A stretch of DNA of 54,785 bases from Aestuariivivens insulae. GTDB taxonomy: Bacteria > Bacteroidota > Bacteroidia > Flavobacteriales > Flavobacteriaceae. The notes under the pieces were generated by a model, which saw only the letters and a list, made by a program, of their open reading frames with translations, was not told the DNA's origin and made no database searches. The translations under genes were made by a program, and so were the position numbers. The DNA lies in NCBI RefSeq assembly GCF_022662195.1, contig NZ_JAKMCS010000021.1, positions 1 through 54,785 of the forward strand. Direction: 5' to 3'. Below, in pieces: positions 1 to 54,785 of this stretch; position 1 is the stretch's first letter; the number at the start of each line of letters is the position of its first letter.

Positions 1-69
1 TGGCCCTGCCGCCCTTCCCTGTACTATATATATAATGTCCCTTGGAACGCAAAACCAATCCGTTACTGC

Positions 70-176
70 GCCCCCACCCCGGCGCTGACCCCGCGTGAGG
101 GATTGAACGGCATGCCTGAGCTCGCCAGGACACTTGGCAGCGAGTAGTGAAAGCCCGGCCCTATTAGGGCACGCCA
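70..176 (+). ncRNA. Flavo-1-like structured RNA (candidate)
   Basis: This stretch is strikingly GC-rich in an AT-rich genome and has no reading frame. A closing stem pairs GCGTG (93-97) with CACGC (170-174). Inside it are a hairpin with CTCG (121-124) against CGAG (141-144) and a second with GCCCT (158-162) against AGGGC (166-170). The words 'gcgtgagggattgaacgg' and 'gaaagcccggcc' match my memory of the Flavo-1 motif common in Flavobacteriaceae intergenic regions. Its function is unknown. The family name is from recognition only; the strand is taken from the usual orientation of these words, and the 5' boundary is uncertain. Confidence 0.45.
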
Positions 177-214
177 ACTTAATCTTATAAAAAGAAATTA
201 TACATACATATATA

Positions 215-245
215 TTGTAAGTGTTTAGTTATACTCTTATCTTTG
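215..245 (+). promoter_or_regulatory. Bacteroidota-type promoter of thrS
   Basis: A TTG (215-217) is followed after 20 nt by TATCTTTG (238-245), an exact TAnnTTTG -7 box. Transcription would begin near 250, about 20 nt before the thrS start codon. No leader long enough for a T-box is present, so thrS expression is not obviously controlled by tRNA sensing. Confidence 0.6.
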
Positions 246-268
246 CAGCCGAATTTTAATTTATATTA

Positions 269-2203
269 ATGATACATATAACATTACCCGATGGCAGTGT
301 AAAATCGTTTGACAAAGGCGTTACACCAATGGACGTTGCTAAAAGCATTAGTGAAGGGCTTGCCAGAAATGTAATCTCTGCAAGTTTTAATGATATAAAA
401 GTAGAAACTGTTACTCCTTTGACTACCGACGGAGCTTTAGTTCTTTATACTTGGCGTGACGACGAAGGTAAGACTGCATTTTGGCACTCATCGGCGCATG
501 TTTTAGCTCAAGCCATCGAAGAGTTATACCCTGGGGTAAAACTAACCATTGGCCCTGCTATTGATAATGGGTTTTATTATGATGTTGATTTTGGTGAGCA
601 TACGATATCTGAAAAGGATTTTAAAGCCATTGAAAACAAAATGCTGGAGATTGCCAGAGGTAAGCATGATTTTAAAATGCGCTCGGTAAGTAAAGCTGAA
701 GCTTTGGCTTTATATAAGGACAATGAATTTAAAACTGAACTTATAGAAAACCTCGAGGATGGCACTATAACATTTTGTGACCATTCTACATTTACCGATC
801 TATGCCGTGGTGGCCACATTCCTAATACCAGCATTATAAAAGCTGTTAAGGTATTGAGTGTTGCTGGTGCTTATTGGAGAGGTGATGAAAACAAACCGCA
901 ATTGACCCGAGTATATGGTATCTCATTCCCTAAACAAAAAGAGCTTACCGAATATTTACAGCTTTTAGAGGAGGCTAAAAAACGGGATCACAGAAAATTA
1001 GGTAAAGAATTGGAACTGTTTACCTTTTCACAAAAAGTGGGTCAAGGTCTACCTTTATGGTTGCCCAAAGGTGCCGCTTTACGTGAGCGCCTGGAAAACT
1101 TCTTAAAAGCTGCCCAGAAAAAAGCGGGTTATGAAATGGTAGTTACTCCTCACATTGGCCAAAAGGAGCTTTATGTTACCTCTGGCCATTATGCTAAATA
1201 TGGGGAAGATAGTTTCCAACCTATCCATACGCCTAAAGAGGATGAAGAGTTTTTATTAAAGCCCATGAACTGTCCGCACCATTGTGAAATCTACAAAAGC
1301 TCACAATGGAGCTACAAAGATTTACCTAAGCGCTTTGCTGAATTTGGAACGGTTTACAGATATGAACAAAGTGGTGAATTACACGGATTGACCCGTGTAA
1401 GAGGGTTTACTCAAGACGATGCTCACTTATTCTGTACACCTGAACAATTGGATAAAGAGTTTAAAAATGTTATAGATTTAGTGCTTTATGTATTTGGTTC
1501 TTTAGGTTTCGAGAACTTTACTGCCCAGGTTTCAATAAGGGATCCGAAAGACCCCGATAAATATATAGGTGATGTTTCCAATTGGGAAAAAGCAGAGCAG
1601 GCCATTATTAATGCCGCTAAAGATAAGGGTCTCGATTATGTTATAGAAACTGGTGAAGCTGCCTTCTATGGTCCTAAATTAGACTTTATGGTTAAAGATG
1701 CTTTGGGAAGACGTTGGCAACTGGGTACTATTCAAGTAGATTACAACTTACCAGAACGCTTCGACCTAAGCTATAAGGGCAGTGACAATGAACTACACAG
1801 ACCTGTTATGATTCACCGAGCTCCTTTTGGAAGTATGGAGCGCTTTGTTGCATTACTATTAGAACATACTGGTGGTAATTTCCCGATTTGGCTTATGCCT
1901 ATTCAGGTTAAAATATTGTCACTTAGCGAGAAATATGAAAAATACTCTGAAAAAGTTTTAAATTTGCTAGAAAATCACGAAATTCGCGCCCTTGTAGACC
2001 ATAGAAATGAGACTATTGGGAAGAAAATTCGGGAAGCCGAAATGGAAAAACACCCTTACATGCTCATTATTGGGGAACAAGAGGAAAATGAAAACAAAGT
2101 AACTGTGCGTAAGCATGGTGGTGAAGACTTAGGAATGATTTCTATTGAAGACTTTGCCAAAATAATAAAAGTAGATATTGATAAAACGTTAAAAACGTTT
2201 TAA
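269..2203 (+). CDS. thrS: Threonine--tRNA ligase
   Basis: This cytoplasmic class II aminoacyl-tRNA synthetase charges tRNA-Thr with threonine. At 644 residues it has normal length. In order it shows an N-terminal TGS domain (about 1-62), the editing domain with the HxxxH motif at H73/H77 and the later CRGGH motif, the catalytic core with the zinc cysteine in [10 protein letters not shown] and the class II motif 2 region [19 protein letters not shown], then a C-terminal anticodon-binding domain. The ATG lies just downstream of a clear promoter. It is the first gene of a run with infC, rpmI and rplT, an order common in bacteria, and the gap to the infC start is only about 30 nt. Nothing is unusual. 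Confidence 0.97.
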
Positions 2204-2234
2204 GAAAAATAAGTTTAATTTAAAATTATAAGCC

Positions 2235-2780
2235 ATAGCAATTAGAAGAAGAAGACAACCCCAAAGGGTTAAACAAGAGGATAAGCACAGAATTAACTCT
2301 AAAATTACATCGCCAAAAGTAAGAGTGGTTGGCGAGAATGTTGAAGTAGGTATATACAGCATTAGAGAGGCTCTAAGCATTGCCGATGATCAAGGTTTAG
2401 ACCTTGTTGAGATTTCACCAAATGCAGATCCTCCTGTATGTAAAGTTATGGACTATAAAAAGTTTCTTTATGAACAAAAGAAACGTGATAAAGCCTTAAA
2501 AGCGAAAACCAGTAAGGTTGTAATCAAAGAAATTCGTTTTGGACCCCAAACCGATGACCACGATTACGAATTTAAAAAGAAACATGCAGAGAAGTTCTTA
2601 AAAGAAGGTGCCAAATTAAAAGCCTTTGTATTTTTTAAAGGACGTTCTATTGTATTTAAAGAGCAAGGACAAATATTGTTGTTACGCTTGGCCCAAGATT
2701 TAGAGGAATTTGGAAAAGTAGAGCAAATGCCAAAACTTGAGGGTAAACGAATGACCATGTTTATTGCTCCTAAAAAGTAA
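2235..2780 (+). CDS. infC: Translation initiation factor IF-3, apparent AUA start
   Basis: IF-3 binds the 30S subunit, prevents premature 50S joining and rejects non-canonical start codons. The conserved body is clear ([20 protein letters not shown], then [17 protein letters not shown]). No ATG begins the frame: a GTG at 2325 would remove about 30 conserved N-terminal residues. Upstream the frame is open back to a TAA at 2229 and encodes [19 protein letters not shown], the usual basic N terminus of the family. The only plausible starts are ATA at 2235 (giving M-A-I-R-R-R-R, 181 aa) or ATT at 2241. Rare start codons are a known autoregulatory device in infC (AUU in E. coli). I chose ATA because it reproduces an 'MAIR' N terminus; there is no clear Shine-Dalgarno sequence. 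Confidence 0.9.
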
Positions 2781-2869
2781 AGCGTATTATATAGTATATA
2801 AAGTATGATGCTGAAATAAATTCGGCACAAAAGCAATTAAGCGAAATAATTAAAAACTAGGAGAAAACA

Positions 2870-3067
2870 ATGCCTAAAATGAAAACAAAATCTAGTGCCA
2901 AAAAACGTTTTAAGTTAACTGGTACTGGTAAGATTAAAAGAAAGCACGCTTTTAAAAGTCACATCTTAACAAAGAAGTCTAAAAAGCGTAAGCTAGCGTT
3001 AACTCATACTACTACGGTACATGAGGCCGACGAGAACAATGTTAAATTAATGTTGCGTTTAAAGTAA
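2870..3067 (+). CDS. rpmI: 50S ribosomal protein L35
   Basis: This small basic protein of the large ribosomal subunit has the family opening [20 protein letters not shown] and normal length (65 aa). An unusually good Shine-Dalgarno sequence for this phylum, AGGAG, stands 6-10 nt before the ATG. It sits between infC and rplT, the classical infC-rpmI-rplT order, and is probably cotranscribed with both. The gaps on either side (about 90 and 100 nt) could hold an L20-responsive control element, but I could not identify one. Confidence 0.96.
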
Positions 3068-3168
3068 CATTATTTTAACCGGTTAAATTATTTATAAACC
3101 CTGGAGTTAGGCAAAGCAATACAAAGTGTCTTTAAATAGACCGCCTACTACAAAAAAAATTAAACAAT

Positions 3169-3513
3169 ATGCCAAGATCAGTAAATTCTGTAGCAAAGAG
3201 AGCCAGAAGAAAAAAGGTTCTTAAACAAGCAAAAGGTTACTTTGGAAGACGTAAAAACGTTTGGACAGTAGCTAAAAATGCGGTTGACAAAGCGATGCAA
3301 TATTCGTACAGAGACCGCAGAAACAAAAAGAGAACATTCCGTGCACTATGGATCCAACGTATTAATGCTGGTGCCAGAGAACATGGATTATCTTATTCTC
3401 AATTCATGGGTAAATTAAAAGCTAACAATATCGAATTAAACCGTAAGGTTTTAGCCGATTTAGCGATGAACAACCCAGAAGCTTTTAAAGCAGTTGTAGA
3501 TAAAGTAAAATAA
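3169..3513 (+). CDS. rplT: 50S ribosomal protein L20
   Basis: L20 binds 23S rRNA early in 50S assembly and in many bacteria represses its own operon. The protein is 114 residues, the usual size, with the family pattern [20 protein letters not shown] at the start, then GYFGRRKN and the globular half containing [11 protein letters not shown]. It is the last gene of the thrS-infC-rpmI-rplT run and is followed after about 40 nt by a strong hairpin terminator. Confidence 0.97.
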
Positions 3514-3553
3514 GGCGTATCGCCTATTGTAAAACATATTATTCGCTTAATGT

Positions 3554-3593
3554 AAAAATCCGATCTGCCTTTGGCGCGATCGGATTTTTTTTT
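3554..3593. terminator. Bidirectional intrinsic terminator
   Basis: An 11-12 bp stem (AAAATCCGATC against GATCGGATTTTT) with an inner TGCC/GGC extension is followed by nine T's on the plus strand and preceded by five A's. It lies between rplT on the plus strand and the stop of yjbQ on the minus strand, so it can end both transcripts. Confidence 0.9.
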
Positions 3594-3601
3594 GAATGAC
3601 A

Positions 3602-4024
3602 TTAAACGCCAAACACAGTTATGACCAAATGTCTGGCTCCACCATAATTTCTGTGTTCACATAAATATATCCCTTGCCAAATACCTAAATTAAGCTTTCC
3701 TTTTGTAATTGGAATTTGTACAGAGGCTCCTAATATAGACGATTTAATGTGAGCCGGCATATCGTCTGCCCCTTCGTAAGTATGCTTATAATAATGTGCA
3801 TTTTCCGGTACCATCACATTAAAATGACTTTCAAAATCTGCCCTAACCGTAGCATCTGCATTTTCATTAATGGTTAAACTGGCCGACGTGTGCTTTATAA
3901 ACACTTGCAATTGCCCAACATCAATTTGTTTAATTTCTGGAATAGCTTGTAATACTGTTTCTGTAATTAAATGGAATCCTCTTGGATAAGGCTTTAATTG
4001 TATTTCCTTTTGAAAAATTTGCAT
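3602..4024 (-). CDS. yjbQ: YjbQ / UPF0047 family protein
   Basis: This 140-residue protein has the full UPF0047 signature: KHTSASLTINENADATVRAD at about residues 45-65, then HTYEGADDMPAHIKSS and LGIWQGIYLCEHR. Members are small trimeric cytoplasmic proteins; some have thiamine-phosphate synthase activity in vitro, and their physiological role is unsettled. The start lies 5 nt after the sulfatase stop, so the two are probably cotranscribed. I see no functional link with the sulfatase. Confidence 0.9.
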   Translation of the reverse strand: MQIFQKEIQLKPYPRGFHLITETVLQAIPEIKQIDVGQLQVFIKHTSASLTINENADATVRADFESHFNVMVPENAHYYKHTYEGADDMPAHIKSSILGASVQIPITKGKLNLGIWQGIYLCEHRNYGGARHLVITVFGV

Positions 4025-4029
4025 CCTAC

Positions 4030-5577
4030 TTATTCTATATCTGGTACATCATTTGGTAAATTATACTGTGTTTGCAATTGTTTTAGCTCCACTTTCATTG
4101 TATTTATTATAGGTTGGTATTCCGTATCGTTGATTACATTCTTAAGCTCTTTAGGGTCTCTTTGCAAATCATAAAACTCCCATGTTGGTGTTGTCTCTTG
4201 GTTAGACGAACCATATTTACCCAAGCCCTTTCCATAAAAATAGGCCAATTTGTATCTATTATTTCGTATACCATAATGCGCCGGCCTTTTAGTCTCGTGC
4301 AACCAGTATTGGTAATACATATTTTGCCTCCAGGTATCAGGCTTATTTCCCATTAAGTTTTCCCTAAAGCTCTCTCCTTGGATATAGTTGGGTTTTTCAA
4401 CACCAGCATAGTCTGCTAAAAGGGCTGCAAAATCTATATTTAAAATAATATCGTCAATGCGTTGCCCGCCTTTTAACTCCTTAGGATAGCGTATAACAAA
4501 AGGCATTCTTAGCGATTCTTCATAAATTAAGCGTTTGTCAAAAAAACCATGTTCCCCTAAAAAGTAACCTTGGTCTGCAGTATAAATCACTATCGTGTTA
4601 TCTGCAATACCTGCTTCGTCTAAATAATCCAAAAGCTTCCCTATGTTATCATCTACGGCAGCACCACAACGCATAAAGTCTTTTACAAATTTTTGATATA
4701 TTTTTTGTCTTAGCCCTATGCTATCCAAACCTTCTCTTTCAAACGGTAACCCAGGATAACTGGTCCAAAATTTATCAGGGTGCTTGTAAGCTTCTTGCCA
4801 TCTTGCTTCCAGGTTTTCCAATTTTTGGCCAACAAAAGTTCTTCCTCCAGTACCCTTTCCAAAATCCAATAACGACTCTGGCTCTGGAATATCGACATCG
4901 CTATACAAGTCTTTAAATCGATCTGGATATTCGAATGGTTCATGGGTTGCTTTAAAATTACACATCATAAAAAATGGTCTAGAAGCATCACGTTGTTTTA
5001 GATGTTCTATGGCCAAACCTGTTATCACATCGGTAGAAAAGCCTTTATATATTTTTCCTCCAGAGCCATCATGTCCGTCTTTCCAATTGTCCTTGTTCTT
5101 TAGGATAGGATCCCAATACCTTCCTTGACCTGGAAGCACATTAAAATACTGAAATCCCTCTGGTTGCTCTACCAAATGCCATTTGCCAATTAATGCCGTT
5201 TGATACCCATGAGCCCCCAAGGTCTTGGCTATATTAGGATGCCCATTAGGCAATGACTCGCGTAATGTATACACTTGATTAACATGACTGTATTGCCCTG
5301 TTAAAATACTAGCACGACTTGGTGAGCATATAGAATTAGTACAAAATGCATTGTTTAGCACTATGCCTTCATCCGCTAAGCGCTTAATATTATCATTTTT
5401 AACATAATCTTTCAGCAAGCCGCCGTAAATACCCCATGCTTGGGAAGTATGGTCGTCTGAAAGAATGAATAGAATATTTGGTTGCTCTTTTGTTGCTTCT
5501 TCTTTGTTTTCACTTTTGCAATTAAAAAATAAAATGACAGATAGTATACAAATTAATCTTGTCCAGGAGTTTTTCAT
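4030..5577 (-). CDS. Lipoprotein sulfatase (S1 / arylsulfatase family)
   Basis: This predicted lipoprotein hydrolyses sulfate esters, most likely on a sulfated carbohydrate. It has a signal with a lipobox ending at Cys20 (LFFNC). The alkaline-phosphatase fold begins NILFILSDDHTSQAWG, with metal ligands D41/D42. The maturation motif CSPSRASILTG puts the formylglycine precursor at Cys84. The distal metal site YTADQGYFLGEHG and a C-terminal region typical of S1 sulfatases follow. The length, 515 aa, is normal. Activity needs a formylglycine-generating enzyme, which is not in this window. Sulfatases on marine algal or host glycans are typical of this group, but the substrate cannot be read from the sequence. 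It is first in a two-gene unit with yjbQ. Confidence 0.9.
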   Translation of the reverse strand: MKNSWTRLICILSVILFFNCKSENKEEATKEQPNILFILSDDHTSQAWGIYGGLLKDYVKNDNIKRLADEGIVLNNAFCTNSICSPSRASILTGQYSHVNQVYTLRESLPNGHPNIAKTLGAHGYQTALIGKWHLVEQPEGFQYFNVLPGQGRYWDPILKNKDNWKDGHDGSGGKIYKGFSTDVITGLAIEHLKQRDASRPFFMMCNFKATHEPFEYPDRFKDLYSDVDIPEPESLLDFGKGTGGRTFVGQKLENLEARWQEAYKHPDKFWTSYPGLPFEREGLDSIGLRQKIYQKFVKDFMRCGAAVDDNIGKLLDYLDEAGIADNTIVIYTADQGYFLGEHGFFDKRLIYEESLRMPFVIRYPKELKGGQRIDDIILNIDFAALLADYAGVEKPNYIQGESFRENLMGNKPDTWRQNMYYQYWLHETKRPAHYGIRNNRYKLAYFYGKGLGKYGSSNQETTPTWEFYDLQRDPKELKNVINDTEYQPIINTMKVELKQLQTQYNLPNDVPDIE

Positions 5578-5867
5578 AATAGATATATTTATCAGCTAAA
5601 AATACAATTTTCATCCTGTTTATGGAATTATATTTAAACGGGACGCAACCATCCTACAATTCTGCATCTATTAAGTAAATAAAATGAAATAGAAATAATT
5701 AATTGGGGCTTTCTAAAAGTGAAATTTTGGTCAATCTGAACTCGTTTACAACGCTTAAAAATATAGATAATCTATTATCTATTGAATAAGACTCTATATT
5801 AAATTCAAATTGATAACTATAAGTATCTTTTAGATTACTTCAAACTCACCAAAAACATTAAAAAAAC

Positions 5868-6308
5868 ATGAAAAAAAGCATCATTTATTTATTGGCCATT
5901 ATTCTAGGTATTACTACAAGCTGTTCGGTAAACTCAGATGACAACCAAGACCTACAAAACTATAAAAGCCTTTGGCATTTAAGAAATGTTTCGGGTGGCG
6001 TCTCTGGTGTTAATGATGATTTTGAACTGGAAACTATTGTTTGGTCTTTTGATGAAACGACTGCAACATTAACCGTTGAAAATAACAATACCGACGATAC
6101 CAAAGAAGATGCTCTTGATTCTGGCACTTACAGTTATTCGCTTGCACAGGTAGCTTCCCGAAATTATTTAAGCATTGATGGTACTGAAGTTGGGGAATTA
6201 ACATTTTCATCCCAAAACACCATGGTTATTGACGAAAACGAACTCTCAACAGGTTCTGCTTCAGATGGGTTTAAATATACCTTCCAACGCACACTTGTTG
6301 CCGAATAG
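5868..6308 (+). CDS. Small lipocalin-like lipoprotein
   Basis: This 146-residue protein begins with a lipoprotein signal (LLAIILGITTSC, lipidated Cys at about residue 19). The rest alternates short beta strands (LWHLRNVSGG, ETIVWSFDETTATLTVEN, SGTYSYSL, NTMVIDEN), a pattern seen in Bacteroidota lipocalin-like lipoproteins. It stands alone between a divergent sulfatase and a convergent minus-strand gene. The 290 bp upstream contains no gene, and I could not find a full promoter there (TATCTTTT near 5824 is only approximate). No function can be assigned. Confidence 0.75.
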   Translation: MKKSIIYLLAIILGITTSCSVNSDDNQDLQNYKSLWHLRNVSGGVSGVNDDFELETIVWSFDETTATLTVENNNTDDTKEDALDSGTYSYSLAQVASRNYLSIDGTEVGELTFSSQNTMVIDENELSTGSASDGFKYTFQRTLVAE

Positions 6309-6360
6309 TAACGTGTATAACTAAACCGATCATCTATTTAAAACACTGTTTAATATTGTA

Positions 6361-6428
6361 GACTTCACAGATTTTACTTGAACTGAACTGAGCTGAGTCG
6401 AAGTAAAAACCTGTGAAGTCTTTTCTTT
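6361..6428. terminator. Long hairpin terminator
   Basis: GACTTCACAG (6361-6370) pairs with CTGTGAAGTC (6411-6420), and the stem continues inward through TTTTACTT / AAGTAAAA. A T-rich tail (TTTTCTTT) follows on the plus strand. It ends the 5868-6308 transcript. The apical part ('gaactgagctgagtcgaag') resembles the dispersed flavobacterial 'GAGTCGAAG' repeat words found elsewhere in the window, so it may be a repeat recruited as a terminator. Confidence 0.75.
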
Positions 6429-6531
6429 GTCATGATTTTGAACCGTAGCCAGCTGTACTTAAAAATTCTGGGTAGAATAGCTTTAAAAGAATTTATAATA
6501 ATTCCCAAATCACAAAATTCTTAAACAGGCT

Positions 6532-7791
6532 TTAAGTCTTTTGCTTTTTCTTTCGTGCTGCTGGAAATAGCACATTATTTAAAATTAAGCGGTACCCTGG
6601 TGAAGTAGGGTGTAAATCCAATTCGGTTTTAGAATCGCCTACTCTATGTTGGTAGTCTTCTGGATCGTGGCCTCCATAAAATGTAAAAAAACCTTTCCCC
6701 CTAATACCGTGGATATATTTGGCTTCTCCATTAGCTTTATTTTCTCCCATTACCAAGACATTAGGTTTTATTTCGTCCCGGGTAAAGGATGTCGTTTGCC
6801 CCATAAATCCCTTTATCAAAGCGGTATGGTTCTGGCACAACATGGTAGGTATGGGATCCCATTTTGCCGAAAAATCCATTAAGGAAAAATAATCGGTTGT
6901 TTTGGGTACTCTACGCTTACGGGTCATATCGATAGATGAAAACTCGTAAGTAAGTGGGTTTTGTTCCAATATAAAGTTTGTAAAAGCAAATGCTTTACTG
7001 TAGTCTATTTTATTCTGATAGGCGGGGTCGCTACCATCACCATCAAACATAGGCTCACAAATATCTACTCCCTCTGCGGCCAATGCAATATCAAAACTAT
7101 CTGTAGCACTACACATGGCAAACATAAACCCTCCGCCTATTACATAATCGCGAATTTTTTTAGCTACATCCAATTTTTCTAAAGATACTTTAGCGTATCC
7201 CAATTTTTCAGCCAAGGCTTCTGCAGCCTTTTTGTCTTCTATATACCACGATTGTGCACGGTAGGCGCCATAAAACTTGCCATACTGGCCCGTAAAATCT
7301 TCGTGATGTAAGTGCAACCAATCGAACAATAACAAGCCATCGCTTAGTACCTCCTCATCATAAATTGTTTTATAGGGAATTTCGGCATAAGTAAGTACCA
7401 TGGTAACGGCATCGTCCCAAGGTTGATTTCCATAAGGTGTATATACTGCTATCTTAGGAGCTTTTTCTAAAACCACCGCTTCCATATTTTGACTCGGGCT
7501 GCTAATATCCTCCAGTATACTTTCTGCTTTAGCATTAGAAATGACTTCGAAAGAGACGCCTCTAATTTGACATTCCTTTTGAATTGCCTCGGTATCTGGT
7601 AACAAAAACGATCCGCCCCTGTAATTTAGCAACCATTTTACTTTTTGTTGCTTACTTAAGGTCCAATAGGTAATACCATAAGCTTTTAAATGATTTTTTT
7701 GACCTTCGGCATCCATTGGAATAAGGATATAGGAAGCGAACGCTTTTATGGAAATGAATAGAATTAATATAACTGAAAATACCTTTTTCAA
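6532..7791 (-). CDS. Conserved exported protein, often labelled 'asparagine synthetase B'
   Basis: This 419-residue protein has an N-terminal signal (LILFISIKAFA then SYILIPMDAEGQKNHLKAYG). The middle contains APKIAVYTPYGNQPWDDAV and an IGGGFMFAMCSATDSFD segment with a Cys at a nucleophile-elbow-like turn, and later FFTFYGGHDPEDYQHRVGD. These suggest a glutamine-amidotransferase/ThuA-like alpha/beta fold. From memory, homologues in Bacteroidota are often annotated asparagine synthetase B, but I see neither the N-terminal Cys nor the ATP-pyrophosphatase loop of that enzyme, so the label looks wrong. It is a single gene, with dnaB more than 130 bp upstream on the same strand. Its role is unknown. 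Confidence 0.75.
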   Translation of the reverse strand: MKKVFSVILILFISIKAFASYILIPMDAEGQKNHLKAYGITYWTLSKQQKVKWLLNYRGGSFLLPDTEAIQKECQIRGVSFEVISNAKAESILEDISSPSQNMEAVVLEKAPKIAVYTPYGNQPWDDAVTMVLTYAEIPYKTIYDEEVLSDGLLLFDWLHLHHEDFTGQYGKFYGAYRAQSWYIEDKKAAEALAEKLGYAKVSLEKLDVAKKIRDYVIGGGFMFAMCSATDSFDIALAAEGVDICEPMFDGDGSDPAYQNKIDYSKAFAFTNFILEQNPLTYEFSSIDMTRKRRVPKTTDYFSLMDFSAKWDPIPTMLCQNHTALIKGFMGQTTSFTRDEIKPNVLVMGENKANGEAKYIHGIRGKGFFTFYGGHDPEDYQHRVGDSKTELDLHPTSPGYRLILNNVLFPAARKKKQKT

Positions 7792-7924
7792 AATAGCGAC
7801 CTAACTTTATGAGATTTCCAAGTCGTTTCTCCTTCGAAATGACAAAAATCTATTATTACACCGAAATATACTTAAAATCTATGCTAGGATAAACTATTTA
7901 AGAAAATATTAAAACCTTACACAT

Positions 7925-9466
7925 TTAGAATGGCACCTCATCATCATCGCCATTGTTAAACGAGCTCCCGAAGGCTTGATCTGGACTGGCTTTAAAATCA
8001 TCTGACTTAAATGTGTCATCATTTGCAGCGGCATTCATCTTACTATGGAACTCAAAAGGCGAATCGAAATCATCCAGATTATCAAATTTACCAAGGTGTC
8101 CAAGGAACTTCAATCGAATATTTTCCAGTCCACCATTACGGTGTTTGGCGACAATAAACTCGGCTTGCCCTTCGGTTGGAGAACGTTCTTCGTCGTCCCA
8201 TTCGTCAATCTTATAATATTCTGGTCGGTAAATAAAACTTACAATATCGGCATCCTGTTCGATAGCACCAGATTCACGTAAATCGGACAATAACGGACGC
8301 TTACTTCCACCACGGGTTTCTACTGCACGCGACAACTGCGATAATGCTATTACGGGCACATTCAATTCTTTTGCCAAGGCTTTTAAGTTACGCGAAATCA
8401 TAGAGATTTCCTGCTCCCTGTTTCCTGAGTTGCTACCTCCGGCAGTCATAAGCTGCAGGTAGTCAATCATAATCAATTTTATACCGTGTTGTGATGATAA
8501 ACGTCTGGCTTTGGCGCGTAAATCGAAAATGGAAAGTGAGGGTGTATCATCAATAAAAAGTGGCGCCTTTTCCAGCCCCTTTACTTTTACATTAAGTTGT
8601 TCCCATTCGTGTTTTTCCAGTTTCCCTGTTCTTAATTTCTCTGAAGACAAGCCTGTTTCACTTGAAATTAGACGGGTTATCAGCTGTACAGATGCCATCT
8701 CTAAAGAGAAGAATGCCACTGGTATATTTTGATCGACCGCTATATTTCTTGCCATAGACAAGGTTAATGCCGTTTTACCCATACCAGGTCGTGCTGCCAC
8801 AATAATTAAATCGGAAGGTTGCCAACCCGAAGTTAATTTATCAAGTTTTGTAAACCCTGTAGGAATGCCACTTAAACCTTCTTTATTAGAAATCTCTTCG
8901 ATTTTCTTTTTTGCCTGAATTACTAAATCTTGTGCCGTTTCACTGGATTTTTTGATATTGCCTTGGGTAACCTCATATAATTTGGCCTCGGCTTTATCCA
9001 ATAAATCAAAAACGTCCTTGGTTTCATCGTAAGAATCCTCTATAATTTCGTTTGAAATCTTAATCAAACTACGTTGGATAAATTTTTGCAGAATGATACG
9101 GGCATGAAACTCAATATGTGCAGAAGATGACACTTTTTGAGTTAAGGAAATGAGGTAAAAATCTCCACCACACAATTCCAGCTTTGCATTTTTCTTTAAT
9201 TGGCTAGAAACGGTTAATAAGTCTATAGGCTCGCTATTTTCGAACAATTGGAAAATGGCCTCAAAAATATGTTGGTGTGCTTCCTTATAGAAAGCGTCTG
9301 AACTAAGAATATCGATAACTTCATCAACCCCTTTTTTATCAATCATCATTGCTCCTAACACAACTTCCTCTAAATCAATTGCTTGCGGAGGCAATTTTCC
9401 CTTTTCCAGATTTATAAGTGTACTTTTATCTACTTTATAACCTTGTATTTGGTTGGGTTGTTTCAT
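7925..9466 (-). CDS. dnaB: Replicative DNA helicase DnaB
   Basis: This hexameric 5'-3' helicase unwinds DNA ahead of the replisome. The 513-residue protein has the N-terminal primase-interacting domain (about 28-130), a linker, and a RecA-like ATPase domain with Walker A ARPGMGKT at 225-232, the Walker B-like LIMIDYLQLM, and the C-terminal motif ESGAIEQDADIVSFIYRPEY. The acidic tail rich in D, F and S (ending DDDEVPF) is common in this phylum. The ATG at 9466 fits the family length. It is monocistronic, followed downstream by the exported protein gene and preceded by the accA terminator. No intein interrupts it. Confidence 0.97.
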   Translation of the reverse strand: MKQPNQIQGYKVDKSTLINLEKGKLPPQAIDLEEVVLGAMMIDKKGVDEVIDILSSDAFYKEAHQHIFEAIFQLFENSEPIDLLTVSSQLKKNAKLELCGGDFYLISLTQKVSSSAHIEFHARIILQKFIQRSLIKISNEIIEDSYDETKDVFDLLDKAEAKLYEVTQGNIKKSSETAQDLVIQAKKKIEEISNKEGLSGIPTGFTKLDKLTSGWQPSDLIIVAARPGMGKTALTLSMARNIAVDQNIPVAFFSLEMASVQLITRLISSETGLSSEKLRTGKLEKHEWEQLNVKVKGLEKAPLFIDDTPSLSIFDLRAKARRLSSQHGIKLIMIDYLQLMTAGGSNSGNREQEISMISRNLKALAKELNVPVIALSQLSRAVETRGGSKRPLLSDLRESGAIEQDADIVSFIYRPEYYKIDEWDDEERSPTEGQAEFIVAKHRNGGLENIRLKFLGHLGKFDNLDDFDSPFEFHSKMNAAANDDTFKSDDFKASPDQAFGSSFNNGDDDEVPF

Positions 9467-9581
9467 AACTACGAAAGTAACTAAAAAGAATGTTTGTTTT
9501 ACTTAATGCGATTTTCTGTTGTCCACCGGTAGTTAACAATTGAACTGTTAACAACTAAAAAATATTGTCGATAACCATAAA

Positions 9582-9609
9582 AAAATCTGAAGCTAGTACT
9601 TCAGATTTT
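9582..9609 (-). terminator. Intrinsic terminator after accA
   Basis: A perfect 11-bp stem, AAAATCTGAAG (9582-9592) against CTTCAGATTTT (9599-9609), has a 6-nt loop. On the minus strand it is followed by a run of seven T's (the AAAAAAA at 9579-9585), and it lies 25 nt beyond the accA stop. Confidence 0.85.
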
Positions 9610-9633
9610 GATTATAGTATGATTTTAAAAGGC

Positions 9634-10587
9634 TTACCCTTTGAAGACCCCCATGTTGGAATATTTTTCCATACGTTGGTCGACCAATTCTTTTGGTGAT
9701 AAGTTTTTAAATTCCTCGAAAGACTTCGCTATGGCATTACTCACCAATGCAAATGTTTTTTCTCTATTTCTATGTGCTCCTCCTAATGGTTCTTTTATAA
9801 TATCATCCACCAACTTTAGCTTCTTCATATCGGCCGCCGTTAACTTTAACGATTCGGCTGCTTGTTCTTTATACTCCCAACTGCGCCATAAAATAGACGA
9901 ACACGATTCTGGAGAGATTACAGAATACCAAGTATTTTCTAACATTAACACCTTATCGCCCACTCCTATACCTAAAGCTCCACCAGAGGCTCCTTCACCA
10001 ATAATAACTGTTATAATTGGTACTTTAAGTCGTGTCATTTCCAAAATATTACGTGCTATAGCTTCGCCTTGTCCTCGCTCTTCGGCTTCCAATCCTGGGT
10101 AGGCACCTGGGGTATCTAAAATGGTTACTACAGGAATGCCAAATTTTTCAGCAGATTTCATCAGCCTTAAAGCTTTGCGATATCCCTCGGGATTGGCCAT
10201 ACCAAAGTTTCTATACTGTCGTGTTTTGGTATTGTAACCTTTTTGTTGACCAATGAACATAAAACTCTGTTCACCTATTTTACCCAATCCGCCAATCATG
10301 GCCTTATCGTCCTTAAAACTTCTATCGCCATGTAACTCTAAAAACGAATTTCCGCAAATGGCCCTAATATAATCTAAAGTATAAGGTCTATCGGGGTGTC
10401 GGGACAACTGGACACGTTGCCAAGCGGTTAGGTTTTTGTATATATCTTTTCTGGTTTCTTTTAATTTCTTTTCTATTTGCTTGCAGGTTTCGGTCACGTC
10501 TACATCACTTTCTTCCCCTATCACCTTACACTTTTGCAATTGGTCTTCAAGCTCTTTTATTGGAAGTTCGAATTCTAAATATTCCAT
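9634..10587 (-). CDS. accA: Acetyl-CoA carboxylase carboxyltransferase subunit alpha
   Basis: AccA forms the alpha half of the carboxyltransferase that moves CO2 from carboxybiotin to acetyl-CoA, the first step of fatty-acid synthesis. The 317-residue protein has normal length. It shows the coiled N-terminal helix ([14 protein letters not shown]), the [11 protein letters not shown] segment, and the crotonase-fold core [20 protein letters not shown] with [19 protein letters not shown], both diagnostic. Upstream on the minus strand, TATATTTG (10615-10622) is a matching -7 box. It ends at a strong terminator, so it is its own unit. Confidence 0.96.
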
Positions 10588-10645
10588 AAAAAATTCCTAG
10601 TTTTTGTTAGCCTACAAATATAAAAACTTTAATCGTCTTAAATCG

Positions 10646-11542
10646 TCAAGTCCGTTTTCTTTTTAAAGTTTTTGCATTTTTAATTATACCGTTTAGAAGC
10701 ACCGTACTTATTATTATAGCAGCCCCATAATAAAATGAATCGCTCATTTCTTCTTTCTCTGGAAATAAAATCACCGCTAATATAATGCCATAAACAGGTT
10801 CTAAGTTATAGGTTAAAACCACTGTAAAAGGGCTTATTAATTTCATAACATATACGGCAGCTATAAAGGCATATGCTGTACAAATAGATGCCAAAATAAA
10901 AAGATACCAAAAGTCTGAACTGCTCAACAAAAAAAACTCTGTTGAAAACCCATCACCAAAAAGCATGATAAAAATCGAAACGAACAACACACCACTTATA
11001 AACTCATAAAACGAAATAACGGTAGCGGTATGTTGCTTTAAAAACGCTCCATTTAACACCGCAAACAAAGCTGATAAAAATGCCGATGCTATTCCAAGTA
11101 TTATACCATATAAATACTTTATCTCACTTTGTGTGATAATATAAACACCTATAGCTACAAATATTCCAAAGAGTATTTCGTACCATATAATTCGTCTTTT
11201 ATAAACTATAGGCTCTATAAATGAAGCGAAAAAAGCCCCTGTAGAAAACATGGCCAATGCAATCGATACATTGGCTACATCTATGGAACCAAAAAACGTA
11301 ATCCAATGCAAGGCTATGATAACCCCTGCAATCGAAAATCGCAAAATAGCCTTTGGTGAGACACTCAATTTTACTTTGGTTACTTTTATATAAGCAAACA
11401 CTAATATGGATGCCATAACCATTCTAAACCATACCAATGGAATGGCCTTAATGGAAATTAACTCACCTAAAATGGCAGTAAAGCCAGCGATGAATACTAA
11501 AATGTGAAGGTGCAGATAGTTTTTTAATCTAGCGTTTGGCAT
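10646..11542 (-). CDS. EamA/DMT-family permease
   Basis: This 298-residue integral membrane protein of the drug/metabolite transporter superfamily has about ten transmembrane segments arranged as two EamA repeats (for example LHILVFIAGFTAILGE in the first and FYEFISGVLFVSIFIMLFG in the second). Members export metabolites or amino acids; the substrate here is unknown. Its start overlaps the end of the preceding LptG-type gene by 14 nt, so it is translationally linked to the tgt-lptG run. The basic tail (KNAKTLKRKRT) predicts a cytoplasmic C terminus. Confidence 0.88.
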   Translation of the reverse strand: MPNARLKNYLHLHILVFIAGFTAILGELISIKAIPLVWFRMVMASILVFAYIKVTKVKLSVSPKAILRFSIAGVIIALHWITFFGSIDVANVSIALAMFSTGAFFASFIEPIVYKRRIIWYEILFGIFVAIGVYIITQSEIKYLYGIILGIASAFLSALFAVLNGAFLKQHTATVISFYEFISGVLFVSIFIMLFGDGFSTEFFLLSSSDFWYLFILASICTAYAFIAAVYVMKLISPFTVVLTYNLEPVYGIILAVILFPEKEEMSDSFYYGAAIIISTVLLNGIIKNAKTLKRKRT

Positions 11543-12605
11543 TCTTTAGTAGGTATATAGCTAAAATACCAAAAATAAAATTAGGAAACCATACTGCAAT
11601 AATTGGAGGAAAGTCCGATTGTTCTGCCATTACCCCAAATATTTTATCGAAGAACACAAACACCATAGCAATACATATACCTACCGCCAAGTTAACCCCC
11701 ATACCGCCTCGTCTTTTAATGGAGGATACTGCCACAGCTATAATGGTTAAAATGAATACAGAAACAGGCAAACTCCATTTTCTGTAAAGCACTAATTTAT
11801 AACGTCCTATATTGGATGATCCCCTAGCTTCTTCTTTTGCTATAAATTCTCTTAAATCTGAATAACCTTTAGTCTCTGCCGCATAAATAACCGGTATAAG
11901 ATCATCAACCTCAAACGAAAAGACAGTATCTTTACGCCTTTGCTCTTCAAGGATATCATCTACTTCACCAACCTTGCGCTTAACGTAATTTGTAAGCCTA
12001 TAAATAGAATCTTCTTCTATATACTTAATACTACTCGCGTCTATTTTATAAACCAGTTTATTATCCTCGAAATGCTCAAAAACAAAATTACTTCCTGTTT
12101 TATTTTTAACATCAAAACGGCTTACATAAATAATATCGTTATCATTAATTTGCCTGTATACGTTGGTGTTTTCAACAGCCTTCCTCCCCTTTCTTAAATA
12201 CTTATAACTAAAATCGTTAAACCCTTGACTGGCGCTAGGGGCAAGATATAACCCCAAAATAATAGACAGTATTGCAACCACAAAAGCCCCCATTAAATAA
12301 GGCCTTAAAAACCTAGTAAATGAAACACCAGAACTTAAAAATGCAATTACTTCGGTATTATTGGCCAGTTTAGATGTAAACCATATAACCGATAAAAACA
12401 AAAAAAGTGGAAATAATAAATGGGCAAAATAAATGGTAAAATCTAAAAAGTATAGCATTACCTCACCAAAAGGCACTTCATTTTCTAAAATTTTACCAAT
12501 TTTTTCGGCAAGGTGAACTGTTATTCCAATAGGAATAAACAGCAACAACATCATAAAAAACGTAAACAGATAGCGCTTTAATATGTACCAATCCAGTATT
12601 TTCAC
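11529..12605 (-). CDS. lptG: LptF/LptG-family permease (YjgP/YjgQ)
   Basis: This inner-membrane subunit of the Lpt ABC transporter extracts lipopolysaccharide and pushes it along the periplasmic bridge. The 358-residue protein has the family plan: N-terminal helices starting LDWYILKRYLFTFFMMLLLF, a large periplasmic beta-jellyroll domain (about 110-270), and C-terminal helices ending IFGILAIYLLKNAKR. The start codon is GTG and overlaps the tgt stop by one base (TAGTG), so translation is coupled. The tgt-lptG order is, to my knowledge, widespread in Bacteroidota. The choice of LptG over LptF is a guess. Confidence 0.85.
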   Translation of the reverse strand: MKILDWYILKRYLFTFFMMLLLFIPIGITVHLAEKIGKILENEVPFGEVMLYFLDFTIYFAHLLFPLFLFLSVIWFTSKLANNTEVIAFLSSGVSFTRFLRPYLMGAFVVAILSIILGLYLAPSASQGFNDFSYKYLRKGRKAVENTNVYRQINDNDIIYVSRFDVKNKTGSNFVFEHFEDNKLVYKIDASSIKYIEEDSIYRLTNYVKRKVGEVDDILEEQRRKDTVFSFEVDDLIPVIYAAETKGYSDLREFIAKEEARGSSNIGRYKLVLYRKWSLPVSVFILTIIAVAVSSIKRRGGMGVNLAVGICIAMVFVFFDKIFGVMAEQSDFPPIIAVWFPNFIFGILAIYLLKNAKR

Positions 12606-13735
12606 TACAATCTTTTATCCATTTGTTTTACCATCTTATCTTTCCAAGTTCTAAAATCTCCTGCTAATATATGTTTTCTGGCTTCTCGAACCAACCATAA
12701 ATAAAACCCTAAATTGTGTATGGTCGCTATTTGTTTGCCTAACAATTCATTAACCGAAAATAAATGCTTTAAATAGGCCTTACTGTATTCGGTATCAACA
12801 AAAGTTATGCCCATATCGTCTATAGGTGAAAAATCGGTTTCCCATTTTTTGTTCTTGATGTTAATGGTACCATGAGCCGTAAACAGCATCCCGTTTCTTG
12901 CATTTCGGGTGGGCATCACGCAATCGAACATATCAATACCTAACGCAATATTCTCTAAAATATTGATTGGCGTTCCCACTCCCATTAAGTAACGCGGTTT
13001 ATCTTCTGGCAAGATGTTGCAGACTACATCGGTCATGGCATACATCTCTTCGGCAGGCTCACCAACCGACAAGCCTCCTATGGCATTTCCTACAGCTCCT
13101 GCGTTGGCTATATATTCGGCCGATTGTTCTCTTAAGTCTTTATAGGTACTTCCTTGTACTATCGGAAAAAAGGCTTGGTCGTAATCGTATTTTAAAGGCG
13201 TTTTCTCCAAGTGGGCTATACACCTATCCAACCAACGATGCGTCATGTGCATGGAACGTTTGGCATAATGATAGTCACAAGGATAAGGCGTACATTCATC
13301 GAATGCCATAATAATATCGGCGCCTATACTCCTTTGAATTTCCATAACGTTTTCGGGTGTGAAAACATGGTAGCTTCCATCGATATGCGATTTAAACTTA
13401 ACCCCTTCTTCTTTTATTTTTCTGTTGGCAGATAAAGAATAAACTTGATAGCCTCCAGAATCGGTTAAAATATTCCTATCCCAGTTCATAAACTTGTGCA
13501 GGCCACCAGCTTTTTCTAAAATATCGGTTTGAGGCTTTAGGTACAAATGATAGGTGTTTCCTAAAATAATATCTGGATTGATATCATTTTTAAGTTCACG
13601 TTGGTGCACTCCTTTTACCGAAGCCACCGTACCCACAGGCATAAAAATTGGTGTTTCAATAACACCATGGTCTGTAGTAATTGTCCCTGCTCTTGCCTTA
13701 CTTTCTAGATCTGTTTTGTTTAATTCGAATTTCAT
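12605..13735 (-). CDS. tgt: tRNA-guanine transglycosylase, zinc cysteines not seen
   Basis: Tgt replaces G34 in tRNAs for Asn, Asp, His and Tyr with the queuine precursor preQ1. The TIM-barrel signatures are intact: ILTDSGGYQVYSL, MAFDECTPYPCDY, GGLSVGEP and CVMPTRNARNGMLF. An upstream in-frame start at 13768 would add 11 residues, but it lies upstream of the predicted transcription start, so I use the ATG at 13735 (MKFELNKTD, 376 aa). The C-terminal zinc motif (CxCxxC, normally after the NARNGMLF strand) is not seen; that stretch reads FSPIDDMGITFVDTEYSKAY. The stop overlaps the GTG of the LptG-type gene. Confidence 0.95.
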   Translation of the reverse strand: MKFELNKTDLESKARAGTITTDHGVIETPIFMPVGTVASVKGVHQRELKNDINPDIILGNTYHLYLKPQTDILEKAGGLHKFMNWDRNILTDSGGYQVYSLSANRKIKEEGVKFKSHIDGSYHVFTPENVMEIQRSIGADIIMAFDECTPYPCDYHYAKRSMHMTHRWLDRCIAHLEKTPLKYDYDQAFFPIVQGSTYKDLREQSAEYIANAGAVGNAIGGLSVGEPAEEMYAMTDVVCNILPEDKPRYLMGVGTPINILENIALGIDMFDCVMPTRNARNGMLFTAHGTINIKNKKWETDFSPIDDMGITFVDTEYSKAYLKHLFSVNELLGKQIATIHNLGFYLWLVREARKHILAGDFRTWKDKMVKQMDKRL

Positions 13736-13757
13736 ACACTTGATTCTCCCGAGGAAG

Positions 13758-13790
13758 CAAACGTACATATTTTATCCCAAAAAAAACAAA
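13758..13790 (-). promoter_or_regulatory. Promoter of tgt operon
   Basis: On the minus strand a TTTG (13787-13790) is followed after 21 nt by TACGTTTG (13758-13765), a full TAnnTTTG -7 box. Transcription would start near 13752, about 17 nt before the tgt ATG at 13735. This supports the short tgt start. Confidence 0.6.
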
Positions 13791-13836
13791 CATATTCGCA
13801 CTACTTAAACCTTTACGTAAAATACCGCATTATTGC

Positions 13837-13867
13837 TTTGTAAAACACTCATAATAATCTATTTTTG
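13837..13867 (+). promoter_or_regulatory. Promoter of split transketolase operon
   Basis: TTTG (13837-13840), 19 nt, then TATTTTTG (13860-13867) is an ideal Bacteroidota promoter. Transcription should start near 13872, so a TTG at 13865 cannot be the start codon of the transketolase gene and the ATG at 13895 is used. Confidence 0.7.
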
Positions 13868-13894
13868 TGGCTTGAAAAATTTAAGAATAATATC

Positions 13895-14740
13895 ATGCCA
13901 AACACGCAGTATTTAAATGATTTAACCTCTCAAGTTCGTAGAGACATTCTACGCATGGTTCACAAGGTAAATTCTGGCCACCCTGGGGGCTCATTGGGTT
14001 GTACCGAATTTTTTATTTGTCTTTATAATGAAATCATGGATAGAAAACCTGATTTCGATATGGACGGTATTGGTGAAGACCTTTTCTTTTTGTCCAACGG
14101 ACATATTTCACCTGTTTATTATAGTGTTCTGGCAAGAGCGGGATATTTTCCTGTTGAAGAACTAAACACCTTTAGATTAATCGATTCCCGCTTACAAGGT
14201 CACCCAACCACTCATGAAGGCTTACCTGGTGTTCGTATAGCATCTGGATCTTTAGGTCAAGGCATGAGTGTTGCCATTGGAGCTGCACAAGCTAAAAAGT
14301 TAAACAACGACGACCATTTGGTGTACTCCTTACACGGTGATGGTGAATTACAAGAAGGGCAGAACTGGGAAGCCATCATGTATGCTTCGGCCAAAAAAGT
14401 AGACAACCTTATTGCTACCGTAGATTTAAACGGAAAGCAAATTGATGGGGCTACTGATGATGTATTACCTATGGGTAATATTAAAAGTAAATTTGAAGCT
14501 TTTGGTTGGACTGTTTTAGAAATTGAAGCAGGTAATGATATTAAAGCCATCTTAAAAGTTATGGCAGAAGCTAAAGCAGAAACTGGAAAAGGAAAACCTG
14601 TATGTGTACTATTACATACCGAAATGGGTAACGGCGTAGACTTTATGATGCATACCCATGCTTGGCACGGGAAAGCTCCTAATGATGAACAGCTCGCGGT
14701 AGCTTTGGAACAAAACCCAGAAACATTAGGCGATTACTAA
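13895..14740 (+). CDS. Transketolase, N-terminal subunit
   Basis: This is the thiamine-diphosphate-binding half of transketolase, which moves two-carbon units between ketoses and aldoses in the non-oxidative pentose-phosphate pathway. The 281-residue protein contains VNSGHPGGSLGCTEFFI, FFLSNGHISPVYYSVLA, the ThDP motif region SLHGDGELQEGQNWEA with VDLNGKQIDG, and MHTHAWHGKAPND. It stops where the pyrimidine-binding half would begin. That half is encoded separately 18 nt downstream. Split transketolases are known in Bacteroidota and other groups, so this is an organisation, not a mutation. A consensus promoter precedes it. Confidence 0.94.
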   Translation: MPNTQYLNDLTSQVRRDILRMVHKVNSGHPGGSLGCTEFFICLYNEIMDRKPDFDMDGIGEDLFFLSNGHISPVYYSVLARAGYFPVEELNTFRLIDSRLQGHPTTHEGLPGVRIASGSLGQGMSVAIGAAQAKKLNNDDHLVYSLHGDGELQEGQNWEAIMYASAKKVDNLIATVDLNGKQIDGATDDVLPMGNIKSKFEAFGWTVLEIEAGNDIKAILKVMAEAKAETGKGKPVCVLLHTEMGNGVDFMMHTHAWHGKAPNDEQLAVALEQNPETLGDY

Positions 14741-14758
14741 ACCATCAAAACAAAAGAC

Positions 14759-15724
14759 ATGAAAACTTATACATATACAGAAAAGAAAGATACAAGAAGT
14801 GGATTTGGTGCTGGTTTAGCTGAATTGGGAAGAACCAATCCTAATGTTGTAGCATTATGTGCCGATTTAGTTGGCTCATTAAAAATGGACGAATTCATTA
14901 AAGAAAATCCTGAGCGTTTTTTCCAAATAGGTATTGCCGAAGCCAATATGATGGGGATCGCAGCCGGTTTAACCATTGGTGGTAAAATTCCGTTTACTGG
15001 AACCTTTGCTAACTTTTCTACAGGGCGTGTTTACGATCAAATTCGTCAATCTATTGCCTATTCTGGAAAGAATGTAAAAATATGTGCATCCCATGCTGGC
15101 GTAACACTTGGTGAAGATGGGGCTACCCATCAAATTCTTGAAGACATAGGCCTTATGAAAATGCTACCTGGTATGGTGGTTATCAACCCATGCGATTACA
15201 ACCAAACTAAAGCAGCTACTATAGCTATTGCAGATTACCAAGGCCCTGTTTATTTACGTTTTGGTAGACCATCTGTGCCTATTTTTACTCCTGCAGACCA
15301 GAAATTTGAAATTGGAAAGGCCATTCAATTAACCGAAGGTAACGACGTTACTATTGTAGCTACAGGTCACTTGGTATGGGAAGCCTTAGAAGCTTCAAAA
15401 GTATTATTTGAAAAAGGCATCTCTGCCGAAGTTATCAATATTCACACCATTAAACCTTTAGACGAAGAAGCTATTCTTAAATCGGTATCTAAAACAGGTT
15501 GTATTGTTACTTGTGAAGAACATAACTACTTAGGTGGATTAGGTGAAAGCGTCTCTAGAACGCTTGCGTTAAACAACCCAACACCCCAAGAGTTTGTAGC
15601 TACCAATGATACCTTTGGTGAATCGGGAACACCAGCCCAACTTATGAAAAAATACGGACTGGATAGCAATGCCATTGTAGCAAAAGCGGAAGCTGTGCTA
15701 CAAAGAAAAAGCATTAATGTATAA
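14759..15724 (+). CDS. Transketolase, C-terminal subunit
   Basis: This is the partner of the preceding gene: the pyrimidine-binding and C-terminal domains of transketolase (321 aa). It contains ERFFQIGIAEANMMGIAAGL, with the glutamate that activates the ThDP pyrimidine ring, then GKIPFTGTFANFSTGRVYDQ, HAGVTLGEDGATHQ and the terminal fold GCIVTCEEHNYLGGLGESV. The two products should assemble as a heterotetramer equivalent to the usual homodimer. A terminator follows, so these two genes form a complete unit. Confidence 0.94.
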   Translation: MKTYTYTEKKDTRSGFGAGLAELGRTNPNVVALCADLVGSLKMDEFIKENPERFFQIGIAEANMMGIAAGLTIGGKIPFTGTFANFSTGRVYDQIRQSIAYSGKNVKICASHAGVTLGEDGATHQILEDIGLMKMLPGMVVINPCDYNQTKAATIAIADYQGPVYLRFGRPSVPIFTPADQKFEIGKAIQLTEGNDVTIVATGHLVWEALEASKVLFEKGISAEVINIHTIKPLDEEAILKSVSKTGCIVTCEEHNYLGGLGESVSRTLALNNPTPQEFVATNDTFGESGTPAQLMKKYGLDSNAIVAKAEAVLQRKSINV

Positions 15725-15741
15725 ACATTATTATACGACCA

Positions 15742-15786
15742 AAAAAACGCTGCCAAGGAAAATAAAATAGCTTTGGCAGCGTTTTT
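15742..15786 (+). terminator. Intrinsic terminator of transketolase operon
   Basis: A GC-containing stem (AAAACGCTGCCAA against TTTGGCAGCGTTTT) with a loop of about 16 nt ends in a T-tract at 15782-15786, just after the transketolase C-terminal gene. Confidence 0.88.
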
Positions 15787-15824
15787 GATTATACACAACC
15801 CTAAATCTAAAATACTTATTCATT

Positions 15825-16415
15825 ATGAAAAAATTATTTTTATTACCGTTACTAGCCATACTACTTACAACAACCATTAATGCCCAATCGTCTACTGGCT
15901 TTGGTTTTAAAGGCGGTTTAAACTACAATGCCAACGGCAAAAAGTATTTCGAATCCATAAAGGAGAATGCTAAAAACCCGGACAGAAATGTTGGCTACCA
16001 CTTAGGTATTTTTGGAAAAATTGGAAATCAGATTTACTTTAAGCCAGAACTTGTCTATACCAGTACTAAAAGTGATTATGATAACGACTCCTTTAAAATG
16101 GAAAAGCTCGATGCACCATTATTAGTGGGCGTTAAAGTTTTGGGGCCACTTAGTGTTTTTGGAGGCCCTGCATTTCAGTATATTTTGGATACCGAATACG
16201 ATGGCATTTCAATTAATGACATAGAAAACGATTTCACTATTGGATTGAATTTTGGTATTGGGCTTAACATAAAACGATTGGGTATAGACCTACGTTACGA
16301 AAGAGGTTTTAGTAAAAATGAAGCGACTTTTATTGAAACCCAAGGCGGCATTACACCAAGCAGGTTAGATACGCGACCAGACCAACTTATTTTAAGTTTC
16401 TCGTTTATTCTATAA
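15825..16415 (+). CDS. Outer-membrane beta-barrel protein (porin family)
   Basis: This 196-residue protein begins with a signal peptide (KKLFLLPLLAILLTTTINAQ, cleaved before SSTGFGFKGG). It then alternates amphipathic strands of the small Bacteroidota barrel family (FGFKGGLNYN, YHLGIFGKIGNQIYFKPEL, LDAPLLVGVKVLGPLSVFGG, GLNFGIGLNIKRLGIDLRYE), ending in LILSFSFIL, a terminal-strand signature. The length suggests an eight-stranded barrel. No substrate can be assigned. It is a single gene with its own downstream terminator. Confidence 0.88.
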   Translation: MKKLFLLPLLAILLTTTINAQSSTGFGFKGGLNYNANGKKYFESIKENAKNPDRNVGYHLGIFGKIGNQIYFKPELVYTSTKSDYDNDSFKMEKLDAPLLVGVKVLGPLSVFGGPAFQYILDTEYDGISINDIENDFTIGLNFGIGLNIKRLGIDLRYERGFSKNEATFIETQGGITPSRLDTRPDQLILSFSFIL

Positions 16416-16441
16416 ACAAACAAAAAATAAAAACAATTTTT

Positions 16442-16482
16442 AAAGACCTGACAGATACCGAAAATCCGTCAGGTCTTTTTTA
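16442..16482. terminator. Bidirectional intrinsic terminator
   Basis: AAGACCTGAC (16443-16452) pairs with GTCAGGTCTT (16468-16477), followed by T's on the plus strand, with some A's on the left flank. It separates the convergent barrel-protein gene and the symporter gene. Confidence 0.88.
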
Positions 16483-16494
16483 TTGTCTTAAATC

Positions 16495-18231
16495 CTAATG
16501 ACCTGTAGCTTCTCCAGCCCCACTTGGAATCCTAATCTTTTCAACAATATCCTGTACTTCCTCGGGAGGAGGTGAAGTAAACTTCATTATGGTAATAGAC
16601 ACTACAAAGTTAAGTAGCATGGCTACTGTACCAAAGCCTTCTGGCGATATACCAAACCACCATTCGCTCTTATCTGGTAGGGTCTCATCAAACCACCCTA
16701 ACTTGTACTTTATCATATACAACAGCATGGACACAATACCTACTACCATACCAGCAATAGCACCTTCTTTATTCATACGTTTATAAAAAATCCCAAGGAT
16801 AATAGCTGGAAAGAACGATGCCGCCGCCAAACCAAAAGCCAAGGCTACCACCGCTGCTACAAATCCTGGTGGATTGATTCCAAAATAGCCAGCTACACAA
16901 ACTGCACCAACAGCCGATAACCTGGCTGCTACTAATTCACCTTTATCAGAAATTTTAGGATTAATAATTTTTTTAATTAAATCATGAGATACCGATGCCG
17001 ATATCACCAATAACAAACCGGCTGCTGTTGATAATGCCGCTGCCAAGCCTCCTGCAGCCACTAAAGCAATAACCCAATTGGGCAGTCTAGCAATTTCAGG
17101 ATTGGCCAGTACCATAATATCTCTATCTACTACCAATTCATTTTTATTATTATCGGCCAAATACTGGATATTTCCATCATTGTTCTTATCGGTAAACGTT
17201 ATTAAGCCTGTAGTTTCCCACTTTGTAAACCAATCTGGAACATTAGCGTAAGGCTTATCAGATACGGTTTCAATCAAATTGGTTCTTGCAAATACAGCTA
17301 CTGCAGGTGCTGTAGTATATAATATTGCAATGAGCAACAATGCTATTCCTGCCGACTTCCGGGCATCCCGGACCCGTTTCACAGTAAAAAACCGGACAAT
17401 AACATGGGGTAATCCTGCGGTACCGACCATTAGTGCCAAGGTTATGGCAAAAACATCTATCATGGATTTGGAGCCTTCGGTATATTCGGCAAAACCTAAC
17501 TGCGTACTCAACCCGTCCAGTTTATCCAAAAGATAGGTTCCAGAGCCATCCGCCAATTGACTACCAAAGCCTAATTGGGGAATTGGATTTCCCGTCATTT
17601 GTATGGAAATAAAGATAGCAGGTACCATAAAGGCAAAAATGAGCACACAATATTGGGCAACCTGTGTATAAGTAATGCCTTTCATACCTCCTAAAACCGC
17701 ATAAAACAACACAATAATCATCCCTATAATAACTCCTGTATTGATATCGACTTCAAGAAACCTTGAAAATACAATACCTACACCCCGCATTTGTCCCGCC
17801 ACATAAGTAAACGACACCAATAGTGCACAAAACACAGCGACTAACCGTGCCGTTTTAGAATAATAACGGTCCCCTATAAAATCGGGTACGGTAAACTTAC
17901 CAAACTTTCTCAAGTAAGGCGCCAACAGTAATGCCAGCAACACGTAGCCACCGGTCCACCCCATAAGGTAAACGGCACCATCGTAACCGGCAAACGAGAT
18001 AATCCCAGCCATGGAAATAAATGAAGCGGCACTCATCCAATCGGCCGCTGTTGCCATGCCATTGGCCAAAGGAGAAACACCGCCTCCAGCGACATAAAAA
18101 TCCTTAGTTGAACTGGCTCTGGACCAAATAGCAATTCCGATGTATATCGCAAAGGTTAACCCTACCATAATATAGGTCCACTTTTGAACCCCTATGCCTT
18201 CCAATACGATCATGCTACTCATCATATCCAT
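16495..18231 (-). CDS. Na+/solute symporter large subunit (VC_2705 type)
   Basis: This 578-residue polytopic inner-membrane protein of the SSS family is related to acetate permease ActP. It shows STKDFYVAGGGVSPLANGMATAADWMSAASF at the N-terminal family motif region, GGMKGITYTQVAQY in the core and about 13 transmembrane helices, with a hydrophilic insert carrying FTDKNNDGNIQYLADNN between helices. Coupling to the adjacent DUF4212 gene places it in the two-component VC_2705-type subfamily. The substrate is likely a short monocarboxylate such as acetate, but this is inferred from the family. Its start overlaps the end of the DUF4212 gene by 17 nt. Confidence 0.9.
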   Translation of the reverse strand: MDMMSSMIVLEGIGVQKWTYIMVGLTFAIYIGIAIWSRASSTKDFYVAGGGVSPLANGMATAADWMSAASFISMAGIISFAGYDGAVYLMGWTGGYVLLALLLAPYLRKFGKFTVPDFIGDRYYSKTARLVAVFCALLVSFTYVAGQMRGVGIVFSRFLEVDINTGVIIGMIIVLFYAVLGGMKGITYTQVAQYCVLIFAFMVPAIFISIQMTGNPIPQLGFGSQLADGSGTYLLDKLDGLSTQLGFAEYTEGSKSMIDVFAITLALMVGTAGLPHVIVRFFTVKRVRDARKSAGIALLLIAILYTTAPAVAVFARTNLIETVSDKPYANVPDWFTKWETTGLITFTDKNNDGNIQYLADNNKNELVVDRDIMVLANPEIARLPNWVIALVAAGGLAAALSTAAGLLLVISASVSHDLIKKIINPKISDKGELVAARLSAVGAVCVAGYFGINPPGFVAAVVALAFGLAAASFFPAIILGIFYKRMNKEGAIAGMVVGIVSMLLYMIKYKLGWFDETLPDKSEWWFGISPEGFGTVAMLLNFVVSITIMKFTSPPPEEVQDIVEKIRIPSGAGEATGH

Positions 18232-18469
18232 ATTTTTTATCGAGTTTATTCATTAAGCGAACATATATAAATATGAGTATAACAAACACATACATCGAAC
18301 CTTGTTGGGCAAACCAGAAGCCTAACTTAAAGCCTGCAATTTTTATTTGATTGAGTTCATCTTTAAATAGGATTCCCGCGCCATAGGATACCAGGAACCA
18401 TATCGCCAAAAGAATTAAAACATACCTGATGTTTTCTTTCCAATAGGCTTGTGCATTACTTTTTGTCAT
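18215..18469 (-). CDS. DUF4212 small symporter subunit
   Basis: This 84-residue protein with two predicted transmembrane helices (YVLILLAIWFLVSYGAG and QQGSMYVFVILIFIYVRLM) has the DUF4212 layout: an N-terminal WKENIRY segment and a C-terminal LMNKLDKKYGYDE tail. Such proteins accompany VC_2705-type Na+/solute symporters. The 17-nt overlap with the following large-subunit gene argues for fixed stoichiometry through coupled translation. Confidence 0.92.
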   Translation of the reverse strand: MTKSNAQAYWKENIRYVLILLAIWFLVSYGAGILFKDELNQIKIAGFKLGFWFAQQGSMYVFVILIFIYVRLMNKLDKKYGYDE

Positions 18470-18526
18470 ATAATTAAGGTTTGGTTTATTCTGGTTTAGT
18501 GTTATATCTCTTTACATTTTAAATCC

Positions 18527-19885
18527 TTACTTAAGGTTTTGAAAATAGACTTTAATTTCTTTCACTACTCGTGGCGCCATGATTAATGTTGCCGTCATGG
18601 TTGGTATGGCCATAAGGGCAAAAACTCCGTCTATTAAGTTTATCATCATACTTAATGTTGTTGTAGCACCCAAAATAATGCTTACAATATAAACATAATT
18701 GTAATAGTGGCTTTTATGGCTTCCAAAAAGGAAACTCATACATTTGGTACCGTAATACGAATAGGAAAATAAGGATGAAATACTAAAGACCGCGATACAT
18801 AACAATAGTATATAATTCCCAAAAGTAGGCATGGCATTAGCAAAGGCCGAAGCGGTTAAACTCACTCCATTGGCATCGGTAGTTTGCCAAACTCCTGTTA
18901 CTAAAATAGCCAGCGCCGTTAGTGTACAAACTACTAAGGTATCTATTGCCGGTCCCAACATGGCCACCAAGCCTTCACGAATGGGCTCGTTGGTTTTTGC
19001 AGCGCCGTGTGCCATAGGTGCTGTTCCTATTCCTGCTTCGTTGGAAAATGCGCCACGACGGATGCCCAATAGAATCAACCCACCTAACATACCTCCTAAA
19101 AAGGTATCACCAGTAAAATGCCTTGCTGAAAAGGCATCGGTAAATATCATAAGGATATATTTGGGAACCGCTTCAAAATTGATCATCAAAATAATTAGTA
19201 CCGAAACAAAATACAACAGTACCATAGCCGGCACCAACCGCGAAGCCGTTTTACTTATCCGCTTTAATCCACCTAGAATAACCACCGATGTGATAGCGAC
19301 CAAAACCAATCCAACCACGAAATTAGAGAACAGTCCTACCTCAACACCATTAGGCTTTAATAAAATATCGTTAATAGCCTGTGTTAATTGATTCACATTA
19401 AATACAGGCAACGCCCCTACCATACCACAAATACTGAACATTACGGCTAATGGTTTCCAAACCTTTCCCAAGCCTTCAACTATAAAATACATGGGGCCGC
19501 CCTGTAAATCTCCAGCACTGTCCTTACCTCGATACATGATAGCCAGTGCCGAAGTAAAAAATTTGGTGGACATCCCAATAATGGCACTTACCCACATCCA
19601 AAATATGGCTCCCGGCCCTCCAATTGAAATGGCTACTGCAACTCCAGCAATATTACCCATACCCACCGTAGCGGATAACGCAGTTGTTAAAGCCTGGAAA
19701 TGACTTATTTGCCCAGAATCGTTAGGATTATCATATTTCCCACGTACTACCTGAATGGCATGACCCAAATATCTAAAGGGTAAAAATTTTGATAGAATTA
19801 ATAAGTAAAGCCCCCCGCCTATTAAAAGTACCAGCAAAGGTAAGCCCCACACAAATGATGAAAAATCACTTAGGAATTGCTCCAT
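18527..19885 (-). CDS. Alanine/glycine:cation symporter (AGCS family)
   Basis: This inner-membrane Na+-coupled amino-acid importer shows the family segments AVSISIGGPGAIFWMWVSAI, GNIAGVAVA, RGAFSNEAGIGTAPMAHGAAKTNEP split across the central loop, and LFSYSYYGTKC. An upstream in-frame start at 19942 would add 19 polar residues (ending DQYNF) not typical of the family, so I use the ATG at 19885 (MEQFLSDFSSFVWGLP; 452 aa). It lies 57 nt upstream of the DUF4212 gene on the same strand, so the three transport genes may share a transcript. A substrate other than alanine or glycine is possible. Confidence 0.92.
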   Translation of the reverse strand: MEQFLSDFSSFVWGLPLLVLLIGGGLYLLILSKFLPFRYLGHAIQVVRGKYDNPNDSGQISHFQALTTALSATVGMGNIAGVAVAISIGGPGAIFWMWVSAIIGMSTKFFTSALAIMYRGKDSAGDLQGGPMYFIVEGLGKVWKPLAVMFSICGMVGALPVFNVNQLTQAINDILLKPNGVEVGLFSNFVVGLVLVAITSVVILGGLKRISKTASRLVPAMVLLYFVSVLIILMINFEAVPKYILMIFTDAFSARHFTGDTFLGGMLGGLILLGIRRGAFSNEAGIGTAPMAHGAAKTNEPIREGLVAMLGPAIDTLVVCTLTALAILVTGVWQTTDANGVSLTASAFANAMPTFGNYILLLCIAVFSISSLFSYSYYGTKCMSFLFGSHKSHYYNYVYIVSIILGATTTLSMMINLIDGVFALMAIPTMTATLIMAPRVVKEIKVYFQNLK

Positions 19886-20020
19886 AAAATTGTATTGATC
19901 TGAAATAAGCCATGCCAATTGCATCTGACCATAAAAGAACAAATAAATATTAACAGATGAAAATATTTTATTAATATATCATTTTAGCTGAGTATATTTA
20001 CCCTACCCAAACCAATTATT

Positions 20021-21109
20021 TTGCAAACCATTAGGCTGTACTTTATTGATGCCGTTAGGGCATTTGCCATTTTAATGATGCTGCAAGGGCATTTTATAGA
20101 TACTCTAATCGACCCTATTTACAGAGACCCCTCCAATACCATTTATTCTATTTGGGTATATTTTCGGGGCATTACCGCCCCCACTTTTTTTACCATTTCG
20201 GGGTTGGTCTTTATGTACCTATTACTTAGGGCTTACGATAAAGGGGATGACAAACCAAGAATTAAAAAAGGGGTATTAAGGGGGCTGTTGTTAATTGGTA
20301 TTGGTTACAGTCTTCGTATCAATATTATAGGTTGGTTTTCTGGCCATTTTAACTATCACTTTTTAGCTGTAGATGTTTTGCAATGCATTGGCTTATCACT
20401 AATTCTATTAGTGGGATTGCATATTTTGTTAAAAAAAAACACTTATGTCTTATCAACTGTTTTAGCCATAACAGGTACGGCCTGTTTTCTAACCGAACCG
20501 CTTTACAGGGAATTATCATTACCCACTCTTCCTCTTTTTTTAGAAAACTATATTAGCAAGCACAACGGTTCTGTGTTTACCATATTACCCTGGTTTGGCT
20601 ATACTGCCTATGGCGCTTGGCTGGCCACGATATTTTTTAGGCATGTGAACAAACCTAAATTTAAGCTCATTACCATTATCTCTTTTTTGGGTATTGGTTT
20701 ACTCCTTATAAATTATTCTTCATGGTTTTTAATCAAGTTATACCACATTACCGATTTCGAATTATTAAATGCTTCGGCCAACTACAATTATTTGTTTACC
20801 CGTTTTGGTAATGTTTTGGTGATCTTTGCACTATTCTACACTTTTGAGCGTTTTTTAAAACAGTCATTGATTACCAAAATTGGACAAAAAACATTGTCCA
20901 TCTATGTTATTCATTTCATTATACTTTATGGCAGCTATACAGGTTATGGTTTAAAACGTTATTTTTATAAATCGTTAACTCCTGGCGAAGCTCTAATTGG
21001 GGCGATTGTTTTTATGGCAATAGTATGTTGCATTGCATTTCACTATGCTAAAACCAACGCCTTCATATATGGTGTCTTTAGAAGGGTTATAGACAAGATA
21101 AAACATTAA
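20021..21109 (+). CDS. Membrane acyltransferase, DUF1624/HGSNAT-like
   Basis: This 362-residue protein has about ten transmembrane segments. The N terminus, FIDAVRAFAILMMLQGHFID, carries the R-x-x-AI-x-M-x-x-GH pattern of the DUF1624 / heparan-alpha-glucosaminide N-acetyltransferase-like family, whose members transfer acyl groups across the membrane to sugars. A GITAPTFFTISGLVF segment follows, also typical. The start is uncertain: no ATG is available, and the candidates are TTG at 20021 or a more upstream CTG at 19988. It is followed at 2 nt by a TfoX-N gene and then a GH18 gene. That context would fit acetylation of an amino sugar, but this is inference. Confidence 0.7.
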   Translation: MQTIRLYFIDAVRAFAILMMLQGHFIDTLIDPIYRDPSNTIYSIWVYFRGITAPTFFTISGLVFMYLLLRAYDKGDDKPRIKKGVLRGLLLIGIGYSLRINIIGWFSGHFNYHFLAVDVLQCIGLSLILLVGLHILLKKNTYVLSTVLAITGTACFLTEPLYRELSLPTLPLFLENYISKHNGSVFTILPWFGYTAYGAWLATIFFRHVNKPKFKLITIISFLGIGLLLINYSSWFLIKLYHITDFELLNASANYNYLFTRFGNVLVIFALFYTFERFLKQSLITKIGQKTLSIYVIHFIILYGSYTGYGLKRYFYKSLTPGEALIGAIVFMAIVCCIAFHYAKTNAFIYGVFRRVIDKIKH

Positions 21110-21111
21110 CT

Positions 21112-21480
21112 ATGGCTTACGATGAATTTTTAGCAGACCGTATTAGACAACAATTAAATGACAAGCATATTGTTTTTACTGAATTAAAAATGATGGGCGG
21201 CCTATGTTTTAAAGTGGATGATAAAATGTTATGTGGTATTCATATTGATAAAACATATGGCGACAGCCTACTGATGGCACGTATAGGAAATACCGTTTAT
21301 GAAGACGAATTGAACAAGCCTGAATGTCTCCCCATGGACTTTACCGGTCGTCCCATGCGCGGGTATATTTTTGTAACACCCGAAGGTTTTGATACCGATA
21401 ATGATTTAAGTTATTGGTTAGACCTATGCATTACATTTAACCCATTGGCCAAAGCCAGTAAACCAAAAAATCAAAAATAA
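21112..21480 (+). CDS. TfoX N-terminal domain protein
   Basis: This 122-residue protein matches the TfoX_N domain: MAYDEFLADRIRQQLNDK, then ELKMMGGLCFKVDDKMLCGI, LLMARIGNTVYEDEL and GRPMRGYIFVTPEGFD. It lacks the C-terminal TfoX domain. In Vibrio and Haemophilus, full TfoX/Sxy induces competence genes, in Vibrio in response to chitin. Stand-alone TfoX_N proteins are common and uncharacterised. It lies 2 nt after the acyltransferase gene and 7 nt before the GH18 gene, so all three are surely cotranscribed. Confidence 0.82.
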   Translation: MAYDEFLADRIRQQLNDKHIVFTELKMMGGLCFKVDDKMLCGIHIDKTYGDSLLMARIGNTVYEDELNKPECLPMDFTGRPMRGYIFVTPEGFDTDNDLSYWLDLCITFNPLAKASKPKNQK

Positions 21481-21487
21481 AAACACC

Positions 21488-22621
21488 ATGGCATATTCAA
21501 GAATAAAATTTTTATTACTGTGCGTTACCATAATCTCATTTTTTGCTTGTACCCCCCCCCCTCAAGAACCTTCCTTTGCGGTTATGGCCTATTATGTCCC
21601 TTCCAACGATTATCCCCCTGAAGCTATTCCTTTTGAAAAATTAACCTATATTATTTTTTCATTTACACAGGTTATAGACCATAAAATGCAGTTTAAAAAT
21701 GAACGCTATTCTGAAGATCTGAAAAAACTTGTAGCCTATAAAAAACAACATCCTCATTTAAAAGTTATGATTGCCTGTGGTGGTTGGGGCGGTAGTGGTG
21801 GTTTTTCGGATATGGCCAACGACCCCGCTTTAAGACAAGGGTTTGTGAAAAGTGCTATTGAATTCATTACTACATATAATTTAGATGGTATAGATATAGA
21901 TTGGGAATATCCAGGAATGGAAGGGGCTGGTAATACACATAGGCCAACAGATAAAGAAAACTTCACCGCTTTAATGAAAGAACTCCGTGAGGCTTTGGAC
22001 AAGACCAACACCCATATGTCCCTAACCTTTGCGGCTGCAGCTTGGAATAGGTATTTTGAGCATATTGAAACCCTTGAAGTTATGAAATATGCCAACTACA
22101 TGAACCTCATGACTTACGATTATGCCACAGGAGGTTCGCCCATTACGAACCACCATACCAATTTAAGTCCTTACCAAACCAATAACCCAAAAGTTAATAA
22201 CCGCTCTGCCAAAGCTATTGTGGACTATTGCGAATCCCTTGGTGTCAAACCAGAACAACTGATTATAGGAGCCGCTTTTTACGGTCGCGGATGGAAAGGA
22301 GTACCACCTGAGAACAACGGATTGTTTCAATCCAACACTGGCGTTTGGGAAGGCTGGGCCAATTACAGGGGCATTAAAGCTAACCAAGAAAACATGAATG
22401 GCTTCGTTAAATACTGGGACTCAACCGCGCAAGCACCTTACCTATATAATGCCAAAGACAGCATTTTTATTTCATATGATGATGCCACCTCTGTGCGTTT
22501 AAAGACAAAATATGCTAAAGAGAAACAACTAGGTGGCATCATGTTTTGGCAATTGACTTCAGACGATAAAAAAGATGGACTCTTGGATGCTATTTATGGT
22601 GAAGTGATCAATAGCTTGTAA
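21488..22621 (+). CDS. GH18 chitinase-like lipoprotein
   Basis: This glycoside hydrolase family 18 protein (377 aa) has a lipoprotein signal with lipobox SFFAC (lipidated Cys21). It shows the substrate motif LKVMIACGGWGGSGGFSDMA, the catalytic DGIDIDWEYP (DxxDxDxE, with E as proton donor), LMTYDYA and the barrel-closing GGIMFWQLTSDD. All essential residues are present, so hydrolysis of beta-1,4-GlcNAc linkages (chitin or chitobiose cores) is expected at the cell surface or periplasmic face. A run of ten C's (21552-21561) lies directly after the lipobox and encodes TPPP. It closes the acyltransferase-TfoX_N-GH18 run; no terminator was recognised. Confidence 0.92.
   Translation: MAYSRIKFLLLCVTIISFFACTPPPQEPSFAVMAYYVPSNDYPPEAIPFEKLTYIIFSFTQVIDHKMQFKNERYSEDLKKLVAYKKQHPHLKVMIACGGWGGSGGFSDMANDPALRQGFVKSAIEFITTYNLDGIDIDWEYPGMEGAGNTHRPTDKENFTALMKELREALDKTNTHMSLTFAAAAWNRYFEHIETLEVMKYANYMNLMTYDYATGGSPITNHHTNLSPYQTNNPKVNNRSAKAIVDYCESLGVKPEQLIIGAAFYGRGWKGVPPENNGLFQSNTGVWEGWANYRGIKANQENMNGFVKYWDSTAQAPYLYNAKDSIFISYDDATSVRLKTKYAKEKQLGGIMFWQLTSDDKKDGLLDAIYGEVINSL
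21552..21561 (+). repeat. C10 homopolymer inside the GH18 coding sequence
   Basis: Ten consecutive C's lie one codon after the lipidated Cys21 codon. A run of this length is rare in an AT-rich genome. Any length change not divisible by three would truncate the enzyme soon after its signal peptide. This is the arrangement seen in contingency loci, but switching is not shown by one sequence. Confidence 0.8.
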
Positions 22622-22661
22622 CATTTCTGAATATCCGTAATCCGTCATAAAAACGATCTCA

Positions 22662-22687
22662 ATGACAGGTCGAGTGCAGTCGAAACC
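22662..22687. repeat. Dispersed flavobacterial intergenic repeat word
   Basis: 'atgacaggtcgagtgcagtc' and the following 'gaaacct' belong to the family of GACA...GTCGA intergenic words common in flavobacterial genomes. Related words occur at 6389-6402, 23107-23150 and 31402-31447 in this window. It lies just after the GH18 stop and before a pseudogene. Confidence 0.5.
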
Positions 22688-22756
22688 TAATTTTTAAGTG
22701 CACGTAGTCTCTCCATCCAAATTTGGCAGGCACTTTAAAAGTCGATGAACAAAAAA

Positions 22757-22943
22757 AATTCTGACTTCTTAGCTGAAGTCAGAATAGGGCATGCTTGTAA
22801 ACTATTAATCGATTCTGACATGGATATTTCTGAAATATCATTTTTATCCGGTTAGTTACCAGAACACACCTCAGTTTAATCTCCAGTTTAAAAAACTAAT
22901 GAAAGTTACGTCTAATGCTTACAGGAAAAAAAATCTCTCTTAA
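22757..22943 (+). pseudogene. Remnant of an AraC-family regulator (HTH end only)
   Basis: Codons from 22757 read NSDFLAEVRIGHACKLL, then IDSDMDISEISFLSG up to 22852. After one extra base at 22853 the frame resumes as SYQNTPQFNLQFKKLMKV and then TSNAYRKKNLS to a TAA at 22941. Together this is the last 60 or so residues of an AraC-type double helix-turn-helix domain (the usual pattern is RIG-ACKLL...ISEI.F.SGF.N...F.R.FKK). The rest of the gene is missing upstream, and the frame is shifted in the second helix. It is therefore a decayed fragment. It sits next to a GH92 remnant, so the two may be what is left of a second carbohydrate locus. Confidence 0.85.
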
Positions 22944-23052
22944 AAGGTCTCCATTAACGTGAATATTGGATAAAATACTCTCCTCAGTAAGCATACCAAA
23001 AACTGTGGTTTAATGTATTAAAAACCTATCTGTCGACCGGCAGGCACACTAA

Positions 23053-23150
23053 AAGTACTTCGCGATACATACCGACAGTTAACGTCGGTACCACTTAAAG
23101 TGACATGCTTCTCGATACAAAATTCTTGCATAATTTTACTCGAAGCTACA
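23053..23150. repeat. Degenerate palindromic repeats between two pseudogenes
   Basis: Two copies of CTTC[G/T]CGATAC occur near 23059 and 23109. An inverted repeat ACCGAC / GTCGGT (23079-23097) lies between them. The second copy continues as 'ctcgatacaaaatt' and ends in 'aattttactcgaagc', forming an imperfect hairpin. The whole 22622-23217 interval contains no intact gene: it holds repeats and the AraC remnant. Confidence 0.55.
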
Positions 23151-23217
23151 AACTTACTCTTAAACATTATTTATGTTTTATTAATTACAGTATTATTATT
23201 TTTAGCGTCCACATTCC

Positions 23218-23540
23218 TTATTTGGTGTTGCCCTCACGTAACTCCAATTTACCACCGTTTACAATATCTTTAAATTTAATCTGAAAGCCGTTTAGTTCCT
23301 TTCCGTTTAGTTTTGCCGATTGATATAAATATTTTCATTAGAATTATTTTTAGCCTCAATGACAAAAATCTTTCCTTCATAAAAATCATTATCCAGATGA
23401 ATTGTTATTTTTTCGAATAAAGGGCTACTGATATCCACTAAAGGTTCGGCCTCACCACCGCCATTCATTTCAAAAAGCCCCATCGAACTCATTATAAACC
23501 AGGCTCCCATTTGGCCTTCGTCTTCATCGCCTTTCCCAAC
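23218..23540 (-). pseudogene. 3' remnant of a GH92 alpha-mannosidase, frameshifted
   Basis: Minus-strand codons from about 23540 encode VGKGDEDEGQMGAWFIMSSM, GLFEMNGGGEAEPLVDISSP and FVIEAKNNSNENIYI, the diagnostic C-terminal GH92 block with the DEDxGQ motif. The frame then breaks near 23326 (one base missing) and resumes as SAKLNGKELNGFQIKF and NGGKLELREGNTK up to the TAA at 23218. Sequence upstream of 23540 no longer looks like GH92, so most of the gene is lost. The exact upper boundary is approximate. It would have been a fourth GH92 at the end of the mannoside locus, and an operator-like palindrome is still present upstream. Confidence 0.9.
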
Positions 23541-23690
23541 CATGATATGGTGTAGAACCGTAATACTGTTTTTTTTAGTAATTATTTTATCATATAATTT
23601 AAAGTTAATTAAACATTTGTTAGAATGTATAAGTATTACAAAAATGTACAATACAACAAAATTTGATCGTATGTAGAATATTATTTTTTA

Positions 23691-23712
23691 ATGTTCATAT
23701 GTATATATACAT
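23691..23712. promoter_or_regulatory. Candidate GntR operator upstream of the GH92 remnant
   Basis: The sequence ATGTTCATATGTATATATAC (plus AT) contains a perfect 14-bp palindrome, ATGTATATATACAT (23699-23712). It shares ATGTTC-n-n-A and the TATA..ACA half with sites at 29227-29245 and 40174-40192. It lies on the promoter side of the decayed GH92 gene, where a sugar-responsive repressor would be expected to bind. Confidence 0.5.
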
Positions 23713-23827
23713 CTAATATAAAATATAAGGAAAGTAAGTTTAAATAAAAAAGTTTGCATATCATTCTAGTAAAAAATTAATCTAAAATTTGTATTAAACA
23801 CAAAACATACATTTTGGATGAATGCTA

Positions 23828-26608
23828 TTATTTGCTCCAATTTTTATTCGGGTTGGCATCCATCCATAATTCCAACTGTCCTCCTTTTGAAAATTCGGTA
23901 TGTTCAAACCAATACTGGTTTAACGCCTTTCCGTTTAACTGGGCTTTTTGGATATACATATTTTCCTTGGAATTATTATACGCTTTAATTACAAACCGGT
24001 TCCCTTGGTAATAATCGGGATTTAATTTAATTGTTATCTCATCAAAAACCGGACTTGTTATTTCATATACGGGTTGTAATGCTGTGTTCCCCTTCAAACT
24101 AAAGAGCCCTAAAGACATTAAAGCACTTACGCCTCCCATTTGTCCTTGATCTTCATCATGTCCCCCATAGCCTTTATCTGGCGTTATGGCCCCGTAGGCC
24201 TGCTCATTAACTTTACGCACCCAATATTGTGTTAACCATGGCTTTCCGGCATGATTAAACACATGAGCATTGCTACACCCCGGTTGGTTAGCATAACTAA
24301 CATAACCATTACTATAGGCAAAAACAAAATCGGTGGGAGCCGCTTGTTCAAATGCATAATTTAACTTATTACAAAGTGTTTCGTTACCTCCCATAAGCTT
24401 TGCTAACCCTGAAATGTCATGGGACACCGACCAAGTCGCCTGCCAGGCATTGGCTTCAACCCAACCCTGCCCGCTTAACGGATTGGTATGTAACCATTCT
24501 CCTTTTTTGTCTTTTGGGAAAATCAGTTGATGTTGTTTATTAAATAATGTCTTCCACCCCTCTGATCGTTTTAGAAAATAGGCGGCATCTTTCTGCTTTT
24601 TTAATCCTAAAGCCATTTGTGCCAGTGACCAATCCTGAAAGGCTGCTTCCAAAGTCCTACCTGCATTATTAACAAAATAGCCTTTTTCAATATAATCGTT
24701 ATCTGCCCCTAACATCCCTTCCGGTATATGGTTTTGCTTCATGACTTTAAAGGCGTGTTTATGGTCTACCTTGGTTAGCAAACCTCTGGTATAAGCAGAC
24801 ACAATTAAAGGCGTAGCGGGACAACCTGTCATAATATAGGAATAGCCTCCTACATTAGGTCCTCTTGGCAAAAGTTTGCCATTATCGGCGTATTGAACCA
24901 AGGAGGCAGAGAAATCGTCCAGTACCTCAGGCCATGCTAATCCCCATAAAATATTTAAGTTCCATTGGGTTAACCAAAAGGCATCCGAATTGTACATATG
25001 AAACTTGGGGTTTCCGTCGCTTTTTTTAGGTAAGGTTCTTACTTTTAGTTTGGCATCAAGGGTATGTGATCCTTTCCTGTGTCCTTCGGTATAATCTGGA
25101 TAATCCCCACTATAATCATCAATTTTATGCCGTCCTAAAAGCACGTGCCACAAATCGGTATAAAATTTAATTTTTTGAGCATTGGAGCCTCCTTTCACAT
25201 CAATTTTACCCAACCAATCGTTCCATTCCTCTTTGGCTTCTTTTCTTACCTGATCAAAATCCCAATAGTTACATTCCTGTTCTAAATTGTTCCTGGCATT
25301 TTCGATTGAGGTATATGAGACGGCCATCTTCACCTTGAGTTCGCTTCCTTCCTTAACATTGTAAACCGCACTTACTCCAGAGGTTGGTGCATCGTAATAG
25401 GTCCACCCTTTTGGTCTTCTCGGTATTCTTTTGGAACTTCCAACAACATGTTCTATATTTTCATATTTTTCTGTATCCGCCCAACCGTTCATTTTTTCGA
25501 AAGGTTTATCAAACTGAATCACAAAAAACAAGGTAACATTATCGGGGCCTCCCCATAACCTGCCCATGGTGTTTACAGAACCATGTATTTCGGTGTCACT
25601 AATCTTCGTTACTTTAGCATCAGTCATCGTACTGGTACCAATATACCCACCAAGATTTATCAAGATGTTCGATACTGCATCTTTAGCATACTTGAAACGG
25701 TACAAACTTACACGATCGGTCGTGGTTTGCTCTACCCATATATTATAATCTTCCAAGAAGACTTTATGGTATCCGGGCTGAACAATTTCATCGTCATGTG
25801 AAAAGCGCGATTTCCAGTTTTGTTCTCCCAATGACGGATCAACTTCACCCGTGGTAGGCATAAGATCTAACCCCGATAACATCCAACCATGTACTTGAGG
25901 GAACCCTAAAATTTCAGTTGTATTATAGTTATAGCCACCCCCCATTTGGTTTTTATTTCTGGTCATTGGTGCAGCACTTATCATCCCGAACGGACGGCTG
26001 CCCGTAACAAAATAAAAATAGCGTCCCCTTGTGGTTTCGATATAGGGGTCTACCCATGATACGTAATCTTCATAATCGGCTGGTGCAGGAAATACTTCAA
26101 TTTCCGACAATCCCAAATAATCACCATTGCCATCGGTTACCTGAAACTTAATCCATTCTACTTTCTTATCAGGAAAAACAACTGTTTTCGGACTTCCATC
26201 ATTAGGAATGGCCGTAACGCTTATTTGGGTGCCATCACTAAAATATAATGTCCCTCCGGCCGTGTGCGAATGTAAAGTAGTTCGATCGTAAAACACAACT
26301 TTATTGATGGTTTGCGGGCTATCCCAGTCGAGTTGCATCCATGGATAGTTTACTCCTCCCCAGAAATTCATTTTGCTGTCCGAGGCCCATTCACCCAAAA
26401 TAGCATAACGTACCACACCATCATTTACCTGGCTAATATCAAGTCCTGAATTTAAACTGGCACTTGCAGTGGCTTTTGCCTTATTGGCAATATTTCCTGG
26501 ACCTGCATGTAACAGATTAATAAAAGTTATTGTTGCTATTATAGTTAACACCAATTTAAATTGGTTTATAAAATATTTACCCTCTTTTTTTAAGTACTTT
26601 GTTCTCAT
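23828..26608 (-). CDS. GH92 alpha-mannosidase with N-terminal discoidin-like domain
   Basis: This predicted exported 926-residue enzyme should be a Ca2+-dependent inverting exo-alpha-mannosidase that trims alpha-linked mannose from N-glycans or mannans. A signal segment (LVLTIIATITFINLLHA) is followed by an F5/8-type carbohydrate-binding-like domain (about 38-150; ATASASLNSGLDISQVNDG, WMQLDWDSPQTINKVVFYD). The two-part GH92 catalytic module begins VDPYIETTRGRYFYF. The diagnostic HDEDQGQMG is at 817-825 and the C-terminal sandwich ends in GGQLELWMD. It is the last intact gene of the mannoside locus, 217 nt after the MFS gene. That gap contains TAACTTTG (26765-26772, minus strand), a possible -7 box, so it may have its own promoter. 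Confidence 0.92.
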   Translation of the reverse strand: MRTKYLKKEGKYFINQFKLVLTIIATITFINLLHAGPGNIANKAKATASASLNSGLDISQVNDGVVRYAILGEWASDSKMNFWGGVNYPWMQLDWDSPQTINKVVFYDRTTLHSHTAGGTLYFSDGTQISVTAIPNDGSPKTVVFPDKKVEWIKFQVTDGNGDYLGLSEIEVFPAPADYEDYVSWVDPYIETTRGRYFYFVTGSRPFGMISAAPMTRNKNQMGGGYNYNTTEILGFPQVHGWMLSGLDLMPTTGEVDPSLGEQNWKSRFSHDDEIVQPGYHKVFLEDYNIWVEQTTTDRVSLYRFKYAKDAVSNILINLGGYIGTSTMTDAKVTKISDTEIHGSVNTMGRLWGGPDNVTLFFVIQFDKPFEKMNGWADTEKYENIEHVVGSSKRIPRRPKGWTYYDAPTSGVSAVYNVKEGSELKVKMAVSYTSIENARNNLEQECNYWDFDQVRKEAKEEWNDWLGKIDVKGGSNAQKIKFYTDLWHVLLGRHKIDDYSGDYPDYTEGHRKGSHTLDAKLKVRTLPKKSDGNPKFHMYNSDAFWLTQWNLNILWGLAWPEVLDDFSASLVQYADNGKLLPRGPNVGGYSYIMTGCPATPLIVSAYTRGLLTKVDHKHAFKVMKQNHIPEGMLGADNDYIEKGYFVNNAGRTLEAAFQDWSLAQMALGLKKQKDAAYFLKRSEGWKTLFNKQHQLIFPKDKKGEWLHTNPLSGQGWVEANAWQATWSVSHDISGLAKLMGGNETLCNKLNYAFEQAAPTDFVFAYSNGYVSYANQPGCSNAHVFNHAGKPWLTQYWVRKVNEQAYGAITPDKGYGGHDEDQGQMGGVSALMSLGLFSLKGNTALQPVYEITSPVFDEITIKLNPDYYQGNRFVIKAYNNSKENMYIQKAQLNGKALNQYWFEHTEFSKGGQLELWMDANPNKNWSK

Positions 26609-26825
26609 CTAATTATTCTCAATATTTTTTAATTATTATTAAACAATAACATCCAGTAAACAGATGACTACCACTTCATTTTAACCAACTATTTTCAATC
26701 AATGATAAATTAACATATAGAAGTTTTAAGTTTAACATAAAATCAAGACCAAATTCTCGTTTTTCAAAGTTAATATCTTGTACTTCTTACTATCTTATCT
26801 ATTACTACCTTATAAATTGATGAAC

Positions 26826-28187
26826 TCACTTTCTCCAACTTTTTTCAATCTCTTCCAATGTTCTTCCCTTTGTTTCTGGAATCATTTTAAAGGTAAAAAT
26901 CAATAAAATTAAAGTGTTCACCATAAACACCCAAAACGTAAATGCTCCTCCTAGGTCTTTTAACATTATGGGTGTAAACTGTGTTATGGCCACAACTCCC
27001 AGCCAAAGCACAAGCGTAGCGAAAGACATTGCCAAACCTCTTGTCTTGGTGGGAAAAATTTCTGAAATAATGACCCAAGGAATAGGCCCCAGCGATGATG
27101 AAAAACTGGCCACAAAACCTAAAATAAAAATTAAGGTCCATATACTTGACGTTTGCCCCGTGTAGAAGATAATCCCAACGCCAAACAAGCACACAACCAT
27201 TCCAGATAAACCCCAAAGCAATAAGGTCTTTCTCCCTGCCCGGTCTATGAAACCAATTGCCACAAAAGTAAAAATGGTATTTATGGCTCCTATAATAACC
27301 GTTTGAAATAAGGCGGAATCAGTACTGAATCCCATGTTTTTAAAAATTTCGGGAGCATAATAAATAATGGCATTAATCCCTGTAATTTGTGAAAAAAGCG
27401 CCAGTACCATACCCACAATCAATGCTGGTCTAAGGTTTTTAGAAAATAGCTCTTTTAATGTGCCTTTTTCTTCTTTAAGCGCCTCTTTAATCTCATTTAA
27501 AACTTTACCTCCTTGGCTACTGCCATTTACTCTGTTAAGTATTTTGGAGGCTTCATCTGTTTTATTTTTTGAGGCCAACCAACGTGGGCTTTCTGGAACA
27601 ATTAACAACATAACAAAGAATAATGCTGCCGGTATAATTTCTGAACCTAACATATAACGCCATCCTTTTTCAATATTCCAAGTTTCAGTTCCATAATTTG
27701 CTATTTTTAAATTAATAAAATATACAATGTTAATCCCCAATACAATAGCCAATTGGTAGAGGGTAACTAACATGCCCCTCTTATTAGCCGGGGCTATTTC
27801 AGAGATATATAAAGGTGAAAGCATAGAAGCCGCTCCTACACCTACTCCGCCAATAAACCTGGCCATAACAAACTGTGAAAGTGTATTAGGAACTGCAGAC
27901 CCTATTGCAGAAATTGAAAAAAGAACGGCTGTCATAAAAAGTACTTTTCTTCGTCCGTACTTATCGCTAAAATAACCAGCTAACATAGCTCCAAACACAC
28001 AACCCCAAATAGCACTTGATGCTGCCCACCCCGTCATGGCCGCAGAGAGTTCAAACTTAGTTTGCAAAAAGCCTATGGCCCCTGCAATAACGGCTGTATC
28101 GTAACCAAACAATAAGCCTCCCAATGAGGCAGTAATGGTAACTAAATACACATAAGACATATTGGTTTTTTGAATGGATTTGTTCAT
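26826..28187 (-). CDS. MFS sugar porter (mannose import predicted)
   Basis: This 453-residue, 12-helix transporter of the sugar porter family has all the hallmarks: GYDTAVIAGAIGFLQ, the loop motif DKYGRRKVLF, RFIGGVGVGAASMLSPLYIS, PESPRWLASKNK, GRKTLLLWG and the C-terminal PETKGRTLEEIEKSW. Relatives import hexoses or pentoses with protons. Its place between the ROK kinase gene and a GH92 gene points to mannose as substrate; this is inference. It lies 84 nt downstream of the kinase gene on the same strand. It would provide the inner-membrane uptake step in a locus with no SusC/SusD. Confidence 0.9.
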   Translation of the reverse strand: MNKSIQKTNMSYVYLVTITASLGGLLFGYDTAVIAGAIGFLQTKFELSAAMTGWAASSAIWGCVFGAMLAGYFSDKYGRRKVLFMTAVLFSISAIGSAVPNTLSQFVMARFIGGVGVGAASMLSPLYISEIAPANKRGMLVTLYQLAIVLGINIVYFINLKIANYGTETWNIEKGWRYMLGSEIIPAALFFVMLLIVPESPRWLASKNKTDEASKILNRVNGSSQGGKVLNEIKEALKEEKGTLKELFSKNLRPALIVGMVLALFSQITGINAIIYYAPEIFKNMGFSTDSALFQTVIIGAINTIFTFVAIGFIDRAGRKTLLLWGLSGMVVCLFGVGIIFYTGQTSSIWTLIFILGFVASFSSSLGPIPWVIISEIFPTKTRGLAMSFATLVLWLGVVAITQFTPIMLKDLGGAFTFWVFMVNTLILLIFTFKMIPETKGRTLEEIEKSWRK

Positions 28188-28271
28188 AGCACAACAATGT
28201 TAATTAATGATTATCAATGTTTTATATTTTATTAAAGGGTAAAGGAAAAACGATTTCATTTGATATATAGC

Positions 28272-29198
28272 TTAAAGGTTAGGTAGATCATTTTTCACAT
28301 GCCCCCAAAAGTGGGGATCAAATAGTTTAGCACTACCTATTATGGCAGCATCTTCCATGAGCTTAGAAATTTCATAATCGACAAGCAACCCAGCCTCTTT
28401 GATCTTTTGTTTTAAAACTGGCAGAAAGAATTCGTAGGCCAAAGATACATTCCCCCCTAATATGATAAGCTCTGGTTTGAATTTTTGAAGAAAAGGAATC
28501 ATAAACTCTGCCATGTTAGAACCGAATCCTGTAAAAACCTGCTTTGAATCGGCATCATTAGCTTCAGCAATTTCTTTCACGCCATGGACTTGCTTTGAAG
28601 CTATCTCATAATAGCGTTTGATACACCAACGTGTTGAAAAATAATCATCTCCTATTCCATCCTTATAGGGTTTATCCCATAAACAACCTCCCTCGGGCAC
28701 ATCATCAGCATTAACCTGAGGCACGCCATCTTTTATAAAGGCAGAACCAAATCCAGTACCCAAAGTAACAGCAATGGTCTTACTATAGTTTTTAGCTTTA
28801 CCCATAGCAGAGACCCCTACCCCAAAGGCTGTAGCATCATTAATAAACCGCATATTTACCGAACCGGCGTTAATATATTTTGCCAATTCATCGGGGATGG
28901 ATACATTATAGAGGTTTTCATATTTGTCATTACCTTCAAACATGGCCAGTCCAGTTTTATAATGAAATGGGCCTGGCATAGCAAATCCAATATTAATATC
29001 TGTTGTCTTGGAAACATCGGCTATGGTTTTATTAATGGCCTGGCTCCAGTTCTCAAGAATGTCTTCCTTTGCGGCTTTATTATTGACTTTTACAGAATGT
29101 GTTGTTCCCGAAATGATTTCAAGGGTATTAATATCTACTGCTGCACTTGTGATATGGCTTCCACCTATATCAACACCAATGGCTATGTTTTTGCTCAT
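28272..29198 (-). CDS. ROK-family sugar kinase (manno- or glucokinase)
   Basis: This cytoplasmic 308-residue kinase is likely to phosphorylate the mannose released by the GH92 enzymes, feeding the isomerase encoded in the same locus. The ATP site GVDIGGSHITSAAVD, the catalytic aspartate in FINDATAFGVG and the phosphate loop VTLGTGFGSAFI are clear. The usual ROK zinc motif (GHxxx...CxCGxxGC) is absent; the corresponding stretch reads VPEGGCLWDKPYKDGIGDD. Some ROK kinases lack it, so activity is still expected. A candidate operator lies 29-47 nt upstream. It could equally act on glucose or GlcNAc. Confidence 0.85.
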   Translation of the reverse strand: MSKNIAIGVDIGGSHITSAAVDINTLEIISGTTHSVKVNNKAAKEDILENWSQAINKTIADVSKTTDINIGFAMPGPFHYKTGLAMFEGNDKYENLYNVSIPDELAKYINAGSVNMRFINDATAFGVGVSAMGKAKNYSKTIAVTLGTGFGSAFIKDGVPQVNADDVPEGGCLWDKPYKDGIGDDYFSTRWCIKRYYEIASKQVHGVKEIAEANDADSKQVFTGFGSNMAEFMIPFLQKFKPELIILGGNVSLAYEFFLPVLKQKIKEAGLLVDYEISKLMEDAAIIGSAKLFDPHFWGHVKNDLPNL

Positions 29199-29226
29199 CT
29201 AATTATAAATTTATCATGTATAAATA

Positions 29227-29245
29227 ATGTTCGAATGTATATACA
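29227..29245. promoter_or_regulatory. Candidate GntR operator upstream of the ROK kinase
   Basis: ATGTTCGAATGTATATACA contains the perfect palindrome TGTATATACA (29236-29245) and shares 13 of 19 positions with the reverse complement of the site at 40174-40192. It lies between the GntR gene stop and the kinase start. Confidence 0.5.
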
Positions 29246-29290
29246 ATTTAACTAAAAACAACTTTTAAGCATTTTGGTTGCCTTTAATGC

Positions 29291-30028
29291 TTAAAGTTCT
29301 CTTTTAATATCTATATCGTAAGTAAAATAATCGGTATGATAATATACCGTATTATATTCCACTGGTCTGTCGCCAACATCCAAGACCAAGCGTTCTCTCT
29401 TTAAAATAGCCATCTCTTTTTTTACATCTAACATCTCTGCTATCTTAGCATCGGCCGAGACCGCTTTTAATTTTTCTTTGGAGGTAGACACAATAATATC
29501 GTGCTCCCTTTCTAATAATTCATATAAAGGAACCATGAAATTTTCATCACCTGTAATTCCAATCCGCGGGTGGAAATAAGAAACAGAATATAAGTATTTG
29601 GCTTCCTTAGACCCTCTTATTTTCTCCAGCTTCCAAACCTTTTTGGTTTCTGGGACACCTAAAGCTTCGTAGACTTCCTTCTCTGCCTGTACCAAAGCAA
29701 CATTCACTAAGTAATTAACCACTTCGATACCCTGATTGCGCATTTCTTTGGTAAAGCTTATCCAGTTATCTAGACGTGTTGATATTTTTTTGGCAATAAC
29801 CTTGGTTCCAATACCTTTTTTACGTTCAATTAGTCCTTCGTGTACCAATTTATTAATGGCTTGTCTTATGGTATTTCTAGATACCCCAAGCTTTTTAGAC
29901 AAAGCGACCTCTTTAGGTAAAAGCTTGTCTCCTTTAATATAATCTTCCCTTTTTATTAACTCCCTTAGATAAATTTCTATTTGGGCATGGAGCGGTACGG
30001 GACTGTTTTGATCTAACTTAAAATTCAT
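29291..30028 (-). CDS. GntR-family regulator with UTRA domain
   Basis: This 245-residue regulator of the HutC subfamily has a winged-helix domain (about 8-75) containing LLPKEVALSKKLGVSRNTIR and INKLVHEGLIERKKGIGTKV. It is followed by a UTRA effector domain (about 95-240) ending RPVEYNTVYYHTDYFTYDI, as in NagR-like regulators that bind phosphorylated sugars. By position it is the local regulator of the mannoside locus and probably senses a sugar phosphate such as mannose-6-phosphate (inference). The palindromes at 23691, 29227 and 40174 are its candidate sites. It lies 57 nt after the glycosidase gene and 92 nt before the kinase gene. Confidence 0.93.
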   Translation of the reverse strand: MNFKLDQNSPVPLHAQIEIYLRELIKREDYIKGDKLLPKEVALSKKLGVSRNTIRQAINKLVHEGLIERKKGIGTKVIAKKISTRLDNWISFTKEMRNQGIEVVNYLVNVALVQAEKEVYEALGVPETKKVWKLEKIRGSKEAKYLYSVSYFHPRIGITGDENFMVPLYELLEREHDIIVSTSKEKLKAVSADAKIAEMLDVKKEMAILKRERLVLDVGDRPVEYNTVYYHTDYFTYDIDIKREL

Positions 30029-30085
30029 TATCGAAACCTTAGATTTTTCACATTTTATTGAAGGCTAAATATATGACATTTTAAT

Positions 30086-31372
30086 TTATTTGTTAGCCCA
30101 GTCATAGAACAGTTCTATAGCCGTATATAACACCCCTGCCGAACCTCTAAAAGTCCCAGAACCTTCGGGTTTGTTATCCACAGTATACCATTCAAAAAAA
30201 CCATCATTTTTAATCACGCGATCCGTCATAGGTTTCATGTGTTCGTAGGCTTCCTGAATAAAGCCATATTTTATCAATTGCTGAATCATACGTCCTCCAA
30301 ACCAGGTCCAATCGCCTCCATTTTGGTACCCATAAGGATACATCCCTTTATTCTCGAAAGCCCATTCTGGGTATGGCGGATACATGGTAAGTCCTATCGA
30401 ACCGGCTCCGGAAGCTTTTACATTGGCCACCATTTTATCTAAAGCTGTTTTAATCTGCTTCTTATTTAACAAGCCGGCTTCTATAGCTACCGCTGTTCCT
30501 CCATGATAATAGATCTCATTTTCATTAAAATCCTCTGGATAAGGTGACTTTTCTAAATACACATGGGGAATAAACTTTTGATTCGCTTCATCCCAAAGTA
30601 CCTTCATGGTATTTTTGGCAATGTCATTGCGAATTGCTTGCCATTTTCCTTTGGTCTCGGGAATGAGCTCCATCATATTATCCAAAGCAATCAATAGCAT
30701 GGCATTATCATAAATATCTACACAATACACCGTATCATCGGTTATATAAACACCCCAAGGGTGGGTATGTTGCACATCGCCCCAATCAGCCGTAGTCGCT
30801 CCATAGATCAACCCATATTTTTCAGACCAACGGTGATTCATTAAAAACGCCATGGACTGTTCCATACGTTCGGCTACCGTAGCATGGCCCACTTGAACAT
30901 TTAAAAACCCGGTATCTCCCGTTTTCTTAATATACTTGTACACGGCCTGTACCAAGGACGTTTCATGATCGGTTTCTACCGTGTTTTTATGTCCGCAATA
31001 ATTAGGCTCTAAATCGGTATAAATATATTGATACCCGCCTTCGGTCTGTACGGCTTTTTCCTTCGGAATAAACCCATCTATAATATTGCCATCGTCTCCT
31101 TGCAACCGAAAAAAGACCAGCAAATTTTCTTTAAGGGCTTCCTTGTCAAACACTTCGGCCGACAATTCAATAAAGGTATTATAATCCCTTATCCAAACTT
31201 CGCCGTAGCCATCGCCAGCATTAAAGCCTGTTTTAACAACCTTAAGGGCTCTTTCTTTAACTTCCTTAAAATCCTGATCGGCTAATATTTTTTGGGCTAA
31301 TTCCTTATTAGCTCTGTTCCCTGAACATGCTATTAGAACACATGCTATTCCCGTAAGCAATAATTGTTTCAT
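30086..31372 (-). CDS. Six-hairpin (alpha/alpha)6 glycosidase-like lipoprotein
   Basis: This 428-residue protein with lipobox LIAC (Cys16) has an (alpha/alpha)6-toroid look. It shows GYGEVWIRDYNTFIEL near residue 60 (the W-I-R-D turn common to such glycosidases), ETDHETSLVQAVYKYIKKTGD, then GLIYGATTADWGDVQ and a late YQNGGDWTWFGGRM. It is reminiscent of GH63/GH15/GH125-type folds, but it lacks the motif I associate with GH125 alpha-1,6-mannosidases, so I do not assign a family. Its place among three GH92 genes suggests an exo- or debranching activity on mannose-rich or glucosylated N-glycans. The 76-nt gap upstream carries an intergenic repeat. Confidence 0.72.
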   Translation of the reverse strand: MKQLLLTGIACVLIACSGNRANKELAQKILADQDFKEVKERALKVVKTGFNAGDGYGEVWIRDYNTFIELSAEVFDKEALKENLLVFFRLQGDDGNIIDGFIPKEKAVQTEGGYQYIYTDLEPNYCGHKNTVETDHETSLVQAVYKYIKKTGDTGFLNVQVGHATVAERMEQSMAFLMNHRWSEKYGLIYGATTADWGDVQHTHPWGVYITDDTVYCVDIYDNAMLLIALDNMMELIPETKGKWQAIRNDIAKNTMKVLWDEANQKFIPHVYLEKSPYPEDFNENEIYYHGGTAVAIEAGLLNKKQIKTALDKMVANVKASGAGSIGLTMYPPYPEWAFENKGMYPYGYQNGGDWTWFGGRMIQQLIKYGFIQEAYEHMKPMTDRVIKNDGFFEWYTVDNKPEGSGTFRGSAGVLYTAIELFYDWANK

Positions 31373-31401
31373 TTGTTAATTTTTTATTATTAAAAAGATT
31401 C

Positions 31402-31447
31402 TTCGCCTTGACTTCGACTACGCTCAGTCTGACAGCTCTGAATGACA
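31402..31447. repeat. Dispersed flavobacterial repeat within the mannoside locus
   Basis: 'cttgacttcgactacgctca' followed by 'gtctgacagctctgaatgaca' is a recognisable version of the CTTCGACT-ACGCTCAG-TGACA intergenic repeat of flavobacteria. It occupies most of the gap between the GH92 gene and the six-hairpin glycosidase gene and could separate their transcripts. Confidence 0.6.
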
Positions 31448-31448
31448 G

Positions 31449-33869
31449 TTATTCTATTGAATTAGACATCGATGGGGGCATTGTTTCCACGCCCCAATTT
31501 GTATTTGGTGCTTTACCTAAATTAAATTTTAAGGTTCCTCCTTTCATAAGCTCCTTATGCAACATCCAATGGTTAGTTATGGGTTTTCCATTCCAGGATG
31601 CCTCTTGGATATAATGATTTTCTGGTGACTGATTGATCGTTTCAATAACCAGTTCATTTCCGGGATAATAGGCCTCATCTAATTTGATCGTTATTTTATC
31701 AAACAACGGACTGCCAAACTGAAACGTTGGATTGGCGGCACTATGTCCCTGCACATCAAACAATCCCATAGACGCCATAACATACCAGGCCCCTAACTGC
31801 CCTTGATCTTCATCCTGTCCCACGCCATAGCCTCTTAAAGGTTCTGTGCCATAAAACTCGTTACAGATGGTACGCACCCATTTTTGGGTTAACCAGGGCT
31901 TCCCTGAATAATTAAATAACCAGGCATCATGCAAACAGGGTTGATTCCCATGATTGTATAATTTTTCAAGCCCTGAAAAACTATGTATATTTTCTGAATC
32001 TCCACCAAACATTGTTTTTTGAGCATCGGTAAACATGGTTTCCAATCGTTGGTTAAACAGGTCCTTACCAATTAAACCAATCAATCCCACTGGGTCATGT
32101 GGTACATACCAGGTATATTGATAGGCATTACCTTCCTGAAATCCGTCCCAAGGACGAATGGGGTCAAAATCTTCAATAAATGAACCATCTTCATTTTTAG
32201 GGCGAATATACTTAGTAGCAGGATCAAACAAATTATTATAGTAACCTGCTTGCTCCATAAGGATTTTATAATTTACAGTATCTTTTAGTCCCTTGGCCAT
32301 TTGTGCCACGGCATACGAACTAAAGCTATACTCCAACGTATGGGAAGCTCCAAAATTCATTCGCCATCCATTGGATAATTCAAACTCTTTATAGGGCACG
32401 TATTTATTTTTTATAAAAAATTCCATATCGTACTTACCATTTCCTGAATTCCGCCCTTCATAAACCATTTCATTTTTTAAAGCAGCTTCATAGCCTGTCT
32501 TTACATCTAAGTCACGTATGCCTACATTATATGCAGACGCCAAAAGCAAGCCTTGAAAATTGGTTTGAACACCATTAGTGTAGTTTCCTGCTGCTGCTCC
32601 ATCATGCAACCAGCCTCTGTCTTTATAAAAATCGATATTGGATTGTAAATAATTGCTAAATGTTCTTGGATAGGCCAAAGACCATAACTGGCTTAAATTC
32701 CAAAAGGCGCCCCACATACCATCGGTATTATAATGGTTGTATTTAATGTTGCCTTCAGCATCTAAAACGGTTCGTCCTATTTTACCATCTACCAAGGGAT
32801 AATCCCCATTAACATCGTTAGATATGCCTCTACCTAATAGGGCATGGTACAACCCTGTATAAAATTTTATCCTATTACTTTCACTGCCGCCTTCAACTAC
32901 TATTCGGTTAAGCTCTGTATTCCAAATTGAATTAGACTGTTTCCTAACACTATCAAAAGTTTGATCTTTTGCTTCTGTATTTAAATTCAATCGTGCATTA
33001 TCCACTGAGGTATAACTTAATCCTGTTTGGACTTCCAGTATATCCTCTTGGGCCATATCAAAAGTTAGATATAAGCCATTATTTATTCCTTCCGTTTTAA
33101 GGGTGCCTTGCTTTTGAATGGAATCTATAAAACTTCCTGTTGAAGTTGGTTTTTTATTGAACCTCGCAACAAAATACATTTTCACTCTTTTCCCAGGGTC
33201 ACAAAACGTTAAATATTGAGGATAGGTCTCTATATATCCTTCCATTTCAGTTTCATTAACAATTTGAACACTGGTGTTTGTAACGGTGCTGCTTTCTCCC
33301 TGTCTATGGCCTATATCCACAATTAAATGGGCCTTGTCTGTCTTCGGAAAAGTATAACGATGAAATCCTACTCTTTCTGTAGAAGTAATTTCTGCTTTCA
33401 CATTATAATCTTTTAGAAAAACACTATAATACCCTGTTTCTGAATATTCTGAGGCTTTATCAAACCTAGATCGGTATCCCGCATCTGGATTTTCTAAAGT
33501 TCCGGGAACTGTTTTTAAATCCCCAACGGTTGGCATGAATACCAAGCCTCCAATTTGAAATTCATGAAAATGACCAAAGCCTTCAATAGAGGTATGTCTA
33601 TCGTCATAGCCTCTAGGTTCCCAACCTCCGGCACTATTATATGCGTTAGTATGTGGTGCTAATTTGGCCATGCCAAAAGGGCGTGCTGCTGGTGTGTAAA
33701 AAAACCAACGTCCATGTACAGATCCTATTTGTGGATCGACATATTGCGTTAGATCTACTAATGGTTTTTCTATTTTTTCAGCTTTACTACAACCAATAGC
33801 TAGTAATGTAATTAATATCAAAACAATTACTGATGCTGACCATTTATGTGTATTTATTCTGAATCTCAT
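31449..33869 (-). CDS. GH92 alpha-mannosidase lipoprotein
   Basis: This 806-residue GH92 enzyme has no accessory domain. A lipoprotein signal ends LLAIGC (Cys27), predicting membrane anchoring. The catalytic module opens with LTQYVDPQIGSVHGRWFFY and ARPFGMAKLAPHTN. The diagnostic DEDQGQLGAWYVMASMGLFD begins at residue 686, with the C-terminal sandwich ending GGTLKFNLGKAPNTNWG. The glutamate of the DEDxGQ block is expected to be the general acid. Linkage preference (alpha-1,2, 1,3, 1,4 or 1,6) cannot be read from the sequence. It lies 125 nt downstream of the phosphatase-like gene, all on the minus strand. Confidence 0.93.
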   Translation of the reverse strand: MRFRINTHKWSASVIVLILITLLAIGCSKAEKIEKPLVDLTQYVDPQIGSVHGRWFFYTPAARPFGMAKLAPHTNAYNSAGGWEPRGYDDRHTSIEGFGHFHEFQIGGLVFMPTVGDLKTVPGTLENPDAGYRSRFDKASEYSETGYYSVFLKDYNVKAEITSTERVGFHRYTFPKTDKAHLIVDIGHRQGESSTVTNTSVQIVNETEMEGYIETYPQYLTFCDPGKRVKMYFVARFNKKPTSTGSFIDSIQKQGTLKTEGINNGLYLTFDMAQEDILEVQTGLSYTSVDNARLNLNTEAKDQTFDSVRKQSNSIWNTELNRIVVEGGSESNRIKFYTGLYHALLGRGISNDVNGDYPLVDGKIGRTVLDAEGNIKYNHYNTDGMWGAFWNLSQLWSLAYPRTFSNYLQSNIDFYKDRGWLHDGAAAGNYTNGVQTNFQGLLLASAYNVGIRDLDVKTGYEAALKNEMVYEGRNSGNGKYDMEFFIKNKYVPYKEFELSNGWRMNFGASHTLEYSFSSYAVAQMAKGLKDTVNYKILMEQAGYYNNLFDPATKYIRPKNEDGSFIEDFDPIRPWDGFQEGNAYQYTWYVPHDPVGLIGLIGKDLFNQRLETMFTDAQKTMFGGDSENIHSFSGLEKLYNHGNQPCLHDAWLFNYSGKPWLTQKWVRTICNEFYGTEPLRGYGVGQDEDQGQLGAWYVMASMGLFDVQGHSAANPTFQFGSPLFDKITIKLDEAYYPGNELVIETINQSPENHYIQEASWNGKPITNHWMLHKELMKGGTLKFNLGKAPNTNWGVETMPPSMSNSIE

Positions 33870-33994
33870 TATATAGTATTAAATATTAGCTTCATTCAAT
33901 AGCACAACCATGCTTAACCTCTATTATATTCCAGACTGGCAACCTATAAACAAGTTCGAAAACAAACGAACATCGTTTTACAAACCTCTACTTC

Positions 33995-35047
33995 TTATTT
34001 AGCAACATATACACTTTCAATACTGGCCCCTACAGGGTGATTGGCCTTAAAGGTCATGCCCAAAAGATGAGCTGCGGTTTGTGCTATTTGGTCTTGATAA
34101 ATTTGTCCTTCAACAGCTACCTCTCCCAACGTTGGTATTCCAGGTCCTAGGGCAACCAACCAGGTTTCATTGCTATGTGGGGCTCCTGTACCGTGATCTG
34201 TCCATTTGTCTCCTGTACCCCTACCATGGTCTGGATATACCAAAATTGCCGTTTTGTCCTTATAAAAAGGATCGTTTTGAAGTGTGTTCCATAAATTAGA
34301 TATCATCTTATCTATACGATTGGCTGCACTTAAATATTTAGCATACTCGCCACTGTGTCCATAGTTATCGGTATCACCAAAATCGATATGAACCACTTTG
34401 GGATGATGATTTTGTATGTACGCCTTGGTCATCATAAAAGTTAACTCATCTGGTCTACATTCATGAAAATGATCAGGAATTAAATGTTGCAGTTCATTGA
34501 TAAGGTGTTGTGCTTCAGAGTTGTTTTTATCCAATACATCTTCACCTGGTAAATTCACTAACATACCATTACGGTCGCGATTCAATATTCTTCCAAGCGC
34601 ATCCCATGACGCAAAAGTGACCACTTTCCCATGATAATCTTGATGCTTATTAAAAAACTCCAAAACGTTTTCGTTAGGATTATTTGGATACTCGTTCGAA
34701 TTGACTTTGGGGTCGTAATAGCCACATAGTGTTTCACTTCTACCAGGATAGGAAAACCAATATTCATTCTTTACATCGACCTTGTTGCCAAGAGCTCTAT
34801 TGCCATAAAGCTGTCCTTTTGATGCTATCGTATTCCAAAAAAACGGCATCAACTTTTCTCTTCTTTCAGCCTCGGTGTCTACCCAAAATTTCTTGTTCTC
34901 TATTAAAAGTGAGTCTGCTCCCTTAAAAACTTCCTGCCATCGCAATCCATCTATCGAGATTAAAATAATATTTTCAACTTTATCTTGCTGTTGGGCAAAA
35001 CCACCTAAAGAAAGGAGCAATAAAAAAACTAACAACCTAATTTTCAT
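33995..35047 (-). CDS. Secreted alkaline-phosphatase-superfamily hydrolase
   Basis: This 350-residue exported protein has a signal peptide ending GGFAQ. It carries a type I phosphodiesterase / nucleotide pyrophosphatase-like fold: ENIILISIDGLRWQEVF gives metal ligand D33, FSYPGRSETLCGYYDP provides a nucleophile at S104 or T106, VHIDFGDTDNYGHSGEY and ILVYPDHGRGTGDKW supply the second metal site, and HSNETWLVALGPG closes it. It could remove phosphate mono- or diesters. Lying inside a GH92 operon, it may uncap phosphorylated mannan (inference). The alternative is a general nucleotide phosphodiesterase. Confidence 0.85.
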   Translation of the reverse strand: MKIRLLVFLLLLSLGGFAQQQDKVENIILISIDGLRWQEVFKGADSLLIENKKFWVDTEAERREKLMPFFWNTIASKGQLYGNRALGNKVDVKNEYWFSYPGRSETLCGYYDPKVNSNEYPNNPNENVLEFFNKHQDYHGKVVTFASWDALGRILNRDRNGMLVNLPGEDVLDKNNSEAQHLINELQHLIPDHFHECRPDELTFMMTKAYIQNHHPKVVHIDFGDTDNYGHSGEYAKYLSAANRIDKMISNLWNTLQNDPFYKDKTAILVYPDHGRGTGDKWTDHGTGAPHSNETWLVALGPGIPTLGEVAVEGQIYQDQIAQTAAHLLGMTFKANHPVGASIESVYVAK

Positions 35048-35133
35048 AATTTTACATTTTTAATTTTAAAACATTTCGCTCGAAATTACATTGAAAATTT
35101 TATTATCAAAATTTTATTTTTTAATCCTCACTT

Positions 35134-38100
35134 CTAATTGATTCCCCGTGGCATGTCGTTGACTCCCCAATCCTTATTGGGTTCAGGTCCCATTTCCAGT
35201 TCCAGTTTTCCGCCTTTTAACAATTCACTGGCCGGGAACCAGAAATTCTTCAATACCTTACCATTTAACTTTGCACTTTGTACATATTTATTATTGAAGG
35301 AATTATTTTTAGCCTCAATAACAAAACTTTTCCCTCTATTGTATTGGTTGCCCAAATCGATCTCTATTTTTTCAAATAACGGACTTCCAATTTCATAGAT
35401 GGGTTCCGACCTCGTTCCTCCATCTATTTGGAACAAACCTATAGACGACATCATGTACCAAGCACTCATTTGCCCTTGGTCTTCATCTCCCAAATAGGCA
35501 TTAGAAATACCATAACCATAAAAACGGGATAAAATGTCCCTATTCCATTTTTGGGTTAACCATGGCCGTTTCACCCAATTGAACAAAAACGAAAAGTGCA
35601 TGGATTGCTGGTTCCCTTGAATTACAGGGAAATCCCAGTATTTTTCATTTGGTGCATTGTATCTCCAATTACTGCTAACGCTAAAGCCGCCATCCAAACG
35701 CTTTACAAATTCATCCTCGCCTATTATTTCAGCCAATGCCGGAATATCCTGTGGTACGAAAAAGGTAAGCTGCCATGCATTTCCTTCGGCATACTGATGG
35801 TTTCCTCCTGTTTCAATAGGATCAAAATCTTTAAACCAGGTGCCGTCTGAATGTCTCAACCTGGCAAATCCAATCTCTGGATCTATGGCATTTTTCCACC
35901 AATAGGCCCTATCTATAAATTCATTATAGGCTTTGGTTTTCCCTAAAGATTTTGCAAACTGTGATACGGTAAAATCATCAAAGGAGTACTCTAAAGTATT
36001 TGAAAAACGTCCCCTGTTATAAGGCACATACTTGTGTTTTAAATAGGTTTCCAAATCCCTGTTTCCAGCATAGCCGCCACCAACCTGTTCACCTTTGGTG
36101 GTTTGCATTTTATAAACAGCATTAAAGGCCTTTTCGGCATCGTAATCCCGAATGCCCATTTGATAAGCGCCCACAATAAGCGGAATTTCATGCTCGGCCA
36201 CCATTACCGGAATATATTCCATACCTGCAGGCCCTTTAGCCAACCAACCATTGGCATCGTACATGGCCAATTGCGATTTCACCCATTTGGATGACCATTC
36301 TGGAGTTACCAGATTCCAAAACTGGTTCAAGTTCCAAAAGGTATTCCAAAAGGCATCACAACCTAAAGCAACATCATTAGGATTACTAAATTTTTGAAGT
36401 TTTTCTTCGGCATCCATCCAGCTACCATCTACATCGCTAAATATATTTCTACTTACCAAAGCACGGTACATATTGGAATAGAACCTGGTTTTTTCCAACC
36501 TGTTGTTTGAAGTCACCTGTACCCTTTGAAATAAATTGTTCCAGGTGTTTTCCTGATTTTTACGAACCTGTTCAAAGTTCCAATCAAAAGGTTTTGTTAT
36601 TTCTTCTTCAAGATTCAATGCTGCATTCTCTATACTTACGTATGATATTCCAGTTCTTGTTTGCACCACCTGATGCTTAGATGTATCGAACTCAATAAAG
36701 GCCACAATATCTTCTGGGTCGGCAACGGTTAGTTCGGTATCATTCATAATAACAGCATCCCCTTTCCCAGCTTTACTACCATTTACCCAAGTGCCAAAGG
36801 CTTTAATGGGTTGGTCAAATTCCATCACAAAATGCACCGTATACTCTTGTGCTATAATGTCCCATTCCCTTGTTTTATCACCGCCTTCAACCATTTTGCT
36901 TCGGTAATATTGTTCTCCCCAAACAGACGGTGAAACCTGTTTACTGTACCCCACAATCTTATGGTCGTCTATCTTTTTGAAATGTGCTTCTTTAATGGCG
37001 TAGTTATATTCTGAAGGGATTTGAAGATCGACCAATATTCTGGAGTTTGGAACATCCTTCGGATAGGTATAACGTTGGAAACTGGCACGGGTTGTGGCCG
37101 TCAATTCAGCCTTGATTTTGTAATCGCTTAAAAACACCGAATAATATCCCAAAGGTGCTTCTTCAGTGGTTTTATCTACTCGCGAACGGTATCCAGAATC
37201 GGGCTCTCCCTGATTACCAACTTCGGTAACCAAAGGCCCATTGGTGGGAAAGGTTCCCAAACCTGCCATGGTCCATTCATGAATATGACTAAATGTACCC
37301 ACACTTTCGAAGGTGGGCTGATATCCTGCCTGCCAGCCTTCATTTTGATTATCGGGGCTTATTTTAACCATTCCAAAAGGCATCCAAGGCCCTGGCGCGA
37401 TCATCCATCTAGAATGTCCCGTTCCTATTTTGGTGTCCACATAATCCACCAATCTGTTGGTCTTCTTTGGAACTCTTTTTACAATGCCTTTTTCAATTGG
37501 CTTACCATCCAAAAAAACAGCATATTGACTCACTTTTGACTTCCTAACGGCTGGCATAGGGGCTTCATAAATAATTCGACCATGCTCTACTGCCTCTTCA
37601 AAAATAACCTTACCATCCAGTTGCACTTGAAGCTTCGGACTGCCTTGAAGATGCTGAACATCCACTAACAGAGGCTGCACCTGGTTCCTATCAACCTTTA
37701 ACTCATATTCTGCTGGGGTGACGCTTCTTAAAAATGCCGTTTCCGGTTTCAATAGTTGTACGTGCTCTGGTCCTTCCAAACGTACCTGATCGAATACCAA
37801 CCAACTGCCTTCCAAAGTTGTTAACTGAATGCTATTCCCGCCATAGGTTATCAGGTCTTCAGGAATTGTAACACTTATTTTTTGTTCTTTGGTATCTGAA
37901 TTTACTCCTTTTAAAGCTTCAGCATTTTGCCCTTTATCTAATCTAAACTTCCATGATTTACCATTGACTGTTACCTTAAAATAGGGTGGCGTTTCCGGAT
38001 TACAATCCAAAACATCAACTATTAACTTCCAAGGGCCCTGCTTAGGTTTTTCACTTAAGCCAAACAAAATATTGATTTCGTGCGGACGGATCCCTGCCAA

Positions 38101-38355
38101 TCCAGAGGTCCCCCCCCAATAATCCATCGCTCCTGGCAATACAAATGGAAAATCTTTTGCTGTATTGGAATACCCAACAACATAAAACCGATCTTCCCAT
38201 CCAAAGTCTTTTTCCAAAAATTTGCTGTACTCCGAATTTGCCAAGGCAAACTCTGCACTACTATTATCAGATTTTCCTATTTGCCATACCGTTGTATTCT
38301 GGGCATAGCCAACTGTAAAAGACATTGCGACTGCAATCAGAAGTTTAAATTTCAT
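35134..38355 (-). CDS. Large GH92 alpha-mannosidase with PL4-like N-terminal domain
   Basis: This 1073-residue exported enzyme has the signal KLLIAVAMSFTVGYAQ. Residues about 20-205 (TVWQIGKSDNSSAEFALA, FPFVLPGAMDYWGGTSGL, GNSIQLTTLEGSWLVFDQVR) resemble the carbohydrate-binding domain III of rhamnogalacturonan lyases (PL4). An Ig-like segment (about 210-290) follows, and then the GH92 module from RLVDYVDTKIGTGHSRW. The diagnostic DEDQGQMSAWYMMSSIGLFQ starts at residue 957. A G8 run (C8 on the plus strand, 38110-38117) lies in codons near residue 82. The gene starts 18 nt after the isomerase gene stop, so they are one transcript. The extra domain suggests a different or larger glycan target than its sister enzymes. 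Confidence 0.92.
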   Translation of the reverse strand: MKFKLLIAVAMSFTVGYAQNTTVWQIGKSDNSSAEFALANSEYSKFLEKDFGWEDRFYVVGYSNTAKDFPFVLPGAMDYWGGTSGLAGIRPHEINILFGLSEKPKQGPWKLIVDVLDCNPETPPYFKVTVNGKSWKFRLDKGQNAEALKGVNSDTKEQKISVTIPEDLITYGGNSIQLTTLEGSWLVFDQVRLEGPEHVQLLKPETAFLRSVTPAEYELKVDRNQVQPLLVDVQHLQGSPKLQVQLDGKVIFEEAVEHGRIIYEAPMPAVRKSKVSQYAVFLDGKPIEKGIVKRVPKKTNRLVDYVDTKIGTGHSRWMIAPGPWMPFGMVKISPDNQNEGWQAGYQPTFESVGTFSHIHEWTMAGLGTFPTNGPLVTEVGNQGEPDSGYRSRVDKTTEEAPLGYYSVFLSDYKIKAELTATTRASFQRYTYPKDVPNSRILVDLQIPSEYNYAIKEAHFKKIDDHKIVGYSKQVSPSVWGEQYYRSKMVEGGDKTREWDIIAQEYTVHFVMEFDQPIKAFGTWVNGSKAGKGDAVIMNDTELTVADPEDIVAFIEFDTSKHQVVQTRTGISYVSIENAALNLEEEITKPFDWNFEQVRKNQENTWNNLFQRVQVTSNNRLEKTRFYSNMYRALVSRNIFSDVDGSWMDAEEKLQKFSNPNDVALGCDAFWNTFWNLNQFWNLVTPEWSSKWVKSQLAMYDANGWLAKGPAGMEYIPVMVAEHEIPLIVGAYQMGIRDYDAEKAFNAVYKMQTTKGEQVGGGYAGNRDLETYLKHKYVPYNRGRFSNTLEYSFDDFTVSQFAKSLGKTKAYNEFIDRAYWWKNAIDPEIGFARLRHSDGTWFKDFDPIETGGNHQYAEGNAWQLTFFVPQDIPALAEIIGEDEFVKRLDGGFSVSSNWRYNAPNEKYWDFPVIQGNQQSMHFSFLFNWVKRPWLTQKWNRDILSRFYGYGISNAYLGDEDQGQMSAWYMMSSIGLFQIDGGTRSEPIYEIGSPLFEKIEIDLGNQYNRGKSFVIEAKNNSFNNKYVQSAKLNGKVLKNFWFPASELLKGGKLELEMGPEPNKDWGVNDMPRGIN

Positions 38356-38373
38356 ATCCTCTAGTTTTATTTT

Positions 38374-40140
38374 TTAACAGGCCTCATCCTTAACAAACGA
38401 GACGATTACTTTTGCTGTTTCTTTGCCCTTATTTATCAGGCGATAGCTATTGGCTGCCGCCGACACGGCAAAGGTTTCTGCATAATGAAAGGTTTGGGAT
38501 TCGTTTAATAAATCCAATGCTACCGCAGTACCTTCCACAAGCATTAACACATGACACTGATTTAAAGTTTCTATAATAACTTCATCATCGAATTCATATC
38601 TATATATGTCGTAGAAATGATCGGGATGTGTTGGTAAATGTATTTTCTTCCAATGATCACCAGACGCTTCCACATATGGTTTAGAAACCAAGGTATCCTG
38701 TACAACTTGTCCTTTTCTGCTAAAGTTTAAGTTATCGAAAGCACGGTCAATATTTAAAGGTCTCGGATTTCCATCCATGTCCATCCGTTGCCAATCGTAC
38801 ATTTTAAAGGTGAAAATATAAGGGGTTGCACTAATTTCCAAAACCATATTATCTACCCCCGAGCAATGCACTGTGCCATGTGGAATTAAGAATAAATCAT
38901 GTTTTTTTGCGGGTAACTTTTGCACGTATTGCTCTACATCCAGCACTTCTTTTGTTTCGTAACTGTGTTCTAATGCCTCTTTAAAGGTTTGGGGATCGAT
39001 ATCTTCCTGAAATCCTAAATACACATCGGCACCTTCCTTAGCATCCAGAATGTAATAGGTTTCATCTTGGGTGAAATTTTCTCCGAATTCCTTTTTAATA
39101 TAATCCGGTTTGGGATGGCACTGTACCGATAGATTTCCGCCATCGAAGGTATCCAGAAAATCAAAACGAATAGGAAACTCATCTTGAAATCGCTTAGCTG
39201 CTTTGCCCAGTACATTCTCTTGTTCCTGAAACATTAACATATCAAAGGACACTTCCAACATACCATATTCATCACCAAAAACCAATCCGTTTTCTGGTAC
39301 GATCATTTCAAAGGACCACGCATAATTAGGCACCTCTTTATTTAAACCTTCTATACGATCCTTCATCCATTGTCCTCCCCATATGCCCGGTTCAAACCAA
39401 GGCCTTACCCTAAAGTAGCCTTTAGACAGTTTGGACAAACTAGCCCTTAGCGCCTCCCCTTCGGTCCATGTAGGCTCTCCAGGGCGCTGCTGATCTACAA
39501 CGATATCGATTAGAGGCAACAATCTTTTCTTTTCTTCATTTAACACCACCCAATCCACAAAATAAAAATGTTTGTACATTTGTTTAGGGTCTTTTGTTGA
39601 AGATAACCCCAAATTGGTGATAGCATCGGCACGCATTCTAAACTGTAATTCGTTTTTAGGCAAATCGAAATACACCAAACAGCCCTCTACGTTAATCAAA
39701 CTTGATCCTGTACCGTAGATAATATTAATGTCCTTACTTTTATCTAAACCGATCTCTGATATCTTTTTTTCATCAAAATAATCACTCAACCTTAGATTTG
39801 TTTTTCTCCCAAAAACCGGATCATCTCCTCCTAAATAAGGCGTAACCATCTTATTAATTTCATCTTCACCCTTAAAACAGTCCTTCACATTATAAAGACG
39901 AACCAAAAGATCTTTCTTCTCAAAAATAACTTCTAACGCCCTTATTACCTCTTCCCAATCTACTCCAACATAACCGTCTAAAATAATTACTTGCTCATGT
40001 TTCAACCTATCCGCCAAAGCCTCATAACCAATGGCCACGCGACCGTCTATTAATTGATGTACAGGATTTATATCGTATCCACCATTACCTGGTTTTTCTT
40101 TTTTGACTGGCATTAAATACTGACTTGTTTTTCTTTCCAT
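38374..40140 (-). CDS. manA: Class I mannose-6-phosphate isomerase, extended
   Basis: This zinc enzyme interconverts mannose-6-phosphate and fructose-6-phosphate. The PMI cupin part lies in the second half of this 588-residue protein: RVRPWFEPGIWGGQWMK, the zinc-binding SVQCHPKPDYIKKEFG with DETYYIL, and LFLIPHGTVHCSGVDNM. The first 200 or so residues are an extra domain not found in short PMIs; VIILDGYVGVDWEEVIRAL recalls the first strand of uridine-kinase-like P-loop proteins but has no GxxxxGK[ST]. No signal peptide is present, so it is cytoplasmic. It is the first gene of the mannoside operon and has an operator-like palindrome in its promoter. Confidence 0.88.
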   Translation of the reverse strand: MERKTSQYLMPVKKEKPGNGGYDINPVHQLIDGRVAIGYEALADRLKHEQVIILDGYVGVDWEEVIRALEVIFEKKDLLVRLYNVKDCFKGEDEINKMVTPYLGGDDPVFGRKTNLRLSDYFDEKKISEIGLDKSKDINIIYGTGSSLINVEGCLVYFDLPKNELQFRMRADAITNLGLSSTKDPKQMYKHFYFVDWVVLNEEKKRLLPLIDIVVDQQRPGEPTWTEGEALRASLSKLSKGYFRVRPWFEPGIWGGQWMKDRIEGLNKEVPNYAWSFEMIVPENGLVFGDEYGMLEVSFDMLMFQEQENVLGKAAKRFQDEFPIRFDFLDTFDGGNLSVQCHPKPDYIKKEFGENFTQDETYYILDAKEGADVYLGFQEDIDPQTFKEALEHSYETKEVLDVEQYVQKLPAKKHDLFLIPHGTVHCSGVDNMVLEISATPYIFTFKMYDWQRMDMDGNPRPLNIDRAFDNLNFSRKGQVVQDTLVSKPYVEASGDHWKKIHLPTHPDHFYDIYRYEFDDEVIIETLNQCHVLMLVEGTAVALDLLNESQTFHYAETFAVSAAANSYRLINKGKETAKVIVSFVKDEAC

Positions 40141-40158
40141 TTTTTAATTAAGATTACG

Positions 40159-40192
40159 CAAATATACAAATTATGTGCATATGTATGAACAT
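40159..40192 (-). promoter_or_regulatory. Promoter with overlapping candidate GntR operator, manA operon
   Basis: On the minus strand TATATTTG (40159-40166) is a perfect -7 box, 19 nt before the manA ATG. Immediately upstream, 40174-40192 (minus strand ATGTTCATACATATGCACA) resembles the motifs at 23691 and 29227. It also forms TGTATG-aa-CATACA with neighbouring bases (40182-40195). A repressor bound here would cover the -33/-7 spacer. A matching -33 TTTG at the standard spacing was not found. Confidence 0.5.
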
Positions 40193-40499
40193 ACAAACTA
40201 TTTATTTTTGTATAATAAATACCCTATACCTTCTAAAAAGCTGATTACACCTTTATTTACTTGTATCTATAATTTCTTTTTATTAAAGATATGTTGGGTA
40301 ATTGCCCTATAAAAATTAAGCTTAACAAAGCTATTGTCTTTAAAAATAACGCACTTGGATAATTTTATCAAATAATAACATTATTTGATCATTTCAATTT
40401 TATGGCATAGGTTGGGTTTAACCCGTTTTGGATCAACTTTTTTTATGAATCTGTAAACTATAAACCTCGTGAACTCTTTAAATTTTAAAATAAGTTAAG
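40193..40499. other. Intergenic region between two minus-strand operons
   Basis: No gene was found here. It contains one perfect inverted repeat, ATCAAATAAT (40367-40376) and ATTATTTGAT (40380-40389), with a 3-nt loop. The repeat is AT-only apart from one pair per arm and lacks a strong T-tail. It could be a weak terminator for the upstream MFS gene or an operator. The rest is featureless AT-rich sequence. Confidence 0.45.
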
Positions 40500-41831
40500 T
40501 TATTTATTTTCCAACTCAATTTCTTCCAGGGTTTTATTAGTTGTCTCGAACAAAAATCTTTTAAAGAAAAAGAACCCCAACAGTGTCATCAATGCAAAGA
40601 AGGCAAAACTGTATCCAATACCTTTCCCTTCGCTAAACGCTCCAACAACTATGGGAAACAGAAAGGTAATCGATCCGTTCACAATCCAATTCGAAAAAGA
40701 GCCTATGGCCACACCCCGTGACCGAATATTGTTTGGGAATATCTCTGCCAACAATACAAAAACCACAGCTCCCATGGACGATGCAAAACATGCGACATAG
40801 CATATAAGGATGCCCAACAACAACCAGCCCTCTGTATTACCCGTGTAGAAAGCCCATGAAAAAAAACCAAGTGTTATAGTCATTCCAATGGTTCCTACGT
40901 ATAACAACTTTTTTCTTCCTACTTTATCAATCAAGCTCATGGCCAATAGGGTAAATATTAAATTCGTGGCTCCCAGAATAACCGTTTGGCCTATAGCAGA
41001 ATCGGTTGAAAAACCAGCCGCCCTAAAAATGTCTGTTGCATAATAAAAAACGATGGCTACCCCTGTGAACTGACTGAACAATCCAATGCAGATCCCTATC
41101 AAGGTAAACTTTAAGTTGGGCTTCTTAAACAAATGTTCTTGTTTTCCTTCACGCTCCAAGGTTATGGAGGTTACAATGTCGTTTATAATCCCTTGTATAT
41201 CTGCATTGGGATTTACATCTATTATGGCTTTCTTAGCTGCTTCCTGATCTCCTGTTTGCATTAACCATCTGGGGCTCTTACGAACTTTTAGAAGTAGCAG
41301 CAGAAAGGCCAATGCCGGTATGGCCTCGGAAATAAACATATAGCGCCAATTGTTTTTCCCTGTATCGATTAAAATATAATCTACAAAAAAGGCTACCAAA
41401 ATTCCAACGACCAAAGCCAATTGAAACGTAATAATTAACCTTCCCCTATGGGCTGCAGGGGCTATTTCTGAAATATAAATAGGCGACAGCACAGAGGCTG
41501 CCCCAACTGCCAAACCGCCTATGAACCTAAATAAAATAAAACTGTTAATCTCTGGCGCAAGCCCCGTACCAACAGCAGACATCAAAAATAGCACGGCAGA
41601 AAACTTGAGCATTTCCCGTCGTCCATATTTATCACCAGGCTTACCAATTGAAATGGCACCTATTATACATCCCAATAACGCAGAACTTACGGCCCAACCG
41701 GTCATGACATCATTCAACTGGAAATAGGATTTAAAAAAGGGCAATGCGCCATTTATTACCGCCGTGTCGAAGCCATATAGTAGCCCACCTATGGCAGCTA
41801 CTAAGGTATACAGTATTAGTTTTCCTTTCAT
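40500..41831 (-). CDS. MFS sugar porter of the second catabolic operon
   Basis: This 443-residue, 12-helix sugar porter family transporter shows LLYGFDTAVINGALPFFK, GDKYGRREMLKF, RFIGGLAVGAASVLSPIYIS, KSPRWLMQTGDQ and a C-terminal TTNKTLEEIELENK. It is clearly a paralogue of the mannose-locus porter but sits 69 nt after the creatininase-family gene, all on the minus strand. It is therefore the likely importer for the substrate of that operon. A sugar, sugar acid or lactone is plausible; the family does not settle it. Confidence 0.9.
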   Translation of the reverse strand: MKGKLILYTLVAAIGGLLYGFDTAVINGALPFFKSYFQLNDVMTGWAVSSALLGCIIGAISIGKPGDKYGRREMLKFSAVLFLMSAVGTGLAPEINSFILFRFIGGLAVGAASVLSPIYISEIAPAAHRGRLIITFQLALVVGILVAFFVDYILIDTGKNNWRYMFISEAIPALAFLLLLLKVRKSPRWLMQTGDQEAAKKAIIDVNPNADIQGIINDIVTSITLEREGKQEHLFKKPNLKFTLIGICIGLFSQFTGVAIVFYYATDIFRAAGFSTDSAIGQTVILGATNLIFTLLAMSLIDKVGRKKLLYVGTIGMTITLGFFSWAFYTGNTEGWLLLGILICYVACFASSMGAVVFVLLAEIFPNNIRSRGVAIGSFSNWIVNGSITFLFPIVVGAFSEGKGIGYSFAFFALMTLLGFFFFKRFLFETTNKTLEEIELENK

Positions 41832-41900
41832 TTGTGTTTTTTTAAAATTGATTCATTATTATCACTCCCTCTTACGAAACTTCATCTGGCCAGGAACTAA

Positions 41901-42662
41901 CTACGCTTCCATAACCAAAATATCATCAATGATTTTTTTTAAATCATCAACAACCCATTTCGAAATATGCTTCCCTTTTTCTATAGATCCATATTCTGGA
42001 CTCCCAAAAACACCATTGGTGGTCATCTCCTTTGTTGATCTATAATAGGATACCTTAGCTCCTCGCAGCATATCCCCTTCGCTCCAGGAAAATGTATCGG
42101 TATGTTTTCCTTTTTCTATGTTATCTGCATGTACCAAGTGGGGTGCAATCAATAGCATTAATGACGTTTCAAATTCACCGGCATGTCCTACGCCTCCTTT
42201 ACCACTTTCATTTAAAGCAAATAAGGCATTTGATGCCAATTTCCACCAGTTAACCATAATGATATTTGTTGTAGGGTTTTCGTAACCTAACTTTTCTACC
42301 AATACTTGACCAACAGCTTGGTTTCCACCATGACTGTTTAAAAGAATGATATTTTTAAATCCATGTTGCATTACCGATCTTACAATGTCTTCAACCTGTC
42401 TTATAAATGTGTCGTGACTAATGGTAAGTGTTCCTGAAAAATCCATATGGTGTGAAGAGCACCCAATACTAATGGAAGGCAGCACTAGCACTTTACTTGG
42501 GATAACTTTGTGTAACTCATTAGCAAAATGTTCTCCAATCAATCTGTCTGTTGCCAGTGGTAAATGCTTTCCGTGTTGTTCCGTAGCGGCCATAGTAAGT
42601 ATAACCGGTATGTTTCTAGCTACCTTACTTAATTCTAATGTTGTTAATTGATCCCAAATCAT
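41901..42662 (-). CDS. Creatininase-family hydrolase
   Basis: This 253-residue cytoplasmic metal-dependent amidohydrolase of the creatininase family shows the ligands in order: TEQHGKHLPLATDRLIGE, SHHMDFSGTLTISHD, ILLNSHGGNQAV and GHAGEFETSLMLLI. Family members open cyclic amides or lactams (creatinine, a mycofactocin precursor, formamidopyrimidines). In this operon a sugar-lactone or cyclic-amide ring-opening step is plausible, but the substrate is not evident. It starts 14 nt after the NTF2-RidA gene stop. Confidence 0.9.
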   Translation of the reverse strand: MIWDQLTTLELSKVARNIPVILTMAATEQHGKHLPLATDRLIGEHFANELHKVIPSKVLVLPSISIGCSSHHMDFSGTLTISHDTFIRQVEDIVRSVMQHGFKNIILLNSHGGNQAVGQVLVEKLGYENPTTNIIMVNWWKLASNALFALNESGKGGVGHAGEFETSLMLLIAPHLVHADNIEKGKHTDTFSWSEGDMLRGAKVSYYRSTKEMTTNGVFGSPEYGSIEKGKHISKWVVDDLKKIIDDILVMEA

Positions 42663-42676
42663 AATTCCATTCTTTG

Positions 42677-43552
42677 TTATTTTTTAGCGGCCCACATTTC
42701 AATTTCAACAACCAGATTCATTAACAATCCTGTTTGTACCGCCGTACGAACGGGTTTGGGGTCTTTAAAGTAATTTTTATAAACCGCATTGAATCTTGGC
42801 CAATCGGTTAAATCTTTAATGAATACGTTTACTTTAAATACATCGTTAAGAGTACATCCTGCAGACGCTAATTGCATACTGCAATTATCCATCATATAGA
42901 TTGTTTGTTCTTCTATGGTATCTCCAATAACGTTTCCTTGTTTATCTATAGCTGCTTGACCAGAAATAACAACCAGTTTAGCTGGGTTAACTTCTAAAAC
43001 AGGGGAATAAGGTCCTGCAGTAACATGCTGGCTCGCGTTTGCCGGCATCTGCTTTATTGCTTGTAAATTAGGGTTGGAGTGGACACTAAAAAATGGTAAA
43101 TAGCCTGTAAATCCAACCATTTTCCATTGCCCGTTTATTTTTCTACATCTATATAATGTTTGCCAATTGGTTTCTACATAACTCCCGTCTGCTTTCTTTA
43201 TATCCCCCACAAACTTTTTGTGCAGTAATGCTGCGCCACCTATAATTTCTATGTCTTGCAATATGGTTACCCTGTGCAATGCTTCGGTTACATCTTCTCC
43301 CCATTCGGTTTCATGAAACTCTTTGGCCTGTTGAAGCCATGAAGTTTTATAGCTTTCTAAATTTGGAAAGCTTAATTTCCATTGGTCAATGTTTTGAAGT
43401 TTTCCTCCATCGATCCCCATAAAACCTTCTTCATGAAAATCATTTTCTACCATTTGCCAATCTTGGTTTACAAATGCATCGATATCCCTTTTGACCACCA
43501 TGTCCCAAATGTCTTCTTTATTCTTATCTATACCTATAAAAGGGTTAATCAT
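42677..43552 (-). CDS. NTF2-like / RidA fusion protein
   Basis: This 291-residue two-domain protein has residues about 10-155 resembling an NTF2/SnoaL-like fold (KRDIDAFVNQDWQMVENDF, then TNWQTLYRCRKINGQWKMVG). Residues about 170-291 are a full RidA/YjgF domain with GPYSPVLEVNPAKLVVISGQ, the conserved arginine in KPVRTAVQTGLL and the terminal VEIEMWAA. RidA enzymes deaminate reactive imines or enamines; some family members act in catabolic pathways. The fusion suggests that a catabolic intermediate is handled by both domains. The ATG overlaps the enolase-type gene stop (ATGA), so translation is coupled. Confidence 0.88.
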   Translation of the reverse strand: MINPFIGIDKNKEDIWDMVVKRDIDAFVNQDWQMVENDFHEEGFMGIDGGKLQNIDQWKLSFPNLESYKTSWLQQAKEFHETEWGEDVTEALHRVTILQDIEIIGGAALLHKKFVGDIKKADGSYVETNWQTLYRCRKINGQWKMVGFTGYLPFFSVHSNPNLQAIKQMPANASQHVTAGPYSPVLEVNPAKLVVISGQAAIDKQGNVIGDTIEEQTIYMMDNCSMQLASAGCTLNDVFKVNVFIKDLTDWPRFNAVYKNYFKDPKPVRTAVQTGLLMNLVVEIEMWAAKK

Positions 43553-44682
43553 AACTTATACGTTTTTTGTTTTGTTTGGTAATGTTTAACGGCGTCCATA
43601 TCTACTTCAATACCTAAGCCCAATCCTTCTGGTAAATAAGCATAGGGCGCCTCAATTTTTAAAGGTGATTTCAATAGGTCATGCTCACGGATTAAGCGCC
43701 CAAAAATATCGCTTGGCCAATTGCAAGATGCCGCCGCTGCCGCAGCGTGTATGTACATGGCCTCTAAAATACCGAGGTCTATTTCGGAACCGTGCCAACA
43801 GTTTAATTCTGCTGCAGATGCTATATGATCCAATCTCTGAAAGTCTGCCAATCCACAATTAAAATTAAACCCATCTACGGCCTGTAATTGAATCGCTTGA
43901 ATGCTATCTTTTATTCTTTGTCCGTGAATGATATAGGGCAACGACACATGAAGCACTATGGGAATCGATGCGTAGTTCCTCAATTGGTGATACTCGTTTA
44001 ATTGCCAACGAGGAAGTGGATCTTCGAGACATAACACATTTCCTATTTCCTGTAAGCCATCAATGCGTTTCTTAACTTCAAAAGCATGCAACCAACGTTC
44101 GTTAGGGTCTAAAATAACCTGCATTTCTGGCGCTGTTTCAGCAATTGTTCTGCACCATCCAATAACATCGTCCTCTAAATCGCTTTTAAACTTCATACAG
44201 GTATATCCCATGTTCTGAAACTTTAAAGCTAAATCTGCAATATCCTCTTGACTACGATGACTGGACCAGGCCCCTACGTTTACCTTGTTCTTTAAAGCAC
44301 CTCCCAATAAATCTACTACCCGTACACCTTTTAATTTTGCATAAGCGTCCCAAATGGCACACTCGAAACCATCATATTCCCTAGAAAACGCAAAAGGTAA
44401 TTTTTGCAATGTTAGTTTTTCAATGTCTTGACCCACCAATAGTGCCCCTATAGCATCTACTGTAGCCCAATTATGGCTTCTGTACAGTTCACCCCATCCT
44501 ATGATACCGTTTTTCAATTCTAATTGTACTATTAGTTTGGGGACTTCATCAAATTGTACACTCCAGCCTGCTTTAGCTCCCAAGGGCAATTTATGCAACC
44601 CTTTATTGATACCTTTACTTTCAATAGCTCCTGGGTGTGCTGGAACTATAACTTCAAAACAAGTAATCCTACTAATTATCAT
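43549..44682 (-). CDS. Enolase-superfamily dehydratase/epimerase
   Basis: This 377-residue member of the mandelate racemase/muconate lactonising group has a capping domain (about 1-125) and a barrel. The barrel carries the catalytic K-x-K (K164, K166 in TCMKFKSDLEDD), metal ligands D192 (ILDPNERW) and E220 (LCLEDPLPRW), and a late CWHGSEIDLGI segment. Where the third metal ligand normally follows 'IPI', the sequence is IPIVLHVSLPY, with no acidic residue. Sugar-acid dehydration is the commonest activity in such operons and is my guess. It begins 5 nt after the SDR gene stop and overlaps the next gene by 4 nt. Confidence 0.88.
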   Translation of the reverse strand: MIISRITCFEVIVPAHPGAIESKGINKGLHKLPLGAKAGWSVQFDEVPKLIVQLELKNGIIGWGELYRSHNWATVDAIGALLVGQDIEKLTLQKLPFAFSREYDGFECAIWDAYAKLKGVRVVDLLGGALKNKVNVGAWSSHRSQEDIADLALKFQNMGYTCMKFKSDLEDDVIGWCRTIAETAPEMQVILDPNERWLHAFEVKKRIDGLQEIGNVLCLEDPLPRWQLNEYHQLRNYASIPIVLHVSLPYIIHGQRIKDSIQAIQLQAVDGFNFNCGLADFQRLDHIASAAELNCWHGSEIDLGILEAMYIHAAAAAASCNWPSDIFGRLIREHDLLKSPLKIEAPYAYLPEGLGLGIEVDMDAVKHYQTKQKTYKL

Positions 44683-44687
44683 ACGTG

Positions 44688-45476
44688 CTATTTTTCTATA
44701 AATGAATTGTTGTACAGCATAGAGGTCGTTCCATTATCTACATAAATCACCTGACCGGTAACGGCCCTGCTAAATTCTGAAACTAAAAAGCCAACCACAT
44801 TGCCACAATCTTCGGCTTGTATTTCAAATGGTAAACTTTGATAGTCTTTAGTGTGATGCTCCACCCAAAGTTCAGGATCATCGGCAAAGGTTTTAATCAA
44901 CTTTAAATTCTGTTCTGCATGTACATAACCGGGAGCGACAGCATTTACCCTAATATTGTGTTTTCCCAATTCTACTGCCATGCCCATGGTTAACCCTTCC
45001 ACCGCTCTTTTAGCACTGGCATAAACGGCATACTTAGAAATGGTTGCCGAAGTGTGTACTGAAGAAATATTAATTATACTGCCTTCTGAATTGCTTTCTA
45101 TAAGCTGATTAGCAAATAATTTCGACAGTTTCCATACAGCCCTTACATCTATATTGTATAGATTATCAAACTCTTCATTGGTTACCTCATGGGCTTCTTT
45201 ACTTAGTCCTATACCGGCATTATTGACTAAACCATGTATGACGCCTACTTGTTTTGCCAAGGTTGCAAACATGGCATCCACTTGGGTTTCATTAGTTATA
45301 TCGGCCGCTATTGCAATGGCATTAGGTAGTTTATTAGCTGCTTCTTGGGCTTGCTCTAAATCTCGGGCATTTACAATAACCCGAGCTCCCATCTTTGATA
45401 ACGCAACGGCTACTCCATTACCAACTCCAAAGCCTGCAGCTCCGGTAACTAAAATATTTTTATTGGATAGATTCAT
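44688..45476 (-). CDS. Short-chain dehydrogenase/reductase
   Basis: This 262-residue NAD(P)-dependent classical SDR shows the cofactor loop VTGAAGFGVGNGVAVALSKM (TGxxxGxG), VIVNARD after the second strand, NNAGIGLS, the catalytic serine in INISSVHTSA, Y-x-x-x-K in YAVYASAKRA, and VAPGYVHAEQNL. In this operon it probably oxidises a hydroxyl of the dehydrated sugar acid or of the original sugar. The start region is duplicated: an identical ATG context lies 16 nt upstream, out of frame (see the repeat entry). I use the ATG at 45476, which is in frame with the cofactor motif. Confidence 0.93.
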   Translation of the reverse strand: MNLSNKNILVTGAAGFGVGNGVAVALSKMGARVIVNARDLEQAQEAANKLPNAIAIAADITNETQVDAMFATLAKQVGVIHGLVNNAGIGLSKEAHEVTNEEFDNLYNIDVRAVWKLSKLFANQLIESNSEGSIINISSVHTSATISKYAVYASAKRAVEGLTMGMAVELGKHNIRVNAVAPGYVHAEQNLKLIKTFADDPELWVEHHTKDYQSLPFEIQAEDCGNVVGFLVSEFSRAVTGQVIYVDNGTTSMLYNNSFIEK

Positions 45477-45496
45477 TATTGGATAGATTCATTATT
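45465..45496. repeat. 16-bp perfect tandem duplication over the SDR start codon
   Basis: GGATAGATTCATTATT occurs twice head to tail (45465-45480 and 45481-45496). On the minus strand each copy contains ATGAATCTATCC, so the SDR mRNA has two identical initiation sites 16 nt apart. The upstream one is out of frame and would give a ten-codon peptide ending in TAA inside the SDR start. Confidence 0.95.
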
Positions 45497-45502
45497 AAAT
45501 AA

Positions 45503-46204
45503 TTACATGATTCCGAACTTTTGAAAGGCATCTACAGTACTCATGCCTTCTTCCAAAGCTTTTTGTACCAGTTTTTCTCCTCTCGCTTTTTCAATTGCTC
45601 CAGTAAATGCTTCTTTTTCTATTTCTTGAGGGACGATTAGCACACCATCCCTATCGCCATAAACAATATCTCCTGGGTTTATACGAACGCCGTTAAATTC
45701 AATAGGCACCCTATAGTCAATGACTTTTCCTCTTGGGCCTTGGTCCTGGGCATAAGTTCCCAATGAAAATGTTGGAAAATTTAGTTTTTCTATCTCATTG
45801 GTATCTCTTGAATACCCATCAACTACAGCTCCTGCTGCTTTTAATTTTAAAGCTCTCGTACTCATTAATCCTCCCCATAAAGCATATCTGGGCGATGCTC
45901 CCGAGCATATATAAACTTCATGCTCTTGTAAACTGTCCAATGCTTCAAACATAATCCCAAAAGGCTTCTTCATTAGTGGATTATTTGTTTGTTGTGGAGA
46001 TTCTTCAAAAGTATCGGCCTCCAATACGGGCATAGCTCTTCCTATGGTAACCATATCTTTTCTTAGAGGTTTTATGTTTGGTGATAGAAATTGATGCAAG
46101 TACCCCAGTTTATCCAATACATCGCCCACTAAAGCAACGAACAGTTCTTCTTTAGCTATTTTGAAAAGTTCTTGGTCGTTTCTCCATGTTATCCTTGTGT
46201 CCAT
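45503..46204 (-). CDS. RraA-like / HMG-aldolase-family protein
   Basis: This 233-residue protein of the RraA family has the class II pyruvate-aldolase version of the active site: GDVLDKLGYLHQF, then GGLMSTRALKLKAAGAVVDG followed by YSRDTNEI (the G...RDxxE/D arrangement that binds metal and pyruvate), and VRINPGDIVYGDRDGVLIVP. True RraA RNase-E inhibitors lack the second acidic residue, so an aldolase or decarboxylase role is more likely. It is the first gene of the operon, 26 nt before the SDR gene. It would be expected to release pyruvate from a 4-hydroxy-2-oxo acid. Confidence 0.88.
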   Translation of the reverse strand: MDTRITWRNDQELFKIAKEELFVALVGDVLDKLGYLHQFLSPNIKPLRKDMVTIGRAMPVLEADTFEESPQQTNNPLMKKPFGIMFEALDSLQEHEVYICSGASPRYALWGGLMSTRALKLKAAGAVVDGYSRDTNEIEKLNFPTFSLGTYAQDQGPRGKVIDYRVPIEFNGVRINPGDIVYGDRDGVLIVPQEIEKEAFTGAIEKARGEKLVQKALEEGMSTVDAFQKFGIM

Positions 46205-46337
46205 AATTATATTATCTTTTAGAATTTGGTAGTCTTTATTGTTGACCCACCCTATTGTCTTAAATTCTTAATTGTCCAAAGGAAACTAAAAGTTTAAAAA
46301 ATATTATTAATTTTAGTACGATAATACTATTTCAAAG

Positions 46338-47228
46338 ATGCAGAAACTGGATAAAGTGTCTACAGAAGACCGCCAAATAATTGATTTAGAAGCTTTAGGG
46401 TTTGAATTCGTAAAGGTTTTGGGATCTTACAACTACAGGCAAATGAACAAAAGCCTGGACATGCATGTCCACGAGAATATGATAGAAATATGTTTTCTTG
46501 AAAAGGGCTCTCAGTATTACCACATTCAGGGAGAGGATTACAGGATTAATGGAGGCGATCTTTTATTGACATTCCCTGGTGAGGAACATGGCACCAAAAG
46601 TTTTCCTGAAGAACGCGGACGTTTATTCTGGTTTATCATGGAAGTACCCGATAAAAATAGACGTCTTTTAAATTTAACAAGAAAAGATACCAAATTATTA
46701 ATGGAGAGTTTCATGAGCCTAAAATCGAACAGAAAATTTAAAGGCTCTGATAGGCTAAAGCATGACCTTAATGCCATATACCGAATTTGCAAGTATCCTA
46801 TAAGCGGATTGGACAAAATTAAAATTACCAATCTATTACTGCACTTCTTATTAAACGTCCTGGAATTTGGGAATAAACATTCCAATCAAATTATAAGTAA
46901 GGAAATAGCTGATATTTGTATTTTTATTAAAAACAACCTTAATGAATCATTTCCCTTAGAGCATTTAGCCCAGTTGTGCAACTTGTCACTATCGCATTTT
47001 AAGTACAAGTTTAAAAAGGAAATGGGATACTCTCCTTCTGATTATATTTTGAGGCAAAAAATTGAAAAATCCAAGGAGCAATTGCGCATCAAAACGAATA
47101 GCATACAGGATGTGGCCTATAATTTGGCGTTTAGTTCGTCTTCCTACTTTGCAACTGTTTTTAAGCGTTACACAGGCGAATCCCCCTCCTCTTATTTACT
47201 TTCGAACGGAAACGGTCTTAAATCATAA
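46338..47228 (+). CDS. AraC-family regulator of the second catabolic operon
   Basis: This 296-residue regulator has an N-terminal cupin sensor (MDMHVHENMIEICFLEKGSQ, GGDLLLTFPGEEHGTKSF) and a C-terminal double helix-turn-helix (about 190-290) with PLEHLAQLCNLSLSHFKYKF and QDVAYNLAFSSSSYFATVFK. It is divergent from the RraA-SDR-enolase operon with only 133 bp between, so it is almost certainly its activator. The H-x-H-x-x-x-E pattern of the cupin could bind a sugar-like effector. No exact -7 box was found in the intergenic region. Confidence 0.92.
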   Translation: MQKLDKVSTEDRQIIDLEALGFEFVKVLGSYNYRQMNKSLDMHVHENMIEICFLEKGSQYYHIQGEDYRINGGDLLLTFPGEEHGTKSFPEERGRLFWFIMEVPDKNRRLLNLTRKDTKLLMESFMSLKSNRKFKGSDRLKHDLNAIYRICKYPISGLDKIKITNLLLHFLLNVLEFGNKHSNQIISKEIADICIFIKNNLNESFPLEHLAQLCNLSLSHFKYKFKKEMGYSPSDYILRQKIEKSKEQLRIKTNSIQDVAYNLAFSSSSYFATVFKRYTGESPSSYLLSNGNGLKS

Positions 47229-47229
47229 C

Positions 47230-47667
47230 TTATCTAAAGATAAGATAATGGGAAGGGTGTCCTAAAATGATAGGGTAAAGGTGGTTAGTACCTGCATAGT
47301 TATCGTCTTTTAGTTAAACATTCATTTTGACGAAATCCAAACCAACTATTTCAATTACAATTTCTTAATCAGCTATTCGATTCACTCTTTTTATGTTTTG
47401 CAACTGTGAACCGAATTAAACTATATGAACTCAATTCTTATGTTAGTCTAAAACCATAAAACCTTGTAAATTATATGATTTACTAGGTTTTAGTTTTTAT
47501 TTATATTTATATTCATTTTCATCGGGATGACAGGTCTTTTCAGGGATGCCCTTTTTGCTCAGAATGAAACCATAATGACCGCTACAAAAAATGCCAGGGA
47601 CAAATGTCCTTGGCATTTCAATAATTTATAAAATTGGGACACCCGATATGTAGGCAGGATTATAAAC
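47230..47667. other. Intergenic region with three hairpins
   Basis: No gene lies in this stretch of about 440 bp. It contains CTTATC-taaa-GATAAG (47230-47245) right after the AraC gene; a longer stem AAAACCTtGTAAAT / ATTTACtAGGTTTT (47458-47491) with T's after it; the repeat word TCGGGATGACAGG (47522-47534), shared in part with 51132-51143; and the strong terminator described next. Confidence 0.6.
47589..47618 (-). terminator. Intrinsic terminator of the TonB receptor unit
   Basis: A 13-bp stem with one wobble pair, AAATGCCAGGGAC (47589-47601) against GTCCTTGGCATTT (47606-47618), has a 4-nt loop. On the minus strand it runs into TTTTTTG. It lies about 50 nt beyond the receptor stop codon. 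Confidence 0.85.
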
Positions 47668-49845
47668 TCATAAACTTAACTTAAAACCTCCATTGATCAC
47701 AAACCCATCGACTGGGGCATAGATGTCCAGAAACTGGGGATTTCCGATGTTCCCTGTATAAATAGTACCAAATCGGGTCTGGCGGGTATCCAAAAAGTTC
47801 TCAAAGTTCAGAAAGACCGAAAATTTTTCTCCAAGTTTCTTTTCGCTCATTAGTCCCACAATCCAATAGGATTGGCCCGTTTCACCGTCGCCCAATTGTT
47901 GCGGACTGTAATAATAGGCCTCAAGCCCCACCCAAATGTTCTCTTCTTTTTCGTACATAAGTACATTGTTCAATCGGTGTTGGGCCACCAACGGAAAATC
48001 CGAAACCGTCCCGTTTTCATGTTGCTTTACATTGGCATGGGTATATCCTGTGAACAATTTGAAATCCCTATATTTGACCTTGAGGTTCACCTCTGCGCCA
48101 CGAGTGTCCACATATCCTCCATATTGTTGGAATTCATAGGCTCCATTACCGTTTGGCACTAGCGTCATAGGGTCATCAATTTTGGTATAGAACAAGAGTG
48201 TATTGATAGACATTGTCATTTCCGACAATGGAACCCACTTATAATTAATATCAAAATTCCCACCAAGAGAGCGCTCCAAATCAGCCACATCTGTGTCGAT
48301 AGGCAGCACGTTCCTGAACTGCACCCGTTCCGCATCCTCTGTGAACACAGTGGGGGTCTTGTATCCCATGCCGCCCCCCAATCGGAAGGTCAATGCTCTA
48401 TTGGGTTCGTAGAGAACCGACATTCGAGGTAGAACCATGGCTTTATATTCAGAATGGAAGTCGACCCGAAGCCCAGCCTCCAGTGAAAGGGTTTCTTTAA
48501 TGGGCCAAACATTTTGGGCAAACAAACCAAAAATTTGATAGGATTGATCCAGAGCTTCGTTCTGGCCCTCACGGGTATCATTGAAATACTCCGTCCATAG
48601 GTTGACTCCATATACCCATTCCAACTCGTCTTCCGAGCTTGTGGAAAAGTTCAGTTCACTGAAGGAAGAACGTTGGTATCCCGAAAAGGTGAAATCCGGT
48701 ACCTGGATGATACGGTCGTAAAAACTGAAACTATTCTTGACCTCTATTCGATTTCGGTCATTAAAGGCATGTTTAAAACCAAATTGGGTGGAGACCCGCT
48801 CCGTTTCATTGAATTCAAAATAGGGATTGGCCACAGATTTACCCTTTATATAGTCCATATTCCCTCCAAGACGATCTTCCCAAATAGCATTGATGCCCAA
48901 CAGCAGTTCGGTCTTCTCGTTTAGGTACCAATAAAGTTTTGGATTCAAGGTAAAGCGGTCGAAATCTGGAATAGCTGTAAATCCGATATCCGCAGGGTCG
49001 TAGGGCGTCCCCAGATTATAGGAGACGAATACGGTGGTCCCCACCTTGTTGAACTTTTGTGAATAGAAGCCACTGAGGTCCAGACTAAGGGCGGATGTAC
49101 CGTTAGCCATAAAACTGAGCTCAGGCTCGTCTCCCGGAGTCTTGGAAATAAGGTTAACCAATCCAGCTATGGCACCACCTCCGTACAGGGTAGAACTGGA
49201 ACCTTTAATAACCTCCACCTGCTTTAAATCCAAGGGAGCAATCTGCATAAGACTGAGTCCACTAGCAAATCCAGAATACAAAGGAAATCCATCCCGCAAA
49301 AGCTGTGTATACTTTCCGTCCAGTCCTTGGATGCGTATGCTTGAATTGTAGCTGGTGGCCGAAGTCTGCTGGGTACGGATACCTGTACTTTCGTTGAGTA
49401 ACATTCGGATATCACCAGGTTTCATATTTCCTTTTTCGGAGAGTTCCTCCCCTGCGATGACCTCGACACGGGTAGGGATGTCCTCAATGGTGCGGCTACT
49501 CCTCGTGGAAACCAAGGTAACCTCTTCCAACTCCTCGTTCTCGGGTATCAATGAAAAGGTCTGTCCTTGAGCTGTTTCATCCAAAGGAAAGGTAAGGCTT
49601 TCTTCAACTGTGGCATAACCAATATAGCTTAACCGAAGTAGGAATGTTCCGTGTGGGATATCCTCTATGTGTATCTTTCCTTGTTCATTGGATATGGCAC
49701 CTTTGTCAAGTGATACCAATACCGCAGTGACCCCGATGAGGGGCTCACCACTATGGGAGTCCTTGACTACTAGGTCAAGGGTGTTCTGTGCAAGAACGGA
49801 TACCATCCCAAATAAGGACAGTATCAAAAACAATTGTAATTTCAT
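47668..49845 (-). CDS. TonB-dependent outer-membrane receptor
   Basis: This 725-residue active outer-membrane importer has a signal peptide (FLILSLFGMVSVLAQ), a carboxypeptidase-regulatory-like domain (about 24-105; VVKDSHSGEPLIGVTAVLVS), a plug (about 118-230; TRVEVIAGEELSEKGNMKPG, VEVIKGSSSTLYGGGAIAGL) and a 22-strand-type barrel to the C terminus (FVINGGFKLSL). The pairing with a DUF6660 gene is typical of metal or metal-complex receptors in this phylum; it is not a SusC-type glycan receptor. Base composition is clearly more GC-rich than in neighbouring genes, suggesting transfer from a higher-GC relative. It lies 72 nt downstream of the DUF6660 gene and ends at a strong terminator. Confidence 0.92.
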   Translation of the reverse strand: MKLQLFLILSLFGMVSVLAQNTLDLVVKDSHSGEPLIGVTAVLVSLDKGAISNEQGKIHIEDIPHGTFLLRLSYIGYATVEESLTFPLDETAQGQTFSLIPENEELEEVTLVSTRSSRTIEDIPTRVEVIAGEELSEKGNMKPGDIRMLLNESTGIRTQQTSATSYNSSIRIQGLDGKYTQLLRDGFPLYSGFASGLSLMQIAPLDLKQVEVIKGSSSTLYGGGAIAGLVNLISKTPGDEPELSFMANGTSALSLDLSGFYSQKFNKVGTTVFVSYNLGTPYDPADIGFTAIPDFDRFTLNPKLYWYLNEKTELLLGINAIWEDRLGGNMDYIKGKSVANPYFEFNETERVSTQFGFKHAFNDRNRIEVKNSFSFYDRIIQVPDFTFSGYQRSSFSELNFSTSSEDELEWVYGVNLWTEYFNDTREGQNEALDQSYQIFGLFAQNVWPIKETLSLEAGLRVDFHSEYKAMVLPRMSVLYEPNRALTFRLGGGMGYKTPTVFTEDAERVQFRNVLPIDTDVADLERSLGGNFDINYKWVPLSEMTMSINTLLFYTKIDDPMTLVPNGNGAYEFQQYGGYVDTRGAEVNLKVKYRDFKLFTGYTHANVKQHENGTVSDFPLVAQHRLNNVLMYEKEENIWVGLEAYYYSPQQLGDGETGQSYWIVGLMSEKKLGEKFSVFLNFENFLDTRQTRFGTIYTGNIGNPQFLDIYAPVDGFVINGGFKLSL

Positions 49846-49917
49846 TTTCTGATTTTTGAAATATTTTGGGTTCTGACCAAAAGGAATTTGGTGAAGAACA
49901 ATTTGAATTTTAACGGA

Positions 49918-50247
49918 CTATACTTCAATGGCGCGTGGAGGTTTCAAGGTATGGAAATAAACTTCCTTAGGGAGAAGTTCAATATAGGGAATATGGAGCA
50001 TCTCCTGCTCAAGTTCTAGAGAAACGAAGTCCAAAGTCCCATAGGCAAATATAAACCCATGGCATCTGCCACAGGTATAGAAAGGTGAACAGGGCGCATC
50101 CTTACGATGGGGAACTTCTTGTGGACCATCATCGCCACAGTGTTCCACGATAGCCGATATCCCGGAACAGGAATCTATCTCCTGGCAACACGGGTATGAT
50201 GACAGGAACATTATGAGTATGGTTAAGATCACCGTAAAAACTTTCAT
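49918..50247 (-). CDS. DUF6660-like small exported protein
   Basis: This 109-residue protein starts MKVFTVILTILIMFLSSYPC. It is Cys/His-rich in the middle (EHCGDDGPQEVPHRKDAPCS, then PFYTCGRCHGFIFAYG) and ends in a conserved-looking KPPRAIEV tail. The pattern matches the DUF6660 family, which neighbours TonB receptors in Flavobacteriia; a metal-binding role is likely but unproven. An upstream in-frame start at 50304 would put the signal peptide internally and lies above a promoter -7 box, so I use the ATG at 50247. The region is GC-rich like the receptor gene. Confidence 0.8.
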   Translation of the reverse strand: MKVFTVILTILIMFLSSYPCCQEIDSCSGISAIVEHCGDDGPQEVPHRKDAPCSPFYTCGRCHGFIFAYGTLDFVSLELEQEMLHIPYIELLPKEVYFHTLKPPRAIEV

Positions 50248-50251
50248 TGCC

Positions 50252-50284
50252 CAAAGATAAAAAATCTGAGGCAGATTCTGCCAA
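50252..50284 (-). promoter_or_regulatory. Promoter of the DUF6660-TonB receptor unit, possibly leaderless
   Basis: On the minus strand TTG (50282-50284) is followed by TATCTTTG (50252-50259). The spacing is about 22 nt, slightly long. Transcription expected 4-6 nt after the -7 box would begin at or next to the A of the ATG at 50247, so the mRNA may have no leader. Confidence 0.5.
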
Positions 50285-50304
50285 GAGGAACAGGTAATGA
50301 ACAC

Positions 50305-50630
50305 TAGCGTTTGTACAATGAGCTACTGTACAATCACAGGTCATTTGCTAGTGACCCTGGTCAAAAGTCTGAACAAACCCTTGATCTAGACATCCATATT
50401 ACCAACTTGTTCATTTCCCCTTCAAGGCCCAGCAAGAAGTGAAACTAAATGCAATAAAGGAATTCGGATGAAGGAGACTTAAGTTCAGGTTTCTCGATTG
50501 AAGTTGACTTGAGTAAATTTTACATCTTTTTGCCAAACGAAGGTAATTTTTAATCATATTTACCCTTGTAGAAACAACACTTGTAATAATTACTCTCATC
50601 AAAAATGAACGAATTTAACATAAGTACACC
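50305..50630. other. Gene-free region between receptor unit and integrase fragment
   Basis: It contains the upstream end of the DUF6660 promoter region. I see no gene and no clear repeat. Composition drops from GC-rich (below about 50420) to AT-rich, marking one edge of the presumed acquired segment. Confidence 0.4.
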
Positions 50631-50906
50631 CTATAACGAAATACCTTCTTCAATTAACTGCTTATGGCAGTCTAAAAATTTGTTGTAAACCCGGTCTAAA
50701 TACAAATTTAAAACCCTTGCTTTTTCGTTATTACCAAGAGCCCGACCTTTATGTGAGTCCCAATTGTTCAACGAAACGGATCGTTTTAAACTGATTTCTG
50801 AGCATTTCCCGTTTATAGTTACGCGGGCATATACTGAATGATTTTTTGATTTTCCTCTAGGCTTCCTTGTAAAGAAAAGAACGGAAAAGGTACTGTTTGT
50901 CTGCAT
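50631..50906 (-). pseudogene. Tyrosine-integrase fragment (Arm DNA-binding domain only)
   Basis: This reading frame of 91 codons matches the N-terminal Arm domain of Bacteroidota tyrosine recombinases: FSVLFFTRKPRGKSKNHSVY, ARVTINGKCSEISLKRSVSL, then NNWDSHKGRALGN and LNLYLDRVYNKFLDCHKQL. The core-binding and catalytic domains (R...HxxR...Y) are missing after EEGISL. A whole integrase has about 400 residues, so this is a truncated relic of an integrative element. It lies at the edge of the GC-rich receptor segment, which it may have delivered. Confidence 0.85.
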
Positions 50907-51464
50907 TTTAAATGTCTTTAATTAAACAAATGTGTTGTAAAGACAAAAGTCAAATCGCTTCTAAATAGTCCTCTAAAGTTATGAAAATTCAATTGAAAAA
51001 GTGTTCAACGATTTGTTCACTTTTTTACTGATTTTAAATGCTTTTATTTGGTATCAAATAAAATGCTTAAAAACAAAAAACACTGATAATCATACAATTA
51101 ACAGTGTTTTAGTTTTACCTTTTTTTAGGTTCGTCGGGATGACAGAACTAAATTAATAGTCTGCTATCTATTATTATCACTGATAATTGCGTAAGTATCA
51201 TTTTGGTTGTTCACCTAATTGTACACTTTTTTATAAAAGAACTGGTAAAAACAAAATTTGCTTGTCTTTAGCACTATAAATGTATAAAATAAATTAATTA
51301 CATCTAATAAAAACTTGTAAGAGTTAGATTATCATTATAGTTTCCTATATTTTGATTATTAAAGGAGACCTGTATACTCTCTAAAAATCGGACACCTTAA
51401 TTTTTGGATTATTATAAAAAATCTTACCTTTAGATTTAAGGTCTAGTAATCATTTGATTCTATA
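50907..51464. other. Gene-free region with hairpin and repeat word
   Basis: I find no gene here. AAAACACTG (51077-51085) pairs with CAGTGTTTT (51102-51110) and is followed by AGTTTT, a possible terminator whose gene has been lost. The word TCGGGATGACAG at 51132-51143 repeats part of 47522-47534. A promoter for the next gene lies at the right end. Confidence 0.5.
51403..51432 (+). promoter_or_regulatory. Candidate promoter of the 51465 AraC gene
   Basis: TTTG (51403-51406), 18 nt, then TACCTTTA (51425-51432) is close to TAnnTTTG, with A for the last G. It lies 33 nt before the start codon. Confidence 0.4.
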
Positions 51465-52340
51465 ATGGCAGCTTTTAATTTATATAACGTCTTTCAATCA
51501 GATCAGAACATATTTCGTCATTTTGTCGTAAATAATCAGCTTTTTGTATTTTATAACTGCCCACAGCTTGAAAAAGTAGTGCAATTATATGGTGTACATA
51601 ATCAATTGTTATTCTCAATTGATGGTAAGCGCACTTTTCATAGAGGAGATCAATCTTGGGCTTTAACAAAAGACACCTCTTTCATGACCAAGCGTATAGC
51701 CTACCATCAAGAATGGAGTGATGACCCTGCCGGATGGAAAGTATTGGTCTTTTTTATAAAGGATGATTATTTTAAAAGTGTTTTAGATGAATTTCGGCCT
51801 CATCTTGATTTAAGTAACTTACCGAAAAATTCAGACGAGATGTTATTGCGTATTCATCTTAATGAACGTATAAGGAGTTGCTATTTTGGTATGTTGCCTT
51901 ATTTTGATGATGAAAAGAAATATCCTGATGATATTATAGAAATGAAGTTTAAGGAATTGTTGTATAACATCTTTGTCCATCCAGATAACAAACATATTTT
52001 GGCCTATGTAAATGCCATTTCCGAAGGCTATAAAACACCTATTTGGGAAGTTATGGAGTCTAATTATATGTTTAACCTAAAACTAAATGAATTTGCCCAA
52101 ATAGCAAATAGAAGTTTATCGGCATTTAAAAGAGATTTTAAAATGCATTATAGCATCAGTCCAGGAAAGTGGTTAACTTCAAAAAGATTAGAACGTGCAA
52201 AAATATACTTAGAAACCACAAAGCAATCTATTCAATCCATTGCTTTTGATTCTGGTTTTAATAATGCTTCTCACTTTAGTAGGATTTTTCAAAAACAATA
52301 TAAAATATCTCCGTCGGCTTATAGAGATGGTATGAGCTAA
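51465..52340 (+). CDS. AraC-family regulator
   Basis: This 291-residue regulator has an N-terminal region of the ExsA/AraC-like sensor type (about 1-165; FRHFVVNNQLFVFYNCPQL, FHRGDQSWALTKDTSFM) and a C-terminal double helix-turn-helix with KLNEFAQIANRSLSAFKRDF and QSIAFDSGFNNASHFSRIFQ. It is followed by a secreted NTF2-like gene and an oxidase gene on the same strand. A perfect inverted repeat in the following gap is a candidate binding site. The inducer is unknown. Confidence 0.92.
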   Translation: MAAFNLYNVFQSDQNIFRHFVVNNQLFVFYNCPQLEKVVQLYGVHNQLLFSIDGKRTFHRGDQSWALTKDTSFMTKRIAYHQEWSDDPAGWKVLVFFIKDDYFKSVLDEFRPHLDLSNLPKNSDEMLLRIHLNERIRSCYFGMLPYFDDEKKYPDDIIEMKFKELLYNIFVHPDNKHILAYVNAISEGYKTPIWEVMESNYMFNLKLNEFAQIANRSLSAFKRDFKMHYSISPGKWLTSKRLERAKIYLETTKQSIQSIAFDSGFNNASHFSRIFQKQYKISPSAYRDGMS

Positions 52341-52401
52341 AAAGTAAACATTCTGGACTTTTAAGAACAGAAGGTGCTTTAAAGCTTTGTTAGTTTAGCA
52401 A

Positions 52402-52420
52402 TGTAGTCTTTTCGACTACA
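52402..52420. promoter_or_regulatory. Perfect inverted repeat between AraC and NTF2-like genes
   Basis: TGTAGTC-ttttc-GACTACA has perfect 7-bp arms and lies about 30 nt before the next start codon. It may be an operator for the neighbouring AraC regulator or a small terminator of its gene; the lack of a proper T-tail (only CATTTAAT) favours an operator. Confidence 0.45.
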
Positions 52421-52448
52421 TTTAATACTAACAAAAACATAGAAACAG

Positions 52449-52952
52449 ATGAAAAATTTTAGTACACACAAAATCGGATTGCTTGTCATGCTATTGTTCA
52501 TGAGCGCTCAAATTTTAACGGCACAAACAGAAAATGCAGTTGATATTAAATATCCTAAGGCCCAGAAAGAAGTTAAGGGAACTATGGATGCCATATTGGA
52601 AAGTGTTAAAGAAGGTGAAATTGATAAATTAATAGCCTTTCATGCCTATGGTCCAAAGTTTACCGAGTTTAAAATGGGTGAATCGCGAGTAGGCAGTAAA
52701 GAAAATGAAGTACATGAACGTAATGTATTTGGTAGCGTTACGGAAGTTATAAAACTTGATGCTAATGATTTAAAAATAGCTGTATATTATGGTAATGTAG
52801 CAAACGTGACTTTTCATTCGGATTTTCACTTAAAGTTTGGTGATAATCAAGTTGTTGTAAATGACCAGATAACATTGTTGTTTGTTAAAAATGAAAAAGG
52901 AGAATGGAAAATTGTTCATGAACACCATTCACCTCTTCAATTAAAAGGATAA
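52449..52952 (+). CDS. Secreted NTF2/SnoaL-like protein
   Basis: This 167-residue protein has a signal peptide (IGLLVMLLFMSAQILTAQ, cleaved before TENAV). Its mature part matches the NTF2/SnoaL/SgcJ fold: MDAILESVKEGEIDKLIAFH, SVTEVIKLDANDLKIAVYYG and a final strand ending NEKGEWKIVHEHHSPL. Such domains bind small hydrophobic molecules or act as lyases or isomerases; no activity can be assigned. The FAD oxidase gene begins 26 nt later, so the two are cotranscribed. Confidence 0.87.
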   Translation: MKNFSTHKIGLLVMLLFMSAQILTAQTENAVDIKYPKAQKEVKGTMDAILESVKEGEIDKLIAFHAYGPKFTEFKMGESRVGSKENEVHERNVFGSVTEVIKLDANDLKIAVYYGNVANVTFHSDFHLKFGDNQVVVNDQITLLFVKNEKGEWKIVHEHHSPLQLKG

Positions 52953-52978
52953 TATCACCACCAAATAAAACTCTAATT

Positions 52979-54331
52979 ATGAATAACCAAAATTTAACAG
53001 GAAAAGTTATCACTCCTAAAGATTCGAGTTATGATAATGAAAGATCTATTTACAATGCTATGATCGATAAAAAGCCCGCGCTTATAGTAAAGTGTAGAAA
53101 GACTGAGGATGTAGTTAATGCAGTAAATTATGCGAGGGAAAATAATATAGAAGTCTCCATTCGCAGTGGTGGGCACAATGGAGCAGGATTAGCATTAGTT
53201 GAAGAAGGACTTGTAATAGATCTTTCTGAAATGAAGGCTATAAAGATAGAAGCACAAGCAAAAACTGCTATTATAGAATCGGGCAATACACTTGGCGATG
53301 TAGATGCTGCTACACACGAGTATGGTTTGGCATTACCCAGTGGCATTATTGGCACAACAGGTATAGGAGGTATTACACTTGGTGGAGGTTTAGGTTATTT
53401 AAGTAGAAAAGGCGGGTTGACAATAGATAATTTATTAGAATGTGAAGTTGTTTTGGCTACAGGAGAAGTGGTAATCGCTAAAAAAGATTCGTACTCAGAT
53501 TTATTTTGGGCCTTACGAGGTGGAGGCGGCAATTTTGGAGTAGTAACATCATTTAAATTTAATTTAATTGAAATAAAGAATGTATATGCAGGCCCAATGT
53601 TTTGGCCAATGGAACAAGCTGAAGAAGCTATAAAGTTTTGGGATACGCATACCAAAAATGCTTCCAACAATTTGTATGGTTTTTTTGCATTTTTAATAGT
53701 GCCTCCTGCAGAACCCTTTCCTGAACATTTATGGAATAAAAACGTGTGTGGTGTTGTTTGGAATTATACCGGACCTATTGAAAAAGCAGAAGAAGTATTT
53801 AAACCCGTTAGGGCTTTTGGTCCCCCTATTTTAGATTTTGTAGGCGAAATACCAATGCCAGCATTAAACAGTATGTTTGATGCATTATACCCAAAGGGAA
53901 TGCAATGGTATTGGCGCGCGCATTATATAAAGGAATTAACTCCAGAATCCATTAAAATTAATATAGAGCACGGATCAAAAATACCAACTATGCACTCTAC
54001 CACACACCTTTATCCTGTTGATGGTGCTTGTCATGAGGTAGGGAATAATGAAACCGCATGGGCAAATAGAGATGCTCGTTGGTCACAGGTAATTGTAGGA
54101 GTAGATCCAGATCCGGCAAAAGCAGATGAAGTAACCGAATGGTGTAAAGATTATTTTGATGCATTAGCTCCTCATGCTATGGGTGGAGGCTATGTTAACT
54201 TTATGATGAATGAAGGACAAGAGAGAATCAAAGCATCTTATAAAGAAAATTATAAACGATTGGTAGAAATTAAAACCAAATACGACCCAACCAATTTCTT
54301 CCACATAAACCAGAACATTAAACCCTCTTAA
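52979..54331 (+). CDS. FAD-linked oxidase, berberine-bridge-enzyme-like
   Basis: This 450-residue flavoprotein of the PCMH/BBE family has the FAD-binding half with VNYARENNIEVSIRSGGHNG, where the GGH histidine is the usual covalent attachment site, then GIIGTTGIGGITLGGGLGYL and DLFWALRGGGGNFGVVTSF. The C-terminal BBE motif is KTKYDPTNFFHINQNIKP. The cysteine that makes a second flavin bond in bicovalent members is replaced by T in GTTGIGG, so attachment should be through His only. Relatives oxidise sugars or aromatic and alkaloid-like alcohols with O2. There is no signal peptide. Confidence 0.92.
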   Translation: MNNQNLTGKVITPKDSSYDNERSIYNAMIDKKPALIVKCRKTEDVVNAVNYARENNIEVSIRSGGHNGAGLALVEEGLVIDLSEMKAIKIEAQAKTAIIESGNTLGDVDAATHEYGLALPSGIIGTTGIGGITLGGGLGYLSRKGGLTIDNLLECEVVLATGEVVIAKKDSYSDLFWALRGGGGNFGVVTSFKFNLIEIKNVYAGPMFWPMEQAEEAIKFWDTHTKNASNNLYGFFAFLIVPPAEPFPEHLWNKNVCGVVWNYTGPIEKAEEVFKPVRAFGPPILDFVGEIPMPALNSMFDALYPKGMQWYWRAHYIKELTPESIKINIEHGSKIPTMHSTTHLYPVDGACHEVGNNETAWANRDARWSQVIVGVDPDPAKADEVTEWCKDYFDALAPHAMGGGYVNFMMNEGQERIKASYKENYKRLVEIKTKYDPTNFFHINQNIKPS

Positions 54332-54698
54332 ACAACTATTAAGCTAACATTAAATAAGTGAGGTAAGGCTAGTTCTTTTATTTATCATAAATTATTTAAC
54401 AGGAAAACTCTATATAATGCACGTTAACAAAACTAAGGGGGATAAGCAAGAGGGTAGCGTGCTGGCGCAACGCTCCGTTTCGTTTGTTCCGCAAAGCCTT
54501 TATTTATGGGGTGTTTGAAAAACGTGGTAAATTGAATAATTAAAATTTGACGCAAAACCTCTGGAATCCCTTATAAACAGGCATTTTTTTGCGTCAAATT
54601 TTGAAATTGAAGATAGAAATCATTGACCTAATTGTAATGTTTACACTATTTTATTCATTTTGGACTTGCAACAAAAAAATGGACTTTAAGTTGAATGA
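54332..54698. other. Gene-free region with a large inverted repeat
   Basis: No gene was found. The main feature is the perfect 16-bp inverted repeat described separately. The right part (about 54640-54698) should contain the terminal end of the IS3-family element, whose transposase gene ends at 54699, but I cannot place the exact tip. Confidence 0.5.
54542..54602. repeat. Perfect 16-bp inverted repeat, 29-nt spacer
   Basis: AAAATTTGACGCAAAA (54542-54557) is mirrored by TTTTGCGTCAAATTTT (54587-54602). Neither side has a typical T-tail. It lies more than 200 nt after the oxidase stop and about 100 nt from the transposase gene, so it could be a terminator, a small non-autonomous element or a recombination site. 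Confidence 0.85.
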
Positions 54699-54785
54699 CT
54701 AAGCTGCCTGTTTCTGGTTATACATATCTAATTCAAATTCTCTTATAGTTTTATTTCCTAAAAAGGAATGCCTTCTTTTATTATT
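54699..54785 (-). mobile_element. IS3-family transposase OrfB, 3' end only (cut by window edge)
   Basis: The minus-strand frame from the window edge reads NNKRRHSFLGNKTIREFELD and ends MYNQKQAA before TAG (54699-54701). This is the C terminus of an IS3-type DDE transposase (the usual pattern is N-x-RRHSxLGxxTPxEFE). Only 28 codons are inside the window, so I cannot say whether the gene is intact. The element's terminal repeat should lie between about 54630 and 54698. Confidence 0.85.

Follow-up and report, generated by a model that had tools for sequence, protein, structure and literature searches.

The question raised by this locus is which compound is broken down by its closely packed set of putative catabolic genes. 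The window analyzed is a stretch of 54,785 nucleotides from Aestuariivivens insulae (contig NZ_JAKMCS010000021.1), in which positions 40500-47228 contain seven genes: six ORFs on the minus strand and a divergent AraC gene. Recomputing the ORFs from the sequence gave gaps of 26, 5, -4, 14 and 69 nt between the six minus-strand genes, exactly as listed in an earlier note on this DNA, and placed the divergent AraC gene on the plus strand (46338-47228). Starting next to the regulator, the minus-strand ORFs encode an RraA-like protein of 233 aa (45503-46204; Pfam RraA-like, 1.6e-33), a short-chain dehydrogenase/reductase of 262 aa, here termed SDR1 (44688-45476; adh_short_C2, 1.8e-53), a muconate-lactonizing-like enolase-superfamily protein of 377 aa (43549-44682; MR_MLE_C, 1.1e-24, and MR_MLE_N, 3.4e-05), a fusion protein of 291 aa (42677-43552) with an N-terminal DUF4440/NTF2-like domain (about residues 1-155) and a C-terminal RidA domain (178-289; Ribonuc_L-PSP, 8.9e-26), a creatininase-family metal-dependent hydrolase of 253 aa (41901-42662; Creatininase, 2.6e-63) and an MFS sugar porter of 443 aa (40500-41831; Sugar_tr, 1.1e-107). 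The AraC-family regulator also carries an AraC_binding domain (HTH_AraC, 6e-23; AraC_binding, 6.5e-11). Pfam matches agree with all the family labels given earlier except that of NTF2, where the corresponding half of the fusion scored 16.7 bits against DUF4440, which we take to be an NTF2/SnoaL-type fold, with a cut-off of 25.2. Six of 14 relatives gave a DUF4440 match at E <= 5 (best 0.0012), and a profile of the NTF2 domain searched against the PDB found no chain at E <= 5.

We consider it probable that an N-acetylated hexosamine, with N-acetylglucosamine or an isomer as the leading candidate, is degraded by this operon through oxidation without phosphorylation; the substrates, the reactions and their order are predicted from sequence. 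The MFS porter would import the sugar and SDR1 would oxidise C1 to give a lactone, which would open to the N-acetylhexosaminate either spontaneously or with the help of the NTF2 domain. The creatininase-family enzyme would strip off the acetyl group, after which the enolase-type enzyme would remove the proton at C2, adjacent to the carboxylate, and expel the 3-hydroxyl, yielding an enamine. The enamine would convert to an imine, to be hydrolysed by the RidA domain to ammonia and 2-keto-3-deoxyhexonate, and the RraA-type aldolase would cleave the latter to pyruvate and glyceraldehyde.

The residues of several of these proteins are consistent with such roles. The RraA-like protein, a proposed class II pyruvate aldolase, retains D-G-x-x-R133-D134, presumably the catalytic motif of RraA-type aldolases, in 4 of 4 aligned orthologues including that of Embleya; the pyruvate-aldolase type suggested previously is supported, and a 2-keto-3-deoxy acid is the predicted substrate. 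S138/S139, Y152 and K156 of SDR1, the proposed hexosamine C1 dehydrogenase, are likewise intact in all four aligned orthologues, and its best NCBIfam model is PRK07231, 'glucose 1-dehydrogenase' (166 bits, below the cut-off of 215); the hexosamine substrate is again a prediction. The porter, with a proposed role in sugar uptake, exceeds the cut-off of the TIGR00879 sugar porter subfamily (364 bits > 237.8), and other transporter types take its place in the loci of relatives. In the RidA domain, all four aligned orthologues share R269 and E285. R269 is presumably the counterpart of R105 of E. coli RidA, the arginine that binds the substrate carboxylate, and this arginine is intact in 5 of 5 proteins compared, in support of the RidA assignment.

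All six genes recur in this order, together with the divergent AraC gene, in Aestuariivivens marinum (L016), Snuella sedimenti (L017) and a Seonamhaeicola MAG (L018), where the regulator occupies the same position with 84-87% identity. A candidate operator, the inverted repeat TAGTA-N6-TACTA (46314-46329), lies just upstream of the AraC start within a block that is identical upstream of AraC in the window and these three loci; it occurs once in the window against a chance mean of 0.09 and was not found in L019, L034, L037, L038 or L039. Scans for promoters and terminators gave no more than chance would (23 against 26.0 expected and 6 against 5.8, respectively). In Embleya (Actinomycetota) the genes for the SDR, RraA, enolase, fusion and creatininase proteins adjoin with 43-57% identity and a swapped SDR/RraA order; no MFS match was found at this locus, and a KDG/KDGal-kinase-like gene comes next (189 bits, cut-off 400), which speaks for the proposed pathway. 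The genes are thus conserved together in both Flavobacteriaceae and Embleya, as expected of the single catabolic unit proposed in the earlier note. Among 397 Flavobacteriaceae genomes the NTF2 domain is present in nine and the enolase in seven, all within those nine; the remaining two (G582 and G749) combine NTF2 and SDR1 with a D-threonine-aldolase (D-TA)-type PLP enzyme and RidA. A sister group of loci (L060-L063), whose enolase is 36-39% identical, contains the creatininase family in 4 of 4 and RidA in 3 of 4, with a DHDPS-family protein in place of RraA.

The distribution of the NTF2 domain bears on its role. In 8 loci of Flavobacteriaceae and alphaproteobacteria, stand-alone proteins share 39-61% identity with the NTF2 half of the fusion, and a homologue was found in 239 plasmid records. 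At L035 the homologue sits in what appears by eye to be a surface-polysaccharide synthesis cluster, an observation that counts against our main reading. It is possible, though on balance we doubt it, that this domain is the main catalyst acting on the sugar, for example an enamine-to-imine tautomerase, and not a lactonase. Its fusion to RidA in window-type loci and its position adjoining RidA in alphaproteobacteria would suit such a catalyst, as would its absence from the sister group, which retains the enolase and mostly RidA; this absence implies that the domain is not needed for the dehydration itself. In Phyllobacterium, however, the NTF2 gene lies by a GlcNAc kinase and NagA, with no RidA or SDR match in the stretch examined.

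For a broader comparison, presence and absence were scored in 26 loci, which were found by similarity, include several close relatives and are not independent. This matrix leaves out L035, L017 (same contig as L036) and the short loci L001-L015, L025-L033 and L048-L059, and takes in only 10 of the rhizobial-type plasmid records. Amino-sugar genes (GH20, GH109, GH89, NagA, GlcNAc kinase or NagP-like porters) occur near 16 of the 26 loci, which favors the amino-sugar-derived acid guessed at earlier. GH20 is found in 7 of 10 alphaproteobacterial loci, GH20 with GH109 in 3 of 4 sister loci, GH89 NAGLU at L016 and L036, and NagP-like porters at L040-L042; the Loktanella NTF2 locus has GH20 plus NagA, NagB and a ROK gene, and the Phyllobacterium locus has NagA, SIS and GlcNAc kinase. 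None of the amino-sugar genes probed was found in the window's own 20 kb, nor at L018, L019, L034, L037, L038, L039 and L063, some of which are cut by contig ends. At L016 a Gfo/Idh protein adjoins the operon, but the idea that it is a GH109 enzyme found no support: its 51 PDB matches are listed as oxidoreductases and Pfam finds no GH109 domain.

A different nitrogen-containing sugar, such as one of the rarer amino sugars or a derivative of amino-uronic or N-acylated type, would undergo the same chemistry after oxidation, and we regard it as an unlikely substrate. It would account for the variety of transporters and neighbours among loci (MFS, SSF, ABC, NagP-like, EamA), for sulfatase-like genes by L038 and, read by eye, L018, and for the PhyH oxygenases of Embleya and L037, which plain GlcNAc does not explain; NagA and NagB alongside the NTF2 cluster in Loktanella also speak for it. 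The GH20, GH89 and GH109 genes point instead to common N-acetylhexosamines. NagB-like proteins score above cut-off in 10 of 10 operon-bearing genomes tested, with two copies in the host genome (G000; 254 bits), and NagA in 6 of 10, so that a second GlcNAc route may exist. No nagA was found in the host genome (best 27 bits against 225.65), which says little because 90 of 100 family genomes are without NagA at E <= 1e-30; with a baseline of only 10 of 100 carrying it, the idea that the operon exists for want of NagA was dropped. Entry by LPMO-made GlcNAc1A was dropped as well, since none of 14 genomes, the host included, has an LPMO (PF03067), which makes entry by a dehydrogenase plausible.

Under the N-acetylhexosamine reading the enolase-type protein is proposed to be a hexosaminate dehydratase. 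K164-x-K166, D192, E220 and H245 are unchanged in all 8 relatives compared, the most distant of which are 36-39% identical, so that the K-x-K of beta-2 and the first two metal ligands of the muconate-lactonizing subgroup are present. The third metal ligand of that subgroup is Asp or Glu, with a Lys on beta-6. In this family His stands at the usual third-ligand position, as read from sequence alignment: against 3i4k and 4m0x, H245 falls on the Asp of the ADES motif, and at beta-6 there is no Lys counterpart, the position being a gap relative to 3i4k. AlphaFold models from four-row alignments were too poor to use for either the enolase type or the fusion (mean pLDDT 43.2 and 42.3). Cis-3-hydroxy-L-proline dehydratase, also of the enolase superfamily, eliminates water from a beta-hydroxy amino acid to give an imine, the type of elimination proposed here; the match to its model NF043002 is 26 bits against a cut-off of 500, and different ligand residues are expected.

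Reciprocal replacement of enzymes is evident in the matrix. The enolase is present in 14 loci, a D-TA-type PLP enzyme in 9, both in none and neither in 3 (L022, L043 and L046, which have NTF2 and count against the main reading). The creatininase family accompanies the enolase in 14 of 14 loci and occurs in 0 of the 12 without it; an M81 hydrolase shows the opposite pattern (0 of 14 and 9 of 12), and RidA is found in 24 of 26. It is improbable that the enolase type instead epimerises or racemises the N-acetylhexosaminate and leaves nitrogen removal to another enzyme: the K-x-K motif, the cycloisomerase- and racemase-like closest models and the existence of N-acyl amino acid racemases in the superfamily would allow it, but a D-TA-type eliminase occurs in 9 of the loci that lack the enolase and, apart perhaps from the NTF2 domain, the operon has no other eliminase candidate.

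The creatininase-family protein (PF02633, 214 bits, cut-off 31.3) retains E28, H30, D39, H111, E163 and E165, which we take to be its metal ligands, in 8 of 8 sequences. It shares fold family and metal-binding residues with creatininase, MftE and IolN but scores below every curated cut-off (121 bits/235, 113.5/172 and 71/245, respectively). It had been suggested to open a ring; its replacement by the M81 metal-dependent hydrolase in relatives makes amide hydrolysis the better fit, and ring opening appears less likely than the predicted N-deacetylation. An enolase dehydratase, an SDR and an aldolase are the usual set of oxidative sugar-acid pathways, and the likeness to L-fucose/L-rhamnose oxidation noted earlier holds for the order of the chemistry and not beyond. 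A nitrogen-free pathway of that kind, with the creatininase family opening a lactone and RidA only protective, is very improbable despite an FAA-hydrolase gene in L062 closest to 2,4-didehydro-3-deoxy-L-rhamnonate hydrolase (212 bits, cut-off 500) and a fucosidase-, fucose-permease- and UxaA-like set by L017 (by eye), given the near-constant RidA, the amino-sugar neighbours and the exchange of the enolase for a D-TA-type enzyme, whose substrate must be an amino acid.

No one-to-one match to a characterised pathway was found, in keeping with the earlier note, and no paper in the open-licence collection searched was found to combine three of creatininase, RraA, RidA and enolase superfamily. The closest system found is the ong pathway for oxidised chitin of Pseudoalteromonas prydzensis, which starts from LPMO-made GlcNAc1A; glucosaminate is converted to KDG by OngC, a PLP enzyme of fold III with distant kinship to D-threonine aldolases, and growth on GlcNAc1A requires the RidA-family protein OngD (PMC9537276). 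OngC alone releases ammonia and KDG in vitro, so that the RidA step is unproven even there, and the role of RidA in such pathways is stated as unknown (PMC9537276). A structure of the ong deacetylase is the subject of PMC12017989. Like ong, the proposed route is non-phosphorylating, with deacetylation of a hexosaminate, loss of the amino group as ammonia by elimination and 2-keto-3-deoxygluconate as product; the D-aminoacylase-type deacetylase OngB, fold-III PLP deaminase, KdgK, RpiR regulator and LPMO start belong to ong, whereas the window operon has the creatininase family, enolase type, RraA, AraC and an SDR instead of the LPMO. RidA is the only family shared; no D-TA match (the type searched, not OngC itself) was found in the operon region and no D-aminoacylase-type deacetylase Pfam match among the 7 operon proteins.

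The rhizobial clusters of M81, D-TA, RidA, RpiR and NTF2 share with the window a homologous NTF2 (39-54%), RidA, an SDR and, in most, GH20; they have M81 and the PLP enzyme where the window has the creatininase family and enolase, and no RraA match. Their SDR is about 31% identical to SDR1, not above other SDRs, which counts against our main reading. We suggest, more tentatively than the pathway itself, that N-acetylhexosamines are broken down by a modular route free of phosphate. An undescribed enolase family, in which His replaces the acidic third ligand, would dehydrate free hexosaminates, and unrelated enzymes would serve across phyla for deacetylation (creatininase family or M81), nitrogen removal (enolase or PLP enzyme) and C-C cleavage (RraA, DHDPS family or a KDG-kinase-like protein). 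If true, this would give a function to the enolase family, to a branch of the creatininase family and to the NTF2-RidA fusion and, by replacement, to the M81 and D-TA-type enzymes of hundreds of rhizobial plasmid records. The natural fusion would make the role of RidA in such pathways testable, and the known bacterial ways of degrading the sugars of chitin, N-glycans, mucin and glycosaminoglycans without phosphorylated sugar intermediates would be widened.

The six minus-strand genes (40500-46204) encode, in order from the divergent AraC gene (46338-47228), an RraA protein, a first SDR (SDR1), an enolase-type protein, an NTF2-RidA fusion, a creatininase-family protein and an MFS porter. On re-examination all seven genes lay at the coordinates given in the earlier note, and each of its five spacings was reproduced. 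Its family labels were confirmed by Pfam and NCBIfam, with NTF2 the weak one: the N-terminal half of the fusion matched DUF4440 only below the cut-off, and no PDB relatives of this half were found at E up to 5. Among the matches listed, only the MFS porter scored above a curated NCBIfam cut-off (a subfamily model); since the other operon proteins fell below theirs in these matches, none comes with a ready-made exact function.

A neighbourhood check within Bacteroidota, from which the earlier note had expected support for a single pathway, found the six families together again, with the divergent AraC gene, in Aestuariivivens marinum, Snuella sedimenti and a Seonamhaeicola MAG (L016, L017 and L018; 83-95% identity). 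These loci share with the window an identical stretch of DNA upstream of AraC, which includes the motif TAGTA-N6-TACTA (46314-46329). On a 5.7 Mb replicon of Embleya (Actinomycetota), the genes for SDR, RraA, the enolase, the fusion and the creatininase lie side by side (43-57% identity to the window), flanked by ABC sugar-transporter genes, read by eye, and a PfkB kinase closest to KDG/KDGal kinase (189 bits versus a cut-off of 400). The set is rare: the fusion/NTF2 profile matches 9 of 397 Flavobacteriaceae genomes (E <= 1e-25), and the 7 matched by the enolase profile (E <= 1e-40) are all among those 9. Phylum-wide, in 395 genomes, the profiles match 3 and 6 respectively: both in G000 and G209, NTF2 alone in G298, and enolase alone in G227, G286, G290 and G337. 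The G209 enolase gene (L034:9598-10809) is truncated after about residue 111, so that the barrel domain is missing, and its reading frame, 403 aa in all, carries on into the NTF2-RidA fusion, either by in-frame deletion or by assembly collapse. In G610 the enolase gene is apparently broken, with N- and C-terminal pieces within one short frame (L042:9146-9832), and NTF2 and RidA are two distinct genes.

Parts of the set are replaced between loci. NTF2 homologues occur in 239 plasmid records (alphaproteobacterial, Embleya included); in the 10 alphaproteobacterial neighbourhoods examined, the gene is accompanied by RidA, SDR, RpiR, M81 and mostly D-threonine aldolase (D-TA)-type genes. Across a 26-locus matrix, the enolase is present in 14 loci, the D-TA type in 9, both in 0 and neither in 3; the creatininase family is found in 14/14 enolase loci and 0/12 others, M81 in 0/14 and 9/12, and RidA in 24/26. 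Because selection was by similarity and several of the loci are closely related, these counts are not independent. The four enolase-only genomes carry a sister enzyme (36-39% identity). A creatininase-family protein (30-32%) accompanies it in all four, as do a second SDR, a dehydrogenase of the 3HCDH family and a protein of the DHDPS family; RidA is present in three. Genomes G582 and G749 have NTF2 and SDR1, lack the enolase and carry a D-TA/D-serine-dehydratase-type PLP enzyme and RidA alongside. They have the second SDR (46-50%), the 3HCDH protein (about 50%) and RidA (46-50%) in common with the sister group, and the enolase/PLP exchange is thus seen on two different backgrounds.

Residues K164, K166, D192, E220 and H245 of the 377-aa enolase-type protein are identical in all eight enolase-type sequences. 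In sequence alignment H245, at what we take to be the third metal ligand, corresponds to Asn in 4dye and, in both 3i4k and 4m0x, to the Asp of the ADES motif; no Lys aligned at beta-6, presumably the second-base position, in the comparison with 3i4k.

As a clue to the substrate, amino-sugar genes accompany 16 of the 26 loci (8/10 alphaproteobacterial and 8/16 others). GH20 lies near the NTF2 cluster in 7 of the 10 alphaproteobacterial loci, the Loktanella locus also holding NagA, NagB and a ROK gene; the Phyllobacterium locus has a GlcNAc kinase, SIS and NagA. GH20 and GH109 are found in 3 of 4 sister loci, a GH89 NAGLU near the operon in L016 and L036, and NagP-like porters in L040-L042 (L040, 298 bits versus a cut-off of 625). 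The 14 genomes tested have 0 to 9 GH20 genes each; about 7 in 7 Mb gives roughly 0.02 expected per 20 kb. On the opposing side, none of the amino-sugar genes probed lies within the window's own 20 kb, nor at seven other loci; the closest hints that the window offers are a GH18 gene, at a distance of about 18 kb, and three GH92 genes. The latter belong to a segment adjoining the operon (23828-40140) with a sugar porter, ROK, GntR-UTRA and a 588 aa protein weakly similar to ManA, whose content reads as a mannose or N-glycan cluster; a 428 aa ORF inside it (30086-31372) has no Pfam match at 1e-5. Elsewhere, a NagB-like domain occurs in each of two G000 frames of 645-646 aa (C22:81121-81837 and C29:21660-22370), and NagA was not found there at the cut-off. 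A 582 aa protein at L037:154-1902 (G722) joins a ROK kinase domain to a GKRP-type SIS domain and is possibly an amino-sugar kinase plus etherase. PhyH-type oxygenases, 30% identical, lie by the operon there (L037:1919-2872) and in Embleya (L019:1415-2188). An NTF2 homologue at L035:9496-9966 (34% identical) has NeuB-, PseB- and PseG-like neighbours, by eye presumably a nonulosonate/surface polysaccharide synthesis cluster.

In the published ong pathway, GlcNAc1A loses its acetyl group, after which a fold-III PLP enzyme, a distant relative of D-threonine aldolases, yields KDG and ammonia; the enzyme is active in vitro without the RidA protein, which is essential in vivo in a role that the authors describe as unclear (PMC9537276). 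No LPMO was found in the 14 genomes tested, and for this reason SDR1 is proposed to supply the hexosaminate acid. Deacetylation would fall to the creatininase-family protein (M81 elsewhere), which fits the way these two metal-dependent hydrolases replace each other in parallel with the two eliminases. The enolase-type protein, standing in for the PLP enzyme, would take the C2 proton beside the carboxylate and expel the 3-hydroxyl; the enamine, then imine, would need RidA, in keeping with the RidA fusion in the same operon. RraA or the DHDPS-family protein may split the 2-keto-3-deoxy acid, a role that fits both, as both are pyruvate aldolase types. The sister group (L060-L063) lacks the NTF2 domain, so dehydration does not need it; lactone opening and tautomerisation are its candidate roles. 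By three tested features, namely the absence of OngC-type and OngB-type enzymes from the window operon and of an LPMO from the 14 genomes, the conserved operon lies outside ong. The operon itself is without earlier characterisation and, judged from sequence, would resemble ong in its working.
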